DNA of 54,007 nucleotides from Planctomycetota bacterium. Lineage in GTDB: Bacteria; Planctomycetota; Phycisphaerae; Phycisphaerales; SM1A02. Below the pieces are notes generated by a model that was not told the DNA's origin, did no database searches, and saw nothing but the letters and a program-made list of their open reading frames with translations. The translations under genes and the position numbers were made by a program. Positions 1-54,007 of the stretch are shown here, in pieces; position 1 is the stretch's first letter, and each line of letters begins with the position of its first letter. The DNA is taken from assembly GCA_021414025.1 (NCBI GenBank), contig JAIOPG010000007.1, forward strand, positions 1 through 54,007, in the 5' to 3' direction.

Positions 1-827
1 ACTTCTTCCAGTTTGTTCAATTCGGCATAGGGCTCGACCTCGGCCTGCCAAAACAATCCGCTGTCATCTTTTTTCACGCGGCTCACCACGCCGACTGGCA
101 AGCCCTTGGGGAAGATCCCGTCCAAGCCCGACGTCAGCAGCAGGTCGCCCTTGCGAATTTCCTCGGAAGCCGAAACGTACTCGGCCTGGGTCAGCCAGCG
201 TTCGCGCCGCAGGCCCAAATCCTGGCGCTTGCCCACCAATAGTCCGCGGGCGCGGGTGCGGGCGTCGAGCACATCGACCGAGCTGTTCAAGTCGGTCACC
301 AGCAAAACTTGACTGTTGCGGCTCCCGGCTTTCATCACCCGACCGATGACGCCGCCCCCCGAAACCACAGCCTGGTCGGGCGCGACGCCGTCTTCGGTGC
401 CACGATCGATGGTGATGCTGCGGAAGACCGAGACGGGATCGTAGCCGACCACTCGCGCCGCCTTGGCCTCGGCCTTCGCGAAGCCGCTCTCGGAGAAGAG
501 GTTTTCCGCCGCCTTCATGCCGCGATTCTCCTCGCGGGCCTTCAAAAGCTCGGATTGCAACTCTTGCAGCTGGCCTTTCAAGGCCAGGTTTTCCTTTTTA
601 GCGCCGCTCAACTCAAGATATTCGCCAAAACGAGAATGCGCCCAGGAATACGCCGAAGATAAAACCTTCGCCGCGGGAGACACCGCCTTTTGCGACCAGC
701 GCTGGTACCAAGTCGGATTCGGCGACCTCTCAGCGGCGGCGGAAAAATACACCGTGGCGGCGAGCAGCGCGGCCATCAGTAAACCTAGTTTCCATTTTTG
801 CCGGAAACGGAACATTCCAAGCCCCAT
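1..827 (-). CDS. mreC: Rod shape-determining protein MreC (3' end cut by window edge)
   Basis: MreC is a periplasmic scaffold that links the MreB cytoskeleton to the wall-elongation machinery. Reading the minus strand from an ATG at 827 gives a short basic N-terminus, one membrane segment at about residues 14-31, a coiled coil at about 75-110 and the first beta-barrel domain, with the family-typical stretches SITIDRGTEDGV and GVIGRVMKAG. The frame is still open at base 1, so the second barrel end and the stop codon lie outside the window. It follows mreB by about 84 bases on the same strand, the usual mreB-mreC order. No Shine-Dalgarno sequence is obvious, and translation may depend on the upstream message. 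Identification is by domain pattern and context, and is strong. Confidence 0.9.
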   Translation of the reverse strand, partial: MGLGMFRFRQKWKLGLLMAALLAATVYFSAAAERSPNPTWYQRWSQKAVSPAAKVLSSAYSWAHSRFGEYLELSGAKKENLALKGQLQELQSELLKAREENRGMKAAENLFSESGFAKAEAKAARVVGYDPVSVFRSITIDRGTEDGVAPDQAVVSGGGVIGRVMKAGSRNSQVLLVTDLNSSVDVLDARTRARGLLVGKRQDLGLRRERWLTQAEYVSASEEIRKGDLLLTSGLDGIFPKGLPVGVVSRVKKDDSGLFWQAEVEPYAELNKLEE

Positions 828-911
828 GCCGGACGCAAAAGCGCCCGAGATTTTTGTTTAGTTCGATGACCTGGAAGAGGCGACCGGACATCCTAGACGG
901 ACGCCACGGCG

Positions 912-2042
<1,131 letters not shown>

Positions 2043-2231
2043 TCACTTGCCCTTGTATTCAACGTACTCGAACGCCCCGCCCTGAGTCGATCCGCCCGAG
2101 GTGAGCTCGATGTTCTTCAGGGCAATCCAGCCGCTCCCGACCAGCAACAGCAGCACGCTGGCGGCAAGGAGGGCCGAGTAGATGTTGAGCGTCGGCTTGC
2201 GTTGCGGGATGTTGGGGTTGAACTGGCTCAT
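2043..2231 (-). CDS. Small single-pass membrane protein of the mre cluster
   Basis: This 62-residue protein has a polar N-terminus rich in Asn, Pro and Gln, one membrane segment at about residues 18-38 (IYSALLAASVLLLLVGSGWI), and a short polar tail ending in a basic residue. I do not recognise a family. It lies 21 bases after the coiled-coil gene and about 87 bases before mreB, all on the minus strand, so co-transcription with the shape genes is likely. A role as a small accessory of the elongation machinery is inference from position only. Confidence 0.7.
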   Translation of the reverse strand: MSQFNPNIPQRKPTLNIYSALLAASVLLLLVGSGWIALKNIELTSGGSTQGGAFEYVEYKGK

Positions 2232-2252
2232 GTCGAATTCCGCATGGAAGAC

Positions 2253-3170
2253 TCACTCACCCTTGCGGGCGAGCACCCGCAGGCCGGTCCGAACCTCACC
2301 CTTGCCGACCTGTTCCAACTCGACCACGCCCACCGAGCGGTTGACGTCGACGGTGGTGATGCGCAGGTTGCCGATGTACTTGCCGCCGTCGGCGATGCTC
2401 ATCACCCAGCCCGGCTGCACGCCGTCGCGGCTGCCGGCGTTGATCTCGGCCATGGTGGAGTCGGTGCCGCGGCGCACATTGATGATGGTGGCGCTCAGAG
2501 CGCGGTCGGCGGGAATGCGGGCGTCGCCGCTGGTGGCGCCGGGCCGCGCCGTGGGCAGGGCGCCGGCGTAGGTGCCGTACTTCTTGAGCTGGTCGTTGGC
2601 GGCCTTCATCTCGTTGGCCTGCTTGTCGCGCTCGTCGTTGGCCTGCTTGAGCTGCTCCTGCACCTGGCGGAGCTGCGCCTTCACCACTTCGTTCTCGCTG
2701 GTGAGGCTGGCGACCTGGTCGTCCAGTTGCACGTTGTCGCGGTCGGCCTTGGTCAGGCTGGACCGGAGCGTGGTCAATTCCTTCGAGACGTTGGAGACCA
2801 GCTCCAACTTGATCTTGTCACTCTCGGAGAGCACCTGCAGGTTGCTGGTGAGCCGATCGAGCTGCGCCTGGGTGCTGGCGACGAGTCCGGTCATGCGTGC
2901 CGCCTCGGCAATCGCCGCGTCGCGCTCGACCTGGGCCTTGCCCAGTTTCATCTCCAGATCCTTGGCCAGGTCGGTGACGGCGCGGACTTCGGTTTCCTGA
3001 AGGCGCTGCGCGGTGTCCTTGGCGGAGACGGCGATGGTGGCGCGGACCTGCTCGTCGGTCCACTTCTTCTTGAAGGTTTCCTCATTGGCGGTGTTGAGCA
3101 TCACCAGCGGAACGAGGGCGACGGTCAGCAGGGAGGTCAGGACAACGAAGATCTTGGTCAGAATATGCAC
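2253..3170 (-). CDS. Coiled-coil membrane protein with MreC-like C-terminal barrel
   Basis: This 305-residue protein begins with a membrane anchor at residues 5-24. A long charged coiled coil runs from about residue 45 to 200, with many Gln/Glu/Lys heptad-like runs. A compact beta-rich domain follows, with NAGSRDGVQPGWVMSI and KYIGNLRITTVDVN, which resemble the barrel repeats of MreC. The anchor/coiled coil/barrel order is thus the MreC layout, but the protein is distinct from the true mreC two genes downstream. The start is GTG at 3170, with GGAG 8 bases upstream. It lies 91 bases after the lnt fusion gene. I infer a structural partner in cell elongation; no specific family name is claimed. 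Confidence 0.75.
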   Translation of the reverse strand: MHILTKIFVVLTSLLTVALVPLVMLNTANEETFKKKWTDEQVRATIAVSAKDTAQRLQETEVRAVTDLAKDLEMKLGKAQVERDAAIAEAARMTGLVASTQAQLDRLTSNLQVLSESDKIKLELVSNVSKELTTLRSSLTKADRDNVQLDDQVASLTSENEVVKAQLRQVQEQLKQANDERDKQANEMKAANDQLKKYGTYAGALPTARPGATSGDARIPADRALSATIINVRRGTDSTMAEINAGSRDGVQPGWVMSIADGGKYIGNLRITTVDVNRSVGVVELEQVGKGEVRTGLRVLARKGE

Positions 3171-3261
3171 AGGCCAAACTCCATCAAAAGGATTCCCAAC
3201 AGGTCTCGCGGACTACGCCCCACTCGCCGCCGAGATATCTACCCTCATCCGGGTGGGTATG

Positions 3262-6153
3262 TCAACGAGGAATCTCCAATTTAGCATCTTTTGGAGGTTC
3301 CGATGCCGCCGGTTCGGGCGGAGGCGGCTGGACCGGCACCGGCGCCATGGTGGAGGTCGGCGCGTTCGCCTGGCGGCGCAGGATGCTTCCGGCGGCGGCA
3401 ACCTGGACCTCGGGCTCGCGGTCCCGAAGCAGTTTGGAAAGCGTGGCTTCCGTGTCGGGTCCGCCCACCACGCCGAAGAGCTTGGCGCCCAGCGTCCGCA
3501 CGCGGACGTTGGGATCCCGCGACGCGATCGTGCCCAGCTCGGCCAGCTTGACCGGCGCCGGCTTCATGATCTTGCACACCGCGATCGCGGCGAAGAGGCG
3601 GATCTCGATCGGCCGGATGTCCGTGCCGTTGGCCTCGATCAGCCGCTGCAGCATGGGCAGGGCGCTCTGGTCGGCGATCCGGCTGGAGATCTCGCAGGCC
3701 AGCTCGATGCACTCGCTCTGGTCGGAGCGGAAGAAGAGCGCGGCGTGGATGGGCTCGATCTCCGTGGTGTCGCCCAGCAGCACCATCGCTTCGGCGATCT
3801 GCAGGTTCACGATCTTGACCGCCGAGGCGGTGGCCCGGTTCATCGGGTGGTGGGCGGCATCCTTGAGCAGCATCAGGGCCGACTTGTTGCCCAGCTCCCC
3901 CAGCACGATCGCCGCGTTACCGCGCAGCTCGGCGCTCTGGGCGAAGATCATCGCGGCCAGCGGGGTGGGATCCACCTCCACGCCGCAGCGCTTCAGGGCC
4001 AGGATCGCCGCGGCGCGGACGCTGTCGTTGGGGTCCAGGCGCAGCGGCTCCAGCAGCGGTGCCGCCCCCGGCAGGCTCACCTTGGCCACGCTCATCGCCG
4101 AAACGAAGCGCACGCTCGGGTCGGGGTCGGCCAGCCCGCGGCGCACGGCGGGCTCGAAGATCGTCAAGTCATGCTGCATCGCCTCGATGGCGTGGGCCCG
4201 CAGGGCGCGGTCGGGATTGCGCGAGGCCTCGTCCAGCACCAGCCTCGCGCTGCGGCCCAGGTCGCTTGAGTTGGAGACGGGGATCGTCGGCTTGGACGCG
4301 CTGCGGCGAGACAGCGTGGCGTCGCCCTCGGGCGAAACGCTCTGCTCCTTGCTGCTCCAGGAGGGCATTTTCGTCTGCTTGGAGTCGCTGCATCCCGCAA
4401 TAAAAACGCAGGCAAGCATGGCTGCCGCGGCCGCCCCCGCCGAATGAGTCGTGTGTTTTCGTTTGTTGGGGAAGCAGTACATGAGGAACGAGGCCAGAAA
4501 CATGGTCCAGGAGAATACATCGCCGATCGTAGCAAAGAGGGTTCGGGTTCGTTCCAGCGGCAGCGACGCGACCATCCATCCCGCCTTGCGGGCCGGCAGC
4601 GATTCGCCGATGCGCCGGCCGGCCGGATCGAACGCCCCGCTGACGCCGGTGTTGACCACGCGCAGCAGCGAGCGGCGCAACTCCACGCAGCGCCACCGCG
4701 CGGCCTGCTCGTGGTGGCGCCGCGCCGGATCGAAATCACCGAACCATCCGTCGTTGCTCAGGTTCACGATCGCGTCGGCGCCCTCGTCGGCGTTCACCAG
4801 ACCGCGCACCGCCCGCGAGACGGTGTCCTCGAAGCAGATCGGCACCGCCAGCGCCACGCGGCCCTTCGACGTCTGCATCGACAACGTGCGCGGTCTCTCG
4901 CCGGTGGAAAGGTCGAACTCCATGCCGCGGCCGCCGAAATCCAGCAGCGCCTGCTCGAGCGCCTTCCAGTAGGAGATGTAGGGCATGGTCTCGCCGAAGG
5001 GAGTGAGCACGACCTTGTCGACGCGCTCATGTCGGCCGCCGGGCTTGAGCAGGTAGCCGCTGTTGTAGTGGCGGTTCCACTTGTACTGCATGCCTTCGAT
5101 CCGCAGACCCTCGTAGGCGGAGCTGCCCACCAGCAGCGGCACGCCGCCTTCGGAGACCAATCGCTCAAGCTGCGACGTCAGCCGGTCGGCGGGCCAGAGT
5201 CCCCGCTCGCGCTGCAGCATGATCGCGTCGCTCTCCAGGCCCACGCCCGGCAGCACCGTCTCCGGCCAAGCGATCAGGTCGGGCGATGGGCCGCTGGAGC
5301 GCAGCGCGTTCAAGGCCTCCACCGTGATCCGCATCGCGGTGTCGAACTGCTCCTGCTGCATCTCGCGGGTCGGCGCCATCTTGTTGCTCTGTGGAACATT
5401 GGTCTGGATCACGAGCACCCGCAACGACTCGGAATCCTTGAAGTTCGGCTGGCGCAGGAACCCGAAGCACAATAGTGCGGCCGAGAACAGCGCGGCGATG
5501 GCGACCCCGGTGCGCCAATGCGTCCGCGGCGGCGCGGCCAGCGCGGCGAAAACTCCCGCGATCACTCCCGGCAGACACCCGAGACCCGCGGCACCGATCA
5601 CCTCGGCGCTCTGTGCGAGCCATGGAAAGTCGATCAGCGGCTGGGCCGGCATGAACCAGGGATAGCCATCCATGAAGACGCGGCCGCGGAACCACTCGCA
5701 GCCACAGAGGATGATGCCCGCGCGAAGCGCCAGGGGCCAGTTGCGGAAGCGCGTGGAGCGGCCGCTGCGCGAAAGGGCCACGGCGTAGAGGGCGTCGAAG
5801 GCTCCCATGACGATGGCCAGTGCCGGCCAGCCATATTCGCTGACGGGTCCGATCCAGCTTTCGAGCCAGAACCAGCGCAGGCTGCCGATGACCCAGGCGA
5901 TCAACGCCAGACGCCAGGCGGCGCGGCGGTCCCGCAGTCTCGACGCGCCGTCGACGACGAGCTCCTCCTGCCGCCAGCGGCTGGTCAGATGCGCCGCCAG
6001 CGTCAGCGGCGCCCACGCCGGCAGCGCCAGCCACGCGGCGTTGAATGGGTCCAGCGAGAGCGCGATCAGCGCCGACCCGAGGCCGCAGAGGCCTGCCACC
6101 TGCGCCGAGCGAACGAATTTGAAACTTCCGCTGCTACTTGCCTGCAAAATCAA
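3262..6153 (-). CDS. lnt: Apolipoprotein N-acyltransferase fused to HEAT-repeat lipoprotein
   Basis: Residues 1 to about 557 are Lnt, the membrane enzyme that N-acylates lipoproteins. It has several membrane segments up to residue 235 and then a carbon-nitrogen hydrolase domain with the triad Glu298 (AWPETVLPG), Lys380 (VDKVVLTPFGE) and Cys440 (VPICFED), ending in a membrane helix at 540-558. With no stop codon, the frame continues through a basic KRK stretch and a second hydrophobic segment ending in a lipobox (FIAGC, Cys588). A soluble C-terminal region of about 370 residues follows, with HEAT-like helical repeats to about 935. An internal ATG at 4482 (residue 558) could start a separate lipoprotein but has no ribosome-binding site. 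The listed start is TTG inside the accD end; a GTG about 18 codons later is possible. Lnt is certain; fusion versus two products is open. Confidence 0.9.
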   Translation of the reverse strand: MILQASSSGSFKFVRSAQVAGLCGLGSALIALSLDPFNAAWLALPAWAPLTLAAHLTSRWRQEELVVDGASRLRDRRAAWRLALIAWVIGSLRWFWLESWIGPVSEYGWPALAIVMGAFDALYAVALSRSGRSTRFRNWPLALRAGIILCGCEWFRGRVFMDGYPWFMPAQPLIDFPWLAQSAEVIGAAGLGCLPGVIAGVFAALAAPPRTHWRTGVAIAALFSAALLCFGFLRQPNFKDSESLRVLVIQTNVPQSNKMAPTREMQQEQFDTAMRITVEALNALRSSGPSPDLIAWPETVLPGVGLESDAIMLQRERGLWPADRLTSQLERLVSEGGVPLLVGSSAYEGLRIEGMQYKWNRHYNSGYLLKPGGRHERVDKVVLTPFGETMPYISYWKALEQALLDFGGRGMEFDLSTGERPRTLSMQTSKGRVALAVPICFEDTVSRAVRGLVNADEGADAIVNLSNDGWFGDFDPARRHHEQAARWRCVELRRSLLRVVNTGVSGAFDPAGRRIGESLPARKAGWMVASLPLERTRTLFATIGDVFSWTMFLASFLMYCFPNKRKHTTHSAGAAAAAMLACVFIAGCSDSKQTKMPSWSSKEQSVSPEGDATLSRRSASKPTIPVSNSSDLGRSARLVLDEASRNPDRALRAHAIEAMQHDLTIFEPAVRRGLADPDPSVRFVSAMSVAKVSLPGAAPLLEPLRLDPNDSVRAAAILALKRCGVEVDPTPLAAMIFAQSAELRGNAAIVLGELGNKSALMLLKDAAHHPMNRATASAVKIVNLQIAEAMVLLGDTTEIEPIHAALFFRSDQSECIELACEISSRIADQSALPMLQRLIEANGTDIRPIEIRLFAAIAVCKIMKPAPVKLAELGTIASRDPNVRVRTLGAKLFGVVGGPDTEATLSKLLRDREPEVQVAAAGSILRRQANAPTSTMAPVPVQPPPPEPAASEPPKDAKLEIPR

Positions 6154-6970
6154 TCACTCGCCCGATCTCGCTGCGCAAGTTGGACCGGTGCACGATGCGA
6201 TCCACAAATCCTGCTTCAAGCAGAAACTCAGAAGTCTGGAATCCCTCCGGAAGATCCTGGCGAATGGTCTGACGGATGACGCGCGGCCCGGCGAATCCGA
6301 TCAGCGCCCGCGGCTCGGCGAGGATGACGTCGCCCAGCATCGCGAAACTGGCGGTCACGCCGCCGGTGGTCGGATCGGCCAGCACGCTGATGAAGAGCCC
6401 CCGCGCGTCGTCGAAGCGGGCCAGGGTGGCGCTGGTCTTGGCCATCTGCATGAGCGAGAATCCGCTCTCCTGCATCCGCGCGCCTCCCGAGCAGCTGACG
6501 ATGATCAGCGGCAGGTTGTGGTCGGTGGCGAACTCGATCAGGCGGGCGAGCTTCTCCCCCACCACGCTGCCCATGGAGCCCGCAAGGAAAGTGAAATCCA
6601 TGCAGCCGATCGCCACTTTTCGTCCCTTGACGAAGGCGGTCCCGGTCTGCATGGCGTCGTTCTCGCCGGTCTTCTCCTGGGCTTCCTGGACGCGATCCTT
6701 GTAGCTGCGGACGTCAAAGAATTCCAGCGGATCGCAAGGCGCCATGGTGGCGTTCATGGGCTCGAAGGAGCCTGGATCGACCAGGGTTTCCACGCGCTGC
6801 CGCCCCGAAAGGCGGTGGTGGTGGTCACACTGCGGGCAGACCATGAGGTTGGACTCGAGGGCCTTTCGGAAGAGCGTGGCGTTGCACTTGTCGCAGGAAA
6901 CCCAGAGCCCGTCGGGAACGGATTTCTTGGCCATCAACAATCCAGAGGATTCCCAGCTCGTCTCGGCCAT
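6134..6970 (-). CDS. accD: Acetyl-CoA carboxylase carboxyltransferase subunit beta
   Basis: This subunit transfers the carboxyl group from biotin to acetyl-CoA in the first step of fatty acid synthesis. An N-terminal zinc ribbon is visible as CDKC and CPQC. It is followed by the crotonase-like core with VSCSGGARMQES and FAGPRVIRQT, both typical of AccD. The 278-residue length fits the family. It starts 6 bases after rpe ends and overlaps the lnt start by 20 bases, so the block is compact. A TAGACT hexamer ends 8 bases before the ATG, inside the rpe 3' end, and could be an internal promoter giving a leaderless message. Confidence 0.96.
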   Translation of the reverse strand: MAETSWESSGLLMAKKSVPDGLWVSCDKCNATLFRKALESNLMVCPQCDHHHRLSGRQRVETLVDPGSFEPMNATMAPCDPLEFFDVRSYKDRVQEAQEKTGENDAMQTGTAFVKGRKVAIGCMDFTFLAGSMGSVVGEKLARLIEFATDHNLPLIIVSCSGGARMQESGFSLMQMAKTSATLARFDDARGLFISVLADPTTGGVTASFAMLGDVILAEPRALIGFAGPRVIRQTIRQDLPEGFQTSEFLLEAGFVDRIVHRSNLRSEIGRVIDFAGK

Positions 6971-6976
6971 CGCGTT

Positions 6977-7681
6977 TCAGTCTACCCGACCCGCGGTCGA
7001 AAACGAATCGAGCAGCGCCTTCGCCGCCGGCGCGATGGCGCCCCTGCCGAAGAGCGCACTGGCCGAGACCAGCACATCGGCGCCCGCCGCGACGCAGCGC
7101 GATCCATTGGCGGAATCAACGCCGCCATCCATCTCGATCCGCGCCTTGGCTCCAACGCGCTCGCGGATCCACGCGGTCTTCTTCAGGGAATCCTCGATGA
7201 AGCCCTGCCCCGAAAAGCCGGGGTGCACGCTCATCACCAGGTGCAGGTCGAAATCCTTCAGATAGGGCTCGATGGCCGAAGTCGGCGTCTCGGGATTGCT
7301 GGCCAGACCCACCGACACGCCCAGCTTCCGCGCCGCGGCCGCGAGCTCGCGGGGATTCTTCTCCGCCTCGACGTGGAAGGAGATGGAATTCGCGCCGGCC
7401 TTGACGAAGGGCTCCAGGAACTTTCGCGGATCGGTCACCATCAGGTGCACGTCGAGAAATGCGTCCGGGCAGGCCCGCCGCAGCGCGGCGCAGATGGCGG
7501 GCCCCATGGAGAGGTTGGGGACGAAGTGCCCGTCCATGATGTCGACATGCAGCAGCGACGCACCGGCGCCCAGGGCCTCGCGGCTGGCCGCGCCCAGGGC
7601 CGCGAAGTCCGCCGACAGGACGCTGGCGGCCAGCATGGCCCGAGCGGGCGGCGTTCGAAAGAGGTCCTTGTCCGGCGCCAC
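6977..7681 (-). CDS. rpe: Ribulose-phosphate 3-epimerase
   Basis: Rpe interconverts ribulose 5-phosphate and xylulose 5-phosphate in the pentose phosphate and carbon-fixation pathways. The TIM-barrel signatures are present: ASVLSADF at the first strand, LLHVDIMDGHFVPN, LDVHLMV, SVHPGFSGQGFIE and EMDGGV. The GTG at 7681 follows the stop codon of the thioredoxin-like gene by one base. An ATG at 7636 would give about 220 residues, closer to the usual length. The start is therefore uncertain and the rest is not. accD follows after 6 bases. Confidence 0.93.
   Translation of the reverse strand: MAPDKDLFRTPPARAMLAASVLSADFAALGAASREALGAGASLLHVDIMDGHFVPNLSMGPAICAALRRACPDAFLDVHLMVTDPRKFLEPFVKAGANSISFHVEAEKNPRELAAAARKLGVSVGLASNPETPTSAIEPYLKDFDLHLVMSVHPGFSGQGFIEDSLKKTAWIRERVGAKARIEMDGGVDSANGSRCVAAGADVLVSASALFGRGAIAPAAKALLDSFSTAGRVD
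6979..6984 (-). promoter_or_regulatory. Putative -10 element (TAGACT) of accD
   Basis: On the minus strand TAGACT ends 8 bases before the accD ATG, and no Shine-Dalgarno sequence is present. It fits the leaderless pattern repeated elsewhere in the window. Confidence 0.35.
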
Positions 7682-7682
7682 G

Positions 7683-8723
7683 CTAGGGAGTCTTCCCGCT
7701 CTGGCGCTTGACCGCGGCGCGGTACTCCTCAAGTCGCTGCTTGGCCATCGGCTTGTCCGCCTGCGGCGCGCCCATCCAGGCGTCGGTCTGCAGGTCGATC
7801 GCCTGGTTCCAATCCTTCTTGGCCGCGAAGACCATGGCCTTGGCCTCGAGCCCGGCGGTGGCGTTCTTGCCCAGCATCGACTCGGCGATGATCAGCGCCG
7901 ACTCCAGGTCGCGCTGCTCGATCTCGGAGTCCAGCACGATCGTGGAGACGATCTCTCCCTGCGCCGTGACGTTGCCGCACTTCTTGGCGATCTTCTGGAT
8001 CCAATCCGCGGCGATCTTGGGGTCGGTCTCGTTCTTGAGCGTGGCCTTGTAGCGCTCCAGCACCACGTCCAGGAAAAAGACGTTGTCGAGGTCGATGACC
8101 TCGTCGTAGTGCTTGTAGGCCTCCTGCACGTTGCGCACCTTGAGCGACTTGCGGGCCGCATCCAGCAGCGGCTGGGCCTTCTTCTGCAGCTTGGGGTCGT
8201 ACTTGCCCACCACCGCCTTGCGCAGGATGGAGGAGAGCGAGCTGTCGAGCGGGCTGCCGATCCAGACGATCTTGCCGCGGCTGACGATGAAGGCCTGCGG
8301 CAGCTTGTCGAGCTTGGCCGCGTCGATCCACGCCCTCCAGGTGTTCTCCGAGTCGTCGGCGCCGACGGCGATGGCCATTGAGGTTCGCTCGGCCTTGGAG
8401 AAGGACTTTTCGATGTCCTCGAATTTCTCCTTGGAGACCGCCACCACCTGCAGCCCCTTGGCGCCGAATTCCTTCTGGGCGGCGTTGAGCGCCGAGAACA
8501 TGCCCGCGTTCTTCTCCTCCTTCAGGACGAAGAAGGCCACGACGACGCAGCCCTCGTCGCGGCCCGTGTCCGGCGCATCGCCCTTGACGAACTTGGAGAT
8601 CTGGATTTTCGGCGGCGGCTTGCCGACGCCCAGCTCTTCGTCATCGGCACGGGCCGCGGAAACCAGAAGGGAAGAAATGCAGAGGCAGGCGAGGCAGAGG
8701 GAGCGGATGAAGTTGTGTTTCAT
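7683..8723 (-). CDS. Exported thioredoxin-fold protein lacking CxxC
   Basis: This is a protein of about 346 residues with a cleavable signal peptide (hydrophobic stretch after KHNFIRS, likely cut near SAARA-DDEE). The domain after it has TlpA/AhpC-like features: a strand VVVAFFVLK, a helix with FSALNAAQKEFGAKGLQVVAVS, and a cis-Pro-type segment KLPQAFIVSRGKIVWIGSP. The position where redox-active members carry CxxC holds EEKNAG instead, so a disulfide redox function is unlikely. The C-terminal 170 residues are helical and TPR-like. An upstream ATG (8741) six codons earlier is possible. It heads the block that continues into rpe and accD. The substrate or partner is unknown. Confidence 0.8.
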   Translation of the reverse strand: MKHNFIRSLCLACLCISSLLVSAARADDEELGVGKPPPKIQISKFVKGDAPDTGRDEGCVVVAFFVLKEEKNAGMFSALNAAQKEFGAKGLQVVAVSKEKFEDIEKSFSKAERTSMAIAVGADDSENTWRAWIDAAKLDKLPQAFIVSRGKIVWIGSPLDSSLSSILRKAVVGKYDPKLQKKAQPLLDAARKSLKVRNVQEAYKHYDEVIDLDNVFFLDVVLERYKATLKNETDPKIAADWIQKIAKKCGNVTAQGEIVSTIVLDSEIEQRDLESALIIAESMLGKNATAGLEAKAMVFAAKKDWNQAIDLQTDAWMGAPQADKPMAKQRLEEYRAAVKRQSGKTP

Positions 8724-8787
8724 GGAGTTGGATCTACTCAAATGGAGTGTTTCAGTTCAAGGAGAGTCTAGGGTTGGACGCGGTGGA

Positions 8788-9996
8788 TCAGGCCTCTTCG
8801 ATGGGAACGAGGCTTTCGAAGCGCTTGCCTTCGAGCATCTCCAGACTGGCGCCGCCGCCGGTGGAGACGTGCGACAAGCCGCCGGAGAGTCCGGCCAATT
8901 CCAGCGCGGCCGCGGTGTCGCCGCCGCCGGCGATGGTGGTGGCGCCGCTCTTGGTGGCCTGGATCACCGCGTCGGCCACAGCCCGTGTCCCATGGTCGAA
9001 GGGCGCCATCTCGAAGACCCCCATTGGCCCGTTCCACACCACAGTTTTGGCTTTGGTAATTTCACCCGCGAACAGTTTCTCGCTCTGCGGGCCGACGTCC
9101 AGTCCCATCCAGCCCTCGGGGATCGACCCCGAAGAAATCTTGGTTTCAGTACCGGCCTTGAACTCCCTGCCGCAGACATGATCCACGGGAAGCAGCACGC
9201 GCGTGCCGCGGCTCTGCGCCAATTGCAGAATGCCGTTCGCCTTGTCGACCAGATCTTTTTCAATGCGGCTCGCGCCCACCGCTGTTCCCTGCGCCAGCAG
9301 GAAGGTGTAGGCCATCGCGCCGCCGACGATGATCAGATCGACTTTGCCGATCAGGTTCTCCAGCGTCGGCAACTTGTCGCTGACCTTGGCGCCGCCCAAA
9401 ATCGCGACGAAGGGCTTGCGCGCCTTCTCCAGCGTCTCGCCCAGGAATTTCAACTCCTTGGCCAGCAAGAGCCCGGCCACGCAGGGCTTGGGCTTCATCG
9501 CCAGCGGAAGGGCCAGCATGCTCGCGTCGTTGCGATGGCTGGCGCCGAAGGCGTCATTGCAATAGGCATCCGCATAGGGGGCGATCGCCGCGGCAAAGGC
9601 CTGGTCCCCCTTCTTCTCCCCCTTCTCGAAGCGCAGATTCTCCAGCAGCAGCACTTCGCCGCTCTTGAGCGACTTGGCCTCGGCCTGAGCCTGGCTGGGC
9701 AATCCTCCGGCCAGATGCACCTTGGTGGCCTTGCCCTTGAGCAGGTCGCCCAGCCGAACGGCCACCGCCGACATGCTGAAGGCGGGCTCGATTCCCTTGC
9801 CTTCGGGGCGGCCAAGATGGCTGGCCACGATCACGCTTCCGCCCCGCTTCAGCACGCTTTCAATGGTCGGCAGCGTGGCCCGGATCCGGCGGTCGTCGCT
9901 GATGGAGCCATCCTCATTCTGGGGCACGTTGAAATCGGCGCGGATGAAGATCTTCTTGCCGCGGACGTCGAGTTGGTCGATGGTTTTCTTGGGCAC
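8788..9996 (-). CDS. pgk: Phosphoglycerate kinase
   Basis: Pgk transfers phosphate between 1,3-bisphosphoglycerate and ADP in glycolysis/gluconeogenesis. The translation starts at a GTG preceded by GGAGAAC, then KKTIDQLDVRGKKIFIRADF. Other family motifs are SHLGRPEG, LLLENLRFEKGEK, AILGGAKVSDK, VVWNGPMGVFE and AGGGDTAAALE. The length of 402 residues fits. It is divergent from miaA with only 44 bases between the starts, and the thioredoxin-like gene follows after 64 bases. Confidence 0.97.
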   Translation of the reverse strand: MPKKTIDQLDVRGKKIFIRADFNVPQNEDGSISDDRRIRATLPTIESVLKRGGSVIVASHLGRPEGKGIEPAFSMSAVAVRLGDLLKGKATKVHLAGGLPSQAQAEAKSLKSGEVLLLENLRFEKGEKKGDQAFAAAIAPYADAYCNDAFGASHRNDASMLALPLAMKPKPCVAGLLLAKELKFLGETLEKARKPFVAILGGAKVSDKLPTLENLIGKVDLIIVGGAMAYTFLLAQGTAVGASRIEKDLVDKANGILQLAQSRGTRVLLPVDHVCGREFKAGTETKISSGSIPEGWMGLDVGPQSEKLFAGEITKAKTVVWNGPMGVFEMAPFDHGTRAVADAVIQATKSGATTIAGGGDTAAALELAGLSGGLSHVSTGGGASLEMLEGKRFESLVPIEEA

Positions 9997-10040
9997 AATG
10001 TTCTCCAAGCGAAGATGATAGAAAGTCCTCCCGAACCTCG

Positions 10041-10979
10041 ATGCAACACCACGCCATTGTGATCGCAGGCGCCACGGCTTCGGGCAAAAGTGCCCTGGCC
10101 CTGTGGCTGGCGCTCCATGTGCCGGGCGGCGGCGAGATCGTGAGCGCCGACAGCATGCAGGTGTGGCGCGGCATGGACATTGGCACCGCCAAGCCCACAC
10201 CCGCGGAACGGGAGCAGGTGCCGCACCACGCCATCGACCTGGCCGATCCCCACCGCGACGCCTTCAGCGCCGCCGACTGGCTGCGCGAGGCGCAGCGCGC
10301 GATCGCCGGGATCCAGTCGCGCGGCCGCACGCCAATCGTGGTGGGCGGGACCAATCTCTATCTGCGCCTGCTGCTTGAGGGCATGGTGGAAAGCGCCCGC
10401 CCCGACCCCGAGTTTCGCCGGAGCCTTGAGGAACTCGACGCGGAAGCCCTGCGCCAGCGGCTTTCGCAAGTGGATCCCGAAAGCGCGGCGCGACTGCACG
10501 CCAACGACCGCCGGCGCATCATCCGCGCCCTGGAGATCGCCCGCGCCACCGGCGCGCCCGCCAGTTCGACGCGCAGCCAGTGGGCCAGCGGCGCGCCGAA
10601 CATTCCCGAGGGCTTTCACATGCTGCTGCTGGAGTTGGAGAACGAGACCCTCAACCAGCGGATCAATGCCCGAGTTCAGAAATTCGTGGAGGCCGGCTGG
10701 CTGGACGAAGTGAACCGGCTCACGCGCTCCGAGCCCCTTCTACCGCAGGCGCTGGAGGCGGTGGGCTATCGCGAATTGCTCGACGCACTGGAAAGCCGCT
10801 GCTCCCTGAACGAGGCCGTCGAGGCGATCAAGATCCGGACACGCCGCTACGCCAAGCAGCAGCGCACCTGGCTGCGGCGCTTCCAAACTTCGCAAAGATG
10901 CCTCACCTTGAAAACAGAAAATAAAATTTTTGAAAAAATCACTCTGGAAGCTCTCACGGCACTTTTTGGAAGCTCCTGA
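10041..10979 (+). CDS. miaA: tRNA dimethylallyltransferase
   Basis: MiaA adds the dimethylallyl group to A37 of tRNAs that read UNN codons, using DMAPP made by the isoprenoid pathway encoded nearby. The P-loop GATASGKS is at residues 10-17. The family blocks SADSMQVWRGMDIGTAKPT, VVGGTNLYLRLLLEG and ARLHANDRRRIIRALEI follow, then a C-terminal KIRTRRYAKQQRTW. The 312-residue length is normal. The 3' end becomes AT-rich (around 10910-10970), unlike the body of the gene. Confidence 0.96.
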   Translation: MQHHAIVIAGATASGKSALALWLALHVPGGGEIVSADSMQVWRGMDIGTAKPTPAEREQVPHHAIDLADPHRDAFSAADWLREAQRAIAGIQSRGRTPIVVGGTNLYLRLLLEGMVESARPDPEFRRSLEELDAEALRQRLSQVDPESAARLHANDRRRIIRALEIARATGAPASSTRSQWASGAPNIPEGFHMLLLELENETLNQRINARVQKFVEAGWLDEVNRLTRSEPLLPQALEAVGYRELLDALESRCSLNEAVEAIKIRTRRYAKQQRTWLRRFQTSQRCLTLKTENKIFEKITLEALTALFGSS

Positions 10980-11025
10980 CCCCGCTGCGGCCCCGTTCTC
11001 GGACTCGTTTCTGTGCACCGCCGAC

Positions 11026-11053
11026 TTGACGAGTCGATAGGGTCGGCTATTCA
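11026..11053 (+). promoter_or_regulatory. Putative topA promoter
   Basis: TTGACG (11026-11031) and TATTCA (11048-11053) are separated by 16 bases and lie just upstream of the topA ATG at 11068. The -35 matches consensus at 5 of 6 positions; the -10 is weaker. Confidence 0.4.
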
Positions 11054-11067
11054 TCCCTTCCTTCTAT

Positions 11068-13812
11068 ATGGCCAAGTCCAGAGCGAAATCATCCCCGTCA
11101 GCAGCCAAAAACAAGGGGAAACCCTCGTCCAAGGCCGCCAAAAGCCCGGTCGCCACGATCGGCGGCTCCCATTTGGTGATCGTCGAGAGCCCGACCAAGG
11201 CCAAGAAGCTTCAGGAATACTTGGGACGCGGCTACAAGGTGATCGCCAGCAGCGGCCACATTCGCGACCTGCCGGCTAAGGCGACCAAGGGTGTAAAGCA
11301 GCTGGTGCCGGGCGTGGACATCGAGAACCAGACCTTCGAGCCGACCTACGTCATCAATCCCGACCGCAAGGGATTGGTGAGCGAAATCCGCAAGCTGGCC
11401 GCGGGATCCAGCGACATCTGGTTTGCGACGGATCTTGACCGCGAGGGCGAGGCGATCGCGTGGCATCTGGCGGCGCTGGTGGACGTGGATCCCAAGGTCG
11501 CCAAGCGCGTCGTCTTCAACGCCATCACCAAGCAGGCGGTGCTCGAAGGCTTCGCCCATCCGCGTCCGATCGATATGGACCGCGTGAATGCCCAGCAGGC
11601 GCGGCGCATCCTCGACCGCATCCTGGGCTATCCGGTCAGCCAGATCCTCTGGAAGAAAGTCGCCGGCGGACTCAGCGCCGGCCGCGTGCAGAGCGTGGCG
11701 ACGCGCATTGTTGTGGAGCGCGACCGCGAGATCCGAGCCCACATCCCCGATGAAAGCTGGAGCGTCTGCGTGCGGCTCACCGACGAGGTCGCCAAGGCCG
11801 CGGGCCTCGCCGAGGCCTGGAATGCGCTCGCCGCGAAGGTGGACGAGCGCGGCAAGGGCGCCACCCAGAAGGAGCAGGCCCAGTGGCTCGCCGACCACGG
11901 CGGCTTCGAGGCGGATCTGATCGAGATCAAGGGCACCAAGTTCGATGTCTCCTGCAAGAGCAATGCCCCGCGCGACCTCTCGAAGGAGGCGGCCGGCGCC
12001 GCGGAGGCCGTCGGGCTGAAGCAGGTCCAGGCCGAGCGCACCCCCAATGCGGCCGGCAAGGGTCCGGCGGCATTCCATGTGAAGGTCTCCGGGACACTCG
12101 ATCCCAAGGCGCGTTACAAGGTGTCCAGCGTCGAGGGCAAGCGCGAGACGTCGCGCCCCTATCCGCCCTTCAAGACCAGCACGCTGCAGCGGGCCGGCGG
12201 CGCGTTCGGCCTGACCGCCGATCGCACCATGCGACTGGCCCAGCAGCTCTACGAGGCGGGCTGGATCACCTACATGCGAACCGACAGCCTGAACCTCGCC
12301 CCGGAGTCGATCGAGGCGGCCCGCGGCTATCTGCGCCAGAACTTCGGCGACTCCTATGTGCCCGAGAAGCCCCGCTTCTACGAGAACAAGACTGAAGGTG
12401 CGCAGGAGGCCCACGAAGCGATCCGGCCGACCGATCCCTCGCGCGATCCATCCGTCGCCCAGCGCGAATTGCCCGAGGACCAGGCCAAGGTCTACGGGCT
12501 GATCTGGCGCTGCTTCATGGCGTGCCAGACCGCCGACGCCGAGTTCGAGCGCACCACGGTGCTCTTCGAGCGCTCCGACCAGCCCACCGGCGCCGTGCTG
12601 CGGGCCAGCGGCCGCGTGCTGGTGTTCGATGGATTCCTGCGCGTCGCCCCGCGCATGGCCGACGTCGCTCCGCTGCCCAAGCTCAAGAGCGGCGACCAGC
12701 TCGCCCCGTTCTCCATCGATGCGCGGCAGTCCTTCAGCTCGCCAAAGTCCCGCTACTCGGAAAGCAGCCTGATCGAATACATGGAAAAGGAGGGCATCGG
12801 CCGGCCCAGCACCTACGCCAGCATCGTGCGCACCATCGTCGACCGCAATTACGTCGAGCGCCGCGGCACCAGCCTGGAGAGCACCTCGCTGGGCGAGAAG
12901 GTGACGGACTTCCTGATCGAGCAGTTCGACGACATCATCGAGGTGGGCTACACCCGCGAGATGGAGAAGGAGCTGGACGACGTCGCCCAGCGCAAGATGG
13001 AGTGGCACCAGATGCTGCGCGACTTCTGGAAGAAGCTCGACATCGACCTGAAGAAGGCGGCGCTGGCGGACCACACCAAGGCGGAAATGAAGCCCGCGGC
13101 CTTCGTCTGCCCCAAGTGCGGAAGCAAGACCGGCTACCGCTTCGGCAAGAACGGCGACTTCCTCTCCTGCGCCTCCTACCCGGCCTGCAACTACGCCGCC
13201 CCCGTCGACCGCGAGGGCCGGCCCCTGCTGCCGGAGCGCGTGAACATCCGCAGCCCGGAGAACGGCCAACCCATGGTGATGCGCACCGGGCGCTTCGGCC
13301 GCTTCATCACCAGCGACCTGCCGCCGCGGCCGCCCAAGCCCAAGGCCCGCAAGAAATCCAAGAAGGCCCTCGCGCTGGAGGCCTCCGGCGGCGCGACCGC
13401 CGTCGCCGAGCCCAAGGAGAAGCCGCAGTTCATCATCAACGTGGACGCCAAGGGGCGCATCAAGATGCCCTCGGTGCCGCCGCTGCTCACCGACCTGGAC
13501 TGCCCCAAGTGCCAGACCCGCAAGTTGAATCTCCGCCTGGGCAAGCGCGGCCCGTGGCTGGGCTGCAGCGGATTCCCGCGCTGCCGCGGCCGCGAGGCGT
13601 GGTCCAAGGTGGACGAGGCGCAGCAGAAAACCCTCGAGGCCCTGCTGACCAAGCACGAGATCGACAACCCGCGTCCCGCGATCTCCACGATGGAAGGCTT
13701 GCCCGTGAAGGATGGCGACAACGTGATCGAGTTCATCCTTCCCGGCGGCGTCCAGAATCTGGCGATCCATCCGGAAGCGGAAGTGCAGCCGCCCATCGCG
13801 CGGGCCGGCTAA
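11068..13812 (+). CDS. topA: DNA topoisomerase I
   Basis: This type IA topoisomerase relaxes negative supercoils. A basic Lys/Ser-rich extension of about 35 residues precedes the TOPRIM domain (LVIVESPTKAKKLQEYLG; acidic FATDLDREGEAIAWHL). The nucleophile is Tyr402 in WITYMRTDS, later than usual because about 60 extra residues sit between the TOPRIM region and the active site. The C-terminal part has a four-cysteine zinc-ribbon motif (CPKCGSKTGYRFGKNGDFLSC, split CxxC and CxxxxxC), a Lys-rich linker, and another CPKC/CxxxxxC module. The total of 914 residues is long but within range. It stands alone between miaA and a convergent transporter. Confidence 0.97.
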   Translation: MAKSRAKSSPSAAKNKGKPSSKAAKSPVATIGGSHLVIVESPTKAKKLQEYLGRGYKVIASSGHIRDLPAKATKGVKQLVPGVDIENQTFEPTYVINPDRKGLVSEIRKLAAGSSDIWFATDLDREGEAIAWHLAALVDVDPKVAKRVVFNAITKQAVLEGFAHPRPIDMDRVNAQQARRILDRILGYPVSQILWKKVAGGLSAGRVQSVATRIVVERDREIRAHIPDESWSVCVRLTDEVAKAAGLAEAWNALAAKVDERGKGATQKEQAQWLADHGGFEADLIEIKGTKFDVSCKSNAPRDLSKEAAGAAEAVGLKQVQAERTPNAAGKGPAAFHVKVSGTLDPKARYKVSSVEGKRETSRPYPPFKTSTLQRAGGAFGLTADRTMRLAQQLYEAGWITYMRTDSLNLAPESIEAARGYLRQNFGDSYVPEKPRFYENKTEGAQEAHEAIRPTDPSRDPSVAQRELPEDQAKVYGLIWRCFMACQTADAEFERTTVLFERSDQPTGAVLRASGRVLVFDGFLRVAPRMADVAPLPKLKSGDQLAPFSIDARQSFSSPKSRYSESSLIEYMEKEGIGRPSTYASIVRTIVDRNYVERRGTSLESTSLGEKVTDFLIEQFDDIIEVGYTREMEKELDDVAQRKMEWHQMLRDFWKKLDIDLKKAALADHTKAEMKPAAFVCPKCGSKTGYRFGKNGDFLSCASYPACNYAAPVDREGRPLLPERVNIRSPENGQPMVMRTGRFGRFITSDLPPRPPKPKARKKSKKALALEASGGATAVAEPKEKPQFIINVDAKGRIKMPSVPPLLTDLDCPKCQTRKLNLRLGKRGPWLGCSGFPRCRGREAWSKVDEAQQKTLEALLTKHEIDNPRPAISTMEGLPVKDGDNVIEFILPGGVQNLAIHPEAEVQPPIARAG

Positions 13813-13869
13813 AACACTTCGGCCGCCGACGGGCGAATCATCGACCAAAGCTTGGCCGCCGCACGACAG

Positions 13870-15222
13870 TCAGGTATGTGCCGGCGCCGATTTTCGATTG
13901 GGCATCAGCAGCAGCATCGCGAGGAAGACCACGGCGCCCATCGCCGACTCGGTCCACCAGACTGCGGGCCAGCTTGAGCCGGTCGCAGGTATGGCGACGC
14001 CAAAATCCTTCAACATGCCCTGCCACGTGGCCGCAAAACCTGCAGGTGAAGCCATGCTCACCTTGTCGAGGAAACCGTTGTAGACGCCGGCCAGAATCGG
14101 GCCCACGCCAAGGATCGCGATGCCGTAGGCGGTCTGCGCGCTGTGCCGCGCGTCCGCCGGCGCTTCGCCGTCGATGAAGAGGAATCCGCACGCGAAGAAG
14201 AACGGGTAGCAGAGGCCATGCAGCGCGATCCCCGCGTACGCCAGCGTTGGTGAGGTGGCGCTGGCGAAGCAGGCGAAGCGCAGAAAATAGGCGAACGCGC
14301 CGAGCGTGAGCACGCGCTTGAATCCCAGCTTCGCGATGAACCAACCCAGAACCGCGAAGGTGCACAGTTCGACCATCTGGCCGACCGTCATCGCCGCCGG
14401 CGCGGTCGCCTTCGTGAAGCCGACGCTCTCCAGCCAGCTCGCGGTGCGGATGAAGTAGATGTTGTGGATCATCGAGATCACCACCGCCGCGAAGGTCAGC
14501 ACCAGCACGCCGCGCCGCTTCAGCAGGGCGAAGGCCTCGAGAAAGGCCAGCGGATGGGGCGAGTTCCCCTTGGGCGGCGTCTTGGGCAGCATCGAGAAGG
14601 CGAAGAAGCAGTAGATCAGGCTGATCACGGCAGAGACCCGCAGCGCGTCGGGAACCAGCGCGGTCGCGTCCGCCTTCTCGGTTCCCTGCACAAACCACGG
14701 GATCGCGGTCAGGTGGAGGTGATCCTGAAGCCAGAGCAGCGGAAAGGCCGCACTGCCCACAATCCATCCAATCGTTCCCCAGACCCGCACCCGCGGAAAG
14801 TCCTTGTTGGAATTCGGCAGGTTCGTCATGGCGATCGAATTCGACAGCGAAAGCGTGGGCATGTAGAGCACGCTGTAGACGATTGATGCCGCAAGGAACG
14901 AGTCGTAGGTCTTCGCCGACGCGAGGAACCAGTTGGCCGCCGCGCCCAGGAGCACCAAGATGCCCAGGGCTTTTTCCGCGTTCATGAAACGGTCCGCGAC
15001 CTGTCCCGCGATGAAGGGCGCCAGGATCGCGCCGCAGGCGCCCGCGGTGCCCAGGATCATGCCGATCTGCGTGCCCGTGAATCCGAGACCGCCCTTGGCC
15101 ACCGCCGAGCCGAGGTAACCGCCGAGCACCGGCAGCCAGATCCCCCACACCGCGTACTGCAGAAACATCATGATGGAAAGCCGGGTCTTGAGGAACGGTG
15201 GGCAGGCGGGCAATTCGTTCAT
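13870..15222 (-). CDS. MFS transporter, nucleoside:H+ symporter (NupG-like)
   Basis: This is a protein of about 450 residues with twelve predicted membrane segments. The N-terminal LSIMMFLQYAVWGIWLPVLG and the stretch PRVRVWGTIGWIVG match the nucleoside proton symporter branch of the major facilitator superfamily. The substrate is inferred from the family only; sugar-type relatives cannot be excluded. The ATG at 15222 is chosen because TATCTT ends 6 bases upstream with no Shine-Dalgarno sequence, and the membrane topology starts properly from it. The open frame runs further upstream, but that part is the antisense of ispG. It is divergent from ispG with 72 bases between starts. Confidence 0.88.
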   Translation of the reverse strand: MNELPACPPFLKTRLSIMMFLQYAVWGIWLPVLGGYLGSAVAKGGLGFTGTQIGMILGTAGACGAILAPFIAGQVADRFMNAEKALGILVLLGAAANWFLASAKTYDSFLAASIVYSVLYMPTLSLSNSIAMTNLPNSNKDFPRVRVWGTIGWIVGSAAFPLLWLQDHLHLTAIPWFVQGTEKADATALVPDALRVSAVISLIYCFFAFSMLPKTPPKGNSPHPLAFLEAFALLKRRGVLVLTFAAVVISMIHNIYFIRTASWLESVGFTKATAPAAMTVGQMVELCTFAVLGWFIAKLGFKRVLTLGAFAYFLRFACFASATSPTLAYAGIALHGLCYPFFFACGFLFIDGEAPADARHSAQTAYGIAILGVGPILAGVYNGFLDKVSMASPAGFAATWQGMLKDFGVAIPATGSSWPAVWWTESAMGAVVFLAMLLLMPNRKSAPAHT

Positions 15223-15228
15223 GTGCGG

Positions 15229-15234
15229 AAGATA
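15229..15234 (-). promoter_or_regulatory. Putative -10 element (TATCTT) of the MFS gene
   Basis: TATCTT on the minus strand ends 6 bases before the ATG at 15222, which fits a leaderless transcript. Confidence 0.35.
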
Positions 15235-15282
15235 ACCCACTCGCGGCTGAGCGGCGGCGATCGATCCGGCGCCTCTTGCCGC

Positions 15283-15288
15283 TACACT
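15283..15288 (+). promoter_or_regulatory. Putative -10 element (TACACT) of ispG
   Basis: TACACT ends 6 bases before the ispG ATG at 15295. There is no Shine-Dalgarno sequence. The same hexamer precedes the tRNA-Gly 5' fragment at 33027-33032. Confidence 0.45.
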
Positions 15289-15294
15289 CGCGGG

Positions 15295-16548
15295 ATGCAG
15301 ACACGTCGCAAGACCCGTCAGGTGACCGTTGGAGACGACCGCGTGGGACGGGTGCGCATCGGCGGCGACGCCCCGGTCTCCGTGCAGACGATGAACGCCG
15401 GATTCACCCACGACATCGACGCCTGCGTCGAGGAGATCAACCGCTACGCCGATGCCGGCGCCGATCTGGTGCGCGTCGCGGTGCCCGAGCGCAAGGACAC
15501 CGAGGCGCTGGTGCACATCCTGCCTCAGGTCCGGGTGCCCGTGGTCGCCGACGTTCACTTCCACTATCAGCGCGCCCTCGAGGCCGTCGAGGCCGGCGTG
15601 CACAAGATCCGCCTGAATCCCGGCAACATCAGCGATCGCGACCAGGTGCTGCAGGTCATCGACGCCTGCAAGGAACGGAAAATCCCCATCCGCATCGGCG
15701 TCAACGAAGGCTCCATCATCGAGCGCCGCGACAAGAAGCGCCGCGCCGAGGAGCTGGGCATGTACTTCGAGGGGCACCGCTCCGGCCACCTGCTGGCCCT
15801 GATGATCGCCAAGTTGGAGGAGTACCTGGACATCTTCGCGGAGCGCGACTTCCACGACATCGTCATCAGCGCCAAGAGCATGGACGCCTCGCTGTGCATC
15901 GACGCCTACACCGAGATCTCCCGGCGCTTCGACCATCCGCTGCACCTGGGCGTGACCCATGCCGGCCCGAAGTCGACCGGCACCATCCGCTCGACCATTG
16001 CGCTGGGCACGCTGCTGGCCAACGGCATCGGCGACACCGTGCGGCTCTCCTACGCCAGCGATCACATCGACGAGGTCAAGGATGGATTGGAAATTCTCTA
16101 TTGCCTGGGTCTGCGCGAGCGCAAGGGGGTCGAGCTGATCGCCTGCCCGACCTGCGGCCGCATCCAGGTCGATCTCTTCACACTGGTCAAGGAAGTCGAG
16201 GCCAAGCTCGCCAAGGAAGTCTCGCTGCCGATCAAGGTCGCGGTCATGGGCTGCATCGTGAACGGCCCCGGCGAGGCCGAGGGCGCCGACGTCGCAGTCT
16301 TCGCCGGCGACCGCCGCGGCATCATCTACGTGCAGGGGCAGAAGGTCGCCAATGTGCCGGAGGAGGAGATCCTCGACCGGCTGCTGGTGGAATGCAAGCA
16401 GTTCGAGGCGCGGGTGCGCCGCGGCGAGGCCAAGCTGGGCGAGAAGATCGTGGAGATCGTGCCGCCGGATCCCATCGGCGAGCTCGGCTCGGGCGTGGAC
16501 AAGATCCGCAAGGGACTGGTCGAGAAGATCACGGTGGGCGGTCGATGA
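15295..16548 (+). CDS. ispG: 4-hydroxy-3-methylbut-2-enyl diphosphate synthase
   Basis: IspG (GcpE) is a 4Fe-4S enzyme of the non-mevalonate isoprenoid pathway that makes HMBPP. The start MQTRRKTRQVTVGD is followed by VSVQTMNAGFTHD, then VVADVHFHYQRALEA and KIRLNPGNI. Cluster cysteines lie in LIACPTCGR and VMGCIVNGPGEA. The length of 417 residues fits the bacterial short form. Its stop overlaps the next gene's start as ATGA. Together with ispA and dxs a few kilobases away it shows that the organism makes isoprenoids by this route. Confidence 0.96.
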   Translation: MQTRRKTRQVTVGDDRVGRVRIGGDAPVSVQTMNAGFTHDIDACVEEINRYADAGADLVRVAVPERKDTEALVHILPQVRVPVVADVHFHYQRALEAVEAGVHKIRLNPGNISDRDQVLQVIDACKERKIPIRIGVNEGSIIERRDKKRRAEELGMYFEGHRSGHLLALMIAKLEEYLDIFAERDFHDIVISAKSMDASLCIDAYTEISRRFDHPLHLGVTHAGPKSTGTIRSTIALGTLLANGIGDTVRLSYASDHIDEVKDGLEILYCLGLRERKGVELIACPTCGRIQVDLFTLVKEVEAKLAKEVSLPIKVAVMGCIVNGPGEAEGADVAVFAGDRRGIIYVQGQKVANVPEEEILDRLLVECKQFEARVRRGEAKLGEKIVEIVPPDPIGELGSGVDKIRKGLVEKITVGGR

Positions 16549-17684
16549 GACGGCGCACTTCACATCGCGGCTTCACGCTCGTCGAGATGCTGGTGGTGAT
16601 CTCGATCATCTCGCTGCTGATGGCGCTGCTCATCGGCGGCATCTCCAGCGTCTTCCGGACCTCCAAGACTTCCAAGCAGATGAGCGACCTGCGCCAGATG
16701 TTCACCGGCTGGTCGCTCTATGCCAACCAGTACAACGACCAGTGCATCCCCGGCTTCCTCTCCGTCGATGTGCAGAAGAAGTGGAATGTCAGTTACCGCA
16801 TGAGCGGCAAGATCGAGGGGCAGTCCACCGACAAGCTCGATCGCGCCGTCGCCCAGACCTATCCCTGGCGGCTCGCCCCCTACCTCGACTATTCGTGGGA
16901 GATGATGCTGGGCTACCGCGACGACTCCAATTCGAGCGATCCCAAGACGCTTTACACCATTCCGCCGCTGAAGGTCCAGAGCACCTACCTGACCACCTGG
17001 CTCGCGTCGATGGTTCCCAGCGGGCTCACCGGCAGCGCCGCCGCGCTGCAGCCCGCCTATGGCTACAACGCCTACTACCTCGGCGGCTGGTGGGAAATTT
17101 CGAACAAGTCAAACCTGCCTCCCGGCACTCCGCGCCCCTACTTCACCGATGGGAAGCGCATCGCCACCAACGCGGACCACGATGCCAATCCGATGGCGCG
17201 CACCTTGGGCGGCATCACGGTGCCCGACCGCATGACGGTCTTCTGTCCGGCCGCCTATCTGCAGGCGAACACGCCGATGCCCGGCGCCGATTCACGCGGC
17301 CTCCCCGGATCCGACGAGGCGATGGCGTCGCTCGGCCCGCCCCCAACCCACGGCGACCGCCCGGTCAACCGCGAGGCTAAGGCCGGCTACCGCGATCCCG
17401 ATCCGACGGCGCCCGGCGCCGCGTGGATCACTCCGCCCTGGCTGGGCGAGGAGCGGATCTGGACCATCTCCAACTCGGACATCTCCAGCCTGGCGCTCTA
17501 CACCGATCAGGCGATGCCGCTCATGCGCTACTCCAAGCAGATCCCCTCCGCCAAGGGCGACGGCAGCACCAAGATGGAGAACTACGGCGTCCTCGATGAC
17601 ATGCGCGCGTTCCTGAACCTGGCGGACATCACCAACGCCCAGAAGGCGCGGCGCATGCACACCGGCACGATCCACGATCAGTGA
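16545..17684 (+). CDS. Prepilin-type (type II pseudopilin-like) protein
   Basis: The N-terminus RRRTSHRGFTLVEMLVVISI is a class III signal: prepilin peptidase would cut after Gly and methylate Phe, Glu+5 is present, and a hydrophobic helix of about 20 residues follows. The rest (379 residues in total) is a soluble domain rich in Tyr, Trp and Pro with no clear cysteine pairs. It resembles the large prepilin-like proteins that planctomycetes encode in many copies. It starts within the ispG stop (ATGA overlap), so translation is probably coupled, although the two functions are unrelated. The 3' end overlaps the convergent phosphatase gene by 7 bases. Exact role unknown. Confidence 0.85.
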   Translation: MRRRTSHRGFTLVEMLVVISIISLLMALLIGGISSVFRTSKTSKQMSDLRQMFTGWSLYANQYNDQCIPGFLSVDVQKKWNVSYRMSGKIEGQSTDKLDRAVAQTYPWRLAPYLDYSWEMMLGYRDDSNSSDPKTLYTIPPLKVQSTYLTTWLASMVPSGLTGSAAALQPAYGYNAYYLGGWWEISNKSNLPPGTPRPYFTDGKRIATNADHDANPMARTLGGITVPDRMTVFCPAAYLQANTPMPGADSRGLPGSDEAMASLGPPPTHGDRPVNREAKAGYRDPDPTAPGAAWITPPWLGEERIWTISNSDISSLALYTDQAMPLMRYSKQIPSAKGDGSTKMENYGVLDDMRAFLNLADITNAQKARRMHTGTIHDQ

Positions 17685-19273
17685 CCGTGGGCCAGGCTCA
17701 CCACGCTCACGTCGTCGGCGAATGAAACGCCCGCCGCGTGCTCGCGCAGCAGCGCCATCACCCGTTCGACATCCTCGCACTCGTCGCCGCTTTCCTGCAG
17801 GCAGGCCAGCACGCGCTTGATCCCCAGCTCCTCCCCCTCGGCGTTCTGCTGCTCGCAGACGCCGTCGCTGAAGAGCAGGATCCGGTCCCCGGGCTGCAGT
17901 GGGATCTCGCTGCTTTCATAGGGATCCTCGACAATGCCGATCGGCGTGCCGCCGCGGCACTCAATGGCGATTGCGGGCGCTCCCTTGCGAACGATCGCCC
18001 CCATTGCGTGGCCCGCGTCGACCATCTGCATCGAGCGTCCGTCGTCCGAAAGGCGCATCGCCATCAGCGTGGCGAACTCGGTCTCGTCGCGATGGCGGCG
18101 CACGTAGGCGTTGGTCGCGTTCAGGGCATCCACCAGCGCGCTGCCGCGCTCCAGCTCGGCAGCGAGATGGGCCTGGATGCTGGCCATCAGCATGCCGGCG
18201 CCCATCCCCTTGCCCGCCACGTCGCCCAGGAAGAACCAGAACCCCTCGGGCCCGGCGCCGGCGCCGACGATGTCGCCCGCCACCACGCGCCCCGGCTCGG
18301 AATGGAATTTCCATCGCCAGGGTCCCATTGATCCCTGCTCCGGCGGCATCAGCCGGCGCTGCACCGCGTGGGCCGATGAGAGCTCGCGGTGGATCTGCTG
18401 CTGTCGGTCGGCCAAGTCGCGGCGCCGGATCTCCCCCAGCGCCATGCCGACGAACTGGGCCAGCGCCTGAGCGAAGGCCGCGGCGTCGGATCCCGGCGCC
18501 GAGCCCACCGTCGAATCGAGGTAGAGGAATCCCTCCACGTTCATGCCCAGCAGGATCGGCACGCAGAGCGCGGCGGTCACGCCTTCGCCCACGATGCTCT
18601 CGGCCATCTGCATCTCGGCGGCCTCGTCGAGGCGGACCGGCCTTCCCGCCGACGCCGCTCGCAGCAGGGTGCGGCTGATCCGCGCCTCCTCGTCGCCGTG
18701 GCGACCCTGGATTTCCCGCGCCAGCACTTCGTACCCCGAGCCGTCGTGCCCGCGCAGCAGCAAGGCGCGGCCGAATCCCGTGCCTTGCAGCAGCGCGGCC
18801 ACCGCGGTCTGGGCCAGGGCCTTTTCATCCTGGGCTTCCTGCATCTTGGCCGCCACTCCCAGCAGAACCTTCAGTCGCTGGCCGGCGAGATTCTCAAGCT
18901 CCTCCGGCTCGACGGCCCGGACATGGTTGACGGAGGTCTCGGTCAGCGAATCGATGAGCGTCATCGGCTCGCCGCCCAGGTCGACCCGCAGCACGAAGGG
19001 AAAGATGCCCAGCTGGTCGCCGTGGGCCAGTACACAGGGCTTCTGCGCCGGCAGCAGCGTGCCGTTGATGAGCGTGCCCTGGCGCGAGCCGTTGTCGACC
19101 AGCGTCCACTTGTCGCGCAGGCAGCTCAGCGAGGCGTGGCGGCGCGAGACGTGGGGATCGTTCAGATGGATCACGCTGTCGGAGGCGCGGCCGAGGGTCA
19201 CCGCGTCCGCAGCGGAAAATTCGAAGGGGCCGCCCTGGCCCTTGATGAGTTCAAGCCGGATGCCGCTGCTCAC
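17678..19273 (-). CDS. FHA-GAF-PP2C (SpoIIE-type) signalling phosphatase
   Basis: This 531-residue cytoplasmic protein has three parts. An FHA domain at about 25-95 (VTLGRASDSVIHLNDPHVSRRHASL) binds phosphothreonine peptides. A GAF-like domain lies at about 140-285. A serine/threonine phosphatase domain of the RsbU/SpoIIE class lies at about 310-530, with metal ligands in VAGDIVGAG and FLGDVAGKGMGAGMLMA, plus LLFSDGVCEQ and ADDVSVV. Such proteins usually control anti-sigma antagonists or read kinase outputs. Its start overlaps the exbB-like stop (ATGA), so it is translated after that gene. No anti-sigma partner is nearby. Confidence 0.92.
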   Translation of the reverse strand: MSSGIRLELIKGQGGPFEFSAADAVTLGRASDSVIHLNDPHVSRRHASLSCLRDKWTLVDNGSRQGTLINGTLLPAQKPCVLAHGDQLGIFPFVLRVDLGGEPMTLIDSLTETSVNHVRAVEPEELENLAGQRLKVLLGVAAKMQEAQDEKALAQTAVAALLQGTGFGRALLLRGHDGSGYEVLAREIQGRHGDEEARISRTLLRAASAGRPVRLDEAAEMQMAESIVGEGVTAALCVPILLGMNVEGFLYLDSTVGSAPGSDAAAFAQALAQFVGMALGEIRRRDLADRQQQIHRELSSAHAVQRRLMPPEQGSMGPWRWKFHSEPGRVVAGDIVGAGAGPEGFWFFLGDVAGKGMGAGMLMASIQAHLAAELERGSALVDALNATNAYVRRHRDETEFATLMAMRLSDDGRSMQMVDAGHAMGAIVRKGAPAIAIECRGGTPIGIVEDPYESSEIPLQPGDRILLFSDGVCEQQNAEGEELGIKRVLACLQESGDECEDVERVMALLREHAAGVSFADDVSVVSLAHGH

Positions 19274-19953
19274 CTGACCGATTCCACGGGCTCCGGACGG
19301 CTTGAAACCGGATCCTCGTCAAGCTCGCGTGAACGCGTCGGCCGGCGCGGCAAGCCGATCTGGGCCGCCGCGATCACCGACTCCATCCGCCCCAGTGCGC
19401 GGTCGGCCAGGCCCTTGAAGGCCATGTAGGGAAAGAGCGTCAGCAGGGCGACGGCGAGTCCGCTGGCGGTGGTGATCAGGGCCTCGCCGATGCCGCCGGA
19501 GACGCCGCGCGGATCCGCGAGGCCGCTCTGCGTGCCGAGCACCTGGAAGCTCTTGATGATGCCGATCACCGTGCCCAGAATCCCGATCATGGGGCTGGCG
19601 GTGATGATGGTGGAGAGGATCACCGAGAAGCGCTCGAGCCGGTGCCGCTGGATTTCCGCCGCGGCCGCAGCCACGCCATCGTCGCTGCCGTCGATCGCCA
19701 TCCGCGCCGCCACGGCCATGTCGGGCAGCGTGCTGCCGTCGCAGAGCGAAATCACGCGGTCCCTTTTGCCGGCCCGCAGGGCCTCGATCAGGGTTTCCAC
19801 CTCGCCGCGCGCCTTGCGGGAGCCGACCCGGGACCAGAACAGAATCCGCTCCACGGTCAGCGAGAGCGAAAAGATGCTCAGGAACAGAAGCGGGTACATG
19901 ACGGGTCCGCCGTGCTGGATGAAGCCGAGGAACTCGTTGAAGACATTGCCCAT
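19270..19953 (-). CDS. MotA/TolQ/ExbB proton channel family protein
   Basis: This is a protein of about 227 residues with an N-terminal membrane segment (GPVMYPLLFLSIFSLSLTVERILF) and two further membrane segments. The second carries SPMIGILGTVIGIIKSF, and the third GEALITTASGLAVALLTLFPY. These are the conserved TolQ/ExbB motifs. It would form the proton-channel part of an energy-transducing complex in the inner membrane, but no ExbD/TolR or TonB partner is visible. The ATG at 19953 is favoured over one eight codons earlier because TATGAT ends 6 bases upstream. The phosphatase gene overlaps its stop. Confidence 0.9.
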   Translation of the reverse strand: MGNVFNEFLGFIQHGGPVMYPLLFLSIFSLSLTVERILFWSRVGSRKARGEVETLIEALRAGKRDRVISLCDGSTLPDMAVAARMAIDGSDDGVAAAAAEIQRHRLERFSVILSTIITASPMIGILGTVIGIIKSFQVLGTQSGLADPRGVSGGIGEALITTASGLAVALLTLFPYMAFKGLADRALGRMESVIAAAQIGLPRRPTRSRELDEDPVSSRPEPVESVR

Positions 19954-19959
19954 CGGGGC

Positions 19960-19965
19960 ATCATA
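19960..19965 (-). promoter_or_regulatory. Putative -10 element (TATGAT) of the exbB-like gene
   Basis: TATGAT (5 of 6 to consensus) on the minus strand ends 6 bases before the ATG at 19953. Confidence 0.45.
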
Positions 19966-19986
19966 GGAACTTCCCATGGGCTCTTC

Positions 19987-19992
19987 TATACT
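19987..19992 (+). promoter_or_regulatory. Putative -10 element (TATACT) of ispA
   Basis: TATACT (5 of 6 to consensus) ends 7 bases before the ATG at 20000, so the transcript would start at or next to the start codon. Confidence 0.45.
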
Positions 19993-19999
19993 GGGCGCG

Positions 20000-20881
20000 A
20001 TGCTTGAGATGAAGTCGCCTATTCCGAGGAGCGAGGACGAATTGCTGGCGAGCGTGGAGAGCGCGCTCACCCAGGCCTTGGCCGAACGCCGGCTTCCCGT
20101 CAAGCTCGACGAGGCCGCGCGCTACGCGCTGCTTGGCGGCGGCAAGCGCGTGCGGCCCCTGCTCTGCCTGCGCAGTTGCGCCGCCGCGGGAGGAAATCCC
20201 GAGAAGGCCCTGCCCGCCGCCGTCGCCATTGAAATGATCCACGCCTTCAGCCTGGTCCACGACGACCTGCCCGCGCTGGACAACGACGACCTCCGCCGCG
20301 GCCGTCCCACCACGCACGTGGCCTTCGGCGAGGCGCTGGCCATCCTCGCCGGCGACGCGCTGCTCTCGATCGCCATGGAACAAGCCCTCACCTGCCGCAG
20401 CGGCGCCGCCGACATCGCCCGCGAGCTGGCCTGGGCGACCACCGAAATGATCTCCGGCCAGGTGCTCGACACGCTGGGAGGATTTCCCAAGGAGGCAACT
20501 CCGCAGCAGCGACTGGAGCTGATCCACAACCGCAAGACCGGGGCGCTCCTCCGCGCCGCCTGCCGCATGGGCGCCCTCGCCGCGGCGGCGAACCCCGAGT
20601 CGCTCGACCGGCTCACGAAATGGGGCGAGATCATGGGGCTCATGTTCCAGGTCGTCGACGACATCCTCGACCAAACGCAGTCCAGCGAACATCTGGGAAA
20701 ATCCGCGGGCAAGGACGCCGCCCAGGGCAAGATCACCTTCCCCGCCGTCCACGGCGTGGAGTGGAGCCGCGAGCATGTCCGTGCATTGCACGAGCAAAGC
20801 GAGCAGCTTTTGAAGCCGATGGGCGCCGCGGCCGAGCCGCTGCGCACAATGGCGCGGGCGCTGGCCACGCGGACGCGATGA
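20000..20881 (+). CDS. ispA: Polyprenyl (farnesyl/geranylgeranyl) diphosphate synthase
   Basis: This enzyme condenses IPP with allylic diphosphates to make short prenyl chains. The first Asp-rich motif is LVHDDLPALDNDDLRRG (DDx4D form) and the second is QVVDDILDQT. GGGKRVRPLLCLR near the N-terminus binds the diphosphate. The length is 293 residues. The four residues between the first two and the last Asp of motif one are typical of bacterial farnesyl/geranylgeranyl synthases; the exact chain length cannot be read from sequence. Two in-frame ATGs three codons apart are possible starts. dxs follows after about 106 bases on the same strand. Confidence 0.93.
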   Translation: MLEMKSPIPRSEDELLASVESALTQALAERRLPVKLDEAARYALLGGGKRVRPLLCLRSCAAAGGNPEKALPAAVAIEMIHAFSLVHDDLPALDNDDLRRGRPTTHVAFGEALAILAGDALLSIAMEQALTCRSGAADIARELAWATTEMISGQVLDTLGGFPKEATPQQRLELIHNRKTGALLRAACRMGALAAAANPESLDRLTKWGEIMGLMFQVVDDILDQTQSSEHLGKSAGKDAAQGKITFPAVHGVEWSREHVRALHEQSEQLLKPMGAAAEPLRTMARALATRTR

Positions 20882-20987
20882 ATCCCGGATCCATGGTCCG
20901 CAAAATGCGCCACCCCAGGGGCGACTTTCCGGAAAACTTCCGCTAGACTTCGCACCAGGCACTTCGCCCGCCGCACTGAACTCCGAA

Positions 20988-22949
20988 ATGGCCCTCCTTC
21001 CTTCGATTCATTCTCCCGCCGATCTGAAAGCCCTTCCTCCGTCGGCGTTGCCCGAGCTCGCGGCTGAAATTCGAAAAGCGATCTGCGACCAATGCATGAC
21101 CTCCGGTGGCCACCTGGCCCCCAACCTCGGCGTGGTCGAGTTGACCATCGCCCTGCATTATGTGTTTGACTTCGGACGCGACCGCATGCTGTGGGATGTG
21201 GGCCACCAGTGCTACACGCACAAACTGCTCACCGGACGCCAGCCGCTGCTGGGCCGGCTGCGCCAGCGCGACGGCATGGCGGGGTTCCCCGAGCCACGCG
21301 AAAGCGCCTACGACCTCTTCAGCGTCGGCCACGCCGGCACCGCCATCTCGACCGCAGTGGGAATGGCCCGCGGCGATCAGCTCAACGGCGACGGATTCGA
21401 CGGCCTCACTCCCAACGGCCGCCGCGTGGTCTCCCTCATCGGGGACGCCAGCATCGTCAACGGCGTCGCGATGGAAGGCCTCAACAGCGCCGGCACGCTG
21501 CGGCGGCAATTCCTGGTGGTCCTCAACGACAATGGCATGAGCATCGCCAAGCCTCAGGGAGCCCTGGCGAGCTACTTCGACCGGATGCGCATGAGCCACG
21601 GCTACACCGAATTCAAGAAGCGCGCCAAGGACGTCGCCAAGTTGATCCCGGGCGGGCGCGAAATGTCCGACCTCTACCACCGCATGGGCGAGATGAGCAA
21701 GGCCGCGATCAGCCAGGATGCCTGGTTCGAGCACTTCGGCATCGTCGCGGTGGGACCGATCGACGGGCACGACTTCAACTCGCTCATCGAGTTCTTCACC
21801 GAAGCCAAGCACTTCGACCGCCCGATGGTCCTGCACGTCAAGACCGTCAAGGGCAAGGGCTTCTCCTTCTGCGAATCCGATCCCTCGGCGACCCATTCGC
21901 CCGGCCCCTTCACGGTGCCGGACATGGAGAATGAGGGCTGCCGGATCGAGCTCAAGAAAAGTTCGCGCTCCTTCACCAGCGCCCTGGGCGAGGCCATGGT
22001 CGAGGTGATGAAGCGCGATCCCAAGGTCGTTGCCTGCACCGCCGCCATGCCCGACGGCACGGGAATCTCCAAGGTTTCCGCCGCATTCCCCGAGCGCACC
22101 TGGGACACGGGCATCTGCGAAAGCCACGCCATGGACATGATGGCCGGGCTCGCCAAGACGGGATGGAAGCCCTTCTTCGCCGTCTACAGCACCTTCCTGC
22201 AGCGAGCCTTCGACCAGGCCTTCCAGGAAGTCGCGTTGCAGGGACTCGCGGTTCGACTGCTTCTTGATCGAGCCGGCCTTGTGGGCGGCGACGGTGCCGT
22301 GCACCACGGTTTCTGCGACATCTCCCTGCTCGCCTCGCTGCCCAACGCGGTCTTGATGGCGGCGATGGACGAGCCGAGCCTGAAGGCGGCCCTTGAGTTC
22401 ATGCGCAAACACGACAGCGGCCTCAGTGCCCTGCGCTATCCGCGCGACGCGGTCAGCGCGGCCTTCGCCGATCAGGCCTGCCCCGATTTTGTCCTGGGCA
22501 AGTCCCGTGCGCTCGTGGAGCATGCCGCTCCGGACGCCGCGGTCCTGGCCTACGGCGTGATGGCGATCGAGAGCCTGGAGGCGGTCAAGACCCTCGACGG
22601 CGAGTACCGCGTGAACCTCTACGACGCCCGCTTCGCCAAGCCGGTCGACATTCAACTTCTGGAATCGCTCCTGAGCAAGGGCGTGCCCGTGGTGACGATT
22701 GAAGATCACTCGCTGCGCGGCGGATTCGGCAGCTGCGTGCTGGAGGCGTGCAACCAGCGCGGGCTGGACACGCGCCTGGTCACCCGGCTGGGCCTGCCCG
22801 ACCAGTGGATCTACCAGGGCGAGCGCCGCGAGCAGCTCGCCGAGGCCGGCATCGACGCCGCGCACATCGCCCGCACCATCCGCGCGGCGGTCGAGGCGGT
22901 TCCGCAGGCGCGGCAGGGTGCGGCGAAGTCCGCCATCCACGCCTCCTGA
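20988..22949 (+). CDS. dxs: 1-deoxy-D-xylulose-5-phosphate synthase
   Basis: Dxs joins pyruvate and glyceraldehyde 3-phosphate, the first step of the non-mevalonate pathway, using thiamine diphosphate. Family motifs are SGGHLAPNLGVVELTIALH, DVGHQCYTHKLLTGR, RESAYDLFSVGHAGT, LVVLNDNGMSI and DRAGLVGGDGAVHHG. The catalytic Glu lies in GICESHAMDM. The thiamine motif reads GDAS rather than the usual GDG. The length of 653 residues is normal. A TAGACT hexamer at 20944-20949 could be its -10 element, giving a leader of about 30 bases. It is followed by ffh after 33 bases. Confidence 0.95.
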   Translation: MALLPSIHSPADLKALPPSALPELAAEIRKAICDQCMTSGGHLAPNLGVVELTIALHYVFDFGRDRMLWDVGHQCYTHKLLTGRQPLLGRLRQRDGMAGFPEPRESAYDLFSVGHAGTAISTAVGMARGDQLNGDGFDGLTPNGRRVVSLIGDASIVNGVAMEGLNSAGTLRRQFLVVLNDNGMSIAKPQGALASYFDRMRMSHGYTEFKKRAKDVAKLIPGGREMSDLYHRMGEMSKAAISQDAWFEHFGIVAVGPIDGHDFNSLIEFFTEAKHFDRPMVLHVKTVKGKGFSFCESDPSATHSPGPFTVPDMENEGCRIELKKSSRSFTSALGEAMVEVMKRDPKVVACTAAMPDGTGISKVSAAFPERTWDTGICESHAMDMMAGLAKTGWKPFFAVYSTFLQRAFDQAFQEVALQGLAVRLLLDRAGLVGGDGAVHHGFCDISLLASLPNAVLMAAMDEPSLKAALEFMRKHDSGLSALRYPRDAVSAAFADQACPDFVLGKSRALVEHAAPDAAVLAYGVMAIESLEAVKTLDGEYRVNLYDARFAKPVDIQLLESLLSKGVPVVTIEDHSLRGGFGSCVLEACNQRGLDTRLVTRLGLPDQWIYQGERREQLAEAGIDAAHIARTIRAAVEAVPQARQGAAKSAIHAS

Positions 22950-22967
22950 TCCTCCGCCCTTCCCGGC

Positions 22968-22973
22968 TAGGAT
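22968..22973 (+). promoter_or_regulatory. Putative -10 element (TAGGAT) of ffh
   Basis: TAGGAT ends 9 bases before the ffh ATG at 22983, with no Shine-Dalgarno sequence between. Confidence 0.35.
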
Positions 22974-22982
22974 TCCCCCATC

Positions 22983-24467
22983 ATGTTCGAGTCTCTTTCG
23001 GAACGACTGGGCGACGCCCTGCGCCGCCTCTCCGGCCGCGGCAAGATTACCGAGGACAACGTCCGCGAGGCCATGGAGGATGTGCGCACCGCGCTCCTCG
23101 AGGCCGACGTGCACGTCGAAGTGGTGCGCCACTTCTGCGATGAGGTCGTGCAGGAGGCGATCGGCACCGAGGTGACCAAGAGCCTCAAGCCCGCCCAGGA
23201 AATCATCGGCCTGGTGCATCAGAAGCTTGTCCACTTGATGGGGCCGGTGGATCCCAACATCATCCAGGTCTCACCCGGCCCCGCCGTGGTGCTGCTCTGC
23301 GGACTGCAGGGCTCCGGCAAGACCACCACCGCAGGCAAGCTTGCGGCGCGGCTGCGCGAGCAGGGCCGAAGCGTTCTGGTGGCCGCCTGCGACTTGCAGC
23401 GGCCCGCCGCGGTCGAGCAATTGCGAATCGTCGTCGAGCAGGTCGCGGCCGAGGCCAAGGGCGGCGCCCGCGTGGCCTTCTTCGGCGAGCCGGAGCGCTG
23501 CGCCGAATATGGCAAGGCCGTCGGCGTCGCGGTGGGAGTCGCGCAGCGCGCCTATCGCGCCGCCCGCGAGGGGCGCTTCGACACGCTCATCGTGGACACC
23601 GCGGGTCGGCTCCATGTCGATGAATCGCTGATGAAGGAACTCGAGGGTGTGCGCCGCGCGACCGAGGCGCACCAGACGCTGCTGGTGGTGGATTCCATGG
23701 CCGGCCAGGACGCCCTGATCGCGGCGAAGTCCTTCCATGATCGCCTGCACGTGGATGGCATCATCCTGAGCAAGTTCGACTCCGACAGCCGCGGCGGCGC
23801 GGCGCTGAGCGCCAAGTACGTCACCGGCGCCCCGATCCTCTTCGTGGGCGTGGGCGAGCGCTTCGACGCGCTGGAGCCCTTCCATCCGGAGCGCATCGCC
23901 GGACGCATGCTCGGCATGGGCGACGTGGTCAGCCTGGTTGAAAAAGCCCAGAAGGAAGTCGACGAGGACGAATCGCAGCGCCTCGCCGAACGCATGTCCA
24001 AGGGCCAGTTCACCATGGACGATTTCCTCTCTCAGCTCAAGTCGCTGCGCCGCATGGGACCCATGAAACAAATTCTGGGGATGCTTCCGGGCGTCGGCTC
24101 CATGATCAAGGACGTCAACGTCGACGACGGGCAGCTCGACCGGCTCGAGGGCATCGCCCGCAGCATGACGCCGGCCGAGCGCCAGGATGTGAAGCGCGTC
24201 GACCAGCAGAAGAGCCGGGCGCGGCGCATCGCGGCGGGCAGCGGCTCCACCCAGCAGGAGGTCGGCAAGCTGGTCAAGCAATTCGAGGTCATGCAGAAGA
24301 TGACCTCGCAGCTCGCGGGTCTCGGCGCCATGGGAAAGATGAAGGCCATGAAGGAGATGTCCGCCGGCGGCCCCGGCGCGGCGCCCAGCCTGGCCGGGCT
24401 GATGGGCCGCAAGTCCACCCACACCGAGAGCATCAAGAGCAAGTTCAAGGCGCGGAAGAAGCGCTGA
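22983..24467 (+). CDS. ffh: Signal recognition particle protein Ffh (SRP54)
   Basis: Ffh binds signal sequences of membrane and secretory proteins as they leave the ribosome and delivers them to FtsY. The N domain (MFESLSERLGDALRRLSGRG) is followed by the G domain with GLQGSGKTTTAGKLA, ACDLQRPAAVEQL, VDTAGRLHVD and LSKFDSDSRGGAALS. The Met-rich M domain follows, with several runs such as GQFTMDDFLSQL and MQKMTSQLAGLGAMGKM. The basic tail ends in KARKKR. The length of 494 residues is slightly above the usual 450-460. It is convergent with the AI-2E permease gene. Confidence 0.97.
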   Translation: MFESLSERLGDALRRLSGRGKITEDNVREAMEDVRTALLEADVHVEVVRHFCDEVVQEAIGTEVTKSLKPAQEIIGLVHQKLVHLMGPVDPNIIQVSPGPAVVLLCGLQGSGKTTTAGKLAARLREQGRSVLVAACDLQRPAAVEQLRIVVEQVAAEAKGGARVAFFGEPERCAEYGKAVGVAVGVAQRAYRAAREGRFDTLIVDTAGRLHVDESLMKELEGVRRATEAHQTLLVVDSMAGQDALIAAKSFHDRLHVDGIILSKFDSDSRGGAALSAKYVTGAPILFVGVGERFDALEPFHPERIAGRMLGMGDVVSLVEKAQKEVDEDESQRLAERMSKGQFTMDDFLSQLKSLRRMGPMKQILGMLPGVGSMIKDVNVDDGQLDRLEGIARSMTPAERQDVKRVDQQKSRARRIAAGSGSTQQEVGKLVKQFEVMQKMTSQLAGLGAMGKMKAMKEMSAGGPGAAPSLAGLMGRKSTHTESIKSKFKARKKR

Positions 24468-24489
24468 GCGCTGCGGGCGCGCCGCCGCC

Positions 24490-25848
24490 TCACTTCATCG
24501 GCAGCAGGTCCTCGGCCTCGCCCTTGCTCCAGGCTTTCACCCGCGGCATCATCACCTCGCGGCCGTAGATCTTCAGGCACGCCGCCACCGGAATGCTCAG
24601 CAGCATGCCGTACACCCCCGCCAGGGCCGCCCCCGCCAGCACCGCAACGAAAATGCTCACCGGCCCCAGGTCGGTGGCCCGACCGGCGATGATCGGAATC
24701 AGCACGTAGCCCTCGAGGGTCTGCACGATCGCGAAGACCAGCGTCGGCCCGAGCACGATCCACAGCCAGCTCATCCGCGCCTCCTCGGGCAGGATGAGCT
24801 GGTCCACCAGCAGCAGGCCGATGGCGATCGGCAATCCGACGGCGCAGAGATAGGGCACCACGCTGAAGAGCCCGATGACCAGGCCCAGCGTGATCGCGTA
24901 GGGCACGCCGCAGATTTTCCATCCGACGGCGAACATCACCGCCATGATGAGGCTGATCACGATGCGCCCGCGCACGAAGCCGCTCACGGCGTGGTCCATC
25001 TCCGCGATCAGCTTCACGGTGCCGGCGCGGTGGTTCTCGGGAATCAACCCGCGCAGCTTCTTGACCGCGGCCGGAAAGCTGATGGAGAAGAACCAGAAGT
25101 AGAAGGGAATCAGCGCGGTCAGGAATCCGATTGTCAGGAACTCCATCGCGGTGGCGAAGACGCTCTGCACGCTGGAGCCGAACATGTTGGTCCACGAGAT
25201 GGCGGGCTGTCCGGTGACGATGCCGCGCTTGTTCAGGGCCTCCTCGACCGCCCGCTCGATGACTTCCTGGTTGACTTGCTGGGTCGACTTCGCCTCCGCG
25301 GGAACCGGTTTGACAGCCGGCGTTTCGGTTGCGCCGTTCGGAGTGCCGGAGGCCCCCGTCGGCGCATCCGCCGCCGCGCCGGCGGGCGCGGCCGGGGGTA
25401 TGCCGCTGCCCGACCCGACATTTTCGCTGAACCACGAGCGGATCTTGCTCACCTGCTCCTTGTAGGGATCGGGAACCACCGACTGGGCGCGGTCGATCGC
25501 CGCGTTGAAGCGGCCGCTGCGGAAGGATTCCACGAAGGAGACGCTCTGCCCGATGACGATGGGCAGCGTGACGGCGATCACGAAGAGCAGCCCCAGTCCC
25601 GCGGTGCCCATGATGGTGCCCACCGCCGCGGGCCGCGACATGCGGAAGCGCCGGCACAGGCTCTCCACCAGCGGCTCGACCAAGTACGCCAGGCCGAAGG
25701 CGATCAGCAGCGGCACCGTCACCGAGCGCATCGCGTAGCCGGCGTAGAAAAGCAGCACCAGCAGCCCGATGACCATCGCGTCGCGGACCCCCTGGATCTG
25801 CCAGAGATGCAATTTGGAGAGGCGCGTCGTACTTTTGTCGTCGTGCAT
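24490..25848 (-). CDS. AI-2E family (PerM/YdiK-type) permease
   Basis: This is a protein of about 452 residues with an N-terminal membrane pair, then LLIAFGLAYLVEPLVESLCRR and a long soluble insertion. The insertion (about residues 135-190) is rich in Pro, Ala, Thr and Gly and looks unstructured. The C-terminal block has PYLCAVGLPIAIGLLL and LEGYVLIPIIAGRATDLGP, typical of the AI-2 exporter-like superfamily. Substrates of most members are unknown, so quorum-signal export is not claimed. The ATG at 25848 is preferred over one three codons earlier because TAGCAT ends 7 bases upstream. Confidence 0.9.
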   Translation of the reverse strand: MHDDKSTTRLSKLHLWQIQGVRDAMVIGLLVLLFYAGYAMRSVTVPLLIAFGLAYLVEPLVESLCRRFRMSRPAAVGTIMGTAGLGLLFVIAVTLPIVIGQSVSFVESFRSGRFNAAIDRAQSVVPDPYKEQVSKIRSWFSENVGSGSGIPPAAPAGAAADAPTGASGTPNGATETPAVKPVPAEAKSTQQVNQEVIERAVEEALNKRGIVTGQPAISWTNMFGSSVQSVFATAMEFLTIGFLTALIPFYFWFFSISFPAAVKKLRGLIPENHRAGTVKLIAEMDHAVSGFVRGRIVISLIMAVMFAVGWKICGVPYAITLGLVIGLFSVVPYLCAVGLPIAIGLLLVDQLILPEEARMSWLWIVLGPTLVFAIVQTLEGYVLIPIIAGRATDLGPVSIFVAVLAGAALAGVYGMLLSIPVAACLKIYGREVMMPRVKAWSKGEAEDLLPMK

Positions 25849-25855
25849 GCGCGAC

Positions 25856-25861
25856 ATGCTA
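25856..25861 (-). promoter_or_regulatory. Putative -10 element (TAGCAT) of the AI-2E gene
   Basis: TAGCAT on the minus strand ends 7 bases before the ATG at 25848. Confidence 0.3.
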
Positions 25862-25895
25862 AGCGATTCCCGCAGCGCGGGCGTCGGCGCGAGAC

Positions 25896-26312
25896 TCAGC
25901 GATGCTGCATCGCGTTGACCAGACGGTCCCGGCCGAAGGCCTCGGAAAAGTCGAAGACGCCGCGGAAGTCGTCAAAGGAATCCTGCGGCGTCTTGCTGAG
26001 CAGACCCGCATCGATCATGGCGAAGACGATGCGGCCGAAGTCGTCGGTGCGGTGCACGTGCCAGCTGCGCAGCACTACCGGCGCCAGCAGGCCGTAGCGC
26101 TCGATGGCGTACTCGCGCAGCCCCATGCAGAGCTGCTGGCCCGACACATGGCGGTCGGCCTCGGTGGATTCCTGGCTGTGGATCACCTCGACGGTGCGCG
26201 ACAGACCCTCACGAACAAAGCGGTAGGCCACCGGCGGATAGGGACCCGCCTTCGCGGCGAGCTGCCTGAGGTCCACGTCCAGGTTCGGTTGTTGGGTTTG
26301 CTCGGTCGACAC
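25896..26312 (-). CDS. Minf_1886 family conserved hypothetical protein
   Basis: This is a protein of about 138 residues. The stretches YPPVAYRFVREGLSRTVEVI, HVSGQQLCMGLREYAIERYG, HVHRTDDFGRIVFAMIDAGL and SKTPQDSFDDFRGVFDF match the conserved family seen in planctomycetes and verrucomicrobia. That family has no known function as far as I recall. GTG at 26312 is chosen because AGAGAG lies just upstream; a TTG at 26348 would add 12 residues. It lies 47 bases before the AI-2E gene on the same strand and may be co-transcribed. The family marks the lineage rather than a pathway. Confidence 0.88.
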   Translation of the reverse strand: MSTEQTQQPNLDVDLRQLAAKAGPYPPVAYRFVREGLSRTVEVIHSQESTEADRHVSGQQLCMGLREYAIERYGLLAPVVLRSWHVHRTDDFGRIVFAMIDAGLLSKTPQDSFDDFRGVFDFSEAFGRDRLVNAMQHR

Positions 26313-26435
26313 GGGTCTCTCTTGGTGTATCGGTTCAATCTCCGCCAAAACTTGGATTCGAACGCCTGCACTCCATCGGCTGCCTCGCCGGCGCCCGCGA
26401 GGAATGGACTTAGCCTAGGTCGGGAATCCCGCAGG

Positions 26436-27701
26436 TCAACCGCTCTCGCCGATTTCCCGGGGAGCGACGATCCACTCGATTTCGCTCTTAGGATCAAAGA
26501 TCGCCCCGAGCGACCCCTCCGACCCGGGGCCGGTCACCGCCAGCCATCCCATCTTCTCCCCGGGCGCGAAGGTCGCCTGATCCTCGGGCACGCCCAGCGC
26601 CCGAAGTCCGTGCACCGTCGCCATTTTCAGCAGGGTCGCGTCGTCCGCGCCGCCGCGCCGGCGCAGCAGCGCGATCTCGTCCAGCGGCGAGAGGCGGCGG
26701 GCGTGCTCCTCCTTCCGCAGGCTCACCACGCCGTCCGTGCCGATCGCCACGCAGAGGTCCATGGCCAGCATGTCGCGCCAGCGATGCAACTCCCCCGCCG
26801 GGCCGGGCCGGTCGAAGAAAGCGTTGGATCTCGGGCAGTAGGCGACGCAGGCGCCGCGCTCGCGCAGCAGGCGGATTTCCTCGGTGGTGACTTCGTTGAC
26901 GTGCGCCACAACCGCGTGCGACGAGCGCCCCGCCATCCGCCGGGCGAACCATTCCGCCGGACGCGCTTTCCGCACCGGGATCGCGTCGCTCCATACTCCT
27001 GCGTTGCGCAGCAGCTCGACCAGCGCGCCCTCCAAACGCAGGGCGAATTCCGTTTCCTCGGCGCTCTCGGCCAGATGCGTGCTCACGGGAAGACCGCATT
27101 CAAGCGCGGCGTCGAAGACGCGGTCGCTCGCCGAGTAGAGCGCGTGCGGCTGAACTCCAAGCGTCACGCCATTGCGGGTCTGCGGCTTCAGCGAGGCGAT
27201 CCACTCGAGGGCTTCCGCCTCGCGCGTCCCATGCAGGCCGAAAGTCTCCAGGAAGGAGACGCCGCCCAGCGGAGCCTCCGCCAGCGCCTCGAAGGCGTCC
27301 ATCGACCGCAGTCCCGCGATGTCGCCCACCCAGCCCACGCCGCCGCGGAGGCTCAGCTCCGCGCCATGCTTCACGGCGCGGCGGATCGCCTCCGGCGTCT
27401 TGGGACGGAGCCCGATGATGCTCGCCAGCCACGCCGCGAACCCACCCGGGGCGCTTCGATCCAGTTCCACCGTTCCGATGTCGGTCAGGTCCAGATGCGC
27501 ATGGGCGTTGACCAAAGGGGGAATCAGCACGCTGCGCGGCCGCACCACGACATTGGCATTCGCAATCGTGCCGATCTCCTGTGGAGTTCCCGCGGCACGA
27601 AGGTTCCGGCCCTCGAACAGCAGCGCCGCGGGCTCGAACGTCCGGCCCAGGCCGTCGCAGCCGCCGGCCGCATGGAACACGGTGCAATTTCCTCGTCGCA
27701 T
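26436..27701 (-). CDS. Amidohydrolase (Atz/Trz-SAH deaminase-like)
   Basis: This is a protein of about 421 residues of the metal-dependent amidohydrolase superfamily. The HxH motif is in NAHAHLDLTD, later ligands are in VSTHLAESAEE and VVAHVNEVT, and the conserved Asp is in AIGTDGVVS. The stretch VAYCPRSNAFF is typical of the chlorohydrolase/deaminase branch, which acts on guanine-, SAH- or melamine-like substrates. In planctomycetes similar proteins sometimes belong to the futalosine menaquinone pathway, so aminofutalosine deaminase is a real alternative. The ATG at 27701 is 78 bases from the divergent OmpA-type gene; the longer upstream frame is only antisense sequence. Confidence 0.85.
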   Translation of the reverse strand: MRRGNCTVFHAAGGCDGLGRTFEPAALLFEGRNLRAAGTPQEIGTIANANVVVRPRSVLIPPLVNAHAHLDLTDIGTVELDRSAPGGFAAWLASIIGLRPKTPEAIRRAVKHGAELSLRGGVGWVGDIAGLRSMDAFEALAEAPLGGVSFLETFGLHGTREAEALEWIASLKPQTRNGVTLGVQPHALYSASDRVFDAALECGLPVSTHLAESAEETEFALRLEGALVELLRNAGVWSDAIPVRKARPAEWFARRMAGRSSHAVVAHVNEVTTEEIRLLRERGACVAYCPRSNAFFDRPGPAGELHRWRDMLAMDLCVAIGTDGVVSLRKEEHARRLSPLDEIALLRRRGGADDATLLKMATVHGLRALGVPEDQATFAPGEKMGWLAVTGPGSEGSLGAIFDPKSEIEWIVAPREIGESG

Positions 27702-27779
27702 GGCGCCCACTTCGGCTACACTCCCCGCCTTCGGCGATCGCTTGAGATCGCTTTCGAACCGTTTACTGGAGATCCTTCG

Positions 27780-28631
27780 ATGGCATGGAAGCGAATCACG
27801 TTTCTGACTTTGGTTCCGGTGTTGCTGGCGGCCTGCGTGCCTCAGCAGAAGTACGACGACCTGCTGACAGCCTACCGCGGACAGGAGCAGACGCTGCTGG
27901 CGACGCAGAGCGATCTGCAGACCGCGCGCACCAATGAGGAGCGCCTCCGCGCGCAGATGGCCGCGGCCGCTGCTGATCTCGAACAACTTCAGGGCCTGCG
28001 TTCCGGTGCCAAGGGCGACATCGACAAGCTGCTCGCCGACTATGAGCGGCTGCTCAAGCAGGTCGGCGAGATGGGCGTCGGCCCGCTGCCCGCCGAGTTG
28101 AACAAGGCGCTGACGGATCTCGCGGCGCAGTACCCGGACATTCTGACCTTCGACGCACGCACCGGCATGCTCCGCTTCTCCAGCGACTTCACCTTCGACT
28201 CCGGCTCGGTCGCGATCAAGCCCGCGGCCAAGACCCTCGTCGACAAGCTCGCGGGCATCCTGAACCAACCCGTCGCGCAGCAGTTCGAGGTCAAGGTTGT
28301 GGGACACACCGACAACGTGCCGATCCGCAAGGTCGCGGCGCAGCACCCGACCAACATGTACCTCTCCGCCCACCGCGCCATCAGCGTGCGCGACGCGCTG
28401 GTTTCCGACGGCGTCGCCGCCAACCGCATGCAGGTCGCCGGCTATGGCGAATACCGTCCGGTGGTGGCCAACGGACCCAACGGCGCAGCCGCCAACCGCC
28501 GCGTGGAGATTTTCCTCAGCCCGCTCACCATCCCCATCCTCTCCTCGGGTGATCCGACCGAGCGCTCCTCGGGGGCACCGGCCGCCGCGCCGGTCCGCTC
28601 CAAGAAGGGTGACGACGAGCCGACGAAATAA
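27780..28631 (+). CDS. OmpA-family peptidoglycan-binding lipoprotein
   Basis: This 283-residue protein has a lipoprotein signal (MAWKRITFLTLVPVLLAAC, lipobox LAAC). A coiled coil from about 25 to 95 comes next. The OmpA-like domain at about 135-245 has FDSGSVAIKPAA, VVGHTDNVPI, LSAHRAISVRDALVSDG and GYGEYRPVV, which bind diaminopimelate in peptidoglycan. A Ser/Pro/Lys-rich tail follows. GGAG 8 bases upstream supports the start. It probably tethers the outer membrane or envelope to the wall. A terminator follows directly. Confidence 0.92.
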   Translation: MAWKRITFLTLVPVLLAACVPQQKYDDLLTAYRGQEQTLLATQSDLQTARTNEERLRAQMAAAAADLEQLQGLRSGAKGDIDKLLADYERLLKQVGEMGVGPLPAELNKALTDLAAQYPDILTFDARTGMLRFSSDFTFDSGSVAIKPAAKTLVDKLAGILNQPVAQQFEVKVVGHTDNVPIRKVAAQHPTNMYLSAHRAISVRDALVSDGVAANRMQVAGYGEYRPVVANGPNGAAANRRVEIFLSPLTIPILSSGDPTERSSGAPAAAPVRSKKGDDEPTK

Positions 28632-28669
28632 GGCCTCCATCAAGGCTTTTTGTTCCTCAATTGCCACTC

Positions 28670-28702
28670 AAAAGGCGTCCCGAAATGGACGCCTTTTTCA
28701 TT
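28670..28702 (+). terminator. Rho-independent terminator after the OmpA-type gene
   Basis: A perfect 11-bp stem (28670-28680 with 28687-28697) around the six-base loop CGAAAT is followed by T residues. Confidence 0.85.
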
Positions 28703-28873
28703 ATCGGCCTCGAAAAAATCCGCAAATCTCCCGCGAATCAAATCAGGGTGAGGACTGCGAGGTTCAGGTCCCGTTCACGACCCAAAAGGTTTTGATGAAT
28801 TGGCAACTTTGTGCTTGAGTGGGCCTGAAATAGGGTTATGTTGGGATTGCAGTTCATAGCCGGCTTCATCGAC

Positions 28874-28890
28874 CTTGGAAGGATTCCAAG
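28874..28890. other. 7-bp inverted repeat upstream of the surface protein gene
   Basis: CTTGGAA and TTCCAAG are separated by GGA. The repeat ends 10 bases before an ATG at 28901 and 40 bases before the preferred start at 28931. It may be an operator or an mRNA hairpin. The rest of 28703-28930 shows no gene. Confidence 0.4.
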
Positions 28891-28930
28891 GTAACGGATC
28901 ATGTGCTGCATCCATCTCAGGGCCCATTTT

Positions 28931-31900
28931 ATGCGAACCAACCACCTCGTCGCTGGACTCATGCTTGCCACCACAACTGCGGCCTTGGCCCAGTCGATCA
29001 ACGAAATTCGCGTTCAGCAGACCGGCATCGACACCGAGATCTACGCGGAAATTTCCGGCACCGCCGGCACCGATCTCTCCACCTACACCTACCTGGTCAT
29101 CGGCAACGACGACTTCGCCATCATGGGCATGCAGAATGGCTACATCGAGAGCGCCATCCAGCTCTCCGGCGTCATTCCCGCCAGCGGTTTCTACGTGGTG
29201 GCGGAGCCCTCCTACACGCTCACGACCCCCGACCTCTTCTCCTTCCTCGACTTCCAGTCCGACAACAACAAGACGCACATGCTGGTGCAGAATTTCACCG
29301 GCTCAGTCGGCGACATTGTTGATGCGGACCAGAACGGCGCCATTGACACGACCTTCTGGTCCTCCATCTCCTCGTCGGTCGCCCTGGTCGCCTTCACTCC
29401 GCAGGACGGACAGAGTTCCGACTACGTCTACAGCGCGGACACAATCGGACCCGACGGCGGCTCCTTCCCCAGCAAGGTGCAGCGCTGCCCCACCACACTG
29501 GTCTGGCAGATCGGATTCGCCGACGTTTCCCCGACCCATGACACCCCCGGCGCCGCCAATCCTGTCTGTGCCTCCGGCAACACGGTCGTCCAGCTCAATG
29601 AAGTGCGCATCGACCAGCAGGGCACCGACAACGACGAGTACGCGGAGCTCTCCGGCGAGCCTGGCGCGGATCTCAGCTCGCTGACCTACCTCGTGATCGG
29701 CGACGGCACGGCTTCGCTCAAGTCCGGCGTCGTGGAATGCATCATTCCGCTCACCGGTCAGACCATGCCGGCCAACGGCCTCTTCCTGATCACGCTCAAG
29801 AACACCGGCGGCCAGGACGGCATCGCCTTCGGCAAGGCGGGCAACCTGCAGACCGACAAGTTGATTTTTGAGAACAACGACAACGTCACGCACATCATCG
29901 TGCGCAACTACACGGGCAACGTCGCGGTCGGACAGGATCTCGACACCAACGACGACGGCGTCCTGGATGTCACTCCATGGACTGCGGTCGTCGACGGCGT
30001 GGCCGTCTGCAAGACCGACGCGGCGGCACCTCCCGTCAGCACCACTGAGGAATGGTGGTACACCCCCGTCGTCGAGGCGGGCGGCAATGTGCTCCGCTCC
30101 AAGGCCGACGGCATCAATCCCGCCGCGCATGTTTATCGCTGCTCGCCCCAGGGCTCCTGGAAGAACGGCTTCTTCGATCCCGTCGCTGCGGGCGCTGCGA
30201 ACCTTGATTCCCCAAGCGCTGTGAATCCGGAATGCTCCAACTGCGGCGAAGCCGGAAGCGGAAGTTGCTTCACGGCCCACGCGGGTCCGGGCTGCGACAA
30301 CGGCGCCTGCTGCTCCACCGTCTGCACCCTTCTGCCGGCGTGCTGCACGACGGCGTGGGACACCAACTGCACCGACACCTCCTTTGGCTACTGCCTGCAG
30401 GGCGGAAGCCCGCCGGCGATTCAGCTGAATGAAATCCGCACCAGCGACGAGTCGACACGCACGGCGAATCTGCCGCTCAACCAGTACCTTGAGATCGTCG
30501 GACCGCCCAATGCATCCCTCAACGGCGTCACCGTGGTGATCATCAACGACCAGGACGCCAATCCGCAGGATCCGCGCGGCGTGGTCGATGCGGCCACCAA
30601 GCTCGACGGCCTGCAGCTCGATTCCTCAGGCCGTTTCCTGATGGTGGAGAACGGGTTCAACATTGCGGGCGTCACGCCGAACTACAACAGCGGCGGCGGC
30701 CTGGCCCTGGACCTGAACAAGACCGGCACGGTGATGCTCGCCTGGAACTTCTACGGCTCGCGCAATGACGATCTCGATACCGACAACGACGGCACGCTCG
30801 ACACGACGCCGTGGATCTCGGTCATCGACTCCGTCAGCCTGACCGATGGAACGGACGTGGGCGCGGCCTACTCCTCGACCGTGGTCGGACCGCACAACGT
30901 CGACACCGTCGACCGCCTGCCGGAGCATGTCTATCGCTGCACGTCGGACGGCACCTGGACCATGGGTCCCAGCGCGGTCACCGTGGGCTACGACACGCCT
31001 CGGGCCGACAACGCCGACTGCTCGCTGCCGGCCATCTACAACTGTGGAGACGGCGCCGCCGGCGATTGCTTCATGCCTCACGACAACGCGCACTGCTTCA
31101 ACCGGGCGTGCTGCGAGGCCGTGTGTGATGTGGCTCCGGATTGCTGCGATGTGATCTGGGATCAACTCTGCGTCGACGCGGCGGGAACGCTGACTGCCTG
31201 CGGCGGCGGCTCGCCCATCGCGTACCTCAACGAAGCCCGCTTCGATGAAGTCAACACCGATGTCGACGAGTACGTCGAGATCAAGGCTGAACCCGGAACC
31301 GACCTCTCCGCCCTCACCTTCATCGTGGTCGGCGACGGATCCAACGTCACCAAGTCGGGTGTGATCGAGTGCGTCGTGCCGCTCACCGGACAGGTGGTGC
31401 CGGAGTCGGGTCTCTTCGTGATCACGCTCAAGACCGAGGGCGCAAATCCCCAGGACGGCATCGCCCTGGATTTCCCCGGTGATCTGCAGGTGGCCACGCT
31501 GAACCTTGAGAACAGCGACAACCTCACCCTGATGCTGGTGGATGGATTCAGCGGTGCGCTCAACGATGATCTGGATGCCGACGACGATGGCGTCATGGAA
31601 ACTACTCCATGGGCGGGCGTCGAAGACTCCATCTCGATCGTGGGAACGGTCCATGCCGCTCCGACCGGAACCACCGAGGAATGGTGGTACGCATCGAGGA
31701 TTGGTCCGAATGTGACCGGCCTTGCGTATCACATCTACCGTTGCTCACCGGTCGGTTACTGGTGGGCCGGCGTCCGCGACATCACCAATCCCGACACGAT
31801 CACCGATCGTCCCGGACAGGCGAACATCACCTGCCCCGGCGAAGGCTCGAATTGCTTCGGTGATCTGGACGGATCGGGCGAGGTTGACGGCGGCGACATC

Positions 31901-32020
31901 GGCCTCGTGCTTCTGGACTTCGGTCCATGCCCGGGCTGCATGACCGATCTTGACGGATCGGGCGAAGTCGACGGCGGCGACATCGGACTGGTGCTGCTGA
32001 GTTTCGGCGCCTGCCAGTAA
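28931..32020 (+). CDS. Large secreted protein: lamin-tail-like domains, cysteine modules, dockerin-like end
   Basis: This is a secreted protein of about 1029 residues. A signal peptide (MRTNHLVAGLMLATTTAALA) is followed by four related beta-rich domains. Each opens with a phrase like LNEVRIDQQGTDNDEYAEL and contains TYLVIGDG, which resembles lamin-tail domains. Two cysteine modules of the form C-H-C-CC-VC-CC-WD-C lie between the second and third domains and between the third and fourth. The C-terminus holds two copies of a DLDGSGEVDGGDIGLVLL motif separated by a short PCPGCM linker, similar to the calcium-binding loop of dockerin/EF-hand repeats. It likely sits on or outside the cell surface. 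An ATG ten codons earlier (28901) is possible. Two paralogues of the cysteine modules occur at 44971-48259. Confidence 0.85.
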   Translation: MRTNHLVAGLMLATTTAALAQSINEIRVQQTGIDTEIYAEISGTAGTDLSTYTYLVIGNDDFAIMGMQNGYIESAIQLSGVIPASGFYVVAEPSYTLTTPDLFSFLDFQSDNNKTHMLVQNFTGSVGDIVDADQNGAIDTTFWSSISSSVALVAFTPQDGQSSDYVYSADTIGPDGGSFPSKVQRCPTTLVWQIGFADVSPTHDTPGAANPVCASGNTVVQLNEVRIDQQGTDNDEYAELSGEPGADLSSLTYLVIGDGTASLKSGVVECIIPLTGQTMPANGLFLITLKNTGGQDGIAFGKAGNLQTDKLIFENNDNVTHIIVRNYTGNVAVGQDLDTNDDGVLDVTPWTAVVDGVAVCKTDAAAPPVSTTEEWWYTPVVEAGGNVLRSKADGINPAAHVYRCSPQGSWKNGFFDPVAAGAANLDSPSAVNPECSNCGEAGSGSCFTAHAGPGCDNGACCSTVCTLLPACCTTAWDTNCTDTSFGYCLQGGSPPAIQLNEIRTSDESTRTANLPLNQYLEIVGPPNASLNGVTVVIINDQDANPQDPRGVVDAATKLDGLQLDSSGRFLMVENGFNIAGVTPNYNSGGGLALDLNKTGTVMLAWNFYGSRNDDLDTDNDGTLDTTPWISVIDSVSLTDGTDVGAAYSSTVVGPHNVDTVDRLPEHVYRCTSDGTWTMGPSAVTVGYDTPRADNADCSLPAIYNCGDGAAGDCFMPHDNAHCFNRACCEAVCDVAPDCCDVIWDQLCVDAAGTLTACGGGSPIAYLNEARFDEVNTDVDEYVEIKAEPGTDLSALTFIVVGDGSNVTKSGVIECVVPLTGQVVPESGLFVITLKTEGANPQDGIALDFPGDLQVATLNLENSDNLTLMLVDGFSGALNDDLDADDDGVMETTPWAGVEDSISIVGTVHAAPTGTTEEWWYASRIGPNVTGLAYHIYRCSPVGYWWAGVRDITNPDTITDRPGQANITCPGEGSNCFGDLDGSGEVDGGDIGLVLLDFGPCPGCMTDLDGSGEVDGGDIGLVLLSFGACQ

Positions 32021-32046
32021 GCGTTCCATGAGTTGATTGAATCTTT

Positions 32047-32080
32047 GGACCCCGGAGCAATCCGGGGTCCATTTCTTTTT
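32047..32080 (+). terminator. Rho-independent terminator after the surface protein gene
   Basis: A perfect 10-bp GC-rich stem (32047-32056 with 32061-32070) around GCAA is followed by a T-rich run. Confidence 0.85.
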
Positions 32081-32118
32081 GCGGCGCGTTCGGGGACATT
32101 GCGGCGAAAGCCGGCGGC

Positions 32119-32124
32119 TATGCT
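32119..32124 (+). promoter_or_regulatory. Putative -10 element (TATGCT) of mlaE
   Basis: TATGCT ends 9 bases before the ATG at 32134. Confidence 0.35.
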
Positions 32125-32133
32125 CCGGGCTCG

Positions 32134-32961
32134 ATGGCGGACAACGCAGTCATTGCCCTGGGCTCGTATGTGACGGATGCCATCTGCGGCTTCGGCCGCT
32201 TCACCGATTTCATCGCCGCCACCTTCCACCGAATCCTGCTGCATCCGGCCAAGAGCTTCCGCTGGCGGCTGCTGGGGCCGCAGCTCTACGCGGTCGGCGT
32301 GATGAGCATTCCGGTGGTGGCGATCACCGGCGCCTTCATCGGCATGATCCTGGCTCTGGAGGGATACAACCAGTTCGCGGCGATCGGCCAGGAGGACCGC
32401 ATGGGCGGCATCATCAACGTCAGCGTGGTGAAGCAGATCGGCCCGGTGCTCGCCGCGGTCATGGTGGCGGGCCGGGTGGGATGCGCCCTGGCGGCGGAGC
32501 TGGGCACCATGCGGGTCACCGAGCAACTCGACGCGATGCGGGCCATGGCCGCCGACCCCGTGCAGCAGCTGGTGGTGCCGCGCGTGCTGGCCTGCACCAT
32601 CATGACCCCCATCCTCACGATCTACTCGAACATGCTGGGCAGCCTGGGCGCGTGGCTGGTCACGGTGAAGGTCTTCGGCGTCAGCGGCGCGGACTACTGG
32701 TACTGGACGGCGCAATTCGTCTCGTGGCGCGAGCCCCTGGGTGGGCTGTGCAAGAGCCTCTTCTTCGGCGCCGCGATCGGATTGGTGTCCTGCTACAAGG
32801 GGTTCAACTGCCGGCCCGGCGCCGCCGGCGTCGGCCAGGCGGCGACCGCGAGCTTCGTGGCCAGTTTCATGGCCATCATCATGCTCAACCTGGTGCTGGC
32901 GCAGTTCCTCAACACCTTCATCCGCTGGATGTACCCCAACCTGCCCAGCGTCTTCGGATGA
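32134..32961 (+). CDS. mlaE: MlaE-type ABC transporter permease
   Basis: This 275-residue inner-membrane permease belongs to the family that moves phospholipids between the inner and outer membrane. Conserved stretches are VGVMSIPVVAITGAFIGMI, GPVLAAVMVAGRVGCALAAELG and TEQLDAMRAM. Five or so membrane helices are predicted. The usual partners (the MlaF ATPase and the MlaD MCE protein) are not next to it: upstream is a terminated surface-protein gene, downstream the tRNA-Gly site with the island. On the ancestral chromosome its neighbour would have been the small lipoprotein at 42970, so the island did not split an mla operon. Confidence 0.9.
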   Translation: MADNAVIALGSYVTDAICGFGRFTDFIAATFHRILLHPAKSFRWRLLGPQLYAVGVMSIPVVAITGAFIGMILALEGYNQFAAIGQEDRMGGIINVSVVKQIGPVLAAVMVAGRVGCALAAELGTMRVTEQLDAMRAMAADPVQQLVVPRVLACTIMTPILTIYSNMLGSLGAWLVTVKVFGVSGADYWYWTAQFVSWREPLGGLCKSLFFGAAIGLVSCYKGFNCRPGAAGVGQAATASFVASFMAIIMLNLVLAQFLNTFIRWMYPNLPSVFG

Positions 32962-33042
32962 CACCAGGACGGGATGCCGCGGCTTGCCGCGATTCGCGGC
33001 GGATGCCACAATTCGGGGCAAGGCCGTACACTTCGGCTCTCA

Positions 33043-33083
33043 TTGCGGGAGTAGCTCAGTGGTAGAGCGGCAGCCTTCCAAGC
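33043..33083 (+). repeat. attL: left copy of the 41-bp attachment repeat
   Basis: Identical to 42851-42891. It begins two bases before the tRNA 5' end and stops one base before the second half of the anticodon stem continues; the flanking bases differ on both sides. Crossover occurred somewhere inside it. Confidence 0.92.
33045..33083 (+). pseudogene. tRNA-Gly 5' fragment (displaced host half)
   Basis: The acceptor strand GCGGGAG, D arm, 5' anticodon stem and TCC anticodon are present. The sequence then departs from tRNA, so no T arm or 3' acceptor can form. A TACACT hexamer at 33027-33032, ending 13 bases before the 5' end, is probably the -10 of the original host tRNA promoter and now drives this fragment. 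Confidence 0.9.
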
Positions 33084-33280
33084 AGCCACCCCTGCTCAAT
33101 TCGGGCTTAAATTCCACTGTTTCAAGAACCCGTACCGCTTCTGCATACTCAACTGACCACAGTTGCCCTGCATCGCCTTGCGTTCCTCAAGAACTAACAG
33201 TTTTAATTAAATGTTGGAATGGGTTGTCTGAACCTGTTCAGAAAGGGCTATTGGCCCTAATTCGTTCGGTGATCGAATGA
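33083..33280 (+). pseudogene. Stranded 3' end of the integrase gene
   Basis: In the frame set by the attachment repeat this segment encodes 65 residues ending in KCWNGLSEPVQKGLLALIR and a TGA at 33278-33280. The right-hand integrase reads the same repeat in the same frame, up to codon AAG. Recombining attL and attR would therefore fuse integrase residues 1-432 to this tail, giving a protein of about 497 residues. The W-x-x-L-x-x-x-V-x-x-G-L tail resembles C-termini I recall from planctomycete integrases. In the integrated state it has no start of its own and is probably not translated. Confidence 0.75.
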
Positions 33281-34164
33281 GACCCCCCACAACGCTCTAC
33301 GATCTCTTCCAGACGGTTCCAAAGACTAATGTGGGGCAAATCCCCTGTACCTATTAACAGCCGGGAATCCCCTTTTTAAACACCCCACCCTGCTGGACTC
33401 AATCCGCTGAGAATGAGGTCAGAGTACTCCTGTCCGAACAGTTCCTAGGAAATGGGTCCCCGCTAAGTTCCATTTGGCTAGCCATTGGCTTCTAAGTGTG
33501 GGTGTTTTTTAAAATTTTTTTGGCAATTTTACAATCCTCTTCACCCCCATTTTTGAGCTGGAAATGGGGTCCTTGAAACATGCTGATTTACATCTATTGA
33601 AAATCCAATATTTCACGGTTTGAATCCACAATTCACATTTTTTTGAATTTTAAAAGATTTGTTCTGATTGGGTCAATCTTTACATACATATTTCTGGACA
33701 AGTGATTTTTTGTCTGACATCCTTTTTCCACCGCCGTTGTGGACACTGCCCCGACCCCAGTAAGTGTGGTCACATAAATGGGGACTAACGGGAGTAATCA
33801 TCCACTTCAGAAGTGATGAAGGATTGTGAAGAGCTGCAGAGACCCGATCTGCTTCAAGAAGTGAACATTTGGACCCTAGTTCACCCCAATAGGAACCAGC
33901 CTATTGCACTCATGCAAGTCTGTAGTGGGCTGAATCCCAGCCATAATGGTGCAAGACTTGCCTTTACCGAGACCTTATACGGATAAGACTTGTAAAGACC
34001 TCTTAACAAGGGGTCTTTACACTCAACCATACCGGATGCGAAGTGGAAATGAAATTTCCACTTCCAATAATATATTTTTAGATCTGCATTGAATCCATAT
34101 CAATGACTGCATACATTTTATATTAATTTCAATAAGACTTACTCTCATCTCACATGACTTATTC
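33281..34164. other. Long noncoding stretch with many inverted repeats
   Basis: There is no credible gene in these 884 bases. Several perfect inverted repeats are visible: 33545-33569 (8 bp), 33861-33884 (6 bp, GTGAAC/GTTCAC), 33887-33906 (7 bp, CAATAGG/CCTATTG), 33991-34021 (10 bp, TGTAAAGACC/GGTCTTTACA) and 34040-34064 (11 bp, GAAGTGGAAAT/ATTTCCACTTC). AGACTTG occurs three times (inverted at 33914-33921, direct at 33954-33961 and 33986-33992). The density is highest at 33800-34064. It could hold a structured RNA, the element's origin, or recombinase/excisionase binding sites. The last hairpin also lies about 100 bases beyond the 3' end of the NTPase gene. Confidence 0.6.
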
Positions 34165-35703
34165 TTATTTTTCAGATGTCAAATCATCAATTTTTACTTT
34201 TTCGATAAATTCAATGAGAACATCATAAAAATATTGCGCTTTCGATTGTGTAACTTCCGGATAAATCCAAAGTCCGCTTTCATAATTCTCCCGAATCATA
34301 AGCCTGTACTTGTCAAGCCACACAGTGTCTCCCGGCTTTAATGGCAGAGGAAGCAGAAACTTAATCATAGGCCTCGCAGCAATTGCGTATTGTTGATTTG
34401 AATTGTTAGCCGTCTTATCAGAATCTATATCAGGCAATGATTTTTTAGTATTTTTTAATACCTCAAGAAGGTGTTCTCTGTCCCCCAAGAGGGCGATAAG
34501 CAGTTTGATACTAATATGTACAGCATGGTTTAATTTTACCGCATGGTCCAACTCTTTCGTAAATTCGAACGGATATACGCCAAATCGCACTTCTGGAAAT
34601 GAGTATTTAACTGGCTTATATAGTTGGCGAAGATTCATCATACCATTCTCAAATGCACGACTCAATACTTCATATAATATGAAATTTATTATCCCACTAC
34701 TTTGACCAATAACATTTTTTAGACCCGGATCGCCATGTTTGATTTGCAATAGCAGTTCGGGTATTCTAGTTGCAATTGCTGCTTTATTGCCGAACTGGAA
34801 TGGCCTGATCGTAAAATATTTATCAAAATATCCCCAAAATTCAGCTAATGCTCCGTACTTATGGCGATATATACTCCGAAGATTTTGAACATCGCCAACA
34901 ATTACAATTCGGTCAAAGCCGAATTTATTTTCATCGTCATCATCCATATGTACAGAAAGTACATTCAATATCCTAAATACATGCTCTGGATCGATTCTAT
35001 CAAAGTCATCCAATATGAGTACGCTTTTTTTTGTTTCTGTTTTTAATTCATTTATCTTCAGTCGCAGTAAGTGACTTATATAATCTGTATCAACGATGCC
35101 TTCCATTGATTCGATTTTTTTATAGAACATCTCAATAACCTTATTGTCGCGTTCAATATACTCGCCTTTAAATTTTTGGAATTCCTTGTCAAGTTTCAAC
35201 AATTCTTTCAATGGCCGCCCAAGTTTGCCCAGTATTTGCAGAATAGGATCAGGAGCAATAGCCAATGCGTTTTCTCCTGTAGTTATCACTGATCGTAAAA
35301 CTCCATTTGCTGATGCCTTTTCCCTAACGAATGCATAGAATATTTCAACCCAATCCTTAACACCATTTATGTTTTCGCCCTGAAATGCATCTGGATATTT
35401 TTTGAGCAATTCAACGAGGATGTCATATTTTAATAGTTCAACAATATTTTCATTGCTTGTAATTTGATAACGAATGGGGTAAAGATGATATGTATCGTAT
35501 TTCCGATTTGCTTCAAAAAATTTCTTTAAAAATAGTGTTTTTCCAATCCCATATTTCCCAGAAAAGAATATTCTTCTATTATTGTCAATTGACAGAAATT
35601 CACTAAATTCATCTTTGGGTACATCGATTGGGATAAAGACATTTGGCACTTGATTCATGCTTCTGTTTCCGATTTGGCTTCGAGCATAGCTGATGCTTGT
35701 CAT
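34165..35703 (-). CDS. KAP-like P-loop NTPase
   Basis: This is a 512-residue protein with Walker A GKYGIGKT at residues 49-56 and Walker B VLILDDFDRID at 229-239, followed by FDRIVIVGDVQNLRS (sensor-like region). The long helical insert between the two Walker motifs and the DDFDRI form are characteristic of KAP/STAND-type ATPases. These often act as sensors or effectors in phage defence and plasmid exclusion. The C-terminal 200 residues are unassigned; no membrane segment is evident. The gene is strongly AT-rich. TATTCT ends 8 bases before the ATG at 35703, supporting that start; MNQVPNVF at residue 16 is an alternative. It lies 244 bases downstream of the nuclease-like gene on the same strand. 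Confidence 0.75.
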   Translation of the reverse strand: MTSISYARSQIGNRSMNQVPNVFIPIDVPKDEFSEFLSIDNNRRIFFSGKYGIGKTLFLKKFFEANRKYDTYHLYPIRYQITSNENIVELLKYDILVELLKKYPDAFQGENINGVKDWVEIFYAFVREKASANGVLRSVITTGENALAIAPDPILQILGKLGRPLKELLKLDKEFQKFKGEYIERDNKVIEMFYKKIESMEGIVDTDYISHLLRLKINELKTETKKSVLILDDFDRIDPEHVFRILNVLSVHMDDDDENKFGFDRIVIVGDVQNLRSIYRHKYGALAEFWGYFDKYFTIRPFQFGNKAAIATRIPELLLQIKHGDPGLKNVIGQSSGIINFILYEVLSRAFENGMMNLRQLYKPVKYSFPEVRFGVYPFEFTKELDHAVKLNHAVHISIKLLIALLGDREHLLEVLKNTKKSLPDIDSDKTANNSNQQYAIAARPMIKFLLPLPLKPGDTVWLDKYRLMIRENYESGLWIYPEVTQSKAQYFYDVLIEFIEKVKIDDLTSEK

Positions 35704-35947
35704 TCATTTAGAGAATACGACCATGAACCACACCATTCGAGAAGTAGTGAACCACTTGTTAGGTTCCACTAGATTGAATTCCTAGTCGAATTGAGAACGG
35801 TCCAGTGTCTCGCATAACTCTCACTTTGTCTGGACTAGGATCGGGGGAGTAGACCATTGACTTGACTCTGGTTCTTGAATTGTGTGTTTCATTTTTTATT
35901 CCATTAACATGGAGAATTGAGTGTGCAATCAATTGCTGGGGCCTGAA

Positions 35948-37381
35948 CTACAGTTTTGATGCCGACGGTTTATTCCGAGACGCATCGACCACTACAACAT
36001 CGATCTCGATGCCTCGCGATGCCACGGAACTGGCGGCGAATTTAAGTTGCGAGATGTTTCTATTTTGGGAGTCGTCGTACGCCACAAGTAAGTAAACACC
36101 ATACTTGCCAACGTCCGCAACGATATAGGTAGGAAGCTGCTGTGTCACGCCGCGAATCCACTTAGTATTGTTTGCCAGTTTCGCTTCAAGTAGACACTTG
36201 GCGTTAAAGCCATACGAAAACTTGAAGTCAACAGGCCCGCGGCCCGCGTTTGTTTCAGGATCGACACTAACGTTGTTCTTAGCACAAATCAGAAAGACCA
36301 GCCCGAACATCAACCGCTGAACAGCCTTTTCCCCCTTTTGTTGGGTTCCATCCCACAGTAGCTCCCACCCTTTCTGCTGCTCAATGAAGTGCTTAAAGTA
36401 ATTCGCTAGAGCGAGTACAAACCGTTTCATCTCAGCTCCGGTAGTTGGGGGCGTGAACTGGAACGGATGAGTCGATAAATGATCGAACGCGGCTTTCTGC
36501 ATTGTCACGCCCATACGGTCTCGCTTGAAGTCATAGGGCTTGCCGCCAATTTGGGCGGCCATCTTCATGAACTCGCCGCGTGTTTTCTCGTCCTTTCGAG
36601 CTGCTTCGAGGACCTTTACTTTGTCGAAGGTGACAAGCTTTCTTGAAAGTTCTTCACGGTGGTGTTCTCTCCATTGCCGCTCAGCGTACTTATTGAATTC
36701 AGTGCTACCCAAGGTGGGCAGGTGCCGTAGAAACCGTTGCGGCGTGAGAAGTAACGGCTTCCCTGTCCGGGGATTCAGAGGAACAACTGCATCGACCGCC
36801 ACCCAACGATCCTGCGCCAAGTCATACCGAGCTCGGTCAAGTGGTCTCTTCTCCATCGGGATCTTCAGCTCGGCACAGATCCGAGCGGTATAGAGGGCAA
36901 ATCTCCACTTGGAAATCCCGGCCGTGGCGTCGCTAATCCGATCAGGACCGATACTGCCGCCAAGGATGCTAATTTCCTCGAAGTGCTTGATGTCCTTCAA
37001 TCCGAGCGCAATAGAAGCCATAATTGCCTGAACCATGAGTCTAGCCAGGCCCGCTCCAGTCCCCGCACCTTCGGTTCCTTCGCTGTACCCAAGACACAGT
37101 TCTCCCGCTTCGGGCATGTGCATCGCCTGAATGACCGTTTGGATTGACGAAGAAGAGATATCAGTTCCGGCTTTGGCAACCCTGTGGTATTGGCGCTGAA
37201 AGAACTCGACGACTTCAACATGCGCGCCCTTGAACTCGTCCTCCTGCTCCAAATCGAGCATCAAGAACGGATCAATGCAAAGCGGAGAATCTAGGACGAT
37301 GCAGGGGTCAAACCACTCTTCCGACCCATCAAGCGTCAATCCGTAAGCTTCGCTGAAGGTCAGTGCACGAGCGTTTGCCAT
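35948..37381 (-). CDS. Uncharacterised protein with probable PD-(D/E)xK nuclease end
   Basis: This is a protein of about 477 residues. The N-terminal half has WFDPCIVLDSPLCIDPFLML and GGSIGPDRISDATAGI, phrases I associate with an uncharacterised bacterial family often found in defence regions. Near the C-terminus the pattern PVDFKFSYGFNAKCLLEAKL gives Asp385 and Glu399-x-Lys401. This, with the hydrophobic strands around it, fits the PD-(D/E)xK nuclease core. The start at ATG 37381 is favoured because TACAAT ends 7 bases upstream; a GTG at 37402 is possible. Its base composition is closer to the host than that of its neighbours. It likely pairs with the NTPase downstream. Family name not assigned. 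Confidence 0.65.
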   Translation of the reverse strand: MANARALTFSEAYGLTLDGSEEWFDPCIVLDSPLCIDPFLMLDLEQEDEFKGAHVEVVEFFQRQYHRVAKAGTDISSSSIQTVIQAMHMPEAGELCLGYSEGTEGAGTGAGLARLMVQAIMASIALGLKDIKHFEEISILGGSIGPDRISDATAGISKWRFALYTARICAELKIPMEKRPLDRARYDLAQDRWVAVDAVVPLNPRTGKPLLLTPQRFLRHLPTLGSTEFNKYAERQWREHHREELSRKLVTFDKVKVLEAARKDEKTRGEFMKMAAQIGGKPYDFKRDRMGVTMQKAAFDHLSTHPFQFTPPTTGAEMKRFVLALANYFKHFIEQQKGWELLWDGTQQKGEKAVQRLMFGLVFLICAKNNVSVDPETNAGRGPVDFKFSYGFNAKCLLEAKLANNTKWIRGVTQQLPTYIVADVGKYGVYLLVAYDDSQNRNISQLKFAASSVASRGIEIDVVVVDASRNKPSASKL

Positions 37382-37388
37382 TGAGTTA

Positions 37389-37394
37389 ATTGTA
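37389..37394 (-). promoter_or_regulatory. Putative -10 element (TACAAT) of the nuclease-like gene
   Basis: TACAAT (5 of 6 to consensus) on the minus strand ends 7 bases before the ATG at 37381. Confidence 0.45.
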
Positions 37395-37601
37395 CGTAAC
37401 ACGCGATCGCGCGCTGACGCAAGTTGAACACCGCTGTAATCGAAACGATGTTTCCTGCTGTTCGCATGGACGAGCGACCAATTGGATGTGCACGATCAGG
37501 GTCTATGGTCTACAATGTTGCCATTCCGCCGATGCGGCAATAGCTTGAGATAGTGGGGACATTGATTTAGCGCTCACTACGTTGAGAGAATGGAGATTCA
37601 G

Positions 37602-37814
37602 ATGGGTAAATGGAAGGGTGACCAGAATAGTGGCAAACCAATCACGCCTGCCGTCGTTCGAGAGGTTAAGGTTCTGGCCAAGGGCAACACGCCTACTCGC
37701 GTAATTGCCGGTTTAACCGGACGAACCGAAGCGGCTGTACGGCACATCGCGTCGCAGAACAATATCTCGCTAAAGCCCACGAACCAATCGCCAAATAAGG
37801 GAAAGAGCCGATAG
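37602..37814 (+). CDS. Small HTH/SANT-like protein
   Basis: This is a 70-residue basic protein. The core PAVVREVKVLAKGNTPTRVIAGLTGRTEAAVRHIA looks like a small helix-turn-helix of the SANT/GcrA-like kind. It ends in NISLKPTNQSPNKGK, an ending I recall from a widespread family of small bacterial proteins. ATG 37602 has GGAG 6 bases upstream; an ATG four codons earlier is possible. It lies 20 bases before the membrane-protein gene on the same strand, so it may regulate or belong to that operon. DNA-binding is inferred. Confidence 0.75.
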   Translation: MGKWKGDQNSGKPITPAVVREVKVLAKGNTPTRVIAGLTGRTEAAVRHIASQNNISLKPTNQSPNKGKSR

Positions 37815-37834
37815 TTAAACAGCGGCCAGATCAA

Positions 37835-38794
37835 ATGCGAATAGCAAACAGGGCCGAAATTCTCAAAGCTGTTCAAACTCCACTTGGCTTTTTTGCCCTA
37901 GCACTGATTGTTGTCGAAGTGGTGTTTGGTATTGTGGCTGGATTAGCATCTGGCACCGATCGCACTTATGCCATTTTTGGCATGCTGAGCGTACTACTCC
38001 TCCTAATTATTATCGTCGCAATCATTACCTTTTTCCGGCCTGAAGCCTTGTTTGGCAAGCGACAAGATACTTCCGTACCAACTTTACCTCCTGCAGGTAA
38101 ATTCGTAAATACGAATGGTGCGCCGGCGAATTTGCTTCCCGCCCGACTGATCTCCTTTGGAATGCAGAATATTTACAATATGCAAGATCCGAAGGAACAA
38201 GATGCGCGAAATCACAAGACGCGAGAGATCATTAACTCGGGCAGCGATTACTCGTTACTTAGCCTCTCATCGGCGTCCTATATTGATCCTTCATTGGCTC
38301 GACACTGGGAAACACTTCGTCCTAAGCTGAACGACGGCAAATCGTTTCGACTTCTCATCCAAAATCCGTTTTGTAGAGAAAAACAAGTGCGCGATCATTT
38401 GAATGACGTGACGCGGTTCGATTCAAAGCTACGCATTGATCTAATGATTCAACTTTATAATCGTTATAATAATTTCGACGTTCGATTTACTGACACTAGC
38501 ATTTATTGCGCCGTATTTTTTACACAAACGGACATGATTTATGATCCGTACCATTTGGGAAAATTGGGAAATCGAATCGAGAATTATTTCGTTTCATTTC
38601 ATCTAGCGCGTCACAAGATCGCTCCCTCGGGTCATAGTTATTACGAAATCCTGAAGCAGCATTTTGAGTATTTGTGGAAGGAAGACAGCCTGGGGTTAGA
38701 GGATTTTTGCGACTCTCATCAATCTCAACTGAATTCTCTTGGTACGGGCAGTATGTCGGTGCAGAGACGAAAATCAAAAGGCGGGAATATATGA
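37835..38794 (+). CDS. Two-TM protein with DUF5919-like domain
   Basis: This is a 319-residue protein. Two membrane helices (about residues 14-36 and 46-70) are joined by a short loop, placing the rest in the cytoplasm. The region from about 125 to 300 (DYSLLSLSSASYIDPSLARH, FRLLIQNPF, VRFTDTSIYCAVFFTQTDMI, HFEYLWKED) resembles the domain that follows HTH regions in some actinobacterial regulators (DUF5919-like, perhaps PLD-like in fold, without HKD motifs). That assignment is from memory and moderate. Its stop overlaps the next start as ATGA, so it is translationally coupled to the Nudix-radical SAM fusion and probably acts with it, perhaps as a membrane sensor or anchor. Confidence 0.65.
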   Translation: MRIANRAEILKAVQTPLGFFALALIVVEVVFGIVAGLASGTDRTYAIFGMLSVLLLLIIIVAIITFFRPEALFGKRQDTSVPTLPPAGKFVNTNGAPANLLPARLISFGMQNIYNMQDPKEQDARNHKTREIINSGSDYSLLSLSSASYIDPSLARHWETLRPKLNDGKSFRLLIQNPFCREKQVRDHLNDVTRFDSKLRIDLMIQLYNRYNNFDVRFTDTSIYCAVFFTQTDMIYDPYHLGKLGNRIENYFVSFHLARHKIAPSGHSYYEILKQHFEYLWKEDSLGLEDFCDSHQSQLNSLGTGSMSVQRRKSKGGNI

Positions 38795-40596
38795 AAATAA
38801 GCGTTGGCGCAGTGATTCTTAACTCATCTGGGGATCAAATTCTTTTGCTGCGCCGTCGTCAAAGTCCCGAGGCTGACAAATGGACCATTCCCGGTGGCCG
38901 AGTAGAACCGGGAGAAGCACCACATGAGGCATTGGTTCGTGAACTGAAAGAGGAACTCGCATCCGCGTCTCAGATAATTCGATACATTGGGCAGTTCCAA
39001 TATGCAATTGATGAATTGGATTCTCCCATAGCTTCACTTTGCTATCTCGTCGAGCTTTTAGGAAATCCTGTAAACGCAGAGCCTGAACACCACTCGGAGC
39101 TTCGGTGGTTTCCGATGATCTGCTTGCCTGAACTTCTCGCACAACCGGCAACGTACGCCGCAAAGATGCTGCCCAAATTAATTCCCACAACGAAAGTAGT
39201 GTTACCGAAAAACGTCAATGTATTGCTCATTCAACCATTTTTCCCATTCGCAGACGAAGAAGCGCTGAGTTTGCCCCTCGGACTTGCTTCTCTTATCGCA
39301 GTACTACGGTCCCACGGGATTTCCGCGGAAGTGCTGGATTGTAACATAGCGACCGATTACACGACACTTATACGCTTGCAGTCCTCCAATTTAAGCGTGC
39401 CAATTGTCGGCGTGCAATTCCACAGCGACATGTCGGTCGATTGGGCGCGACGTGAATGTGCAGCATTAAGAAGATCACTGCCTAACACCATCATGATTGG
39501 TGGTGGCGAGGTAGGATCATCAACGGCAGAGGAACTTGTCCGGACAAATGTTGTTGATATCGTGGTTCGAGGTGAAGGAGAAACGACCTTTACCGCTCTG
39601 TGCAGCGCCATACTTGCCAATCGGGATTGGCATCAACTTCCCGGCCTGACCTGGCGAACAGGAAATAAAGTTGAGTCCACCTTGGATGCAGAATTCATCA
39701 CAGATCTCGATTGCTTACCAAAACCCGATATTGACGCTTTCCGTTGGAAGCAATACGGTCAGTGGTCGCTCTTCACCGCTCGTGGCTGTCCATTTCGATG
39801 CACATTTTGCAGCTCTGCTGCCTTCTGGCGACATTCTGTTCGTTATCACAGTCCCGAAAGGGTACTGGAGGAAATAGAACGATTAGTGCAACATTATAGC
39901 GCGAGTGACATCTACTTCGCCGACGACACGTTTACGTTAAATCGAAATCGGATCTTGAAACTTTGCAGTCTTCTACTGCTTCGAAGAATCCGAGTACGGT
40001 GGTCATGCCTTACGCGCGCCGATTGTGTAGACGAAGAACTTCTAGTACAGATGGCTGCGGCTGGCTGTGTACAGATAAGTTTTGGATTAGAATCTGCAAA
40101 CGATAGGGTTCTTGATGATGTGAAAAAAAACCTGTCGATGTCAGATGTTTCAACGGCGCTTGCACTATGCCGACAATGTGGCATCCGGTCTAGGGTTAGT
40201 GTGATTTTGGGTTTACCCTCTGATGATATTGCAAGTTTGGGTTGTACACTTAGATTTCTTTGCGAATCACGCCCAAACGAAGTCCAAATTTACGGATTGA
40301 CCCCGCACGACGGAACAAACCTGTATGGGAATCTGACCGTAGCTGGCGTTCACATCCTGCAAGAAGATCAGTCTTTGTGGTCGCGTAACGCTCTCAATCC
40401 CGTTTGCGAAACGAACAATCTCACGGCCCTTCAGATTCGCGATGCTGCTTTGCAGTTTGTACACGCCATGCAGGAATTGGGATACGTGTATCTCAACGAA
40501 GCATTGACTCCCAAGAAAAGAAATTTAGAGCGAACAGTCGCCACGAGTTTCACCCCTATTCAAGGAATACGAACCGGCACATTAGGGGCACATTAA
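38791..40596 (+). CDS. Nudix - B12-binding - radical SAM fusion protein
   Basis: This is a 601-residue protein with three domains. Residues 1-130 form a Nudix hydrolase with the box G36-x5-E42-x7-R50-E51-L-x-E54-E55 (GGRVEPGE, RELKEEL); the usual late Gly is Ala. Residues 143-285 form a cobalamin-binding-type Rossmann domain (VNVLLIQPFFPF, IMIGGGEVGSSTAEELV, DIVVRGEGETTF) without DxHxxG, as is common in this radical SAM class. Residues 325-560 form the radical SAM barrel, with Cys333, Cys337 and Cys340 in ARGCPFRCTFCSS. It would act on a nucleoside-diphosphate-linked or related small molecule; the substrate is unknown. It is translationally coupled to the two-TM protein upstream. Domain calls are strong, function is open. 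Confidence 0.88.
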   Translation: MKISVGAVILNSSGDQILLLRRRQSPEADKWTIPGGRVEPGEAPHEALVRELKEELASASQIIRYIGQFQYAIDELDSPIASLCYLVELLGNPVNAEPEHHSELRWFPMICLPELLAQPATYAAKMLPKLIPTTKVVLPKNVNVLLIQPFFPFADEEALSLPLGLASLIAVLRSHGISAEVLDCNIATDYTTLIRLQSSNLSVPIVGVQFHSDMSVDWARRECAALRRSLPNTIMIGGGEVGSSTAEELVRTNVVDIVVRGEGETTFTALCSAILANRDWHQLPGLTWRTGNKVESTLDAEFITDLDCLPKPDIDAFRWKQYGQWSLFTARGCPFRCTFCSSAAFWRHSVRYHSPERVLEEIERLVQHYSASDIYFADDTFTLNRNRILKLCSLLLLRRIRVRWSCLTRADCVDEELLVQMAAAGCVQISFGLESANDRVLDDVKKNLSMSDVSTALALCRQCGIRSRVSVILGLPSDDIASLGCTLRFLCESRPNEVQIYGLTPHDGTNLYGNLTVAGVHILQEDQSLWSRNALNPVCETNNLTALQIRDAALQFVHAMQELGYVYLNEALTPKKRNLERTVATSFTPIQGIRTGTLGAH

Positions 40597-40606
40597 CACA
40601 CGTTTA

Positions 40607-40951
40607 GTGCTGCGAAACACCATTAAATGTTTATCAACGTTTAATACCTCCCTGTGTCGGGCATTCCATAATATGGGCCTCCCCCCCCAAGTTAGGTCCA
40701 GCTTCAGCGGGAAAAATTCTACAGCTTATTACTATCGTTCAATCTGTAACAGCGATTCAGATTGTTCTGGTGAAGTTGATTGTGCCGATCTCGGCCTCTT
40801 GATTTTGGAACTTGCCAGCAAAACAGTAATTGATAAGAAAATGAACAAATTCAACAACTTTTATTCATTTAAATTCTTCGTCTACGATCAAAGAATTGGA
40901 AATACAACTAACCGCAGGATTACCTTCAGGAACGCCTTTAGCGACATCTAA
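40607..40951 (+). pseudogene. Degenerate relic with dockerin-like motif
   Basis: An open frame of 114 codons contains DSDCSGEVDCADLGLLILEL (coded around 40754-40810). This is a decayed match to the DLDGSGEVDGGDIGLVLL repeat that ends the three large host surface proteins. The flanking sequence has no signal peptide or recognisable domain, and a run of eight C bases lies at 40681-40688. I read it as the remnant of a surface-protein gene captured from a related planctomycete. The rest of 40597-41204 is AT-rich and shows no gene; a short dyad, TGCCA-TAA-TGGCA, lies near 41073. Confidence 0.5.
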
Positions 40952-41204
40952 ATGGTGTTACAGAGGTTGGCAAGGCTTTCCTGTACCCCGGGGCACCTCT
41001 AAATGCGTGATTTCGAACGGACTCTTTGGTTCCCTACTGTCGCGTAAGGATTATAAAGTAACTTGATGATACTGCCATAATGGCAATCCGGGGATGGTAA
41101 ATAGAGTTGCTAGTTTTATTTAATGCTTCTGCCCACTTAACAATTCTATTACATCTTTATTCCATTCTTTCTGGATATATTATTAGATTTTGTCAGTTAT
41201 TCGC

Positions 41205-41233
41205 TTGACAAGGGTGTTATTATATGGTATAAT
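41205..41233 (+). promoter_or_regulatory. Perfect sigma-70 consensus promoter for xis-int
   Basis: TTGACA (41205-41210), a 17-base spacer and TATAAT (41228-41233) match the consensus at all positions. Transcription would start near 41240, about 17 bases before the GTG of the excisionase-like gene. Confidence 0.85.
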
Positions 41234-41256
41234 TATCCACTTAGAAGATCGTTCCC

Positions 41257-41598
41257 GTGTTACTGATTGCATGGTTGGAAAGGCTTTTTGTGGATTTTTT
41301 AAATACTGATAATGCGAGCGGCGATGGCATTGAGAAGAATGACAATCTGAAACTAAATACAAATTCGAGGATGGCGCTACCGGAATCTGTGCAACCGGCA
41401 GTGCCGGGCATTGCTTCGAGATATTTTGATTCAAAACAGGCAGCAAAATTTCTAGGAATTTCTGTACGCCACTTATGGACGCTAAAGAATCAAAACTTGA
41501 TTCCTTGGTTCCCTCTAGGTCGATGTGTTCGCTATTCGCCTGAAGTCATCAATGCATATTTGACAGAACAAATGCAAAAGAAGGGAAAGCGACGATGA
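41257..41598 (+). CDS. xis: Excisionase-like HTH protein (MerR/HTH_17 type)
   Basis: This is a protein of up to 113 residues whose C-terminal half (YFDSKQAAKFLGISVRHLW, then LIPWFPLGRCVRYSPEVINAYL) is the winged helix-turn-helix of the excisionase/HTH_17 family. Such proteins bend DNA at att sites and set the direction of recombination, or act as regulators. The GTG at 41257 with AGAAGA 8 bases upstream fits the mapped promoter; an ATG at 41371 would still keep the HTH. Its stop overlaps the integrase ATG (ATGA), so both are co-translated. Confidence 0.82.
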   Translation: MLLIAWLERLFVDFLNTDNASGDGIEKNDNLKLNTNSRMALPESVQPAVPGIASRYFDSKQAAKFLGISVRHLWTLKNQNLIPWFPLGRCVRYSPEVINAYLTEQMQKKGKRR

Positions 41599-43280
41599 AA
41601 ACTCGAACCCATTCTCAACGGACTCGTGGCACTGGCACTTTGAAACGTCGATGCAAAATATGGTATGGAATTTATTTTGATGCATCTGGAAAGCGAATTA
41701 CACGTTCAACAGGTACATCTGACCAATCGGTTGCGAATCGACTATTGAATAAATGGACAGATGAAGTAACCCTTCTAAAAATGGGGCTCATCAATTCCAC
41801 TCAAAATCGAATTCTTACACAATCTAAGAAAACAATTGAAGCACATGTTGATGATTACTTGGCTCATTGCAATAGAGATGAGCAAGCTAAAAAGCATATT
41901 AAGCAAAAGAGACATCAACTAACAAGTTGGTTTGCTTTCTCGAATGTTTCGCAACTTCAAGACATCTCGTCTGAATCTCTAGAGCAATATCTTGATGGGA
42001 GGCATGACCAAGGCTTGTCAGCTCGTTCATGGAACCAGACACTTCAAATTGCTCGTGCTTTTGTAAATTGGTGTGTGAAGGACAGTCGCCTACCTTCTAG
42101 TCCGCTTGTAAACATTCCTAAGAAAAATGAAAAACTTGACCATAGACGAGTTCGACGGACAGTTACAACGGAACAAATTGAAAATTTATTAGCGGTTGCA
42201 AGACCAAGGGGAAGAGAAGCGTGGTATGCCCTAGTCATAATGCTTGGTTTTAGAAAGGGTGATCTACAACAACTCGAATGGACCGATCTTGATCTCGTGA
42301 GCCCCCTACCTACAGTTACATTCCGTTTTGAAAAATCCCGCCGAAATAGCGTTCTTCCTTTGCTACCTGAACTTGTAGAGATTCTTCAGGATCACAAGTC
42401 GAAACAGCCATCAAATGCCAAACGAGTTTTCCCAACAACAGTGACGGATAGAACTCGTGATAAAGATTTGAAACGAGCAGGGATTCCAAAATTCAACGAA
42501 AAGGGTGCCGTAGTTGATCTACATTCATTTCGAAAAACAATGGGTACGAACCTTGCTCGTGCTGGAGTGCCGCAGGGATCAACCAAAGAGATGTTGCGTC
42601 ATTCAGATTACAGAACAACTGATGCATTTTATGTTGATCTCGACATGCAAGATAAGGTGAATGCAACGAAATTACTTCCAAAAATTGAAAGGCGACCACT
42701 TAGGATTTCTAATAGTGATTCCACTTCAAATTTGGCACTTTCCCCCTGTACACAGAACTGTACACAGTTACCTTGCTTTTCATTGCATCAGGATGCATCA
42801 ACTAACACCGACTCGACGCTAGAAAAGCCCGTAGTACAATCAAAACCTCTTTGCGGGAGTAGCTCAGTGGTAGAGCGGCAGCCTTCCAAGCTGCATGTCG
42901 CGAGTTCAAGTCTCGTCTCCCGCTTTCGCGTTTGGGTCGCCGTCACTCCTTTCCTCGGAGGATTTCACGATGAAAAAGATTCGCACCCTGGCATCGCTTT
43001 CCATCCTGCTGGTTCTGGGAGGCTGCAGCGCCGCGTTCGGCCCCTCGGGAGGCGTTCCCGCCTATGCGTTCAACTTCGCCTGCTTCAGGGCGCCGGTCAC
43101 CCTCGACAGCCCGCCATCGACGAGCACGATGCCGCTGCCCAATGGCGTTTCGCCGAAGACGCAACCAGCAGCCACGGTCGCCGCGCCGAATTCGCCCGCG
43201 AAGTGAGCGGAATTATTTTTTCGCGGCCCATTCAAGCTCGGCCGAGAGCGCTCGGTGCTCGCCCGGCAAGCCGCCCTTGA
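41595..43280 (+). CDS. int: Tyrosine recombinase (integrase), frame runs through attR and tRNA-Gly
   Basis: This site-specific recombinase integrates and excises the island. The catalytic set is complete: Arg220 (LGFRKGDL), Lys247, His310-x-x-Arg313 (HSFRKT), His336 (LRHSDY) and Tyr346 (TTDAFYVDLD). An N-terminal SAM-like core-binding domain lies at about 80-180. Beyond residue 370 comes a Ser/Thr/Cys linker, and residues 420-432 are encoded by the attachment repeat (CGSSSVVERQPSK). From there the integrated frame reads the rest of the tRNA and then unrelated host sequence to 43280 (129 extra residues), which is surely not native. In an excised circle the frame joins the segment at 33083-33280 instead. 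The gene is AT-rich, and AGGGA 8 bases before the ATG serves as its ribosome site. Confidence 0.9.
   Translation: MKTRTHSQRTRGTGTLKRRCKIWYGIYFDASGKRITRSTGTSDQSVANRLLNKWTDEVTLLKMGLINSTQNRILTQSKKTIEAHVDDYLAHCNRDEQAKKHIKQKRHQLTSWFAFSNVSQLQDISSESLEQYLDGRHDQGLSARSWNQTLQIARAFVNWCVKDSRLPSSPLVNIPKKNEKLDHRRVRRTVTTEQIENLLAVARPRGREAWYALVIMLGFRKGDLQQLEWTDLDLVSPLPTVTFRFEKSRRNSVLPLLPELVEILQDHKSKQPSNAKRVFPTTVTDRTRDKDLKRAGIPKFNEKGAVVDLHSFRKTMGTNLARAGVPQGSTKEMLRHSDYRTTDAFYVDLDMQDKVNATKLLPKIERRPLRISNSDSTSNLALSPCTQNCTQLPCFSLHQDASTNTDSTLEKPVVQSKPLCGSSSVVERQPSKLHVASSSLVSRFRVWVAVTPFLGGFHDEKDSHPGIAFHPAGSGRLQRRVRPLGRRSRLCVQLRLLQGAGHPRQPAIDEHDAAAQWRFAEDATSSHGRRAEFAREVSGIIFSRPIQARPRALGARPASRP
42813..42840 (+). promoter_or_regulatory. 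Island-borne replacement promoter for tRNA-Gly
   Basis: TCGACG (42813-42818), 16 bases and TACAAT (42835-42840) lie inside the integrase frame. The -10 ends 13 bases before the tRNA 5' end, the same distance as TACACT at the displaced host copy (33027-33032). Confidence 0.6.
42851..42891 (+). repeat. attR: right copy of the 41-bp attachment repeat
   Basis: Identical to 33043-33083. It supplies the 5' half of the intact tRNA-Gly gene. Confidence 0.92.
42853..42924 (+). tRNA. tRNA-Gly(TCC)
   Basis: A full cloverleaf: acceptor GCGGGAG with CTCCCGC, D arm GCTC/GAGC, anticodon stem GCAGC/GCTGC around CTTCCAA (anticodon TCC), T arm GCGAG-TTCAAGT-CTCGT (one G-T pair), discriminator T. No CCA is encoded. 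The 5' half comes from the element side of the recombination and the 3' half from the host chromosome. Confidence 0.96.
42970..43206 (+). CDS. Small lipoprotein
   Basis: This is a 78-residue protein with a lipoprotein signal (MKKIRTLASLSILLVLGGC) and a short Pro/Ser/Thr-rich mature part that may be unstructured. CGGAGGA lies 9 bases before the ATG. It was next to the tRNA before the island arrived. No family recognised. Confidence 0.75.
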   Translation: MKKIRTLASLSILLVLGGCSAAFGPSGGVPAYAFNFACFRAPVTLDSPPSTSTMPLPNGVSPKTQPAATVAAPNSPAK

Positions 43281-44241
43281 GCGGCTTCGGATGGCGCGCA
43301 CTCGCGGGGCCCGCCTCGCCCAGCACCTCGATCTTCCCGCAATCAAGCCGCGCATTGGTGAAGATGAAATCAATCCGATCGGAGCGGTCGCGCTTCTGGG
43401 CGATCACGGGCCAGGTCGGGCCCGGTGCGTCGACCACGTTCGGATGCACCGTGCGATAGGCGTCGCGCAGGCCGGCTCGCTCCAGATTCCGGACCGTGGG
43501 CCAGACGATGCGCATCGGGCACAACTCCGCGCGCACGGCCAGATCGGACCAATCGGCGCCGCTGGGCTCGTTCACCATTCCCGCGGCGACCACGGCCAGT
43601 CCGGCGGCATTGGCGGCGCGGACGGCGACGGCCAGATGCTCGGAGTGGAGTCCGCGCGTCGTGTTGGCGCTCTCGATGGCGGCTTCGGCGCCGTTGATGA
43701 AGGGCTGCGCATCATGGGCGACGCCGCTGACCTGGTAGGGCTGGTAGGGCGCGAAGGGAAATTGAATCGGAAAGGCGACGACCTCGCGACCGTCCGCGGC
43801 GACCAGCCGTGCGCCCAGCCCGCGCCAGAGCTCACCTTCCTTCGCCGGCGCGGGTTTCCAGTCGGTGATCAATCCGGCGCCCGCCGCCGGCAATGCGATC
43901 CAGCTTCGATGGAGCGTCGCCGCAAGCCCCTCGGCGAGGCTGCCGGCATGCGCGACGAAAACGATGTCCGCCGGAAATTCCTCGAACAACCTGCGGGCTC
44001 GATCGAGCCGCTCCGGATCCGTCAACGACACTCGCTCGGAGCCGCTGCCAAGATCGAGCGTCATCACCCGGATTCGCTCCGGCTTGGGCGGCGCGGCTTG
44101 GCCCTCCGCACTTTGTGGCGCGGCCAAGAGCGTTGACGTCAGGATCGCCGCGGCGAAGGCGGATCCCCGGATCCAACGCGCCATCGTCCTGAGCGAACGA
44201 AACGACGGCGATTGAATGCGTCGCATGGCGAAGGCTTTCAC
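43213..44241 (-). CDS. Exported EEP-fold (endonuclease/exonuclease/phosphatase-like) protein
   Basis: This is a protein of up to 342 residues with a signal peptide (RWIRGSAFAAAILTSTLLAA) and a degenerate EEP domain: RVMTLDLGSG at the start, VVAAGMVNEPSG in the middle, RSDRIDFIFTNA and PGEHRALSAEL near the end. These match the fold's metal-binding sites only partly (Asp-Phe-Ile-Phe is kept; the first Asn/Glu pair is altered), so catalytic activity is uncertain. The GTG at 44241 overlaps the stop of the I42 gene (GTGA), which suggests coupling; an ATG at 44184 gives the cleaner signal peptide. It is convergent with the small lipoprotein. Confidence 0.75.
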   Translation of the reverse strand: MKAFAMRRIQSPSFRSLRTMARWIRGSAFAAAILTSTLLAAPQSAEGQAAPPKPERIRVMTLDLGSGSERVSLTDPERLDRARRLFEEFPADIVFVAHAGSLAEGLAATLHRSWIALPAAGAGLITDWKPAPAKEGELWRGLGARLVAADGREVVAFPIQFPFAPYQPYQVSGVAHDAQPFINGAEAAIESANTTRGLHSEHLAVAVRAANAAGLAVVAAGMVNEPSGADWSDLAVRAELCPMRIVWPTVRNLERAGLRDAYRTVHPNVVDAPGPTWPVIAQKRDRSDRIDFIFTNARLDCGKIEVLGEAGPASARHPKPLKGGLPGEHRALSAELEWAAKK

Positions 44242-44732
44242 GGGGACGGGACGAACCCCGCAACATGCAGGGTCAAAGTGATCGACTTGGAGGGAGCCGC
44301 CGACTTTTCCCAGGGCCGCACGAGCACAAAGGTGATTTTGGCGGTGCCCACGCTCATCCCATGGAGCTGGAAAATCGTGAGAATGCGCCCGCCCACGATG
44401 CCTGTGTCCACGGGCTTGATTTCCGGTGGCCGATCAACCGCGATGAAGGGATCATCGGTGAGCTGGCACTGCCACTCGTAGCCGGTGCCGGCGTTGGATT
44501 CGAACCCCACCTTCAGCTCCTGGCCCACCGCGATGGTCTTCTCGAGCGAGGTCTCCAGATCCAGCACCTCGCCGAGGTCGGTGATGGTGTTGGAAGTTCC
44601 CGACGGGCTCGAACTGCGCGGGACGCGCCGAATCTCCATCATGTGGGGCGACTCCTCGGCCTGGCAACCGGGCAGCGAAATCACCGCGCCCAGGCCAAGC
44701 GCCGCGAAGATCAAACTTTTCAGCACGAGCAT
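44238..44732 (-). CDS. Chagasin-like (I42) protease-inhibitor lipoprotein
   Basis: This is a 164-residue protein with a lipobox (ISLPGC) and an Ig-like domain carrying the I42 inhibitor loops: SNAGTGYEWQ near residue 80, GMSVGTAKI, and VLVRPWEK near the end. These loops block papain-type cysteine proteases in the chagasin family. CCGGAG lies 6 bases before the ATG. Membrane-anchored, it may protect the envelope against its own or foreign proteases. It is translationally coupled to the EEP-fold gene. Confidence 0.8.
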   Translation of the reverse strand: MLVLKSLIFAALGLGAVISLPGCQAEESPHMMEIRRVPRSSSPSGTSNTITDLGEVLDLETSLEKTIAVGQELKVGFESNAGTGYEWQCQLTDDPFIAVDRPPEIKPVDTGIVGGRILTIFQLHGMSVGTAKITFVLVRPWEKSAAPSKSITLTLHVAGFVPSP

Positions 44733-44970
44733 GGGGTTCTCCGGAAAGAGCGGCGATGAAAATCAGGTCGTGGGATCGGCACGGTAGCAAGGGCGGTCCT
44801 TTCCCACCACCCATCCGCTGGAACCTTGTGGTTTTGCACAGGAATGGCGGGCGCGTGGAAGAAATCGCAGGGATTGGAAAATGTTTCGGAAAAAAGGCGT
44901 CATTCCAAAAACATGCATTGGCAGGCCCCATCATTCGATCACCGCCCAATGCGGAGAAATGGAGCCGACG

Positions 44971-46275
44971 ATGAACCGCCACATCGAACGCATGCGCAAG
45001 AAGTCTGTTCTTTCCTTCGGTGATCTGTTCGAATCCCCTTTGTCCACCAACCGGGTCCACATGGTCTGGCTGATTTCCCTGAGCGTGCTGCTTGGAATCC
45101 GTCCCGCCCTCGCCAACGGCGAGGAGCCCTGTTGCGCGGCCCACGCGGGCACCGGCTGCATGAATCCGGAGTGCAACGCCGAAGTCTGCCTGCTGGACCC
45201 CTTCTGCTGCCTCATGGCATGGGACGAGCGCTGCGCGCTGGAAGCGGGCGTGCTCTGCGACGCCTGCCGGGCGACCACGGCATGCGAGGTTCCAACACCG
45301 GATCTCGAGGAGTCGATCATCTGCGAGAACGATCTGCCGCATTCCTGCGATGCGATGCAGGAGGTCCGGGCCCTGATCCCCAACCTGAAACTTGGCGGAC
45401 GCGCCTGGTCGACGGAAACGGATCGCGATGTGGATTGGTTCGAGATCACCCTTGAAACACCGCAATTGCTGCGCATCGAACTGTGGACGCAGGGCGCGAT
45501 CAGCGTGGCGATCGTGGATGGTCAATGCCCCCCCACCACGCTCGCCGAGGGCGTGGACGGCTGCCCATCCGTCACCCAAGCCTGCGTTCCAGCGGGCGTG
45601 ATCCGGGTCGCGGTGCGATCCATCCTGTTCGAGAGCATTGCCTGCTCCGACGAGCGGTCGCGCTACGCCATTCAGGCCGAACTCTCCCCATGCACTCCCG
45701 AGCCCCTGGTGAACGATCGATGCGACATGGCTCTTCCCATCGGCGTCGGCCCGGTGGTCGTGGACACCACCAACGCCACCAGCGAAGCCGCCTGGCTTCC
45801 CGCGACCTGCGACGAGGGAGCGGGACTGGCCTTCACCCATGACGCATGGTTCGCTTTCACGGCCAACGCATCAGGGATTTTTCAGGCGAGCACCTGTGTC
45901 GATCCGGACTTCGACTCACGCCTCGCGGTGTACAGCGATTGCGGCGGCAACCTGCTGGCCTGCAGCGACGACGCCTGCGCAGGCGAAGGCGCCAGCGCCG
46001 AGTTTCAATTGACTTGCGGATCAGTTGCTTTGGTCCGCGTGGGAGGTTGGGGTTCCGGAGGGCTCATAACCCTTTCCATTGATCCCGTTTCCACGATCGA
46101 TTGTCCTTGCTTGGCGGATCTGGATGGATCCGGCGAGGTCGACAGCTCCGATCTTGGGCTGATTCTCCTTGAATTCGGGGCTTTTGGCGGTCCCGCCGAT
46201 CTGGATGGCGATGGAGAAGTTTCCTCGGGAGACATTGGAATCGCTTTACTTTCCTACGGCAGTTGCGATTCTTAG
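44971..46275 (+). CDS. Secreted cysteine-module protein with dockerin-like end
   Basis: This is a 434-residue protein. A long N-region and a hydrophobic segment (MVWLISLSVLLGIRPALA) form the signal peptide. A cysteine module (EPCCAAHAGTGC to WDERC) comes first. A beta-rich middle region with NDRCDMALPIGVG and DAWFAFTANASGIFQASTC resembles a domain found in many planctomycete surface proteins. The end carries two dockerin-like motifs, LADLDGSGEVDSSDLGLILL and ADLDGDGEVSSGDIGIALL. GGAG 7 bases upstream supports ATG 44971. It is a partial paralogue of the neighbouring 46334 gene and of the 28931 gene. Confidence 0.82.
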   Translation: MNRHIERMRKKSVLSFGDLFESPLSTNRVHMVWLISLSVLLGIRPALANGEEPCCAAHAGTGCMNPECNAEVCLLDPFCCLMAWDERCALEAGVLCDACRATTACEVPTPDLEESIICENDLPHSCDAMQEVRALIPNLKLGGRAWSTETDRDVDWFEITLETPQLLRIELWTQGAISVAIVDGQCPPTTLAEGVDGCPSVTQACVPAGVIRVAVRSILFESIACSDERSRYAIQAELSPCTPEPLVNDRCDMALPIGVGPVVVDTTNATSEAAWLPATCDEGAGLAFTHDAWFAFTANASGIFQASTCVDPDFDSRLAVYSDCGGNLLACSDDACAGEGASAEFQLTCGSVALVRVGGWGSGGLITLSIDPVSTIDCPCLADLDGSGEVDSSDLGLILLEFGAFGGPADLDGDGEVSSGDIGIALLSYGSCDS

Positions 46276-46299
46276 CCCTGTCTCAATCTTTCTGGAACC

Positions 46300-46327
46300 T
46301 TGTCCGAATCGGGACCGGACTTATAGT
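46300..46327 (+). promoter_or_regulatory. Putative promoter of the 46334 gene
   Basis: TTGTCC (46300-46305), a 16-base spacer and TATAGT (46322-46327) precede an ATG 6 bases later, predicting a leaderless transcript. Confidence 0.55.
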
Positions 46328-46333
46328 GCCTTG

Positions 46334-48259
46334 ATGCGTTCCAATCCACTTTCTTGTCTTGGTTTGGAGCCCTTTTCAACTGGCTGCGGCATGGTGTTCA
46401 AGCATTTTTCAATCCAAGCTCGGGGTCAACTGCTCTCCTGGTTTCATCGAAGGAACCGATGCGGACTTGGTGCGTTGATCGCGGCATTTTGTCTGTGCCT
46501 CCAGGGGACGCGCGCCGATCAGACCGGCTGCGGATTCGGCCCCTGCGGCGAAGTGCACGTCGGCTCAGGCTGCGTCGACATCACCTGCTGCGAGACGGTC
46601 TGCGGATTTTCGCCGCCCTGTTGTGAAACCAACTGGGACTCGAATTGCCTGAATTGGGCGAACCAGGTCTGCGAAGTCTGCGGCATCCCAGGGCTCGGAT
46701 CCTGCTTCATTTCCCACGAGAAGGCCTCCTGCGCCGACGCCACCTGCTGCGGAGTGGTCTGCAACATCGATCCCTTCTGCTGCGAGGCGAGCTGGGATCT
46801 CACCTGCGCGTTTTCCGCCCAGGACAACTGCATGCTCCCGCCTCCCAAGGAGTGCGGCGACCCGACCGCGGGCAGCTGCCTTGAGCCGCACGGCAATTCC
46901 AGCTGCTCTGATCCCGCCTGCTGCGAGTCGGTCTGCGCCGGCCTGCCCAACTGCTGCACGGTGATCTGGGACGACATCTGCGTCTATCTGGCACAGGATC
47001 TGTGCAACTCCACCTGCTCCCTCTCCTGCCCCAACGGCTCGACCCATGAGGCGGAGGTCTGCGGCACGCGGGCCAACGATCCCAGTATCCGCCCCGACGC
47101 GACCGGCCCCAACATTCCGCAAGCCATCGCGGCGCAGGCCACGATCTGCGGCAACATGTACCTCACCAACGACGGGGCCACGGTCGTGGACGTCGATGTC
47201 TACTCCATCAATCTCACCAACGCCGACACGGACCACGACGGCTACGTCAAGGTCGCCATCACGCTCGCCGGCGAGCGCCCCATCTTCGCCGCCTTGACTC
47301 CGGTCAACGCGACCGAGACCTCGCTGCCCGGGGCGCTGCTCATGGTCAACGCCGCCGGTTGCACTCCCAACCGCGAATGGACCTGCGTGCCCCCCGCTCA
47401 ATACTGGATCGTGATCGCCCCCGGCGTCAACGGCGCCATCTCGAACCAGGCCTTCGCCTGCGCCGACGGCGACTATTGGTTCCAGCTTGAGACGGCCGCG
47501 GCCTGCGCCCTGCCCTGCACCAACGCCACCGGCAACTGCTACGAAGTCCACGCATCACCCAGTTGCGTCAATCCCGCCTGCTGCTCGCTGGTCTGCGCCT
47601 CGATTCCATCCTGCTGTGAAACCACGTGGGACCAGGATTGCGCCGTTCGCGCGGCGCTGGACTGCGGCGCGCCGGCACCAAGCAATGACACCTGCGCCTC
47701 GCCGATGGACATTGCCTCGGGATCCACTGTGGTCTCGCTGCTGGGATCCTCGCCCGGGCTGCCGGTGTTCGCCTGCCCGGCGAATCCTTCACCCATGGGC
47801 GGCGATGTCTGGTTCCGCTGGAGCACGCCCGCGGGCATCCACGGCGACTACCAAGTTGACGTGTGCGGCGTCGAGTTCGACACTCGCATGGATGTGTTCT
47901 CCGGAACGTGCGGAGCCTTGGTGGCGCAGGCCTGCTCGGACGACAGCCTCTTCTGCAATCCGACAAGAGGCAGCCGACTCGTCCTTGCGGCGGAGTGCGG
48001 CGAGACCTATCTGATCCGTCTCGCCTCGCTCGCAGGCGACACGGGCTTCGCCACGATTCACATCGCTCCCAATGGCACCAGCCATTCCTGCTGCCCCGAG
48101 GACCTTGACCTCAGCGGCGAAGTCGATGGCGGCGATCTTGGACTGGTGCTGCTGGACTTCGGCCCCTGCTTCCTCTGCTACACCGATCTGGATGGGTCGG
48201 GCGAAGTGGATGGCGGCGACATCGGCCAGATCCTCCTGAATTTCGGTCATTGCCCCTGA
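46334..48259 (+). CDS. Secreted protein with four cysteine modules and dockerin-like end
   Basis: This is a protein of about 641 residues. After an unusually long N-region the signal helix is CGLGALIAAFCLCLQGTRA. Three cysteine modules of the pattern C-H-C-CC-VC-CC-W-C follow in tandem, then a beta-rich domain, a fourth module (TGNCYEVHASPSC to WDQDC) and a second domain with DVWFRWSTPAGIHGDYQVDVC. The end has two dockerin-like motifs (DLDLSGEVDGGDLGLVLL and DLDGSGEVDGGDIGQILL). The ATG at 46334 is chosen because of the TATAGT element 6 bases upstream; ATG 46391 would give a more usual signal peptide. Surface or sheath role inferred. Confidence 0.82.
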   Translation: MRSNPLSCLGLEPFSTGCGMVFKHFSIQARGQLLSWFHRRNRCGLGALIAAFCLCLQGTRADQTGCGFGPCGEVHVGSGCVDITCCETVCGFSPPCCETNWDSNCLNWANQVCEVCGIPGLGSCFISHEKASCADATCCGVVCNIDPFCCEASWDLTCAFSAQDNCMLPPPKECGDPTAGSCLEPHGNSSCSDPACCESVCAGLPNCCTVIWDDICVYLAQDLCNSTCSLSCPNGSTHEAEVCGTRANDPSIRPDATGPNIPQAIAAQATICGNMYLTNDGATVVDVDVYSINLTNADTDHDGYVKVAITLAGERPIFAALTPVNATETSLPGALLMVNAAGCTPNREWTCVPPAQYWIVIAPGVNGAISNQAFACADGDYWFQLETAAACALPCTNATGNCYEVHASPSCVNPACCSLVCASIPSCCETTWDQDCAVRAALDCGAPAPSNDTCASPMDIASGSTVVSLLGSSPGLPVFACPANPSPMGGDVWFRWSTPAGIHGDYQVDVCGVEFDTRMDVFSGTCGALVAQACSDDSLFCNPTRGSRLVLAAECGETYLIRLASLAGDTGFATIHIAPNGTSHSCCPEDLDLSGEVDGGDLGLVLLDFGPCFLCYTDLDGSGEVDGGDIGQILLNFGHCP

Positions 48260-48274
48260 CGCATTCGGCGGGCT

Positions 48275-49747
48275 TCAAGTCTCGCTGGGCAAATCCGCGC
48301 TGAGCAGCCGGCGCATGATCTTCCCGGTGGCGTTGCGCGGCAGCTCCCGGCGGCAGCGGATGCCGCGCGGCACCTTGAACTGGGCGAGATGCTCCCGGCA
48401 GTGCGCCCGCAGCGCGGACTCGTCGAAGGCGAATCCCTCATTCATCTCCACGAAGGCCAGCGCCGTCTCGCCGCGGCTCTCATCCGCGGCACCGATCACG
48501 GCGCTCGCCTTGACGCTGGGGTGGCGGTTCATGGCCTCCTCGATCTCGCGCGGAAAGACATTCTCGCCGCCAATGATCAGCATCTCCTTCAGGCGCCCGG
48601 TGATGAAAAGATGCCCGTCATCGTCGAAGCGCCCCATGTCCCCCGTGCGGAAGAACCCGCGCTCGTCGAAGGCCTGCGCCGTTTCCTGCGGCAGGTTCCA
48701 GTAGCCCTTCATGACATTGGGGCCGCGCATCCGGATCTCGCCATCCTGATGGGCGGGCAGGCGGTTCCCCTGGGGATCCACGATCCACTCCTCCACCTGC
48801 GGCAGCGGGCGCCCCACGCTGCGCGCCCGGTACTCCTCGGGAAGGCACCAGTTGGTCACGGGGCTCGTCTCGGTCAGACCATATCCCTCGGCGATGCGCA
48901 CGCCGAATTTCGCGAAGAAGGCGTCGGCCACGCTTGCGGGCAACGGCTCGCCACCGCTCACGGCATACCGGAGCATGCCCAGGTGCTCGGCGCCGCCGCT
49001 TTTCTGGCCGTTGATTGCGTGATACATGGAGGGGATCGCCACGAAGACCGTTGCCCGGTGGTGTTTGCCGAGCTCAAGGATGCGCCGCGGCACAAACTTA
49101 GCGGTGTAAACCGCCTTGGCCGCGATCGCCAGGGGCAGCAGGGTCAGCACCGTCAAGCCGAAGGAATGAAACTGCGGAAGCACGCCAAGCATGACGTCCC
49201 GGCGCGTGAAGCTGGCCCACTGCACGACCTGCCGGATGTTCGCCCGCAGGTTGCCGCAGCTGAGCATGACGCCCTTGGGTCGGCCGCTGGTGCCGCTGGT
49301 GTAGAGCAGCACGGCAAGCTCGTCGTCGGAGCGCCGCTTGCTCCGGCGGATCGGCGGGATCCCGCCGAATGTGACTCCCTCCAGCAGCAGCGGCTTCATC
49401 GAGGCCGTCGGCCCGCCGATGAAGTCGAGCATGGGTTTGACCGTCACGACGCAGTCGATGCCCGCGTCGCGGCAGACGTATTCCAGGTCGTCGCGCGACA
49501 GCAGGTAGTTGAGCGGCACGACGGTCTTCCCCAGCATCCAGGCCCCCAGCAGGGCCGCCGGAAACAGGCCGCTGGTGGGCAGCATGATCCCCACCTGTGC
49601 GCGTGCCGTGGTTCGCTCAATCGCCCGGGCCATGTGCCAGGCGGCCACGAGCAGGGTCAATCCATTCCAGCGGCGCTGGTCGTCCTGCACGAAGACATGC
49701 GCCGGATGGAGCAGAAGTTGCCGCTGGATGTCGAGGAGAAGTTTCAC
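48275..49747 (-). CDS. AMP-dependent acyl-CoA synthetase/ligase
   Basis: This is a protein of about 490 residues of the ANL superfamily, which adenylates a carboxylic acid and usually transfers it to CoA or a carrier protein. The phosphate loop LLYTSGTSGRPKG, the A5 motif IAEGYGLTETSP, the A7 motif FRTGDMG and the C-terminal ATGKIMRR with its catalytic Lys are all present. The fatty-acid branch is most likely, but the substrate is not readable. GTG at 49747 (then KLLLDIQRQLLLHP) is preferred; TACTGT lies 10 bases upstream. It is divergent from the SPOR lipoprotein gene with 67 bases between. Confidence 0.9.
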   Translation of the reverse strand: MKLLLDIQRQLLLHPAHVFVQDDQRRWNGLTLLVAAWHMARAIERTTARAQVGIMLPTSGLFPAALLGAWMLGKTVVPLNYLLSRDDLEYVCRDAGIDCVVTVKPMLDFIGGPTASMKPLLLEGVTFGGIPPIRRSKRRSDDELAVLLYTSGTSGRPKGVMLSCGNLRANIRQVVQWASFTRRDVMLGVLPQFHSFGLTVLTLLPLAIAAKAVYTAKFVPRRILELGKHHRATVFVAIPSMYHAINGQKSGGAEHLGMLRYAVSGGEPLPASVADAFFAKFGVRIAEGYGLTETSPVTNWCLPEEYRARSVGRPLPQVEEWIVDPQGNRLPAHQDGEIRMRGPNVMKGYWNLPQETAQAFDERGFFRTGDMGRFDDDGHLFITGRLKEMLIIGGENVFPREIEEAMNRHPSVKASAVIGAADESRGETALAFVEMNEGFAFDESALRAHCREHLAQFKVPRGIRCRRELPRNATGKIMRRLLSADLPSET

Positions 49748-49814
49748 GCCGGGCGATACAGTACGCCAAGTGAAACGGGCCCTCAATTCGACGTGCCCGC
49801 TGAAAGGAAATCCC

Positions 49815-50840
49815 TTGGACCACTTGAACATCTCGATCGCCGCACCCGCATCATCGTTTCGCTCCTGGCGGCGCAGGCTTCTGCGCCTTGCGGGGCTGAT
49901 CGCCATCGCCGGCGCGGCCGCCTGCCAGACGACGCATCCCGACCGGCTCGACCCCGCCATCGCCAGCTACGAGTCGAAGAACTGGCAGCAATCCCTCGAC
50001 CAGGCCAGTGAGGTCCAGAAGGACTCCTCGGGAACCGTCCGCGACCAGGCCGCCTTCCTCGCCGGTCTCTCCGCCTACCAGCTCGGCAACTACGACGAGG
50101 CCCAGTCGCGCTTCCAGGTCTCCGAGCAGAGCGGCGACGCGCAGACCGCGGGCGAGAGCAAGGTCATGCTTGGCGACCTGATGGTGCACCGAAGCCGCTA
50201 CCCGGAAGCCGCGAACTACTACGACGCTGCCGCGGGGAAACTTTCCGGCGAATCGGCGCAGCGGGCGCGGGACCTCGCCGCGGCCTCAAGGGATCCATCG
50301 CGGGCCGGCAAGATTCTTGCGATGGCCGGACCTTCCATGTCGATCAACGGCAGCGCGCTGGAAACGCCCAAGAGCGCGCCCTCGCCCGCGCCTGCTGCCG
50401 CGCCCTCCAGCGGATTCGAAAAAGATTCCTCACCTGCGCCCGCCGAGAAATCCAAGAAAAGCGCCAAGGTCCCGGCTGCCAAACCGACCAAGCCGGCGAA
50501 GGCGGCGGACGACACCCCCGGCAAGCCCGCCAAGAACGCCGGCGCCGCGGCGTCGAAATCCAATTCCAAAAACGCCGGGAAAAAGGCTGATGCCGACGCC
50601 TTCGTGATTCAGGCGGGAAGCTTCGTCCTGGAAACCAGCGCCAAGAACCGCGCCAAGGAGCTCACCAAGGCGGCCGCGCGGTTCGGCATCGACGCGCCGC
50701 GGGTCGCGGCGGCAAAGTCCAGGAGCGGACAGAAGGTCTGGAACGTCTACCTGGGCGGATTCGAATCTCGCGCCGCGGCCGAGAAGGCGATCAAGCAGCT
50801 TGGCCGGAAGGATCTGGCCGTGGTCACCAACCCGAATTGA
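49815..50840 (+). CDS. SPOR-domain lipoprotein with TPR-like region
   Basis: This is a 341-residue protein starting at TTG with AAAGGA 6 bases upstream. The signal LRLAGLIAIAGAAAC ends in a lipobox. TPR-like helices follow at about 45-150 (AAFLAGLSAYQLGNYDEAQSRF). A Lys/Ala/Pro-rich linker of roughly 90 residues comes next. The C-terminal SPOR domain (FVIQAGSFVLETSAKNRAKEL and VWNVYLGGFESRAAAEKAI) binds denuded glycan strands at division sites. A role at the septum or wall is likely. Confidence 0.88.
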   Translation: MDHLNISIAAPASSFRSWRRRLLRLAGLIAIAGAAACQTTHPDRLDPAIASYESKNWQQSLDQASEVQKDSSGTVRDQAAFLAGLSAYQLGNYDEAQSRFQVSEQSGDAQTAGESKVMLGDLMVHRSRYPEAANYYDAAAGKLSGESAQRARDLAAASRDPSRAGKILAMAGPSMSINGSALETPKSAPSPAPAAAPSSGFEKDSSPAPAEKSKKSAKVPAAKPTKPAKAADDTPGKPAKNAGAAASKSNSKNAGKKADADAFVIQAGSFVLETSAKNRAKELTKAAARFGIDAPRVAAAKSRSGQKVWNVYLGGFESRAAAEKAIKQLGRKDLAVVTNPN

Positions 50841-50861
50841 GCGCGGCCGGCGTGTCGTCGC

Positions 50862-51290
50862 TCACGGCTTGTTGATCATGAAGGTCGCGGTGCGCTCAAA
50901 GTAGGCCATCATCTCGGCGAAGATGGGCTCCGGGATGCCAGCGTCGGTCAGCGCTCCGCGCATGCACTCCACCCAGTCGTTGCGCATGGCCATGTCGATC
51001 GGAAACGGGGCGTGGCGCATGCGCAAGCGCGGATGACCCTTGCGGTCGCTGTAGGCGTGCGGACCGCCGAAGTACTGGATGAGAAACTCCGCCTGATTGC
51101 GGATGGGCTCGTCCAAGTCCTTCGGAAAGATGGGACGCAGACGTGGATGGACCTCGACGCGCGCGTAGAAGGCCCGCGCGATCCGCCAGAACGTCTCGTC
51201 TCCAAGCCGACTGTGGATCGTCGGCCCGGCATTCCCCGCGGCGGAGACGATCGGCAATCCGACGTCGGCGGGTTTCTTGGGGTCCGTCAT
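50862..51290 (-). CDS. Group II truncated haemoglobin
   Basis: This is a 142-residue globin. The stretches ETFWRIARAFYARVEVHPRL, PIRNQAEFLIQYFGGPHAYS and GHPRLRMRHAPFPI (with the proximal His) match group II truncated haemoglobins, which bind oxygen or nitric oxide in the cytoplasm. TACCAT ends 9 bases before the ATG, fitting a leaderless message. It follows the aminotransferase gene by 66 bases on the same strand. Confidence 0.92.
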   Translation of the reverse strand: MTDPKKPADVGLPIVSAAGNAGPTIHSRLGDETFWRIARAFYARVEVHPRLRPIFPKDLDEPIRNQAEFLIQYFGGPHAYSDRKGHPRLRMRHAPFPIDMAMRNDWVECMRGALTDAGIPEPIFAEMMAYFERTATFMINKP

Positions 51291-51299
51291 GCGGCCCGC

Positions 51300-51305
51300 A
51301 TGGTA
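51300..51305 (-). promoter_or_regulatory. Putative -10 element (TACCAT) of the globin gene
   Basis: TACCAT on the minus strand ends 9 bases before the ATG at 51290. Confidence 0.3.
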
Positions 51306-51356
51306 GGCGCTGCCGCTCGGCGCGATGCCGGCGCCATCGCCCGGTGAGTTGCCGCG

Positions 51357-52535
51357 CTAAGCGAGATACTTTCGCAGAACCTCCGCGAGGCGCTCGTAGT
51401 GGGCCGGCACATTGTGGATGGCGGCGCTCATGCGCAGCAGCCATCCCTCCTTCCATGGGATGATCGGCGCCTCGACGCGGTCCGCCTCGTAGAGCTGCTT
51501 CTGAAACGCCTCGGGCTGCTCGAATCTCTTCAGCAGCGCATCGGGAAGCCGGATGCTGGCCATGCAGGCGAGCATCGAGCCGTCCAGCGGTGAGATCGGC
51601 TCAACGGAAAGTTCACGGCAAAGCAGGCGATGCGCCCACGCCGCCAGCCTGTGATTGTGATCCATGATGCGCTCCAAGCCGATTTCCTCCAGCCACGAGA
51701 TCGCCGCCGGCAAGGCGTTCCATCCGGACAAATCCCGGGTTCCCTGCCAGTCGAACTCCTTCTGAAAACCATTGCCCCACTCATGGCTGATGACGCAGGG
51801 ATGGATGCCCGGCTGAAGCCGTGCCGGCACCCACAGGAAGGCGCTTCCGCGCGGACCCATGACCCACTTGTGCAGGTTGGCGGCGTAATAGTCCGCGCCG
51901 AGGGAATCCAGCGAAAGCGGAATGGCCCCGGGCGAGTGTGCGCCATCCACGAGGACCTGCGCCCGCGTTCCCTTCACCGCCTTCAGGATCTCCTCCACCT
52001 GGAAGCGCAGCGCCGTCGGACTGGTGATGTGATCGATCACGATCAGACGGGTGCGCGGCGTGACCGCGCTCAGAAGTGCCTGCATGGCTTGCGACGGACT
52101 TCGCACCGGCAGAGGGATCTCGGCTTCGACGTAGCGGGCGCCGCTCTCCTGCGCGCGGTTCTTCATGGCCTGGCGGATCGCGTTGTAGACGTGGTCGGAA
52201 GTGAGAAGCTCGTCGCCCGGCTCGAAGCGCAGCGAGCGAAGGACGGCGTTGATGCCTTCGGTGGCGTTGGTGACGAAACCAAGATCGCCGGGCCGGCATC
52301 CCAGGAATTTCGCCAGCGGCTGCTTGACCGAGGCCAGAGTCTCGGTGTTGCGGCGGCCGATCCATTCGATGGGGCTCGCCTCGAGTTTGGCCCTCCAGGC
52401 TTCCTGAGCCTCCCGAACGGGTCGTGGAACCGACCCAAACGAACCATGGTTCAGGAAGGTCAACCCCGGGTCCAGGGCAAACTGAGCCCGGATTTCAGGG
52501 GAAAAAGAAGGCGGTGGATCGCTCAAAATGGGCAT
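51357..52535 (-). CDS. Class V aminotransferase (isopenicillin N epimerase-like)
   Basis: This is a 392-residue PLP enzyme. The PLP lysine is Lys223 in ANLHKWVMGPRG, the ring-nitrogen Asp is Asp197 in VDGAHSPGA, and TNATEGINAVLR binds the phosphate. The FLNHGSFGSVPRPV start and overall pattern fit the isopenicillin-N-epimerase-like branch, which includes cysteine desulfurase-like and other racemase/lyase members. The substrate is not predictable. TAGGCT ends 6 bases before the ATG. Confidence 0.9.
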   Translation of the reverse strand: MPILSDPPPSFSPEIRAQFALDPGLTFLNHGSFGSVPRPVREAQEAWRAKLEASPIEWIGRRNTETLASVKQPLAKFLGCRPGDLGFVTNATEGINAVLRSLRFEPGDELLTSDHVYNAIRQAMKNRAQESGARYVEAEIPLPVRSPSQAMQALLSAVTPRTRLIVIDHITSPTALRFQVEEILKAVKGTRAQVLVDGAHSPGAIPLSLDSLGADYYAANLHKWVMGPRGSAFLWVPARLQPGIHPCVISHEWGNGFQKEFDWQGTRDLSGWNALPAAISWLEEIGLERIMDHNHRLAAWAHRLLCRELSVEPISPLDGSMLACMASIRLPDALLKRFEQPEAFQKQLYEADRVEAPIIPWKEGWLLRMSAAIHNVPAHYERLAEVLRKYLA

Positions 52536-52541
52536 TTTTGA

Positions 52542-52547
52542 AGCCTA
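52542..52547 (-). promoter_or_regulatory. Putative -10 element (TAGGCT) of the aminotransferase gene
   Basis: TAGGCT on the minus strand ends 6 bases before the ATG at 52535. Confidence 0.35.
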
Positions 52548-52606
52548 GCAGACTTTTGAAGATTTCCAGGCCCCTGGGCCCACGATCGTGTTTTGTACGG
52601 CTAACA

Positions 52607-52626
52607 TGCACCGAACAAAATGTGCA
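52607..52626. promoter_or_regulatory. Candidate operator upstream of the lexA region
   Basis: The inverted repeat TGCAC-N10-GTGCA encloses CGAACAAAAT. It lies between the divergent aminotransferase and the reading frame at 52690. It is a candidate LexA box by position only; it does not match the E. coli or Gram-positive consensus. Confidence 0.3.
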
Positions 52627-52689
52627 GAACCCCTAGTCCACATGCCGATGCATCTCCAACTGCTCAGTTCAATCAATTGGAGAAATCCC

Positions 52690-53391
52690 ATGACCCTTTC
52701 AAACTCCTCAGCATTGTCAGCCCCTCGATTCACGGCCTTTCAAAACTTCGGCCGGATCTTTCAGAGCGGGAATCCGCTTCATCGCGCCGCGGAATGCCGC
52801 GACTCCTCGGCTCGAAGCAAGTCCGCCAAGGTTCAATCCCAGGAAGCGAGCGAGCCACTCCTTCGCTTCGGTCCCGGGGGATCGTTCGTCACCAGCTACC
52901 ACCCCTTTCGCGGCGGGCTGATGGCGGTCGCCGGCGTGGCACCCCGCAGCCAGCGCTCCCTGGTTCGGGAATTCTCGGATTGGATGGAGCGACTGCTCGG
53001 GATTCGTCGATGGCGCTGGATCGATCGCTCCCCTTTCAATCACACGGTCCAGGAACCGACCCCATGCACTTCGTCTCCGTTGTCACCTTCGTCCGGCAGC
53101 GCCGCGCCTTCGCCTTGGCGGCATGGCCGCTGGTCTGCCCAACTTGCCCTGTCCAACACTCTTGCGAGGACTTCACACCATGTCCATGACACTGACCCCA
53201 CAACAAATCAAGATCTTCCGCCTCATACGCGACTGCAGGAACAGCAAGGGCTTTTCCCCGACCATGCAGGAAATCGCCAACGAACTCGGCGTCAGCAAGG
53301 TCACCGTCTTCGAGCATGTCGAAGCCCTGATCGAGAAAGGCGCGCTGATTCGCAAGCCCAACAAAGCTCGCTCTTTGGAGATTGCGGGTGA
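52690..53391 (+). CDS. Doubtful reading frame upstream of lexA
   Basis: An ATG with GGAG 7 bases upstream opens a frame whose first 125 or so codons have reasonable, GC-rich third positions and encode a basic, aromatic-containing protein (FGPGGSFVTSYHPFRGG, then GIRRWRWIDR). It then continues without a stop far into lexA in another frame, which cannot be real coding. Either the true 3' end is lost through a frameshift near 53060, or the whole frame is spurious. The position just before lexA recalls SOS cell-division inhibitors, but no similarity to SulA or YneA is visible. Confidence 0.35.
   Translation: MTLSNSSALSAPRFTAFQNFGRIFQSGNPLHRAAECRDSSARSKSAKVQSQEASEPLLRFGPGGSFVTSYHPFRGGLMAVAGVAPRSQRSLVREFSDWMERLLGIRRWRWIDRSPFNHTVQEPTPCTSSPLSPSSGSAAPSPWRHGRWSAQLALSNTLARTSHHVHDTDPTTNQDLPPHTRLQEQQGLFPDHAGNRQRTRRQQGHRLRACRSPDRERRADSQAQQSSLFGDCG
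53064..53189 (+). CDS. Small frame coupled to lexA
   Basis: A 41-codon frame with AGGA 9 bases upstream of its ATG encodes a Cys-rich peptide (WPLVCPTCPVQHSCEDF) and ends 10 bases inside lexA. It may be a leader peptide or the frameshifted end of the frame at 52690. Support is limited to the ribosome site, codon bias and overlap. Confidence 0.3.
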   Translation: MHFVSVVTFVRQRRAFALAAWPLVCPTCPVQHSCEDFTPCP

Positions 53392-53815
53392 CGCGGAGCT
53401 GCCGGGCGATCAGGCCTCCGACAACGAGCTTCCGCTGGTCGGCCGCATCGCCGCGGGACACCCGGTGGAGAAGTACGAGCAATCGGAGACGCTGCGGCTC
53501 GACAGCATTTTCGGAACGCGCCTGGGGCAGCGGGGAAATCTCTTCGCGCTGCAGGTGGACGGCATGAGCATGCGCGACGAGGGGATCCTGGACGGCGACT
53601 ATGTGATCGTGGAGCAGCGCAGCGTCGCCCGCAACGGCGAGCGCGTCGTCGCCCTCCTTCCCGAGGGCGAGACCACGTTGAAGACCTTCTTCAAGGAACG
53701 CGACGGCACCATTCGACTTCAGCCGGCCAATCCGGAATTCGAGCCGATCATCGTGAAGGAGTGCGTGATCCAGGGTGTGGTGATCGGCGTGCTTCGTCGC
53801 TACCAGCGCAACTGA
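53180..53815 (+). CDS. lexA: SOS repressor LexA
   Basis: LexA represses DNA-damage genes and cleaves itself when RecA is activated. The N-terminal winged helix (TPQQIKIFRLIRDCRNSKGF, PTMQEIANELGVSKVTVFEHV) is followed by the S24 peptidase domain. The cleavage site is Ala92-Gly93 (RIAAGHP), the nucleophile Ser130 (DGMSMRD) and the general base Lys168 (TTLKTF). The length is 211 residues. GAGGA about 10 bases upstream supports the ATG. Autoregulation is expected, but no clear operator overlaps the start. Confidence 0.95.
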   Translation: MSMTLTPQQIKIFRLIRDCRNSKGFSPTMQEIANELGVSKVTVFEHVEALIEKGALIRKPNKARSLEIAGDAELPGDQASDNELPLVGRIAAGHPVEKYEQSETLRLDSIFGTRLGQRGNLFALQVDGMSMRDEGILDGDYVIVEQRSVARNGERVVALLPEGETTLKTFFKERDGTIRLQPANPEFEPIIVKECVIQGVVIGVLRRYQRN

Positions 53816-53867
53816 ATCCGGGGCAGCGAGGGGATCGATGCCATCGACCGTCGCCGATGGCTGCTTG

Positions 53868-54007
53868 CTAAAGAGCTTCGACCAGATCCCGGGTCAGCTT
53901 CTCGGCGCGGGAAAGTGCCTGATCGGGCTCCCCCTGCCCCATCGACCGGACCAATGCGCTGCCCACGATCGCGGCGTCGGCGAAGCGGACCACGGCGCGC
54001 ACATGCT
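53868..54007 (-). CDS. trpA: Tryptophan synthase alpha chain (C-terminal end only)
   Basis: The last 45 codons of a minus-strand gene read VVRFADAAIVGSALVRSMG and then a helical end with LTRDLVEAL before TAG. The D-A-A-I-V-G-S-A-L-V pattern is the phosphate-binding loop of TrpA, which cleaves indole-3-glycerol phosphate. The gene runs off the right edge. Between it and lexA (53816-53867) only a weak dyad is seen. Confidence 0.75.
   Translation of the reverse strand, partial: HVRAVVRFADAAIVGSALVRSMGQGEPDQALSRAEKLTRDLVEAL

Follow-up and report, generated by a model that had tools for sequence, protein, structure and literature searches.

The locus studied here raises the question of what becomes of an integrase whose reading frame runs through its own attachment site: whether integration exchanges the C-terminus of the enzyme, and whether the part removed is of consequence. 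The window, by which we mean the whole stretch of DNA analysed (54,007 nucleotides), is contig C7, bases 1-54007, of a genome of 2.8 Mb in 8 contigs (97.5% complete). An exact 41-bp repeat (33043-33083 = 42851-42891), which can be extended to 48 bp with 2 mismatches (33039-33086 / 42847-42894), encloses DNA with a GC content of 35-54%, as against roughly 59-69% outside, and tRNA-Gly(TCC) at 42853-42924 (+) was the sole tRNA called in the window. The criteria for integration into a tRNA gene, namely direct repeats, a displaced tRNA fragment, and a restored tRNA, were met by the following features.

33043..42891, no strand assigned: integrated mobile element of about 9.8 kb and low GC (flanking 41-bp direct repeats, tRNA target, drop in GC)
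33043..33083, + strand: left att copy, the displaced 5' part of tRNA-Gly, 41 bp exact (repeat and genome search)
42851..42891, + strand: right att copy, at the start of and inside the restored tRNA gene (repeat search)
42853..42924, + strand: restored tRNA-Gly(UCC), anticodon TCC in the DNA (tRNA call and genome search)

As inferred from the repeats, the restored tRNA would take its 5' half and upstream DNA from the element and its 3' half from the host. A search of the same genome (97.5% complete) with tRNA-Gly(TCC) returned the gene itself, a 42-base fragment, and one 78%-identical gene. Since a second full copy was not found there, the host seems to depend on a tRNA that is supplied in part by the element. 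In addition, a -10-like hexamer was seen ahead of the displaced fragment (TACACT at 33027-33032, in host DNA) and ahead of the restored tRNA (TACAAT at 42835-42840, in element DNA). The tRNA promoter may therefore come from the element, from within the integrase coding region. Elsewhere in the window, an 89-nt repeat in five copies (31853-32025, 46108-46196, and 48092-48264) encodes a DLDGSGEVDGGDIGLVLLDFG-like motif, which we take to be dockerin-like.

The integrase frame begins at ATG 41595, runs for 432 codons to the repeat end, and continues for 129 codons via the tRNA and host DNA to 43280. When the frame was joined in silico as in the excised circle, a 497-aa integrase ending ...LIKCWNGLSEPVQKGLLALIRSVIE was obtained. 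The earlier note had read both 41-bp repeats in one frame, and the lengths that it derived (432 codons plus 129 when integrated, 497 aa when joined) were confirmed.

41595..43280, + strand: integrase frame as integrated, 561 aa (ORF and domains); residues 1-432 are common to the excised form, and the remainder is tRNA and host sequence
42690..42850, + strand: coding linker between the catalytic domain and the core, holding CTGTACACAG twice; putative P arm, the arm role being inferred
33084..33280, + strand: detached 3' end of the integrase gene, about 65 codons, from the rest of codon 433 to TGA (frame joining)
33182..33277, + strand: C-terminal motif (VPQELTVLIKCWNGLSEPVQKGLLALIRSVIE), a predicted two-helix hairpin (tail profile and AlphaFold2)

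In Pfam, the window integrase matched PF00589 (2.2e-15) and PF02899 (1.1e-5), and it meets the criteria for a tyrosine recombinase with R220, HxxR from 310, and Y346. Because the catalytic Tyr is residue 346, the catalytic residues all precede the att site, and the same claim in the earlier note holds. Both alternative frames are interrupted over the last 100 codons before the repeat end, by 4 and 10 stops. The criterion of an attP lying within the integrase frame, as in Mx8, was met in silico by the window and by its relatives. As far as sequence alone can tell, we regard it as nearly certain that the integrase frame of the window spans its own attachment site in frame.

A related integrase was found in 159 of 397 genomes of the class, inferred to be Phycisphaerae (E <= 1e-20). 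Among the first 20 stretches fetched, the integrase frame overlapped a tRNA called by ARAGORN in 19; in the twentieth (L042) no tRNA was called, yet the frame crosses a tRNA-Gly repeat. For a controlled count, 80 loci (the window and 79 contig loci) were used, following a search that kept the best 80 of 83. Of these 80 loci, 28 were set aside, 4 because they were cut and 24 because no tRNA was called in the 700 nt that follow the catalytic domain. In 45 of the remaining 52, the integrase frame stayed open for 30 nt of the tRNA, as compared with 8 and 1 for the other two frames. Of the seven exceptions, four reach only about 20 nt into a sense tRNA-Val before they stop, and three (L098, L116, and L134) end before the tRNA. 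L134 seemed by eye to carry the tail motif described below in its own frame; the profiles gave 1.2 and -0.3 bits, which do not support this, the tail matches among the 82 contig loci given below did not include it, and L134 was consequently excluded as evidence.

A second, divergent group of integrases was first met in another element of the same genome (PF00589, 8.2e-14). This element is of like design; it lies at tRNA-Tyr on contig C2, about 104250-111710 (L191), and has its own orphan tail. From the 30 best loci of this group, 4 were set aside, and the integrase frame was open 24 nt into the tRNA in 25 of the remaining 26 (other frames, 9/26 and 5/26). L264 and L109 are one contig. Relatives that stop before the repeat, or that lack the tail, had been named in advance as the finding that would refute the exchange; the opposite was found, since the relatives enter their tRNA targets in both groups. 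In viral contigs, the single-protein search confirmed no relatives, and an alignment search yielded three; no tRNA was called within their integrase frames or close to them. No close relative was found in plasmid and phage records, with one plasmid match at 25% identity and 12 phage records below 60%.

These counts bear on the simplest objection, that the integrase merely lacks a stop before the tRNA and that the tail is coincidental. Long frames do arise by chance in GC-rich genomes, and the other frames were also open at some loci (8 and 1 of 52; 9 and 5 of 26). The frame controls, together with the conservation of the tail motif and the agreement in phase given below, argue against such chance read-through, and we consider it scarcely credible.

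Where both element ends were available, the joined frames had similar C-termini. A tail profile was built from eleven joined tails, including that of the window, and the restored tails proved to have one motif in common. The tails end in a conserved motif of about 28 residues, DPDLAAVVxAWPxLPxAVRAGIVAMVKA, which ends 13 or fewer residues from the stop in 55 of 62 non-redundant tails (for the motif statistics, only tails with W..L by pattern were used). Differences per codon position within the motif were 0.37, 0.23, and 0.56 for the first, second, and third positions, indicating that the motif is conserved as protein, as under selection. A profile made without the window's tail ranked the predicted place first among the 1131 six-frame segments of the window, with E values of 0.029 (10 other tails) and 0.0014 (61 tails), the next best segments scoring 0.81 and 0.63. 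This score is weak by itself because the window tail is a divergent member. No family was found for the tails in PHROGs; NCBIfam gave a single match (E 0.013) and Pfam gave two (E 0.038 and 0.062), each confined to one of the eleven members, and all three were disregarded. The window's tail frame had no family match, and the tail had no match among PDB sequences.

The tail motif occurs in 234 of the 397 class genomes (E <= 1e-3). Among 272 genomes from other classes of the phylum (G397-G668), 36 have it (E <= 1e-5). Among the 150 class matches listed, the frame holding the tail was shorter than 200 aa in 135, 200-399 aa in 12, and 400 aa or more in 3; the last three were considered as full-length genes and rejected, with no Pfam match at E <= 0.01. 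Tail and integrase lay within 50 kb of each other in 20 combinations on 16 contigs among the 150 + 150 matches listed, always on the same strand (20/20) and with the tail upstream in 18. The two downstream cases are G072, a tandem array, and G374:C21. In four further listed combinations, on one contig, the distance lies between 193 kb and 2.5 Mb, and three of the four have tail and integrase on opposite strands. In an independent set (82 contig loci and the window), tail matches at E < 0.01 were on the integrase strand in 10/10 cases and upstream in 8/10.

If the orphan tail is the detached end of the integrase, the two frames should join in phase through the shared repeat. This was the case in 35 of 36 pairs, against about 12 expected for random phase; 28 of 29 pairs from the class (window included) and all 7 pairs from outside it agreed. 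The pairs are not all independent, as G003 and G013 share a genus and two pairs come from the genome of the window. Of 47 tails examined, 26 could be paired with an integrase on the same strand whose 3' end carries the shared repeat: 24 were in phase directly, G374b was in phase via the tRNA repeat, and G225 was out of phase, a stop intervening between its repeat and its tail. Three further class pairs were all in phase. Among the other 21 tails, three are contiguous with an integrase (G171:C250, L205, and L209), additional sequence resolved L221, and 17 remained (two in G096; L201, L202, L203, L210, and L224; the rest on shorter stretches). For G374b and L276, the tRNA repeat was used rather than a longer linker repeat; for L200, both repeats were in phase; and for L270, the repeat adjoining the integrase was used rather than the longest one. 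Outside the seven pairs from beyond the class stand L269, L278, and the second tail of L270, whose repeat is shared by a frame without a recognised integrase (the tRNA repeat in L269 and L278), as well as tails without a repeat (L265-L268, L271, L272, L275, the second of L279, and L280-L283).

Thirteen tRNA identities were called in the pairs, some pairs having no tRNA called. The class pairs use Gly, Ala, Cys, Tyr, Val, Ile, Lys, Phe, Leu, and Arg, and the pairs outside the class Asn, Met, and Ser (and Leu). Both tRNA orientations were found, the sense orientation in the window and G066. In G072, two tandem elements read through one tRNA-Gly repeat in differing phases, and the phase of each agrees with that of its own tail. 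Natural frames consisting of integrase, tRNA piece, and tail were also found, in L205, which starts at a contig edge, and in L212 and L209, which are N-terminally broken. The contiguous gene of L258 has one in-frame stop, and that of L259 a frame shift; all of these contiguous natural genes are incomplete or decayed. The contig of L205 (G310:C25) was tried as a circle and rejected, having no exact end overlap.

The phase agreement also weighs on the idea that the orphan tail is an independent small protein, for example an excisionase. The integrated tail is indeed a short frame in most of the matches listed (135/150 below 200 aa), and some tails have no recognised integrase nearby. Independent proteins would be expected to be in phase in only one third of the pairs, and, by eye, most of the 33 aligned tails have a tRNA-derived segment ahead of the motif in one open frame, so this idea is very improbable. 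Five class tails (L201, L202, L203, L210, and L224) had no integrase recognised by two profiles despite 14-19 kb downstream; outside the class, none was recognised with the tail of L272, and L265 has integrases without a shared repeat. The integrase-less tails may be decayed, may belong to longer elements, or may be paired with integrases missed by the two profiles.

Several arrangements were observed in passing. G096:C16 (L036 + L052) has two tail motifs, at 30508 and 32643 on the reverse strand, on the host side just past the tRNA, as if remnants of further elements had piled up. In G496:C1 2380551-2410250 (partly L271), from a single-contig genome outside the class, four tail-like motifs lie on one strand within 30 kb, and no integrase was recognised in the fetched part. 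L265 has three consecutive same-strand integrase frames at 10568-14622, possibly a recombinase array, and in L266 (48-1642) an integrase frame and a tail motif overlap in different frames, possibly a decayed contiguous gene.

Joint alignments of catalytic domain and tail were misaligned by MAFFT, so the tail and the contiguous L205 protein were folded separately. For the window tail, using 33 aligned natural tails, AlphaFold2 predicted helices at residues 35-42 and 49-63, with block means of 82-96 over residues 31-64, 25 residues at 90 or above, and values near 60 over the first 30. For the natural L205 protein, the pLDDT by blocks was 73-91 in the catalytic domain, 36-54 in the linker, and 91-93 in the hairpin (72 over the last six residues), with a pTM of 0.54. 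The tail is predicted to be a two-helix hairpin on a disordered tether, and docking of the hairpin is not shown by these models. The earlier note had proposed the loss of a C-terminal regulatory helix; the single helix gives way to the predicted hairpin, and the regulatory role stays plausible without functional data. Between the two linkers flanking the core, the longest direct match was greater than any obtained in 12 codon shuffles for 14 of 25 pairs, suggesting that the frame contains arm-type binding sites as well; the linkers of the window fail this test (longest match 8, shuffle maximum 10).

What the hairpin does can be read in more than one way. It may be an ordinary structural or stabilising part of the enzyme, with the site placed in a tolerated linker and the loss serving no regulatory purpose. 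The linkers are long, poorly conserved, and predicted to be disordered, the catalytic residues precede the site, and an att site within coding sequence economises space, all of which fit this reading. The motif is nevertheless kept in very different integrases and lies past the crossover in every joined pair, which is easier to explain if its loss matters, and we judge the purely structural reading possible but rather unlikely. Alternatively, the tail may act as a degron or autoinhibitor in the circular state, integration freeing a more active or stable integrase. A precedent exists in BPs-type phages with attP in the repressor gene, which, according to the accessible part of the report, shed a C-terminal degradation tag by integration (PMC4557955). 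The tail ends, however, vary (SVIE in the window, ASKA, VPGD, and GGAE), no shared ssrA-like terminus was seen among them by eye, and the conserved part is the predicted hairpin; the SVIE end of the window tail does not meet the BPs criterion of an ssrA-like tag by eye. This possibility is accordingly considered unlikely.

The reading that we prefer is an integrase gene that encloses its site, with state-dependent loss of the hairpin as a latch. In the circular element, one frame would run from the catalytic domain through a linker and the att core, itself part of a tRNA gene, and on through a second linker to the C-terminal two-helix hairpin. Recombination with the host tRNA gene would cut this frame at the core. 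Because the hairpin lies across attP from the catalytic domain, integration would remove it and excision would restore it: the integrated enzyme would keep its catalytic residues and receive a C-terminus from the host frame, and the hairpin would be stranded as an orphan frame at the opposite end of the element until excision rejoined the halves. The full-length enzyme of the circle would differ in function, its most probable preference being for integration (attP x attB) or for assembly at attP, and loss of the hairpin upon integration could be a built-in latch against prompt re-excision.

Sequence establishes that the layout exists, that it is in frame, that it recurs with different tRNA targets, and that the motif is conserved at the protein level. 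That circles form as predicted, and that the hairpin changes the behaviour of the enzyme in the circular state, are inferences, there being no excised circle, read, or functional data. The role of the tail as a directionality latch, inferred by analogy with Mx8 and not shown, is evenly balanced in our estimate. As an explanation of the whole, the site-enclosing gene with hairpin loss as a latch is the best available, and we lean modestly towards it. The wider proposal is that Planctomycetota harbour a large class of tyrosine-integrase elements with the attachment site inside the integrase frame, in which integration amputates and excision restores a conserved hairpin acting as a state sensor, with 13 or more tRNA identities in use and two or more divergent integrase groups sharing the design; in our view it could go either way.

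A protein encoded just upstream of the integrase would be the likely excision factor; it is listed here with the cargo.

41257..41598, + strand: small helix-turn-helix protein (HTH_17, family match), overlapping the integrase start by 4 nt
34165..35703, - strand: P-loop ATPase-like protein (cargo; weak matches, below curated cut-offs in Pfam)
35948..37402, - strand: candidate defence protein PDC-M36A (cargo; E 1.8e-25)
37835..38794, + strand: cargo protein of unknown function (no family match; N-terminal hydrophobic stretches by eye)
38674..40596, + strand: NUDIX, B12-binding, and radical SAM protein (cargo; model matches), candidate defence PDC-M51A / PDC-S07

The HTH_17 protein is a candidate recombination directionality factor, its role being inferred. 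A small HTH-like protein was found directly upstream of int in 17 of 22 other loci (by eye, without a family scan; two of the loci are the same element). As for the cargo, the region 34165-40596 matches candidate anti-phage defence models (PDC-M36A, PDC-M51A, and PDC-S07); the protein at 35948..37402 had no match in Pfam or NCBIfam.

The arrangement has practical consequences. Many short orphan frames in these genomes would be explained as detached integrase tails, and the tail motif can mark the far end of such islands. Chromosomal integrase sequences can have chimaeric ends, which is relevant when integrases are chosen as tools. The conserved tail also offers a concrete handle on how the directionality of a tyrosine integrase may be wired to the state of the DNA.

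The principle itself is known, from Mx8, from streptococcal rumA elements, and, in another form, from archaeal "suicidal" integrases. The earlier note had cited only fuselloviruses as precedent and had overlooked that bacterial integrases with exchanged tails (Mx8 and the rumA serine integrases) were already known. A 2021 review calls self-disrupting recombinases exclusive to archaea in its accessible part (PMC8371274), and a 2016 paper, likewise seen in part, names Mx8 as an example of the very few elements whose att site lies inside their own integrase gene (PMC4701971). In the titles and abstract openings of open-licence PMC literature, neither attP-spanning integrases in Planctomycetota nor this tail were described, and the accessible part of PMC12884075 contains nothing on the matter.

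The archaeal suicidal integrases (SSV1, pTN3, and pT26-2) likewise have the recombination site inside the integrase gene and are split by integration. Their split falls between the N-terminal and catalytic parts, whereas here only the C-terminal tail is lost and the catalytic part stays intact; the window integrase does not meet the archaeal type, with only PF00589 and PF02899 in Pfam, no Phage_integr_3 (PF16795), and Tyr346 before the site. In the streptococcal ICEs in rumA, the 3' ends of the host and integrase genes are exchanged, as stated in the part of the paper available (PMC4701971), but the recombinase is of the serine type and the target is a protein gene. In the integration-dependent immunity of mycobacteriophage BPs, an attP in a coding gene leads to a trimmed C-terminus and a changed function; there the gene is the repressor and the lost part an ssrA-like degradation tag (PMC4557955, from its accessible part).

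A close likeness is to Mx8 Int, a bacterial tyrosine integrase with attP within its gene, in which integration gives a new 3' end and the start of int is overlapped by an excisionase gene, uoi (record AF396866). Some integrases, those of Mx8 and SSV among them, reach across attP (PMC4383910). In Mx8, a 112-residue tail is replaced by 13 residues, giving a less active enzyme (PMC4701971), and the specificity after integration is described as altered, the enzyme not being inactivated (PMC6070905); these statements come from the accessible parts of the three papers. Against the tail profile, Mx8 Int scored below 0 bits at best (residues 106-116), and no W..L is present in its last 112 residues. 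Mx8 represents one phage type, whereas here the idea of an attP within the integrase is met repeatedly in one bacterial phylum, together with a conserved tail that the elements share, and it is this phylum-wide scale and the common tail that seem to be new.
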